Shown here piece by piece: positions 1 through 26,566 of a stretch of 26,566 bases of DNA. The stretch spans positions 1-26,566 of the forward strand of contig NYZA01000041.1 of assembly GCA_002686955.1 (NCBI GenBank), in the 5' to 3' direction. The stretch is from Gemmatimonadota bacterium. Lineage in GTDB: Bacteria > GCA-2686955. Numbering within the stretch: the stretch's first letter is position 1; each line of letters begins with the position of its first letter. Below the pieces are notes generated by a model that ran no database searches, was not told where the DNA came from, and saw nothing but the letters and a program-made list of their open reading frames with translations. The translations under genes and the position numbers were made by a program.

Positions 1-117
1 AGGCAACCAGCCTTCCCGCGGACTCGGCTCCTTGATCTCGAAACGAACTCGAATACCGGGCTCGAAAGTCTATGCGCAACAGGCTCCTAGGCGCGATCTG
101 TGAGGGAGGAATTCGGC
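1..117. other. Non-coding left edge with possible broken gene end
   Basis: No intact gene is visible. On the minus strand, from about base 69 to base 1, one frame reads TFEPGIRVRFEIKEPSPREG, which looks like real protein and vaguely resembles the start of PilZ-type beta-barrel proteins. An in-frame stop at 70-72 cuts it off directly beside the 15-base repeat at 74-88. This may be a gene interrupted at that repeat, or chance. The fragment is too short to identify. Confidence 0.3.
74..91 (+). repeat. 15-base direct repeat, copy 1
   Basis: GCGCAACAGGCTCCT at 74-88 recurs exactly at 2776-2790 in the same orientation. The next three bases are AGG here and GGG there, giving 17 of 18 matching. The two copies bracket about 2.7 kb holding a palindromic element, a small gene and the transporter-hemerythrin gene. 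The sequence resembles the end of an insertion sequence, but I cannot assign a family and no transposase is present. Confidence 0.6.
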
Positions 118-174
118 ATGGGCGCTCATGGGTCGCCGGGGGAAGATCCCGAGTGGGTGTCACCGATCGAATGA
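118..174 (+). CDS. Possible 18-residue leader or remnant peptide
   Basis: A strong ribosome-binding sequence (GGGAGGA at 104-110) lies seven bases before an ATG that opens an 18-codon frame, MGAHGSPGEDPEWVSPIE. Its stop overlaps the ATG of the next tiny frame in an ATGA arrangement. No known family is recognised. It could be a leader peptide, the broken start of a former gene, or chance; the good ribosome-binding site is the only real support. Confidence 0.25.
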   Translation: MGAHGSPGEDPEWVSPIE

Positions 175-242
175 GCGCGCCTGAATCTCATCGATCTTCA
201 CCGGGGCGCGCGCGGGAAACCTTAGGGTCCGCGCAAGAATAA
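171..242 (+). pseudogene. Possible 5' gene fragment ending inside palindrome
   Basis: This 23-codon frame starts at the ATG that overlaps the preceding stop (ATGA) and runs directly into the palindromic element, where TAA at 240-242 ends it. The arrangement fits the 5' end of a coupled gene that was cut by arrival of the palindromic element. The frame is so short that chance cannot be excluded, and no family is recognised. Confidence 0.2.
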
Positions 243-316
243 CTTGTCATATTGGCGCCCAGATGTGGTGCAGATGGGATGCCAAATGACAAGCAATTCT
301 TGCGCGGACCCTAAGG
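220..316. repeat. 97-bp imperfect palindrome (REP/MITE-like), copy 1
   Basis: The left arm 220-256 pairs with the right arm 281-316. They match at 34 of 36 positions, with two mismatches and one bulged A, around a loop of about 24 bases (257-280). The arm begins CCTTAGGGTCCGCGCAAGAA. A shorter relative lies at 20736-20798: the outer arms match at 18 of 22 bases and both carry ATGGGATGC in or beside the loop (274-282 here). There is no T-tract, so a simple terminator is unlikely. A non-autonomous mobile palindrome (REP/RAYT-type or MITE) is the best reading. Confidence 0.8.
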
Positions 317-376
317 GCTAGAGCGCGCCACGATGCAGGTATTCAGAAGCGTTGGATATATACCGGAAGCTGACGG

Positions 377-733
377 TTGTCGATGCCGCAGCTGCAACGA
401 CTCTATCTGGATTTATTGAGTGCGTACGGGGCCTCCCTTTTGTCTGGAGGGGACCGTCGCTTGGCATTGCAGATCCATATCGAGGGCGCCGGCCGCTCGC
501 TGGAGTTGGCAAGCAGCGATACTGTTCCCCTCGGCGTTGATCGAATCGCAATGCTGATGATCGGACTCGCGCAGTCGCTCGGCGATGACCCCAGAGATCA
601 GCCCGATGCCTCCGATCTCTATCGGCGATCATACGTCGCCGTCAGGGATATCGCCTCCCAGCGCCCACTCGGGCGCGAAGAACGGAGGCTTTGGGATGAG
701 GCGAAATGTGTCATGCAGGAGCGCCTCGACTGA
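377..733 (+). CDS. Hypothetical protein, small cytoplasmic
   Basis: This frame encodes about 118 residues from a TTG at 377, or 116 from the ATG at 383, which I prefer. The product has no signal peptide or membrane segment. It has amphipathic, helix-like stretches (QLQRLYLDLLSAYGASLL, RIAMLMIGLAQSLG, EERRLWDEAKCVMQER) and is rich in Arg and Asp. I recognise no domain. It lies between the palindromic element and the transporter-hemerythrin gene, 117 bases upstream of the latter and on the same strand, so co-transcription is possible. Codon use looks coding (GC-rich third positions), but length and lack of homology keep confidence moderate. Confidence 0.5.
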   Translation: MSMPQLQRLYLDLLSAYGASLLSGGDRRLALQIHIEGAGRSLELASSDTVPLGVDRIAMLMIGLAQSLGDDPRDQPDASDLYRRSYVAVRDIASQRPLGREERRLWDEAKCVMQERLD

Positions 734-850
734 TCTTCCAACATCAGAGCCGCGACCAAGAACGCACGGACGAGACCGGAGACACTCATCGCCGGGCACG
801 CCAGTGCCGTGTCGGTTCTCCTGAATCTCCCAGCTTGGTAGAGTGCCGCC

Positions 851-2770
851 ATGACAAAGGAACGACAGGTTACCGCTACATCTCACAAGATCCTTGCCCT
901 GAACACGTTGGCGTTCACGGTCTGCTTCGCGGCCTGGATGCTCAACGGTGTCCTCGTTACCTTCCTTTCCGGCAACCAGGTGTTCGACTGGGGACCGGTG
1001 GAAATCGGCTGGCTACTCGGAATCCCGATCCTGACCGGCTCGATCTTCCGCCTGCCCGCAGGCATGCTCACGGACCGATTTGGCGGCAAGCCGGTCTTCT
1101 CGGCCCTCCTCTTTCTGACCGCGATTCCGCTGTACCTGCTCTCCCACGCCGATTCCTTCATCGCCTTTGCTCTTTGCAGCTTCGGATTTGGCATGACGGG
1201 CGTGTCGTTCTCGATCGGCATTGCGTTCAGTTCCGTCTGGTATCCGCGCAAGAATCAGGGCACCGCCCTGGGGATCTTCGGCGCGGGCAATGCCGGGGCC
1301 GCCGGCACGACGTTGCTCGCGCCCACCGCCCTGAACTGGCTGACCAGCAACGGCGACAACCTCGAGGCCTGGAGAACCTTGCCGGTCTGCTATGCGGGGA
1401 TGATGGTCGTGATGGGCCTAATTTTCATCATCTTCTCGAAGAACCGCAAACCGGGCACCGAGAAGAAGAGCACGCGGGAACTTCTGGAGCCACTCAAGCA
1501 GGTGCGTGTGTGGCGCTTCGGTCTGTACTACTTCCTCGTCTTCGGCTGTTTTGTCGCCTTCTCGCAGTGGCTGGTCCCTTACTTCGTGAACGTCTACCAG
1601 GTCACGCTTGTCACGGCCGGAGTGCTGGCGGCGTTGTTTAGCTTTCCATCCGGTGTGATTCGGGCATTCGGCGGCTGGCTCTCCGACAAGTTCGGCGCCA
1701 GGGTCGTCATGTACTGGGTGCTGGGCGGTTCGATCACCGTCAGTCTGATGGTGACGATACCGAAGATGGAAATCGTCTCGCCGGGCAGGGGGGTCACCGC
1801 ACAGGAGCCCGGTCTGGTCCAGGAAGTCACCGGCACTTCCATCGTCGTCGGCCAGGCCAGGTACGAGCTGACCGAGAAGCCGGACGTGACGCTGGTCGGC
1901 GATGATCAGGCCCTGGTCCTCCCCACGAAGGACGCCTGGCACGAGCCGATGGTCGAGGTCGGTGAGAACGTGGAGCGCAAACAACTGCTCGCCAAGGGAG
2001 TGACGCGGATCTACTTCCAGGCCAACCTTTGGGTTTTCGCGGTACTCGTAATTGCCCTGGGCAGCATCTGGGGTATCGGCAAAGCGGCGGTCTACAAACA
2101 CATCCCCGAGTACTTTCCCGATGAGGTCGGCGTGGTGGGAGGAATGGTCGGCGTGCTCGGCGGGCTGGGCGGCTTCTTCTGTCCGATCATCTTTGGCTAC
2201 CTGTTGGAATGGACTGGGCTCTGGACCAGTTGTTGGATGTTCATGCTGGCCGTGTCGGTGACCGCCCTCGCATGGATGCACCGCGTCGTTGCCAAGATGA
2301 CCACCTACCCGGACAGCTTCGAATCGAAATACGCCACACAATCACGAGCGTTGCCCGGCGACGTGCTCTCCCCTCTAATGAAGTGGTCTGGCGAGTACAG
2401 TGTCGGTGACGCCGACATGGACCGCCAGCACCAGGAGCTGATCGGCCTGATCAAAGACCTGGAAGAAGTGGTCGAAAAGGGGCGGAACCGAGATCAGTTC
2501 TATCCCGTCCTCGATAGCGTGATCGAGTGCGCGCGGACTCACTTCGGTGCGGAGGAGGCGCACATGCGAGAGATTGGCTACCCGGATCTCACGGAGCATC
2601 AGGGCGCGCACGCTCAACTACTCAGGGAAATGCACAGTCTGAGAGATGAGGCACCGGACGGAGATCGAGCTGTGATGGACCGGCTGCTGGTCTTTTTGCA
2701 GAGCCGGCTGCTCGGCCACATCATTGGGATCGACTCCCGGTACGGCACATACAGCCTGTCTCGCGCATGA
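851..2770 (+). CDS. NarK-type nitrate/nitrite MFS transporter fused to hemerythrin domain
   Basis: The 639-residue protein has two parts. Residues 1-500 form a 12-helix major facilitator of the nitrate/nitrite porter family. Both family signature motifs are visible (GIFGAGNAGAAGTTLLAP at 141-158; GVVGGMVGVLGGLGGFF at 427-443), as are arginines at about 67 and 271 that match the substrate-binding arginines of NarK helices 2 and 8. An insert of about 80 residues (306-388) between membrane helices is rich in Val/Thr/Gly and probably folds as a small beta domain outside the membrane. Residues 510-635 are a bacterial hemerythrin with all seven di-iron ligands (H527, H564, E568, H583, H587, H623, D628). 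The fusion suggests transport tuned by O2 or NO at the cytoplasmic face. The start is ATG with a weak ribosome-binding site. The direct repeats flanking the region hint at acquisition. Confidence 0.92.
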   Translation: MTKERQVTATSHKILALNTLAFTVCFAAWMLNGVLVTFLSGNQVFDWGPVEIGWLLGIPILTGSIFRLPAGMLTDRFGGKPVFSALLFLTAIPLYLLSHADSFIAFALCSFGFGMTGVSFSIGIAFSSVWYPRKNQGTALGIFGAGNAGAAGTTLLAPTALNWLTSNGDNLEAWRTLPVCYAGMMVVMGLIFIIFSKNRKPGTEKKSTRELLEPLKQVRVWRFGLYYFLVFGCFVAFSQWLVPYFVNVYQVTLVTAGVLAALFSFPSGVIRAFGGWLSDKFGARVVMYWVLGGSITVSLMVTIPKMEIVSPGRGVTAQEPGLVQEVTGTSIVVGQARYELTEKPDVTLVGDDQALVLPTKDAWHEPMVEVGENVERKQLLAKGVTRIYFQANLWVFAVLVIALGSIWGIGKAAVYKHIPEYFPDEVGVVGGMVGVLGGLGGFFCPIIFGYLLEWTGLWTSCWMFMLAVSVTALAWMHRVVAKMTTYPDSFESKYATQSRALPGDVLSPLMKWSGEYSVGDADMDRQHQELIGLIKDLEEVVEKGRNRDQFYPVLDSVIECARTHFGAEEAHMREIGYPDLTEHQGAHAQLLREMHSLRDEAPDGDRAVMDRLLVFLQSRLLGHIIGIDSRYGTYSLSRA

Positions 2771-2775
2771 TTCGC

Positions 2776-2793
2776 GCGCAACAGGCTCCTGGG
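2776..2793 (+). repeat. 15-base direct repeat, copy 2
   Basis: GCGCAACAGGCTCCT at 2776-2790 is identical to 74-88 and in the same orientation. It begins five bases after the stop codon of the transporter-hemerythrin gene. See copy 1 for interpretation. Confidence 0.6.
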
Positions 2794-2810
2794 AGAGACG
2801 AAGGAGCACC

Positions 2811-2862
2811 AAACGCAAATCGGCCGGGCGCCATCCATAACCCGGAGGTCACCCGGCCGATT
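2811..2862 (-). terminator. Rho-independent terminator of the PPC-like gene
   Basis: An 11-bp perfect stem, AATCGGCCGGG (2818-2828) and CCCGGCCGATT (2852-2862), encloses a 23-base loop. Read on the minus strand it lies about 20 bases after the stop of the 2883-3446 gene and is followed by TTTGCGTTTGG, a T-rich tail. Read on the plus strand the tail is A-rich, so it serves mainly the minus-strand gene. Confidence 0.65.
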
Positions 2863-2882
2863 GCTCAAAAGAAAACGAGCCG

Positions 2883-3446
2883 CTACTCGATCGAGAAGAT
2901 ATCGAGATGCGCGATCGTTCCGCCCGTGTCTCGGAAGCCCTCCACGCTCGCGGTGGCGTCGAGATCGTCCCACACCACGCTGAAGGTGCCGAGCACGATC
3001 GTGTAGTGGCCCGCGGGCAGATCGGCGACATTGGTGAACTCGAGGCCACTAGGATTGGTCGTACCGTTGTAGCCGTCGCCGTTGGTCGGCGAACCCTCGG
3101 CATCACCGTAATGCAGGCGCGAATCGAGGCCGGGATCGCCCCAGCTCCCGCTGTCGCCATCGTCGTTGCAGCCGACGAGGGTCAGCCCGCGCGGGCCGTA
3201 GATAGCGACCTCGGTGTCGGCTTCACCCTCGGTCCAGAGCGAGAAGCCCAGGCCGCTGCCGGCGGTGATCGACTCGGTCAGCTCCATGAAGCCGACATAG
3301 GCCTCGGAGCCGTCGTCGAAGGTCAAAGGCGCGGCGATCGAGGTTCCGGGACCGACAGGACCCAGGTTGTAGAGACTGACGGAGGCGGCGTTGGCGATCG
3401 ACGCCGCGCCGAATGCCGCGATGGCGGCGATTGCTGTTCTGTTCAT
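2883..3446 (-). CDS. Secreted PPC-like / DVUA0089-like beta-sandwich protein
   Basis: This encodes 187 residues starting at ATG 3446, where AAAGGGG sits about seven bases upstream; a longer in-frame extension exists but lacks these signals. Residues 1-20 (MNRTAIAAIAAFGAASIANA) are a typical signal peptide. The mature part is a beta-rich domain with an acidic Asp/Gly cluster (VGCNDDGDSGSWGDPGLDSR) followed by LPAGHYTIVLGTF. This pattern is seen in the pre-peptidase C-terminal-like and DVUA0089-type secreted domains, where the acidic loop probably binds calcium. It is likely an exported surface or extracellular protein with no catalytic residues evident. It is divergent from the tryptophanase, with 196 bases between them. 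No anchor motif is visible at the C-terminus. Confidence 0.75.
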   Translation of the reverse strand: MNRTAIAAIAAFGAASIANAASVSLYNLGPVGPGTSIAAPLTFDDGSEAYVGFMELTESITAGSGLGFSLWTEGEADTEVAIYGPRGLTLVGCNDDGDSGSWGDPGLDSRLHYGDAEGSPTNGDGYNGTTNPSGLEFTNVADLPAGHYTIVLGTFSVVWDDLDATASVEGFRDTGGTIAHLDIFSIE

Positions 3447-3460
3447 TTCGATCCCCTTTT

Positions 3461-3476
3461 CCTCTCGTTCGAGAGG
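3461..3476. promoter_or_regulatory. Perfect 16-bp palindrome before divergent secreted gene
   Basis: CCTCTCGTTCGAGAGG is a perfect inverted repeat (7-bp half sites, 2-base centre) lying just upstream of the ribosome-binding sequence of the minus-strand gene at 2883-3446. It could be a repressor operator in the divergent promoter region, or an RNA hairpin (six pairs, four-base loop) in the leader of that gene. I cannot tell which from sequence. Confidence 0.45.
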
Positions 3477-3490
3477 CTCAGGATGTTGGA

Positions 3491-3517
3491 TTGGAAAGCA
3501 CCATGTTGGACTATAAC
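3491..3517 (+). promoter_or_regulatory. Candidate sigma70-like promoter for tryptophanase
   Basis: TATAAC (3512-3517) matches the -10 consensus at five of six bases. TTGGAA (3491-3496) lies 15 bases upstream, and an alternative TTGGAT (3486-3491) lies 20 bases upstream; neither spacing is ideal. Transcription would begin near 3524, about 120 bases before the start codon. I found no TnaC-like leader peptide with an early stop in this leader. Confidence 0.3.
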
Positions 3518-3642
3518 CCAGCTGCATCGGGGCGATCAATCGATTGTGAGTGTATCCTTGAGCCATTGCCGCCCCGCTTCGGAAGATCCGAACGCGAGCC
3601 CCGATCCGCACTCCCTCGAAGACCTCGAACAGAAGCAACGCG

Positions 3643-5022
3643 ATGTCCCGAACCATCATCGAGCCCTTTCGCATCAAAGTCGTAGAGCCGATCGGCCAAA
3701 CCTCGCGAGAGGAGCGACGGGCCGCCCTGGAAAAGGCCGGCTACAACCTCTTCATGGTTCCGGCCGAGAAGATCCTGATCGATCTTTTGACCGACAGCGG
3801 CACCGGAGCGATGAGCTCCGAGCAGTGGGCGGGCCTCAGCCGCGGGGACGAGTCGTATGCGGGGGCGAGGAGCTTCTACCGCTTTCGAGACACGGTTCGT
3901 GAGATTTTCGGTTTCCAGCACATCATCCCGGTCCATCAGGGTCGCGCGGCGGAGAAGATCCTCTTCGGTTTGCGCGCCAAACCCGGCCAGACGATCCCGA
4001 GCAACACCCATTTCGATACCACACGGGCGAACATCGAATGGAGGGGGGCGACCGCCCTCGATCTGCCGGTTCCGGAAGCGGAGAATCTGAGCGACGAGGC
4101 GCCTTTCAAGGGGAACATGAACCTCGCCGAGCTCGATCGAGTTCTCTCCGAGACCGGTGAGGGCGAAATCCCCGTCGTGATGACGACGATTACAAACAAC
4201 TCCCTGGGCGGTCATCCGGTCTCGCTCGAGAATCTGCGAGGTACGGTCGAGATTTGCGAGCGGCATGGAGTCCCGGGCTTCGTCGACGCCGCCCGATTCG
4301 CCGAAAACGCCTACCTCGTGAAGCGTCGCGAACCGGGGCAGTCCACACGTTCGATCCCCACGATCGCGCGCGAGCAGTTCTCGGGCTTTCGCGGCTGTCT
4401 GATGAGCGCCAAGAAAGACGGAATCGCCAACATCGGCGGCTTCTTCGCCACCGACGATGCCGATCTGGCCGAAGAGGCGCGGCAGGTCTTGGTCGTAACG
4501 GAGGGTTTCCCGACCTACGGGGGCCTCGCCGGGCGCGACCTGGAGGCGATCGCGATCGGCTTGCGAGAGGTGCTCGAAGAGCCCTATCTCGAGTATCGAA
4601 TCGCATCGACCGCCTATCTGGCCGACCATCTTCACAACGAAGGAGTTCCGGTCGTGCGGCCCGCCGGCGGACACGCGGTCTATCTCGATGCGCGCCGATT
4701 TTTGTCGCACCTCGATCCGACCGATCTGCCCGGCCAGGCCCTCACTTGTGCCCTCTATCTCCACGCCGGAATCCGCGCATGTGAGATCGGCACCGTCATG
4801 TTCGGCACGATCGACTCCGAGTCGGGGGAGCTCGAACCGGCACCCCACGATCTGGTCCGCCTCGCCATTCCCCGGCGCGTCTACACACAGAGCCAAATGG
4901 ACCTGGTCATCGAGTCGATCCTCGAGCTGCACGCCGATCGCGAACGCATTCCAGCCATGCGCATGGCCTGGTCACCGAGCGCTCTGCGCCACTTCACGGC
5001 CCGATTCGAACCGGCGACGTAG
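3643..5022 (+). CDS. tnaA: Tryptophanase (tryptophan indole-lyase)
   Basis: This PLP-dependent lyase of 459 residues would cleave L-tryptophan to indole, pyruvate and ammonia. Length matches the tryptophanase/tyrosine phenol-lyase family (about 455-475). The PLP lysine is K258 in SAKKDGIANIGGFF, with cofactor residues D215 and R218 in VDAARFAENA. Other family motifs are VHQGRAAEKILF, EGFPTYGGLAGRDLEAIAIG and VRLAIPRRVYT. Two sites favour tryptophanase over tyrosine phenol-lyase. RACEIG resembles E. coli RAVEIG and lacks the tyrosine phenol-lyase arginine. LRHFTA keeps the histidine equivalent to E. coli His463, where tyrosine phenol-lyase has LRFFTA. Activity on other beta-substituted amino acids is possible. 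The enzyme is cytoplasmic. The next gene starts four bases after the stop, so the two may share a transcript, but no tryptophan permease is nearby. Confidence 0.92.
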   Translation: MSRTIIEPFRIKVVEPIGQTSREERRAALEKAGYNLFMVPAEKILIDLLTDSGTGAMSSEQWAGLSRGDESYAGARSFYRFRDTVREIFGFQHIIPVHQGRAAEKILFGLRAKPGQTIPSNTHFDTTRANIEWRGATALDLPVPEAENLSDEAPFKGNMNLAELDRVLSETGEGEIPVVMTTITNNSLGGHPVSLENLRGTVEICERHGVPGFVDAARFAENAYLVKRREPGQSTRSIPTIAREQFSGFRGCLMSAKKDGIANIGGFFATDDADLAEEARQVLVVTEGFPTYGGLAGRDLEAIAIGLREVLEEPYLEYRIASTAYLADHLHNEGVPVVRPAGGHAVYLDARRFLSHLDPTDLPGQALTCALYLHAGIRACEIGTVMFGTIDSESGELEPAPHDLVRLAIPRRVYTQSQMDLVIESILELHADRERIPAMRMAWSPSALRHFTARFEPAT

Positions 5023-5026
5023 CCCG

Positions 5027-6271
5027 ATGAAACGAGTTGTCGCTTCAGTTTTGTCTCTACCTTTGTCACTCGGCTCCACTCGAGCGACCACGATCGATGT
5101 ACCCGGCGATTACGCGCTCATCCAGGATGCGATCATTGCGACCTCCGACGGTGACACGGTGCTTGTCGCGCCCGGAACCTACTTCGAGTCTGAAATATCG
5201 TTGCTCGGCCGGGGAATAGTGATGATGGGGACCGATCCCGACGATCAGGCGGTAGTTCAGAGCACGGTCATCGATGCCCAGACGATGGGGATCGTGCTGC
5301 GCGCCGATCAGGGCGAAGGGGCCGCGACACGAATCGAGGGCTTGACTTTGACACGAGGACGCGGGACCGGGGGAGGGGTGTATTGCGAGGGCACCTCACC
5401 GACGATAGATCGCTGTCTGATACTGCGCAATTCTTCGACCGGACAGACGTGGAATTACTGTGGCGGAATCTACTGCGTAGGCGGCGCCCCGTCGGTTCTT
5501 CGCTCCTACCTTGTCGAGAACTCAGCGGATTGGGGTGGAGCGATCCGTATCTCCGACGGCTCGACGGCGAAGGTGAGCGACTGCGCATTCATCGGCAACT
5601 CCGTTCGCTTCGACGGCGCCGGCATCGATGTTTTCGAGGCCGAGCCGTCGATCGAGGGCTGTGTCTTCCTCGACAATTCGTCCGGCTACGGGGGAGCTAT
5701 CTACTGGGCGAAGTCGCCGAACGGCACGATTCGAAACTCAGTTTTCGCCGGTAACTCCGCGAATTGGGGCGGTGCGATCTATATCTCTGTGTCGAACCCA
5801 ACGATCCAAAACTGTCTCTTCAGGGGGAACAACGCAAACTGGGGCGGGGCGGTGCACGTCTTCAGCGGATCTCCAGAGATCAACTACTGCACCATGAACG
5901 AAAACAGCGCCCGCGATGCGGGCGGAGCCATCTACGCCTGGGGCACCGGATCGAACGTGGCCGTGACCGGGTCGATCCTCTGGAATGACACGCCGCGCGA
6001 GATCCGCGTGCGACTCGGAAACCACGTCTCCTGCACCTACAGCGACATTCAGCGTGGGCGGAGCGGCGAGGGCAACATCGATGCCGATCCGCTCTTCACG
6101 GAGTACCTCGAATGGACGCAGGTGTTGGCTCCGGGGTCGCCCTGCATCGACGCCGGGCCCTTGGGGGAACAAGACGGCATTCCCTGGCCCGGCTATTATC
6201 CGAACGGCCCGGCGGCGGATATGGGCGCGTATGGAGGCGAGGGCGCCGCGGCTTGGTTGCTCGCGCGGTGA
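5027..6271 (+). CDS. Secreted right-handed beta-helix protein
   Basis: This encodes 414 residues from ATG 5027. A short signal peptide (MKRVVASVLSLPLSLGSTRA) precedes TIDVPGDYALIQDAI, the usual opening of secreted parallel beta-helix proteins of the pectate-lyase-like fold. From residue 100 on, coils repeat with GGAIY/GGGVY ladders (GGGVYCEG, GGIYCVGG, GGAIRISDG, GGAIYWAKS, GGAIYISVS, GGAVHVFSG, GGAIYAWG). Each is followed by N-x-(L/V)-F-x-G-N type turns, and Asn ladders are obvious. The C-terminus has the cap-like signature PCIDAG ... GYYPNGPAADMGAYGG. No catalytic residues are identified, so a structural, adhesive or polysaccharide-binding role outside the cell is likely. It lies four bases after the tryptophanase stop without an evident ribosome-binding site, so translation may be coupled. 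Confidence 0.88.
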   Translation: MKRVVASVLSLPLSLGSTRATTIDVPGDYALIQDAIIATSDGDTVLVAPGTYFESEISLLGRGIVMMGTDPDDQAVVQSTVIDAQTMGIVLRADQGEGAATRIEGLTLTRGRGTGGGVYCEGTSPTIDRCLILRNSSTGQTWNYCGGIYCVGGAPSVLRSYLVENSADWGGAIRISDGSTAKVSDCAFIGNSVRFDGAGIDVFEAEPSIEGCVFLDNSSGYGGAIYWAKSPNGTIRNSVFAGNSANWGGAIYISVSNPTIQNCLFRGNNANWGGAVHVFSGSPEINYCTMNENSARDAGGAIYAWGTGSNVAVTGSILWNDTPREIRVRLGNHVSCTYSDIQRGRSGEGNIDADPLFTEYLEWTQVLAPGSPCIDAGPLGEQDGIPWPGYYPNGPAADMGAYGGEGAAAWLLAR

Positions 6272-6312
6272 TATAGTCCCCGTTCCCATCCACCGAAACC
6301 GAGGTTGCTCTC

Positions 6313-7839
6313 ATGTCGTTCTTCCCGCGGGTCGCCCCTGTCCTCTTAGGCCTTTCGATTCTGGCCCTTCCGCCGCTGGCGCAGGCGGGTGGGCAGAGCG
6401 TGAGCCTTACCATTCTCCATACGAACGATTGGCACGGGTACGCCTTCGAGCAGGAGTACAAGGGCAGGCTGAGCGGTGGCGTGGCCGCCTGCGCCGCCGA
6501 GGTGGCGCGAGTGCGGAAGGAGCGGCCGGGCCAGGTGTTGGTGCTAGACGCGGGCGACTTGCTCTCTGGGCATTCGGCAGCGCGCTTCGAGGCCGAGGGG
6601 GTTCGTGGGCTTCCCTTCGTGAAGCTCTGGGACCGGATCGGATACGACGCATGGGCGATCGGCAACCACGATCTCGATCACGGCCGCGCCAACCTCGTGG
6701 CCATGCTCGAGAAGATCGAGAGCCCCGCGCTCTGCGCAAACTGGCTTTCACTCACACCCCACGGAGGCCCGCCCCATCCGGCGCGCGATCCGGCCCCCGT
6801 GGCCTGCCGGCCCTTCATGGTGTTCGAGAGGGCGGGGCTCAAGATCGGCGTCGTTGGTCTGGTGACCCACGATCTGCGCGATCTGGTATCGGCGAAGACC
6901 CTGGCGGGCAGTTTTGTTGCTAGTCCGACTGAGGCGCTGGAGCAGCTCTGGCCGGTGCTGGACGAGCAGAGCGATATTCAGATTGCCCTCACCCACAACG
7001 GCCTCGACGCCGATCGGGAATTGGCCAAAGCTCTCCCCGGCCTCGAGGCAATCGTGGGCGGGCACAGCCACAGATTCTTGCGTGAGCCGGTTGTCGAAGG
7101 GGAGGTGGTGATCGTGCAGGCCGGCTGCTACGGCAAGGTGCTCGGACGCCTCGATCTCGAGATTTCGGATGGCAAGGTGGTCAAGAGCGAAGGGCGGCTC
7201 TTGAATCTGCCACGCCCCGCCGACGAGTCGATCGAGCCCGGGCTCCTCGCCGCGGAGAAGGCCTTGCGCGAAAAGGTGCGGGTGCTCGAAGCCGAGGTCA
7301 TCGGCACCGTGCCGGCCGACTTCGGCCGCAGCTACTACCAGCCGAGCCCGCTCGGCGCCGAAGTCGCCGAGGCCTTCCGTCGCGCCGCCAAGGCCGACAT
7401 CGCCTTCGTCAACAGTGGTGGCCTGCGCACCGATCTCTCCGCCGGCCCGCTGACACGCGCGCAGCTCATGGAGCTTTTGCCTTTCGACAACGAGCTGGTG
7501 AGCTTCCGTCTCACCGGCGCCGAGGTCGAGCAGATCTGTCGCTACAATGCCGTCGCTGCGCAGACCGAGGCCCACGGCATTTTGCAGGTCGCCGGTCTCG
7601 ACTACACCTACTCACCGGGTGCCTCGCCGGACGAGGTCGTGCTGGGGAAGATCGCGGTCGGCAGCAAGCCACTCGAGGCCGCCAAGAGCTACCTCTGCAC
7701 CGGCAGCGACTACATCACTTCCACACGTGCCGAGAAGTACTTCGGGCGAACGATCGATGAGCGAACGAATCTGGGGGTCTCGGTGCGCGAGGCGTTCGAG
7801 AGGGCGGTTCGGACGGGAGAGGAGGAAGCGAGCGAGTAG
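6313..7839 (+). CDS. Secreted 5'-nucleotidase / UshA-like metallophosphatase
   Basis: This 508-residue periplasmic or surface enzyme would hydrolyse nucleotides or related phosphate esters. The start is ATG with GAGG eight bases upstream and a signal peptide of about 25 residues (ending PLAQAGG). The metal-binding motifs of the calcineurin-like domain are present in order: ILHTNDWHG (D39, H41), DAGDLLSG (D82), AIGNHDLDHG (N118, H119), ALTHNGLDAD and VGGHSHRF. The C-terminal 5'-nucleotidase domain follows, with NSGGLRTDL and LLPFDNELVSF near residues 370-400, the region that forms the substrate pocket. Length agrees with UshA/YfkN-type enzymes (about 500-550). The exact substrate (AMP, UDP-sugar, cyclic nucleotide) cannot be read from sequence. 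It begins 41 bases after the beta-helix gene and may be the last gene of the same operon. Confidence 0.9.
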   Translation: MSFFPRVAPVLLGLSILALPPLAQAGGQSVSLTILHTNDWHGYAFEQEYKGRLSGGVAACAAEVARVRKERPGQVLVLDAGDLLSGHSAARFEAEGVRGLPFVKLWDRIGYDAWAIGNHDLDHGRANLVAMLEKIESPALCANWLSLTPHGGPPHPARDPAPVACRPFMVFERAGLKIGVVGLVTHDLRDLVSAKTLAGSFVASPTEALEQLWPVLDEQSDIQIALTHNGLDADRELAKALPGLEAIVGGHSHRFLREPVVEGEVVIVQAGCYGKVLGRLDLEISDGKVVKSEGRLLNLPRPADESIEPGLLAAEKALREKVRVLEAEVIGTVPADFGRSYYQPSPLGAEVAEAFRRAAKADIAFVNSGGLRTDLSAGPLTRAQLMELLPFDNELVSFRLTGAEVEQICRYNAVAAQTEAHGILQVAGLDYTYSPGASPDEVVLGKIAVGSKPLEAAKSYLCTGSDYITSTRAEKYFGRTIDERTNLGVSVREAFERAVRTGEEEASE

Positions 7840-7874
7840 CTCCAACGGCGTGGTGGATATGGCCGAGCGGACCC

Positions 7875-8518
7875 TCAGGGAATCCAGCGCAGGTTCCCCG
7901 GACCGCCCCAGGCCCCCATGTCCGAGCGTTCGCCGTTGGGGAACCAATCGGGCCAGCGACTGTCGGAATCCCAAATGCCGTCCGAGATCAGGGGGTCGCC
8001 GCCGTCGATGCAAGGCGAGCTCAGCCCTGGGTACTCCGGGAAGCCTGCCAATGTGAAGAAGCCCGGATCGGTATCGATATTTCCCTCGCCTGGCCAGCCG
8101 CCCCCGACATCGCTGTGGCTGACGACGATGCTGCCGCGAATGATCGAGATCTCGGCGGGGACGTCGTTCCAGAAGATGCAGTTTCGGAGTGTCGCACCGG
8201 TGCTCGCTGGAGCGGTGTCCAGCACGAGGGCCCCGCCGCTCGTACAAAGGTTGCGGGTCGAAGTGCACTGATGAAATCTCGATTGGACATGAAAGCCGGT
8301 CGCGTATCCAAGGCCGCCGATTTCGGAAACGTTGTCGGTGACGAGACAGTTCTCGATCACCTGTAGACATTGCCATGCGCTCCGTCGGTCGCTACTTATC
8401 TGTTGTTCGTGATCGACACATCTGAAACCCTGTTTCTATTGTGCTCGAAGACGATGCCGAAATCGGCGAGTCCGATTGTGTTGTGGTCAACAGTCAAGTT
8501 TGTTCTTGAGCCGTTGGC
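7875..8518 (-). pseudogene. Decayed beta-helix surface protein gene, N-terminus lost
   Basis: The minus strand encodes the C-terminal part of a beta-helix protein in two frames. The upstream piece (8518 to 8396) reads NLTVDHNTIGLADFGIVFEH and ends ITNNR-stop. Shifting one frame, the text continues ISSDRRSAWQCLQVIENCLV and runs to 7875 with the signature PCIDGGDPL ... WFPNGERSDMGAWGG. A one-base change near 8400 would rejoin the pieces, so this is a frameshifted remnant. Its N-terminal portion and signal peptide are missing: upstream of about 8518 the DNA belongs to the FGE-like gene, whose last 24 bases overlap this remnant in another frame. It resembles the intact beta-helix gene at 5027-6271. 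A GTG-started 161-residue frame (8360-7875) might still be translated. Confidence 0.7.
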
Positions 8519-10743
8519 GGCGCGGGGGCGGTTCTCGCGGAGCGACAGCACCGAAAGCCGTCGTCGTCGTACCGATCGCGCGGCATGTGAAAATGCTCTC
8601 TGTGTGCGCAGCGCAGATCGGCCGGGTCCTCACCCCAGTCCCCCCCGCCACGCAGCATCGGAACACGCTCCAGTCCGGCCTCCGCCATCGGATCCAAGAC
8701 ACCGAGGTAGCTCTCGTTGGGGGAGCTCTCGACCTCCTCTTTCGAGAGAGTGGAGTCGGTCCACTCGTTGATGTTGCCGCTCATATCGGCGACGCCGAAG
8801 CCGGAAATGCAACCGGGAAAAGCGCCATTTCTGCGGAGGTGGAAGTGCTCGAAATTGAGAGGCGTGTAGCAGGCGTTCTCATCGAATACGCCGCCGTAGG
8901 GATAGGTAGATTGATTCGGCCCCTTGCACGCCCTTTCCCACTCCTCCTCCAAGCAAAGGCGTTTGCCCTGGATGCGGCATAGATAGCGTGCCTCTTCCAG
9001 CGTGACATCGACCCGTGGATAGACGCCGGATCGGCCTGGGTAGGGGTACGCATCGATGGAAAAGCGAGGTATGTAGATCGGTTCCAGCTCCAGCTCACTT
9101 GAATCCCGTTCGTTGTGATCACGCGGACTCCCACGTAGGAGCACACCCGGGGGAACAGATACCATGGGAATGGAATCCTCCCGAGCCGGACGGCAGACGG
9201 CGGGAACCAAAAGGAAGGGGTCTAGCGATAGAGTGTCATCGATTGCATCGAATACGACGCCGACGCCACGCACCACACCTCCGGCGAGCCAGCGAAGGGA
9301 GCGACCCACGGGAATCGCCACCCTTTCGTGATCGTCGAATCGGAATCGGAGCCGGTTCTCCCCGCTGGGTATCGGCTTGCTGTCGGTGATCCAAAAGAAC
9401 GACCCCGTCGCGCCGTGCTTCGAGGCCGAACCAGGTCGGATCGCCCGCACTCTGAGCATCACTGTTCCGATGTGCGGAGGCTGAATATCGAGGTCTCCGG
9501 CCCAGACGCCGATCGCAGCTCCGGCAAGCGTCACACTACGCTCGGGCTCTGAGGAAGCGGCAAGGGCGAACGAGCCGACTCTGGGGACCTCACGTAGCGC
9601 TACCGGATCGGCCACCAGTGCCAGCTCGGCGGGAAGAAGGGTCGTACGAGCCATCCGTGGCGCCGAAGACACGGCCCTGCACAGCTCGGGCAATGTCGAT
9701 GTGAGATCGCAGAGGCGACTCGCATCATCCTCCCAGGCAAACACGCGATCTATACGTCGCTCCGCCACGTATCGAGGGTCGAAGAGGGCTCCGCCAGGGA
9801 GAACGAGGTCGCGGTCAACGGGAAGGGCTGCGATCGATCGTGGCGCCAAGCGGTCTGCGTGATATCGAACCGCCTCCAGTATCGATGGGGGAGCGTCGAA
9901 GACGAAGATTCTTGCGCCGTCGGGGATATCACAGTGGAGTCTGCTCAGGTCATCGAGCGCCCGCCCTTGCACTTGGCGAGCGTCGATTCGCGCCGGGAGA
10001 TTGATCTGCGAGGCAAGACGGCTCGCCGGAACCGCCACGACGGCCAAGGCCCAGCCGTATCGGCCGTCCAACAGACGGGCCAGACCGGCAGTGGCCAGTG
10101 CCAGTCCGCCAGCCGCCATCGGCCCTGCGAACGACTCCGAGAGTGCGATCGACGGATTCGCCGGCCTCCAAAGTAGTACGAGCGCGACTCCGAGAAGGGG
10201 GAGCGGCACCCACGTCGCGATCGAGTCTCTCCCGACGCGCCATCTGCGCATGACTGCGATCCAGCCGATCCACGTCCATCCGATCAGAGCTACGCCCAAC
10301 AGAATGGCGCCGCCTCCGATGCGCGAGCTCCAGTCCAGGATAATTGGATGGGCCGCGAAAACGATGAGGCCCACCCAGGCGGCGCCGCTTCGACTAGTCA
10401 GGGCTCGACCCAGCATGCCGATGGTGAGGGTTGCCAGGGCGTAGGATGCCAACGACACGAGATGCCACATCCTTCGGCCGCCCCAAGATTGGAGATCCAC
10501 GAGGCGTAGCGCCTGGTCGGCCAATGCTGGCAACGATCGCCGGTCCCACCCGGGCGCGAACAGCCAATCGAGGCCCTCGTAGCCACCGCCATAGATCCCC
10601 GGAAACGCCCACTGCACACCGAGTGCGGCCAGTGCGGCGGCCAGAACCATTGGTCCGATCGACCGCGCCCAGTGGGCCGCGGCGTGAGGGGTCTGTCCCT
10701 TCTTCGCGCGATGCAGGCCCGGTGCTTCGGTCTGTGATCTCAA
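8494..10743 (-). CDS. Polytopic membrane protein fused to FGE-sulfatase-like domain
   Basis: This encodes 749 residues from a TTG at 10743 preceded by a strong GAGGGGG. A longer open frame runs to 11163, but it would cross the divergent gene; ATG 10650 is an alternative. Residues 30-265 hold about seven membrane segments and an acidic first loop (YGGGYEGLDWL), reminiscent of GT-C glycosyltransferases. Residues 270-430 are soluble, with VRYHADRL. Residues 430-520 form a beta-sandwich ending LSLDPFLLVPA. Residues 527-735 are an FGE/SUMF1-type domain (GKRLCLEEEWERACKGP, YPYGG, GVADMSGNINEWT, MLRGGGDWGEDPADLRCAHR, DDDGFRCC). The paired catalytic cysteines of true FGE are not where expected, so this domain is probably a binding or structural relative. 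A short Arg/Ala/Pro tail after FRCC may derive from the junction with the decayed gene downstream. An inverted repeat (ATCTTCG at 10756, CGAAGAT at 10777) lies in its leader. Confidence 0.72.
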   Translation of the reverse strand: MRSQTEAPGLHRAKKGQTPHAAAHWARSIGPMVLAAALAALGVQWAFPGIYGGGYEGLDWLFAPGWDRRSLPALADQALRLVDLQSWGGRRMWHLVSLASYALATLTIGMLGRALTSRSGAAWVGLIVFAAHPIILDWSSRIGGGAILLGVALIGWTWIGWIAVMRRWRVGRDSIATWVPLPLLGVALVLLWRPANPSIALSESFAGPMAAGGLALATAGLARLLDGRYGWALAVVAVPASRLASQINLPARIDARQVQGRALDDLSRLHCDIPDGARIFVFDAPPSILEAVRYHADRLAPRSIAALPVDRDLVLPGGALFDPRYVAERRIDRVFAWEDDASRLCDLTSTLPELCRAVSSAPRMARTTLLPAELALVADPVALREVPRVGSFALAASSEPERSVTLAGAAIGVWAGDLDIQPPHIGTVMLRVRAIRPGSASKHGATGSFFWITDSKPIPSGENRLRFRFDDHERVAIPVGRSLRWLAGGVVRGVGVVFDAIDDTLSLDPFLLVPAVCRPAREDSIPMVSVPPGVLLRGSPRDHNERDSSELELEPIYIPRFSIDAYPYPGRSGVYPRVDVTLEEARYLCRIQGKRLCLEEEWERACKGPNQSTYPYGGVFDENACYTPLNFEHFHLRRNGAFPGCISGFGVADMSGNINEWTDSTLSKEEVESSPNESYLGVLDPMAEAGLERVPMLRGGGDWGEDPADLRCAHREHFHMPRDRYDDDGFRCCRSARTAPAPPTAQEQT

Positions 10744-10872
10744 AAGTCCCCCTCGATCTTCGGAGCAGGTGTCGATCGAAGATGATAGTCGATAGGGCCA
10801 TTCCTCAGCCGGGTTGAAATCACCCCTGGTTCGTTGGAAACTGTCCAGATTCAGAGATGGATCCATAAACCG

Positions 10873-11571
10873 ATGCCGTGCCAACTTCCCTGTCCTCGCC
10901 CCTCGATCCACCCGCTTCGCCCGTTGTGGATCGGTGTGCTGGTCATGCTCCAAGGCGTTGCGGCGGCCGAAGAGGCGGCACTCCTGCCGCCCGGTGCCGA
11001 GATCGTGACGCTCGATGGGCTGGACCAAGAGCACTGGCGCCGTCTCTCGTCCCCGACGATGAACTACGCGGAGCTCTTTCAGAAGCAGGAGGTCTTCGAC
11101 GATCGTTTCACACTCGCCTTTTTTAATGAGCTGATCTTCGAGACACCGGAGGACAATGAGCACGAGCTTCTGGAGCTCAGCGTCGAGGTGCTCCCGATCG
11201 GTCTCGAGTCGTATATCGACCTGATGGTGCGCCGCCGCGTGAACTCCTACTACTGCTTTCGAGTATCGGTACCGGAAGTGATGCCCACCGCCCTCGTCTA
11301 CTACGAGGATGGGCGCGCCGATGGCGTCGAGGCGTGTGATTTCCTACTAACCGAGGGAGAATGGGTCAGGGTTTCTTTGCGTCTCGATGGAGCCGGGATG
11401 ACAGGCGAGATCGATGGCCGGCGGGTGATCGCGTGGAGTCACGACCGGCTCGCCGAGGGCAGGTTCGGTTTGCGGGCGGGCTTTCTACCCGAAACGATGA
11501 TCAGAAAGATAAAGATCGTCATGCGGAATCGCTCGACAGGCGAAATCCGGGAATATAGGAGCTTGTGGTAG
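10873..11571 (+). CDS. Secreted ConA-like (laminin-G/DUF1080-type) domain protein
   Basis: This encodes 232 residues from ATG 10873; an upstream in-frame TTG at 10834 would add 13 residues. A signal peptide is clear (PLWIGVLVMLQGVAAA). The mature part is one beta-sandwich domain: LLELSVEVLPIGLESYIDLM, a Tyr-rich strand VNSYYCFRVS, GEWVRVSLRLDGAGMTGEID, then RVIAWSHDRLAEGRFGLRAG. The order (strand, W-V-x-V/L-x-L, G-x-I-D, G-x-F/I-G-L) is typical of concanavalin-like sugar-binding sandwiches. The same pattern recurs in the N-terminal part of the next protein, so the two look paralogous. It is the first gene of a tightly overlapping operon; its stop overlaps the next start by seven bases. It probably acts outside the inner membrane, perhaps binding glycan. 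No catalytic residues are recognised. Confidence 0.7.
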   Translation: MPCQLPCPRPSIHPLRPLWIGVLVMLQGVAAAEEAALLPPGAEIVTLDGLDQEHWRRLSSPTMNYAELFQKQEVFDDRFTLAFFNELIFETPEDNEHELLELSVEVLPIGLESYIDLMVRRRVNSYYCFRVSVPEVMPTALVYYEDGRADGVEACDFLLTEGEWVRVSLRLDGAGMTGEIDGRRVIAWSHDRLAEGRFGLRAGFLPETMIRKIKIVMRNRSTGEIREYRSLW

Positions 11572-14186
11572 GGAAGGTGGCGAGGCGGCGAGCGATCCAT
11601 TTCGCCGTGACGGTGTTGGCAGTTCTGATCGCGGCGATAGCCAGGGAAAGGGTCGATCGACCTCCTCCGGCACCGATCCCCGAGGGCTGGAATCCGGTCG
11701 AGTACGCCATCAGGAATCCATCCACCCAAACCCTCGTCGCGGGCGACGTTCTCTTTCTGGAAGGCAATCTGTTCCGGAATGAACGGATTGAAACCGATCT
11801 GAGGCTGGAATCTGGAGGCGTGGCCGAGGTCTTCTTCCATCGTCGAGAAAGAGACATCCAAGTGCAGTCGGACTATGGCCTGGTCGGACGGAAGGCATTC
11901 GACTGGTACGCTTTCAGGATCAGCTCACGTGAGGGATTGCCCTGTGGTTTCGTTAAGAGCACGGGACTCAACCGCCGCGACCAGAAATTCGTTGCTCCAG
12001 CGGAACAATGGATCCACCTGCGTCTGGTCTCCCAAGATGGGGAACATGTCGCGTACATCGATGATGTCGAAGTAGATCGATTCGAGGATTTCGAATACCC
12101 CTGGGGGGAGACCGGACTCGTGCCCATAGAGGGCACTATCGGTGTACGCGCTTTCACCGCTACTCCCTTGCGTACATCCGAGACGCCGCCACTCCGTTGG
12201 ACGAGCATCGGCACCCTTGTCGGGCTCTGGCTCACGGCGCTCGGGCTCTGGGTCGCTCTACTCGGTGCGTTGGATGATGGGACCGCTTCGAGGGAAGGCT
12301 CGAGTCGGGCGGCGATGAGAGCCTCACTCGCCCTCGCGGCGTTCGGAGTCATCGGGGGTGCTTTGGGGTGGAATGCTGCGTGGGTTGGCGCGGGGCCTCT
12401 GGCTGCGGCGACTGTTGCTTTCGGGCATGTGTTGCTGATGCAGCATCGCCTGAAAGGAGCACAGGGGCTCCTGATGCTTCACGTCGTCGCTCTCGTCATC
12501 GGCCTGGAGAGCTTCGTCAGGGATACTTCGGCCGCGACGAAATGGGATGCGAGCTATGTCGGGGGCTATGTCAAAGATCGCTTTCTATTCTGGCATATGG
12601 AGCCTGGCAGCCGAGTCTGGGAATCGTATATCAACTCGTTCGGTTTCCGCGGCAACGAGATCGATTTGCACAAACCCGAGGGAACGACCCGCGTGCTCTG
12701 CCTCGGAGGTTCGTCCACCTATGGAGACGGCATCTCGGATTCTCACGACACATATCCCGCGGTGCTGGAGGACCTTTTGAACGCCGGCTCCGACCGGCAC
12801 TATGAGGTTCTGAATGCCGGTGTGTCGGGCTACACGACTTTTCAGGCTCTACGGAACCTCCGAAGAGACCTGCTGAGGCTCTCTCCTGATATAGTGACGG
12901 TCGATTTTGCCCACAACGACAAGGTACCATCCGAAGTCGGCGTTCCGTACCGTGAGCACTGGGCGAAGACGACCACGGCCCGAAGCCGTTGGGTAACGTC
13001 GATTCAAGATACCTTGCACCGTTCGCGGCTCTATATGGGGCTTGTCGCGACGATCACGGGCATGGTCGATGCGGAGGAGATCGGTCCTCCGCCGATCGCT
13101 CTCACCGAAGACCAGATCGATGATGATCTCCCTGTGGACCCCCGGCCTTCGCGAGTTCCTACCTTCGATTTCGAGAAGAACCTCAACGCGTTCTGTGCGT
13201 TGGCGGACAGCTTTGTTTTCGAGCTCGTGCTCATTCCCGAGCCGACATACAATTTTTACTATGATCCACCGGATCTTGAAGACTACTACGAGATAATGCG
13301 TGCTGTTGGTGACGAGCAAGATCGTCCCGTAGTCGACTCGGTGGATGCGCTGATGCAGCGTCGCTACGACGTGCTCTTTTACGACGACGTGCACTTGACC
13401 GAGCTCGGAGCCAAGCTGCTCGCGCAATCGATCTACTCCACTCTGCGATCGGAGTTGTCGAGCCAGCGTGACCTCGCGTCTCCGGATGTAGCGATTCGCG
13501 GAGCGAAGAGAGCTCGGCGCGCGAGACGGATCCGCGAGAGAAGCTCGACCGATCCGATTCCCCGCCCGAAGCCGCATTTGGTGCGCCGGCGCCAGGCCTA
13601 TCTCGACTCGTTCACCGCCTTCTTCCTGAATATGGGTGCGGAGTGCCCCGAACCCGAAGGGGCCCGATCCCGCGTCCGCGAGAGTCTCGGAAAGAAGTCG
13701 ATCGCCGTAGACTCGGGACTGGGGGAACAGGCGCTGCTGCTGGGTGTCGCGGGATATCACCGAGCGCATTCCGATCATGAGTCAGCTCTCGTTTCGCTCC
13801 TACGCGCCAGAGAAGCGGATCCGGCGGTGGCAGCGATCCAGCTCGAGGTGGCACGAGAGGCGATCGCGCTGACTCGCTTCGACCTGGCTCGGGATGCGCT
13901 TGCGGCCGCCCAGGAATACGCTCCAGGTGATCCCCGCCCTTGCGCGGAGCTGGCCCGACTCGCACTCTTGCAGGGGAAGGCTCAGGAAGCGGTAGAGGCT
14001 GCGCGCGCCGCAGTGGAGCGAGACGAGCGCTCGCCCGCCTCGCTTTATCTGCTCGGTGAGGCCTACCGTCGATCCGGGAAGATGTCGGAATGCCGGGCGG
14101 CATGGGAGAGGCTCGTGGATGTGGCTCCAACCAGCGATGAAACCCGACGCGTCCGCGGCGCTTTGAAACAACCCGGGCAATCATGA
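11565..14186 (+). CDS. Membrane SGNH/GDSL hydrolase with ConA-like and TPR domains
   Basis: This encodes 873 residues from GTG 11565, with AGGAG three bases upstream and a seven-base overlap with the previous gene. One N-terminal membrane segment (13-26) precedes a ConA-like sandwich (55-200), then about four membrane segments (215-320). The SGNH hydrolase domain (375-625) shows LGGSSTYGDG with nucleophile S383, block II NAGVSGYTT (G419), block III VDFAHND (N451) and block V YDDVHLTELG (D607, H610). Ala replaces the usual Gly of G-x-N-D. Residues 650-730 form a basic linker, and 740-870 hold TPR-like helices (SLLRAREADPAVAAIQLEVA, ALAAAQEYAPGDPRPCAELA, SLYLLGEAYRRSGKMSECRA). SGNH enzymes of this kind usually remove or move acyl groups on glycans. 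Membrane placement and neighbours suggest work on a surface polysaccharide. The stop overlaps the next start (ATGA). Confidence 0.82.
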   Translation: MVGKVARRRAIHFAVTVLAVLIAAIARERVDRPPPAPIPEGWNPVEYAIRNPSTQTLVAGDVLFLEGNLFRNERIETDLRLESGGVAEVFFHRRERDIQVQSDYGLVGRKAFDWYAFRISSREGLPCGFVKSTGLNRRDQKFVAPAEQWIHLRLVSQDGEHVAYIDDVEVDRFEDFEYPWGETGLVPIEGTIGVRAFTATPLRTSETPPLRWTSIGTLVGLWLTALGLWVALLGALDDGTASREGSSRAAMRASLALAAFGVIGGALGWNAAWVGAGPLAAATVAFGHVLLMQHRLKGAQGLLMLHVVALVIGLESFVRDTSAATKWDASYVGGYVKDRFLFWHMEPGSRVWESYINSFGFRGNEIDLHKPEGTTRVLCLGGSSTYGDGISDSHDTYPAVLEDLLNAGSDRHYEVLNAGVSGYTTFQALRNLRRDLLRLSPDIVTVDFAHNDKVPSEVGVPYREHWAKTTTARSRWVTSIQDTLHRSRLYMGLVATITGMVDAEEIGPPPIALTEDQIDDDLPVDPRPSRVPTFDFEKNLNAFCALADSFVFELVLIPEPTYNFYYDPPDLEDYYEIMRAVGDEQDRPVVDSVDALMQRRYDVLFYDDVHLTELGAKLLAQSIYSTLRSELSSQRDLASPDVAIRGAKRARRARRIRERSSTDPIPRPKPHLVRRRQAYLDSFTAFFLNMGAECPEPEGARSRVRESLGKKSIAVDSGLGEQALLLGVAGYHRAHSDHESALVSLLRAREADPAVAAIQLEVAREAIALTRFDLARDALAAAQEYAPGDPRPCAELARLALLQGKAQEAVEAARAAVERDERSPASLYLLGEAYRRSGKMSECRAAWERLVDVAPTSDETRRVRGALKQPGQS

Positions 14187-16249
14187 GAGAGGGGTCGACC
14201 GCGCCCCTGATCATTCGCGTCATTGTCGAAGCCGTGGCAGTGTTCGTTGGGCTCTGGGCTCTGATGTGGGTTCGCTTCGGTGAACAGATGAGGATTTTCT
14301 TCGTCAGGGACGACTGTCGCTATCTTGAGTGGGGAAAGCAGTTCGCGACCGATTCCAAGCTCGAAACCGCCGTCAGGTTGTTCACGGAATGCCAAGGGAA
14401 CATGTACCGAGCCTTGCCGAGTCTCACGGCGGGGCCGGACTTCCTTCTGTGGGGATTCGATCCCTTCGGCTGGCATCTCACGACCTCTTCGGTTCACGTC
14501 GCTGCGTGTACCCTGGTCTACTTCATCGGATTCCATTGGTTTCGGAATCGGCCGGCGGCCGTGTTGGCGGCCGTTCTTACGCTTCTCTTCCCGCTCTCGG
14601 TGAATTGTGTTCTCCGGGTGGCTCTGCGCGAAGAGACGATGTGCCTCCTCTTCTACCTACTCGCTCTCCTTCTCTATCTCCTCCACCGCCAGGCACGGGA
14701 GGGTCGGGGCCGAAAGGTTCTCTACTGCGCATCGCTGATATCCGCTCTGGCCGCGGCGTTCTCGAAAGAGGTCGGCGTTGGAGTCCCGATCGCGATCGCG
14801 TTGATCGAGACGATTGCACCGGCGGAGGGTCGCCGGCGCTATCGGAATCTGATCCCCTATCTGGGAGTCGCCGCCATCTACTTGTGCGCGCGCACTCTCG
14901 TGCAAGGCGGGATCTTCCAAGGACTCGCCAACGCTCATGGTGAGGAATACCGATCGGTTGGCGCGTACTTCGCGGATCCTGAAGCGGCTCTTCGTCTCCT
15001 TGCGACCGGCTTTCCACGCTTTCTATTGGTTCCGGCACCGCTGAGAAGTCCTCACTTCAGCGCAACTCTGGGCGCAGCGTCGCTCGCCTGTGCATGGGGT
15101 CTCGCTCTGCTTTCTAGGCGATCGGCTTGCCACGGGCGCATCCTCTTCGCCTGTGTCGCACTGGCATTCGGGGCCTTTCTACCGGCTCTGCCCCATGTCG
15201 CCCATTTTGGGCTCGAGATGAGTGAAATGAGGCGCTTCTACATCGCTTCGCCCTTTGCGGGGCTTCTGATCGGCGGACTGTTGGCCGGTCAATGGAAACC
15301 AGCCGCAAGAGCGGGCCCCCTCAGCGGCCGTCTGTCGCGCGGAGTCGCAACGGCGGTGGGATTGGCATTGGCTGCAAACCTGATACGAACCTACTGGATA
15401 GCATATCGATGGAACACAGCCACGATCAGGCAAGACGCAGCGGAAGCACACCGGCTCGCCGGCGCCCTTGGTCCATGGGCGGAGAAGGTGCCGCCTGAAT
15501 CCTGTCTCTACTTTGTTGGGACCGATCTAACCGATGCGATCCTCTTCACCAATCTCCTACGCGACAGCCAATTCGGCGCGGCGCCGATCGGCAATCTCGG
15601 GCAGGTCGCCTACCATCTAGCGCCGCCCTTCGGCAACTCGCCTCTCATATTCGAACCCGAGCCGCATCGGTTCCGGGCCGACCTCCTCGACTGGGGAGGG
15701 AGCGACTACCTGATTCGTTGGGATCGGAACCAGATCGTGGACGAGACGGCCCGGATGTCGCGCGCCGTGGCCGAACGGTGCAAGACCACCGAAGAGGTAG
15801 TGATTCGCTGGGAAGGGGAAGAGCTGATGGAATGGCATGCCATCGGTTATCCACGACTCGACCCCTTCTTCAATGCTGGCGGACTTCGCGCTTCAGGTCC
15901 GGGACCGACGTGGATCGCTATGACCAATCTCAATCTGTCGCCGGCGCTGGTGCGCGAAGTCCGTGTGGCCTTGGCGGCGATAGACGAAGAGAAGACGATC
16001 GGTGAGGCCGACGGAATCCGCTCCTGGACCATTGGATTGCGTTGGAGCGGACCAGCGGAAGAGCGTTTCTCGAACCGAATCGAATTGCCATGGATACCTG
16101 GGCAAACAGATGTGGCCTTCTGGGTAGGAGAGACACCGGGTTGGCTGTTCCTCGACGAAGTGGAAGAGCTTGCGCTGGAGCTCAGTCCCAGCCATTTCGA
16201 CCGATCGGCCGTGCAGGTGGAGCGAATCGAGCTGAGGGGCCATCCGTGA
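14183..16249 (+). CDS. GT-C-like membrane glycosyltransferase with C-terminal beta-sandwich
   Basis: This encodes 688 residues. ATG 14183 overlaps the previous stop (ATGA), so translation is probably coupled. Residues 10-405 hold about ten membrane helices. The first external loop carries the acidic pair of GT-C enzymes in FFVRDDCRYLEWG (D43, D44), and a later loop has VLRVALREETM. This layout matches polyprenyl-phosphate-sugar-dependent transferases (GT39/GT83 and TMTC-like relatives), which act on the outer face of the inner membrane. A soluble region (410-560) includes LYFVGTDLTDAILFTNLL. The end (570-688) is a beta-sandwich with WTIGLRWSGPAEERFSNRIE and WLFLDEVEELALELSP, closely patterned like the module before the FGE-like domain in the gene at 8494-10743. 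Donor and acceptor are unknown. Confidence 0.75.
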   Translation: MREGSTAPLIIRVIVEAVAVFVGLWALMWVRFGEQMRIFFVRDDCRYLEWGKQFATDSKLETAVRLFTECQGNMYRALPSLTAGPDFLLWGFDPFGWHLTTSSVHVAACTLVYFIGFHWFRNRPAAVLAAVLTLLFPLSVNCVLRVALREETMCLLFYLLALLLYLLHRQAREGRGRKVLYCASLISALAAAFSKEVGVGVPIAIALIETIAPAEGRRRYRNLIPYLGVAAIYLCARTLVQGGIFQGLANAHGEEYRSVGAYFADPEAALRLLATGFPRFLLVPAPLRSPHFSATLGAASLACAWGLALLSRRSACHGRILFACVALAFGAFLPALPHVAHFGLEMSEMRRFYIASPFAGLLIGGLLAGQWKPAARAGPLSGRLSRGVATAVGLALAANLIRTYWIAYRWNTATIRQDAAEAHRLAGALGPWAEKVPPESCLYFVGTDLTDAILFTNLLRDSQFGAAPIGNLGQVAYHLAPPFGNSPLIFEPEPHRFRADLLDWGGSDYLIRWDRNQIVDETARMSRAVAERCKTTEEVVIRWEGEELMEWHAIGYPRLDPFFNAGGLRASGPGPTWIAMTNLNLSPALVREVRVALAAIDEEKTIGEADGIRSWTIGLRWSGPAEERFSNRIELPWIPGQTDVAFWVGETPGWLFLDEVEELALELSPSHFDRSAVQVERIELRGHP

Positions 16250-17934
16250 CCGGTCGATGGCGTGGAGTGGTCGAGCACCCTCTCGCTTGCTCGATGCTAG
16301 TAGGTTTGGTGCTTCCCGCGCGGGCCGCGCATGCTGACTTCCGTTTCGATCGATTCCGTGGAATCGAATCGCTCGAGCTAATTGGAGACGCCGGTCGTTC
16401 CGCGGACGGGATCCGCCTCGTTACCACCTCCCCCGACCAAAAAGGGGCGGTATGGACACGAGTTGCGCAGGATATCTCCAGTGGTTTCGATACCGATTTC
16501 ACCTTTCGAATCAGCGAATCGAGCGATCCCGAGGGCGATGGACTCGCCTGGGTGATTCGCGGTGATAGAGACACGAAGATCGGCGGAACCGGTGCCAGCA
16601 TCGGCTACGATCTTATTCCAAAGAGCGTTGCCATCGAGTTCGACACCTACTACAACCCCACGCTCGACGACCCGAACGGGAATCACATCAGTGTCCACAC
16701 CCGGGGAGCGTTGCCGAATAGCCGTCTACACCGCTATTCTCTTGGCTATGCGACCGATATCCCTAGATTGACCGATGGAGAGCCGCACAGAGTCTGGCTC
16801 CACTATCGCCCGCCACTGCTGATTGTCTGCATCGATGATCCAGCGGAGCCGGTTCTTCTCGCGGCGGTCGATCTCACCTGGATTCCGGATGGGCGTGCGT
16901 GGATCGGGTTTACTGCGGGAACCGGCGACTCCTTCGGCAACTACGAAGTGCTGAGCTGGGCTTTCGCCGAGTTGCGGACCGCGATTCGTGTTCCAGAGGA
17001 TCTTCCGACGATCCAAGCCGCCATCGACAGCGCTCCAGACTGGGGAACCGTTGTTGTTTCTCCCGGCACCTATACGGGTGATGGAAATGTGGAGCTGGAT
17101 CTGGGTGGCAAGCCGATCCACCTTCGATCGAGTCGAGGTCCCGAATCCGCATTCATTGAATGCGAAGAACAGAGCCGTGCCTTCGACCTCTTTCGTGAAG
17201 AGACGATGGGGAGCATCGTCGAAGGTTTTACGCTCCGGCGTGGTTCGGCATCGGGGGAGGGAGAGGGGCGCTCCGGAGGCGGAGTCTACTGCGCGCCGGG
17301 AACCAAACCTACATTCCTGCGGTGCACCTTCGGCTTCTGTCACGCGGATTCCCACGGTGGAGCGGTCTACTGCGCACCGGGATCGAAGCCCCGATTCCTG
17401 GCTTGCCGCTTTGTCGGAAACCGGGCGGGCGGCGATGGGGGTGCGCTCTTCGTCGATCGTGGCGCCGAAGTATGGCTGGCCAATTGCCTGGTTTCCGGGA
17501 ACGCATCCTTCGGTTCGGGCGGCGGTGTTCGCGCGCTCGGCGGGGGCACGCTCCGCAACTGCTCCATCGTGGACAACAGTTCCGGCATGTCGGGCGGTGG
17601 GATCGCCGTGGAAGGCGCGAGCAGAGAGGGGAAGCTGACGAACTGTCTCCTATGGGCGAATCGGCCGGACCAGATCCGCGGCCCGATGGAGATCGCCTAC
17701 TCCTGCATCGAAGGAGGCTGGACGGGAGCAGAGGACATTCGCCTGAGACCTTGGACAGGGAACGTCGCAGCCGCCCCGGTCACGGACGCCGGCAATCTCA
17801 TAGGTTCGGGTTTCGCGCCATTTGCGCAGGCTCACCCGGATCATCCCTCTCGCAGAGGGGAATGGCGAATCGACTGGCCCGTGAGCTATCCCGCCGGCCC
17901 GGCTCCGTCCATCGGTGTTTTCGAAGGGCGATGA
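16246..17934 (+). CDS. Secreted L-type lectin / beta-helix fusion protein
   Basis: This encodes 562 residues from GTG 16246, with GAGGGG six bases upstream; GTGA overlaps the previous stop. A signal peptide (ending LPARAAHA) covers about 30 residues. Residues 31-245 are an L-type (legume-like) lectin domain: DFRFDRFRGI, GDGLAWVIRG, the hallmark SVAIEFDTYYNPTLDDPNGN with NHISVHT, then HRVWLHYRPPLLIVCID and IGFTAGTG. The Asp/Asn residues in FDTYYNPTLDDPNGN are typical metal and sugar ligands. Residues 248-560 are a right-handed beta-helix starting IRVPEDLPTIQAAIDSAPDW, with GGGVYCAPG, GGAVYCAPG, GGALFVDRG and GGGIAVEG coils. Sugar recognition plus a helical stalk suggests a surface adhesin or glycan-organising protein. 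Last gene of the four-gene operon; its 3' end overlaps the convergent SGNH gene by 49 bases. Confidence 0.85.
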   Translation: MTGRWRGVVEHPLACSMLVGLVLPARAAHADFRFDRFRGIESLELIGDAGRSADGIRLVTTSPDQKGAVWTRVAQDISSGFDTDFTFRISESSDPEGDGLAWVIRGDRDTKIGGTGASIGYDLIPKSVAIEFDTYYNPTLDDPNGNHISVHTRGALPNSRLHRYSLGYATDIPRLTDGEPHRVWLHYRPPLLIVCIDDPAEPVLLAAVDLTWIPDGRAWIGFTAGTGDSFGNYEVLSWAFAELRTAIRVPEDLPTIQAAIDSAPDWGTVVVSPGTYTGDGNVELDLGGKPIHLRSSRGPESAFIECEEQSRAFDLFREETMGSIVEGFTLRRGSASGEGEGRSGGGVYCAPGTKPTFLRCTFGFCHADSHGGAVYCAPGSKPRFLACRFVGNRAGGDGGALFVDRGAEVWLANCLVSGNASFGSGGGVRALGGGTLRNCSIVDNSSGMSGGGIAVEGASREGKLTNCLLWANRPDQIRGPMEIAYSCIEGGWTGAEDIRLRPWTGNVAAAPVTDAGNLIGSGFAPFAQAHPDHPSRRGEWRIDWPVSYPAGPAPSIGVFEGR

Positions 17935-18998
17935 CGATTCAGGTAACGAAGGATCGCTTTCGCCACGAGTGCGTTTCCGCGACTGTTGTAGTGCCCGTCG
18001 CTTCGCAGTAGCTCGCTGTCGTCGTTCACGATGTGCTTCTTCATCCATTCACCGAGATCGAGTACCGGCAAACCCAATTCGCCACATCGATTCAAGATGC
18101 CGCGACGAATCTGATCGCCCTCGTCGAAATCTGAATGAGTCGGAAGGTAGACGATCAGAAAGGCCTTGCCAGCCTCCTCGACGAGATCTCGAAAGGCGCG
18201 TAGTACCTGAAAAGGGACATCTTCCGCGCCCGGGTCAGAGGGCGACAAGCCTCGACGCAGGCGGAGGAAACGCATCACATCTGAAGGGCGCACATTTCGC
18301 GTTCCCGGAGGGATCCGATGGGGAACCGGCACGTTGGTCAGCACCAGGTCGTCGCCGATCAACTGGAACAAAGGCCGTCCATGTCCCGAGCTCCATCTGT
18401 CGGAGCGAGCTCGACGAATGTCGTCCTCCATGATTGCGACGATCACTAGATCGGAATCGAACCCAATTCCGTCCTCCGCGTACCAGAGAAACATCTGATC
18501 CACGCCGTACGCGCAAGCCCCCATGTTGATGACTTGGTAGCGGGGATCCAGTGTCTCGATCAATGCGCCGAAGGTGTCTTCGAATCGAACGAATCCGAAA
18601 GTAAAGGAATCACCTACGAGAACAATACGGGAGCGCCCACCCGGAATCTCTGGACAGTAGTCCTGGATTGCTCGAAAGCCGTTCGAATTGATTTGGAAGA
18701 CGATATCCTCACCCGCGAAAACCGGTTCCATATCAACCGTCTTGCCCGGAATGTGTTTCCATCCCAGCGTCGGATCGTACCGATTCACCGGATCTTCCGG
18801 TACTACCCAGGCGGGATCCAGAGTCATCTTGAATCGTTGCCAGTCGGAAAGCAGCCGCGTCAACCTCCCTCCAACAAAAGTGAGGCAGATCGCAACGCCC
18901 GCCCAAGCGGATCCAATGAGCACGCGGGTGGCCACCCTTGCCCGCCGCTTTCTCATGAACGAGCGTGATCGAGATGTGGAGGTGACTATCCGGCTCAT
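17886..18998 (-). CDS. Membrane-anchored SGNH/GDSL hydrolase
   Basis: This encodes 370 residues from ATG 18998, with AAAGGA about three bases upstream. One N-terminal membrane anchor (24-45) follows a basic head (RSFMRKRRARVATR), so the enzyme faces the periplasm. The SGNH fold starts at IVLVGDSFTFGF with nucleophile S131; block II is NMGACAYGVDQ (G160), block III is poorly kept (AIMEDD), and block V is SDGHYNSRGN (D334, H336). The preceding NRYDPTLGWKHIPG and INSNGFR are usual in this subfamily of exported SGNH proteins found with surface polysaccharide genes. It probably deacylates or acylates a glycan. It overlaps the 3' end of the lectin gene by 49 bases tail to tail and is divergent from the next GT-C-like gene, with only 45 bases between starts. 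Confidence 0.82.
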   Translation of the reverse strand: MSRIVTSTSRSRSFMRKRRARVATRVLIGSAWAGVAICLTFVGGRLTRLLSDWQRFKMTLDPAWVVPEDPVNRYDPTLGWKHIPGKTVDMEPVFAGEDIVFQINSNGFRAIQDYCPEIPGGRSRIVLVGDSFTFGFVRFEDTFGALIETLDPRYQVINMGACAYGVDQMFLWYAEDGIGFDSDLVIVAIMEDDIRRARSDRWSSGHGRPLFQLIGDDLVLTNVPVPHRIPPGTRNVRPSDVMRFLRLRRGLSPSDPGAEDVPFQVLRAFRDLVEEAGKAFLIVYLPTHSDFDEGDQIRRGILNRCGELGLPVLDLGEWMKKHIVNDDSELLRSDGHYNSRGNALVAKAILRYLNRHRPSKTPMDGAGPAG

Positions 18999-19043
18999 GG
19001 GTCCTTTCGGCGCCTCAGCAACGTGCCATGTTACCATGCGCGC

Positions 19044-20720
19044 ATGAGCGTCCCACGCGTCCGAGCCGGGCTCTTTGCGGTTGCCCTGACCCTCGCCTTT
19101 CTCGCGATGGGGCTCTTGACCGTCCAAGCGGCCGACGAGTCCAACACCATGGACACCGAGCCGTACCTCTCCGCCGCGATCGGGATCGCGGAGGGAGGAG
19201 GGGCTCTTCGTTGGCTCGGGGATATGTTCGGCGGAAGGTGGTTGGAGACGGACCAGAATCCGATTTTTCATCTTCTGCTCTCCCTGGTTGCCCGCCGGGA
19301 CCTTGCCTTCTTCCCTGAAGCGAAACTGATCACTCTGGCGACAGGTTGGCTCGCGCTCCTCGCATTCTTCCTCTTGGTCCGCCATAGACGCGGAGAGCTC
19401 TGCGCTTCGGTTGCGGCGCTTTTGCTGCTATTCAACGCCAATTTCATTCGCTTGAGCTCGGTCGTAACCGCAGAGCCTCTGCTCTTGCTGTGGGTGCTCT
19501 TGACTTGGTACAGTGTCGCCGAGGGTTTTGCGAGACGGCACATGTGGAGCTTCGCGGGGCTCTTCGTGGGGCTTGCATTTCTGACAAAGGGATCAGGGCT
19601 TCTGTTGATTCCGTCGTCCCTTGGTGCAATTTGCCTGGGGTCACGTTTTTCCGCTTTCAGAAGTCCTCATTTTTGGGGGTTCTTCATCGTTCTCTCTTTC
19701 GTGGGCTCCCCACTCTTTATTCGAAATACTGTGGCATTCGGTAGTCCGATCTACAATTTCAATAACAACTCCCTCTGGGCGGACGTTTGGGACCGCGATG
19801 CTATACAGGAATCGCCTGTATCGTTCTCCCAGTACACGGCAACTCATAGCTGGTCCGACGTCAGTGCGAGGATCAAGACCGGAACTCAGGAACAGGCCGG
19901 CAATCTCCATAGGGTCCTGAACAACACCATCTTGCCCTTCAACGCGGCCGCGGTGCTGAACGACACCCAACCAGGGACTGTCTTTAGCTTTCTCTTAGCG
20001 ATCTTGGCAGCGACAGGAGCGGTATTCGACACGCAAGGGCGCAAGACATTCCTCTGGATCGGTATCCATACCCTGCTTTTCTATGCCCTCTTTTCATGGG
20101 TACACCAGATTCTCGGCGATCCCAGGTTTCTGCTTCCAATCGTACCCTTTATCTACCTCTATGCGGCCGTCGTGATCGCCGGCATACTACAGCCGCTCGA
20201 CAATCGAGCCCCCGGAGCAATTGTTGTCCTGCTTTCCGTCACGCTCGTAGCTTACGCGACACATCTCTTTTGGATACATGACTACGAAGATCCGCGCCTC
20301 TCCTTTCGCTTGGACGACAACCAAGAGGAGCTCCTTTCCTTCCTGGAAGAATCGGTCGGCAGGGATGAGATCTATCTGCTCGACAATATCATGTGGAACG
20401 ACGACTTCAGCAACAAGCAAACCTCGTACCACTTCCGGTGGTTTGCCCGAATCGGTGGCACAGGACTGAATGAGCTACCAGATGTGCATTCACCGGAGGC
20501 ATTTGAGCGCTATGTGAAGGAGAGCGATATCGACCTTCTCATGATCATCAGAAACAATCTCGAGGAGCACGGGGACTATCTTGGACGCTGGCTGGCTTGG
20601 TGTCCGTCGACAGGCATCGAAGTCGTTGCGCCAATTCCGGGATGGTGCGAGATTGAGCGCGATCCCGAGCCGCCGGTTTCCTGGATTGGATTTCGACGAG
20701 CGATGGAGGCGCCCGATTGA
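19044..20720 (+). CDS. GT-C-like membrane glycosyltransferase (paralog A)
   Basis: This encodes 558 residues from ATG 19044; an in-frame ATG at 19023 would add seven. No clear ribosome-binding site is visible for either. About ten membrane segments fill residues 8-420. The first external loop has ESNTMDTEPYLSAA, where D37 or E39 could be the catalytic acid of GT-C enzymes (ArnT/PMT-like, GT39/GT83). Family-like stretches are FFPEAKLITLATG, TAEPLLLLWVLLTWY and GLFVGLAFLTKGSGLLL, the last typical of the central helices of these enzymes. HQILGDPRFLLPIVPF resembles the R-Y/F-x-L-P motif before the last helices. A soluble tail (430-558) ends WIGFRR. It probably moves a sugar from a polyprenyl carrier to a surface acceptor. 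The next gene is similar along the membrane region, so the two are tandem paralogs. Confidence 0.78.
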   Translation: MSVPRVRAGLFAVALTLAFLAMGLLTVQAADESNTMDTEPYLSAAIGIAEGGGALRWLGDMFGGRWLETDQNPIFHLLLSLVARRDLAFFPEAKLITLATGWLALLAFFLLVRHRRGELCASVAALLLLFNANFIRLSSVVTAEPLLLLWVLLTWYSVAEGFARRHMWSFAGLFVGLAFLTKGSGLLLIPSSLGAICLGSRFSAFRSPHFWGFFIVLSFVGSPLFIRNTVAFGSPIYNFNNNSLWADVWDRDAIQESPVSFSQYTATHSWSDVSARIKTGTQEQAGNLHRVLNNTILPFNAAAVLNDTQPGTVFSFLLAILAATGAVFDTQGRKTFLWIGIHTLLFYALFSWVHQILGDPRFLLPIVPFIYLYAAVVIAGILQPLDNRAPGAIVVLLSVTLVAYATHLFWIHDYEDPRLSFRLDDNQEELLSFLEESVGRDEIYLLDNIMWNDDFSNKQTSYHFRWFARIGGTGLNELPDVHSPEAFERYVKESDIDLLMIIRNNLEEHGDYLGRWLAWCPSTGIEVVAPIPGWCEIERDPEPPVSWIGFRRAMEAPD

Positions 20721-20735
20721 TAGTCGCACGATCCC

Positions 20736-20798
20736 TAAGGGTCGGCGAAGAAATAGCTTCCCTTGCATCCCATGAAGCTATTCCTTCGCCGACCCTAA
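20736..20798. repeat. 63-bp palindrome (REP/MITE-like), copy 2
   Basis: The left arm 20738-20760 and right arm 20774-20796 match at 22 of 23 positions around a 13-base loop. It is a short relative of the element at 220-316, in opposite orientation. Arms share 18 of the 22 outer bases, and the loop contains GCATCCCAT, the complement of the ATGGGATGC in copy 1. It sits between two paralogous genes, 15 bases after a stop and about 20 bases before a start codon, so in a joint transcript it would form a very stable hairpin beside the start of the next gene. No T-tract follows. Confidence 0.8.
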
Positions 20799-20816
20799 AT
20801 CTCGAGTAGACACCAA

Positions 20817-22445
20817 ATGCTGCGAAGCCGCTACATACTGGCAATTGTGCTGCTGAATTTCCTGGTGCTCGGGCTCTTCCGCATCAAAGAGAACCGAGAT
20901 ATGTTCCATACGGACCAAGAGGTGTTTCTGCAGAATTCGCTGAGGTTCAATGACGCGAGCATCAGGTTGAAGCTCTTTCCACCGATGCACATGGCGAGCG
21001 TTTCTTCGACGCTTCATCCCCTAATGCCCTATCTGCTCTATCCGATCGCAGGGGATATGCGGACTTTCTATCCAAGCGCCAAGCTGATCAACCTGACCTT
21101 TGGTCTGCTATGTCTGCTTGCTCTCTATCTTCTCGTGGCCGCGCGCTACGGCTCGGTTCCCGGACTCCTGGCAACGCTGCTCTTGTCGGTCAACTCGATC
21201 TTTGTTGTCGTCAGCACGCGGCTCTCATCCGAGCCGATTCTCTTGCTTTTGGTCGTCTTGTGGCTTTTCGTCTCTGTGCGTTGCCACGCGCCTCCCCACG
21301 CCAGAGAACGAGGTGGGAGCGGTAAGTGGATTCTCGCCGGCGTCATTTCCGGTCTTGCCTATCTTTCCAAGCCGACTGGTTTGCTCCTACCATGTTTGTT
21401 CGTAATCGTCTGCATCGCAAGGATGCGTAGCGTCGGAGCGAAGCGCTTTGTTCTCTATGTGTCGGCATTGCTTCTGACGATTGCGCCTCTGATGGTGTCC
21501 AACACAAGGGGGAACAACTCTCCCTTCTACAACATCAATTTCTTCCACCTGCTCTCTCTCTCGGGTCCGTCCGCGCACACCGCCGAAGATCTACAGAGAA
21601 GAGGTGCGTGGGATGTTGCGATGAGCATCGATGGAAAGGAGTTCGTATCTAGGTTGACGGCGCATTCGATCACCTTTTTCGATGACCTCCTTCGCCATCT
21701 TTCCCCCACCAGCATGCCGCAGTGGTTTTCGTTTCCTATTCAGCAGGCCACTCGTTCCGCGGCCGCGCTGATTGTTGCAATGAGTACGTTATACGTATTC
21801 GTTTCCAGAAGAAGAGACGCTCTGGTACTGCTTGTGCTCTTGTTCTCTCTTACTTACAGTCTGTGCATGGTTCCGGCCTTCTCCGTCAATCCTTCGCCAC
21901 GATTCCTGTTGCCGGTTATTCTGATGTTCTCAATCCTCATCGGCGGGTTCTCCACCGCATTTATGGCAGGACAGCGGTGGATCAAGCTCGCTGTTTGCGC
22001 GGTAGCCTTGAGCTCGATTGCCTTACACACGATGCGCGACATATTAGGCAATCCGCTCGAGGCCAATGACGAGTCGGTTGACTATTTCCTGGATTGGACG
22101 TGGTCGGCGGAGGAGGGAGCTCGGCTCGCCTTCTTCGAGCATGATACCTGGCTGGTCGAGGCGCTCGTCCAGAGAGAGGGCCGCCACATTATGAAGGATT
22201 CGATCGACAATGATGTGTGTGAGTTCCCCGAGCTGTACCGATTCCTGCAAGAGAGGGAGGTGGAGTTCCTGCTGATCTCGTCGAGCATATTCTACGATGG
22301 GAATCCAGTCTTGGAGGAGTTCGAGCCGCTCGGGAATTGCGAAAGGCGGGGGAATCCGGCGCGGGAGATTGCCCCCTATGCGGAACTTGTCGAAGAGGGG
22401 CTGCCGGAATGTGGCTATCTGGCGATCTACCGGATGGCTGGTTGA
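20817..22445 (+). CDS. GT-C-like membrane glycosyltransferase (paralog B)
   Basis: This encodes 542 residues from ATG 20817. About ten membrane segments fill residues 5-410. The first loop MFHTDQEVFLQNS carries D33/E35 at the position of the GT-C catalytic acid. It matches its upstream neighbour in FYPSAKLINLTFGLLCLLAL, LSSEPILLLLVVLWLF and GVISGLAYLSKPTGLLL; later, SVNPSPRFLLPVILMF is the equivalent of the pre-final-helix R-F-L-L-P motif. The soluble C-terminal tail (425-542) begins near DYFLDWTWSAEEGARLAFFE and has LPECGYLAIYRMAG at the end. Polyprenyl-linked sugar transfer at the outer face of the inner membrane is inferred; the substrate is unknown. It starts 96 bases after paralog A, with the palindromic element between them. 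Its end overlaps the convergent gene by 19 bases. Confidence 0.78.
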   Translation: MLRSRYILAIVLLNFLVLGLFRIKENRDMFHTDQEVFLQNSLRFNDASIRLKLFPPMHMASVSSTLHPLMPYLLYPIAGDMRTFYPSAKLINLTFGLLCLLALYLLVAARYGSVPGLLATLLLSVNSIFVVVSTRLSSEPILLLLVVLWLFVSVRCHAPPHARERGGSGKWILAGVISGLAYLSKPTGLLLPCLFVIVCIARMRSVGAKRFVLYVSALLLTIAPLMVSNTRGNNSPFYNINFFHLLSLSGPSAHTAEDLQRRGAWDVAMSIDGKEFVSRLTAHSITFFDDLLRHLSPTSMPQWFSFPIQQATRSAAALIVAMSTLYVFVSRRRDALVLLVLLFSLTYSLCMVPAFSVNPSPRFLLPVILMFSILIGGFSTAFMAGQRWIKLAVCAVALSSIALHTMRDILGNPLEANDESVDYFLDWTWSAEEGARLAFFEHDTWLVEALVQREGRHIMKDSIDNDVCEFPELYRFLQEREVEFLLISSSIFYDGNPVLEEFEPLGNCERRGNPAREIAPYAELVEEGLPECGYLAIYRMAG

Positions 22446-24196
22446 GTCGGGGTGCGTTGGTCAGGCACGATCTTGCAGCACGATCCGGAACAATCCAGTT
22501 CTCGTCGCGGCGGCGAAGTGTCGTCGTGATACACGCGATAGAGGAGAACGTCAGCTTCGGCTTTGCCGGCGGAGTGGCGGTATGAGATCGCGGTCTCGAA
22601 CTCAAGACGGCTCGCCCCGAGATGTCGACCATCAAGGCGGGCGAGAAGCCGGGAGAGACGGTACTCGGCGAAGAGCGAAGGCGGAAAATAGCCGAGCCGC
22701 TCGGCGATGAAATCTGCCTGAAGTGCCTCCAACTCGTCGAAATCGTATTGCAGTGCGTCTGTCGGCATGCGGTAAGTCTGTTCTTCGATCATTCCTCCGA
22801 TTCGAAGTGCCTCTTGAAACCGTTCGAAAGGCTCGAAGGAGCGCGCGGCCACGTAGTCGATCCGCGCGGAGGCGAGGAGCTCGCAAAGAGCCCCTTCGTC
22901 TACGTTCTGTGGCGACATATGGTCTGCTAACGCCAGCACGCGTGTATCGCTTCTCCATCCGTAGCAGACGTCTCGATTCGGCACAAGGACACGATCAGTC
23001 TCGGGAGCGCCCGCCACCAGCAACCGCTCGTCCACCAAGAGATAGGGATACATCGGTCCTTCGAATTCCTCTCGGAACTCCTCCGTGTGTAGCTCGCGCG
23101 CCGTTGCCAGCGAGTACGGTATCTTGTGCCCGGCAACGATCGCCGCGACGAACACGAAGAGGAATGGGCCGTGCCATCGGTTGCGAAAGACGGCGATAAC
23201 GAGGAGCTCCAAAGGAAGAAAGAGAAAGGCTGAAAGCAGCGGCAATAGATGTTGTGCGTAGAGATCGTCCACTGCGTAGGCTGCGAAGAGCACGAAATCG
23301 ATACAAACGAAGGCTGCGAGGGAACGCCAGGTTCGGCCCACGAAGAAGGGGATGCAGGCCATGGCGATCAGGCCGAGAAGCCCAATTGTGGATTCGGCGG
23401 CCGCCGGAGTGAATAGCTCCCCGACGATGTGCCCGGCTCGCGCGGAGAAGCGGTGCATCGTGAGCTCGATCTGTGCGGGGTCGTTCAGCTCGAACGCGAA
23501 AGCCAGATTGTCGCGTTTTCGGTAGCTCAGGTACGAGGTCGGTCCTCCAACCGAGACCAGCCAGAGAAGGAGGATCGGCAGCAATATCACGACGAAGACC
23601 TTCGCCGATCGCTCCCGTCGCGCCGCGACCAGCTCGCGCAAGAGCACGAGGGGAACAAGGAGAATGCTGACCCGCACGAATACGCCCGCTCCGATCACCA
23701 GCGCGGCCGCCACAGCTGCTGAAATCCTCCCTACACGCAGAGTGCGTAAGAGTAGCCAGAAGCCCCAAATGGAGAGCGCGACATAGAAACCGACATAGTT
23801 GACCGCACTGGCATCGATGTAGGACGCGGGGAGAAGCGCGTACAGTGCCCCACCCGCAGCACCGGTCCATGGGCGGTCCAATTCGGCACACAGAAGATAG
23901 ACGGCGGGCGTGATGGCGCAGTAGGAGACGAAAGAGACCAGCTGCTGCGGAATGATGCTGCCGGGACCGGGATCGAATAGGTGTTCGAGGAGCCAGTAGA
24001 CCAAGTAGATCGCGAGGCCTTCGCGCTCGCCGCTCTCCGCCCCGAGATTGGCGAGCGGGTTCTCGGAGGCGGCCAGCAGCGAGATTGCGTACCCAAGATG
24101 GCCGTGCCAGGCGAGTGAGCGCAGTCCAACGGCGACAAGGAAGAGCACGAGCGCCACGAGCCAGCGGTCGCGATCCCCGCGGGGTTGCCATCTCAT
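22427..24196 (-). CDS. Polytopic membrane protein, GT-C-like without clear catalytic acid
   Basis: This encodes 589 residues from ATG 24196 (AGG adjacent, weak ribosome-binding site); a longer open frame to 24358 has no better start. At least nine membrane segments occupy residues 12-385: WLVALVLFLVAVGLRSLAW, then GGALYALLPASYIDASAVNY, VFVRVSILLVPLVLL, KVFVVILLPILLLWLVSVGG and others. The soluble C-terminal half (400-589) includes GPMYPYLLVDERLLVAGAP and ends in a Cys cluster, ELDCSGSCCKI. The overall plan (membrane half, then soluble tail with FExFxEAL-type helices) resembles the neighbouring GT-C-like proteins. However, the first external loop (WHGHLGYAISLLAASENP) has no Asp and only one Glu far along it. 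It could be a divergent or inactive glycosyltransferase, or a different carrier-linked enzyme. It is convergent with paralog B, overlapping it by 19 bases. Confidence 0.65.
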   Translation of the reverse strand: MRWQPRGDRDRWLVALVLFLVAVGLRSLAWHGHLGYAISLLAASENPLANLGAESGEREGLAIYLVYWLLEHLFDPGPGSIIPQQLVSFVSYCAITPAVYLLCAELDRPWTGAAGGALYALLPASYIDASAVNYVGFYVALSIWGFWLLLRTLRVGRISAAVAAALVIGAGVFVRVSILLVPLVLLRELVAARRERSAKVFVVILLPILLLWLVSVGGPTSYLSYRKRDNLAFAFELNDPAQIELTMHRFSARAGHIVGELFTPAAAESTIGLLGLIAMACIPFFVGRTWRSLAAFVCIDFVLFAAYAVDDLYAQHLLPLLSAFLFLPLELLVIAVFRNRWHGPFLFVFVAAIVAGHKIPYSLATARELHTEEFREEFEGPMYPYLLVDERLLVAGAPETDRVLVPNRDVCYGWRSDTRVLALADHMSPQNVDEGALCELLASARIDYVAARSFEPFERFQEALRIGGMIEEQTYRMPTDALQYDFDELEALQADFIAERLGYFPPSLFAEYRLSRLLARLDGRHLGASRLEFETAISYRHSAGKAEADVLLYRVYHDDTSPPRRELDCSGSCCKIVPDQRTPTQPAIR

Positions 24197-24556
24197 CCTG
24201 GCAGTGTACCCCAATCGTTGCACAGAATCTCGGCGCCGACCGCCTTCGGCTCGCGAAATAGCACGCGAACTCCGAACGTGCTCACGTTTTGTGGATCTCA
24301 CATAGGGTGGACTATGCTCCGATCCCCAAAACGCTGCGCGCGCTCGGATTTCACGCACTCTTTCGCGTCCACGCTCGAGATCTTGTGCAACGTTGGGGTG
24401 TACGGAGCTTCGGCCCAGGAATCCACGAGAACGGGGCGGCAGTCTGCGTTAGCATGGTCCTTTCGAACCTCATCGGGAACCGGTTCGCATCATCCGCGAC
24501 CGAAACGCGAGACGTGGCCAGGCGCGCCCGCTCCCTACCCAGTCCTGGAGACCAAC
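24197..24556. other. 360-base intergenic region between divergent genes
   Basis: This is the upstream region of both the minus-strand membrane protein and the plus-strand lamin-tail protein. I see no convincing gene in it. It holds one palindrome (24275-24288), a weak promoter candidate (24289-24318) and the GGAG ribosome-binding sequence (24547-24550) of the downstream gene. Confidence 0.6.
24275..24318 (+). promoter_or_regulatory. Palindrome next to candidate promoter of lamin-tail gene
   Basis: AACGTGCTCACGTT (24275-24288) is a 6+2+6 palindrome directly followed by TTGTGG (24289-24294), 18 bases, and TATGCT (24313-24318), a weak sigma70-like pair. An operator abutting the -35 box is a typical arrangement for a repressor or activator site. 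The promoter would give a leader of about 230 bases before ATG 24557. Both box matches are modest, so this is tentative. Confidence 0.25.
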
Positions 24557-26566
24557 ATGAGAAGCCGAATCTGGCTCGCGCTCGCCTTCGGTTCCGCGGT
24601 GAGCGCCGCGAACGCACTCGACCATTTGCTCATCACGGAGTTCGTGGTCACGCCGACCGCCGGCGAGTTCATCGAAATCGTGAACCCCACCGCGTCGCCG
24701 ATCGATCTCAGCAACTACTACCTGACCGACGCCGTCGCGAGCAACGACAACCGCTACATCGATCTGGTCGATGGAAGCGTGGCCACATCGAGCTCCGACT
24801 TCCTCGCTCGCTTTCCCGCCGGCGCCACCATCGGTGCGGGCTCCTTCGCGGTCATTTCGATGCATGACGATGCGGATTTCACGGGCGAGTACGGGACCCT
24901 TCCCGACTACGAGATCAATGACATCTCCGGCGGCACCGACGGCATCGCCGACATGGTCGATCCGGGAGGACTGATCGGCGGAAGCGCCGGTCTCAGCAAC
25001 TCCGGTGAGATGATCGTTCTCTTCTACTGGGACGGAACGACCGATCTGGTCGCCGACGTCGACTACGCAGTGTGGGGCGACCTCGTCGAAGCGGTCGATA
25101 AGACCGGATTCTCGAAGGACGGCCCCGACGCCGACGCGATCGCGACTCCATATCTGGATGACACGCCCGTGGCGAGCCAGGCTCCGGTCGACCCGAACGG
25201 CTCGGCCGGCCAGCCGCACGACTTCGGCTTCTCCGCCGCCCGCGCATTTCCCTTCGCTGAGTCCGCCGAGACATCTTCCGGCGGAAACGGAATCACCGGT
25301 CACGACGAGACATCGGAAGACCTTTCGATCGCAGGAAACTGGAGCGTGCACGCGGCGCCCAGCCCCGGAACGATCGACACCGATGCCCCACCGACCATAT
25401 CGAATCTGGCCTACGCGCCCTGCATTCCCGAGGCGTTCGAAACCGTTACCGTAGCCGCGGACGTCGTCGACCAGAATATCGACGAGGTATCGCTGCTCAT
25501 GTCGCTCGACGGCGGTGTGGTTTTCGATACGACCGCCATGGTCAACACCGTTGGCGACACCTACTCTGGCGACCTCACCCCTCTCCCCGCCGGCCCGACC
25601 GTCACTTTCAAGGTCCTGGCGACCGATCTTGGCGGTAATTCCGCGGATACTTGGCTCTATGACTATGTCGTGGAGACCTTCACCGATATCTCGACGATTC
25701 AGAGCGACACGACTTCGGGCGGGGATTCGAACTACGACGGCAGCGCCGTGAATGTCGCGGGCTATGTGACGACCGCCAGTGGTTCCCTGAGCGATTCCTA
25801 TTTCTATCTCGCCGAAACCGCGACAGCTGCACCATGGGAAGGGATCAAAGTGTTCGCTCCTTCCGGTCCCGCGGTGGTCGCAGAGGGCGATTGGGTCGAA
25901 GTCGGTGGTGTGGTCGATGAGTACTACGGCGAGACCGAAGTGCTGGCGGCGGAAGACAGCGAAGACGCGCACGATTGCGTCATGGTCCTCACATCGACCG
26001 CCGTCGATGTGAAGCCACTCATGGTTCCGTCGACCGCGATCAACGACGAAGCGCTCGAAGGTGTGGTGGTCACCGTCAACGACGCTGTGGCGGCCGACAC
26101 GATGAACGGGTTCGGCGAGTGGTTCATCGACGACGGCTCCGGAAGCGCCATGGTGAAGAGCAACTTTGGGATCTCGTACTTCCCGGTGATAGGCGACGCC
26201 GTTGACGTGACCGGTCCCGTGGGGTACGCCTTCGGCTCCTTCCGAATCCAGGCACGCGACGACGCCGATCTGGACGAGGTGGCGTTCAATATCGAGATCG
26301 TGCAGCACGACGACATCGTCGGTCCCGGCGATACCTGGTCTGAGTACGTCACGATCACCAACGGGAGCGCCGCAACCGTGGCCTTCGACGCCGTCGATCT
26401 GGAGTACGTGGGACCACCGACCGGCAGCTACCCATTCTTCTCGGGCAGCGCCTCATTTCCGTCCTCATTCGCCTACTCCACACTGGCTACGGTGCCGATT
26501 CCGGGATTCGTCCCACCCACGACCTTCGAGACTTCGACCGTGATCTCCTCGGGTGGAGCACCGATC
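24557..26566 (+). CDS. Secreted lamin-tail-domain surface protein, 3' end beyond window
   Basis: The frame is open for 670 codons from ATG 24557 (GGAG six bases upstream) to the window edge, so the protein is incomplete at its C-terminus. The signal peptide is MRSRIWLALAFGSAVSAANA. Residues 21-120 are a lamin-tail domain, marked by LDHLLITEFVVTPTAGEFIE, IVNPTASPIDLSNYYLTD and later IGAGSFAVISMHD. Residues 275-370 look like an Ig-like sandwich (PPTISNLAYAPCIPEAFETV, then FKVLATDLGGNSAD). Residues 385-570 contain an OB-fold-like stretch (SYFYLAETATAAPWEGIKVF, EGDWVEVGGVVDEYYGETEV) repeated weakly later (VIGDAVDVTGPVGYAFG, then FRIQARDDADLDEV). The missing end may carry a sorting or anchor signal. 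It is probably a large exported surface or extracellular protein. The long antisense open frame across it is a codon-bias shadow. Confidence 0.83.
   Translation, partial: MRSRIWLALAFGSAVSAANALDHLLITEFVVTPTAGEFIEIVNPTASPIDLSNYYLTDAVASNDNRYIDLVDGSVATSSSDFLARFPAGATIGAGSFAVISMHDDADFTGEYGTLPDYEINDISGGTDGIADMVDPGGLIGGSAGLSNSGEMIVLFYWDGTTDLVADVDYAVWGDLVEAVDKTGFSKDGPDADAIATPYLDDTPVASQAPVDPNGSAGQPHDFGFSAARAFPFAESAETSSGGNGITGHDETSEDLSIAGNWSVHAAPSPGTIDTDAPPTISNLAYAPCIPEAFETVTVAADVVDQNIDEVSLLMSLDGGVVFDTTAMVNTVGDTYSGDLTPLPAGPTVTFKVLATDLGGNSADTWLYDYVVETFTDISTIQSDTTSGGDSNYDGSAVNVAGYVTTASGSLSDSYFYLAETATAAPWEGIKVFAPSGPAVVAEGDWVEVGGVVDEYYGETEVLAAEDSEDAHDCVMVLTSTAVDVKPLMVPSTAINDEALEGVVVTVNDAVAADTMNGFGEWFIDDGSGSAMVKSNFGISYFPVIGDAVDVTGPVGYAFGSFRIQARDDADLDEVAFNIEIVQHDDIVGPGDTWSEYVTITNGSAATVAFDAVDLEYVGPPTGSYPFFSGSASFPSSFAYSTLATVPIPGFVPPTTFETSTVISSGGAPI

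Follow-up and report, generated by a model that had tools for sequence, protein, structure and literature searches.

Do the membrane, hydrolase and lectin-like genes between positions 8494 and 24196 of this stretch of bacterial DNA form one machine acting on an envelope glycan, or have independent accessory genes piled up here? The window analysed (26,566 nucleotides) is an entire contig, C41, of a draft Gemmatimonadota genome (4.28 Mb in 270 contigs, 84.5% complete). The host lineage is isolated and poorly known: one of the compared genomes (G001) belongs to the same family, and the other genomes examined have only the domain in common with the host. Outer-face glycan modification is known chiefly from a few well-studied bacteria, and the initial annotation had proposed for this block a dedicated system of glycan assembly, acylation and recognition.

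Gene content of the window

With a gene finder trained on the local codon usage, nine genes are called in the block; together with Pfam this confirms the gene content at the positions originally reported. Four GT-C-like or related membrane proteins are present, PMT_2 being clear in two, just over the cut-off in 14183-16249 and weak in 22427-24196. Two SGNH proteins (11565-14186, which also has ConA-like and TPR parts, and 17886-18935) match Lipase_GDSL_2, and the lectin/beta-helix fusion (16246-17934), the membrane protein with an FGE-like domain (8494-10650) and the secreted ConA-like protein are likewise recovered by Pfam or profiles. As first noted, the Pfam-scanned window proteins include no standard O-antigen, capsule or pilin-glycosylation enzyme. 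Nucleotide-sugar, priming-transferase, flippase and polymerase genes are all absent from the window. A defence role was also considered and set aside, PADLOC giving no match at E 0.001.

The remainder of the window encodes an MFS transporter with a C-terminal hemerythrin domain (851-2770), which we take to resemble a nitrate/nitrite porter, and a tryptophanase-like beta-eliminating lyase (3643-5022; PF01212, 6.8e-71). A short, apparently truncated beta-helix reading frame (7875-8360, minus strand) resembles part of 5027-6271 and is 40% identical to a protein on contig C239 (L036:4514-6154). At the far end, a secreted protein with a lamin-tail domain and an ExeM/NucH-like stretch (24557-26566) runs past the end of the contig.

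The operon at 10873-17934 and its recurrence

Four plus-strand genes follow one another in the order secreted ConA-like protein, ConA-TM-SGNH-TPR protein, GT-C-like protein and L-type lectin/beta-helix protein. Inspection of the three junctions revealed stop/start overlaps at 11565 (7 nt), 14183 (ATGA) and 16246 (GTGA), and 10873-17934 is, as read from these junctions, a translationally coupled operon. Of all the evidence, this coupling argues best for a joint action of the GT-C, the SGNH protein and the lectin. By the gene calls, an intergenic region (10651-10872) separates the operon from the divergently transcribed FGE gene; no match to a sigma-70-like promoter was reported within it.

The first gene (10873-11571) encodes a secreted ConA-like protein of 232 aa, assigned by profile and by paralogue; its start is probably at 10873, which yields a signal-peptide-like N-terminus. 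It is found by a ConA profile built from the 11565-14186 protein, so that the ConA-like domains are mutually homologous, and it shares 36% identity with the C-terminal domain of a protein on contig C143 (L047:6186-8117). For the ConA assignments in general, Pfam alone gives weak values (3keto-disac_hyd 0.0082; in one paralogue 1.4e-5, plus Laminin_G_3 0.0014), and an AlphaFold model of the ConA-like fold, made without homologues, is of low confidence (pLDDT 42).

The second gene (11565-14186) starts with a GTG that overlaps the stop of the preceding ConA gene. Its 873-aa product comprises an N-terminal TM segment, a ConA-like domain, further TM segments, an SGNH domain and TPRs (Pfam Lipase_GDSL_2 plus TPR, 9.7e-17; junction; paralogue). 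Both the catalytic Ser (GGSST...) and the Asp-x-x-His (DDVH) of its SGNH domain are intact. The third gene (14183-16249) encodes a GT-C-like polytopic protein with a C-terminal beta-domain, identified by PMT_2, paralogue and motif. The fourth (16246-17934) encodes a secreted L-type (legume-like) lectin with a right-handed beta-helix (Lectin_L-type 4.3e-20, Lectin_legB 2.4e-17, Beta_helix 6.3e-7; junction). The Lectin_legB/L-type profile spans the whole lectin domain, and a metal-site-like motif (EFDT...DP...H) is present as in legume lectins; unlike these, the domain is joined to a beta-helix and co-translated with a GT-C.

One other full-length ConA-TM-SGNH-TPR homologue exists in the host genome (C143:41593-44112, 32% identity). 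Its SGNH domain keeps the Ser block and has lost Asp and His. Upstream on the same strand lies a gene for a 643-aa ConA-TM-ConA protein, the one whose C-terminal domain resembles the small ConA protein of the window, with a GT-C gene divergent from it, so that the ConA/ConA-SGNH-TPR pair recurs once in the genome in the order and strand seen in the window. Carbamoyltransferase, sulfatase-family and radical SAM genes lie alongside. The full-length ConA-SGNH-TPR protein is absent from the single same-family genome, and its architecture was found in no other genome searched; it also has no named relative in the scans of the genome contigs. When 386 genomes of the domain were compared, matches to window proteins were confined to the generic SGNH and FGE domains, and the ConA-SGNH-TPR query matched at E 1e-15 in its SGNH region alone. 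The gene combination and this one architecture are so far found only in the host genome; the separate parts are of known kinds.

Could the operon be the sole unit, with all other genes of the block merely chance neighbours? Past 17934 the genes alternate in strand, and in the loci compared the neighbourhoods of 17886, 19044, 20817 and 22427 are not conserved. The genome is also rich in these families (24 PMT_2 matches in a genome-wide profile search, 17-19 SGNH and 42-43 sulfatase-family); 9 carbamoyltransferase and 8 FGE matches were counted as well. We counted neighbours with the window excluded, assuming uniform placement in a fragmented draft and trying four families at two distances. Under these terms 3/15 SGNH genes have a GT-C no more than 10 kb away (P=0.04; at 5 kb P 0.09), a co-location that is marginal because so many combinations were tried; sulfatase genes are not enriched (3/42 within 10 kb). 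Against a loose pile-up stand the carbamoyltransferases (4/9 within 10 kb, P=0.0007) and the FGE genes (3/7, P=0.004), both co-located with GT-Cs, as well as the coupled frames at three junctions and the two-gene paralogous unit on C143. We consider such a pile-up unlikely, though still to be reckoned with, and prefer to read the block as an envelope-glycan island. As a separate observation, another contig (C196:6904-20027, in the host assembly G000) carries an array of five sulfatase-family genes and two carbamoyltransferases.

Glycosyltransferases, SGNH proteins and the FGE fusion

Two further plus-strand genes encode PMT_2 (GT-C) glycosyltransferases, 19044-20720 (Pfam 1.6e-8) and 20817-22445 (3.2e-11), and a weakly GT-C-like polytopic protein is encoded on the minus strand at 22427-24196, with a PMT_2 match below the cut-off (18-23 bits, covering positions 8-154 of 160). 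For 14183-16249 the PMT_2 score of the genome-wide search barely exceeds the cut-off (27.4 bits) and hmmscan lists none; a paralogue on contig C4 (L025:16038-18314; 32% identity over 242 aa) itself matches PMT_2 at 6.1e-8. Three of the proteins carry an acidic motif in their first outer loop (RDD in 14183, DTE in 19044 and DQE in 20817); 22427-24196 and the FGE fusion lack it. The beta-domain of 14183 is common to GT-Cs on contigs C43 and C4; that it is also shared with the FGE protein is only suggested (E 0.1-0.3 both ways, P 0.014).

The profile and the first-loop DD/DE motif link the window GT-Cs to GT39/GT83-type PMT_2 and TMTC-like enzymes, and the C-terminal beta-domain of 14183 may be compared with EmbC, whose C-terminal module is reported to be lectin-like (PMC3044687). 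They differ in having no close relative among solved structures; a search of these with the window GT-Cs gave no match. The three-component Gtr system of periplasmic glycosylation (GtrA/GtrB/Gtr; PMC11127046) likewise combines acidic first-loop motifs with polyprenyl-phosphate sugars at the outer face, a donor type that we presume for the window GT-Cs. In contrast to that system, the window has no GtrB-like synthase or flippase, and it unites several GT-Cs with SGNH and lectin proteins in a single locus. GtrA (PF04138) has no match in the genome, a negative limited by its 84.5% completeness, and in the Pfam-scanned set of window proteins no GT2 polyprenyl-phosphate sugar synthase adjoins a GT-C. 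With GtrA not found and no nucleotide-sugar, priming-transferase, flippase or polymerase gene in the window, these GT-Cs have no evident supply of sugar donors, which counts against the glycan-island reading set out below. Elsewhere in the genome, ordinary glycan genes lie close to GT-Cs (GT2 and GT4 transferases on C260; sugar aminotransferases and an epimerase on C241), and because these loci carry such genes the GT-Cs of the host probably take part in glycan synthesis. Four consecutive GT-C genes were also seen on contig C172 (L031:9818-17170).

The second SGNH protein of the block (17886-18935, minus strand) has an N-terminal signal anchor (Lipase_GDSL_2 2.2e-5; SGNH profile), keeps its catalytic blocks, with Ser in GDSF... 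and Asp...His as DGH, and shows a weak ALGX match in Pfam. A beta-domain-TM-SGNH build is seen in five SGNH proteins of the genome (on C41, C143, C261, C62 and C4), each with a long N-terminal extension that we read as the beta-domain, for C261, C62 and C4 from its sequence rather than by a profile. The protein at 11565-14186 resembles the AT3-SGNH acyltransferases OafB and OatA (PMC9833829) in combining a polytopic region with an outer-face SGNH domain bearing Ser and Asp-x-x-His; it differs by its N-terminal ConA-like domain, its C-terminal TPRs and about 4-5 TM segments instead of 11, and the host genome shows no AT3 signature.

In which direction would the acyl chemistry run? SGNH domains of AT3-SGNH proteins function as acyltransferases (PMC9833829). 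By analogy with AlgX, AlgJ or AT3-SGNH proteins, the SGNH membrane proteins could be scaffolds, either non-catalytic or of O-acyltransferase type, and acylate the glycan through a donor system encoded elsewhere, an idea in keeping with their TM-plus-SGNH architecture and with the ALGX match on 17886-18935. Yet the 10-TM AT3 domain (PF01757) gave no match in the genome, as far as 84.5% completeness allows, and no acyl-transfer partner is encoded in the window; we regard the scaffold scenario as quite improbable. Because AT3 was not found, an esterase is favoured over a transferase and deacylation of a glycan is more likely than acylation. The acylation step of the initial annotation is not borne out, given the missing AT3 and the C143 paralogue that lacks catalytic Asp and His.

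The minus-strand gene at 8494-10650 encodes a 718-aa protein with a truncated GT-C-like membrane region, a middle beta-domain and a C-terminal FGE-like domain (Pfam FGE-sulfatase 1.2e-22; profile). The FGE-like domain belongs to a C-type-lectin-fold family. A GT-C profile trained without this protein matches its membrane part at E 5.3e-6 in a strongly biased composition, and by this match the part is a truncated GT-C relic. The motifs GKRL...EWE and GN.NEW are those of the FGE/SUMF1, EgtB, GldK/PorK and PvdO family (PF03781). The protein departs from that family in that its domain is neither a free enzyme nor fused to a kinase but joined to a truncated GT-C, and in its lack of the catalytic cysteine region: aligned to human-type FGE, the region of the two active-site cysteines (after GGSW/Y) is deleted. 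AlphaFold, run without homologues, gave pLDDT 35 for the fusion. No other GT-C-FGE fusion occurs among the loci examined, where long FGE proteins look like kinase-TM-FGE proteins. In unrelated genomes (L078-L092) the closest FGE domains often end long proteins with one TM segment that appear kinase-like from their N-terminal sequence. On contig C239 (L036:8892-13932), a GT-C without acidic motif is followed by a carbamoyltransferase and a homologue of the window FGE protein; over 417 aa this GT-C shares 32% identity with the C143 GT-C, yet its PDE motif is gone.

These features allow a sensing scenario, in which an FGE domain on a dead GT-C, analogous to the kinase-TM-FGE proteins, would detect surface glycans or glycoproteins together with the lectins. 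The missing FGE cysteines, the external kinase-like matches and the C239 FGE protein two genes away from a motif-less GT-C all fit. The window, however, contains no kinase, receptor or regulator gene, and the FGE gene on C4 adjoins GT-Cs with intact motifs, and we hold sensing to be very unlikely as the function of the locus.

A candidate envelope-glycan island

The reading that we prefer, with a probability of about 0.5, is an island that would build and trim a glycan of the envelope, working at the outer side of the cytoplasmic membrane. Its core, the glycan assembly originally proposed, is backed by the acidic motif in three GT-Cs, the coupled four-gene operon, the C143 recurrence near a GT-C and the co-location of related genes with GT-Cs outside the window. 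For recognition, the lectin domain of 16246-17934 makes a plausible case. The evidence does not extend to the full 15.7 kb as one dedicated system, the genes at 17886-24196 having unconserved neighbourhoods.

Starting from the domains, gene coupling, catalytic motifs and paralogous recurrence that the analysis establishes, we infer the island's substrate, carrier, direction of acyl chemistry and interactions as follows. In the periplasm, the GT-Cs 14183, 19044 and 20817 would decorate a glycan or glycoprotein with sugars from polyprenyl-phosphate carriers. The ConA-TM-SGNH-TPR protein, whose translation is coupled to that of GT-C 14183, would act as a carbohydrate esterase anchored in the membrane: the ConA domain would grip the glycan, the Ser/Asp/His of the SGNH domain would remove acyl groups (transfer being less likely) and the TPRs would dock partners. 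The secreted lectin/beta-helix protein and the free ConA protein may bind the product or retain it at the surface, and the FGE-like domain would be a non-oxidase that probably binds a ligand, with its dead GT-C part as membrane anchor. Against this reading, the role of the SGNH module may be non-catalytic, as the C143 paralogue without Asp and His indicates; the lack of sulfatase enrichment near GT-Cs likewise counts against it. Because inactive versions of SGNH, FGE and GT-C proteins are common in the host's islands, binding or scaffold roles are suggested for some members.

A broader idea, which we advance with considerable doubt, is that the host's loci represent a lineage-specific and undescribed class of envelope-glycan machine in which the five SGNH proteins, with a polytopic region and a beta-domain that would bind glycan, work with GT-Cs, and degenerate GT-C and FGE proteins serve as sensors or adaptors. 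At least 24 GT-Cs, nine carbamoyltransferases and a repeated beta-domain-TM-SGNH family in an isolated lineage point to a chemistry more varied than that of the three-component and AT3 systems, and defined genes are now available for testing glycan esterase and glycosyltransferase activity.
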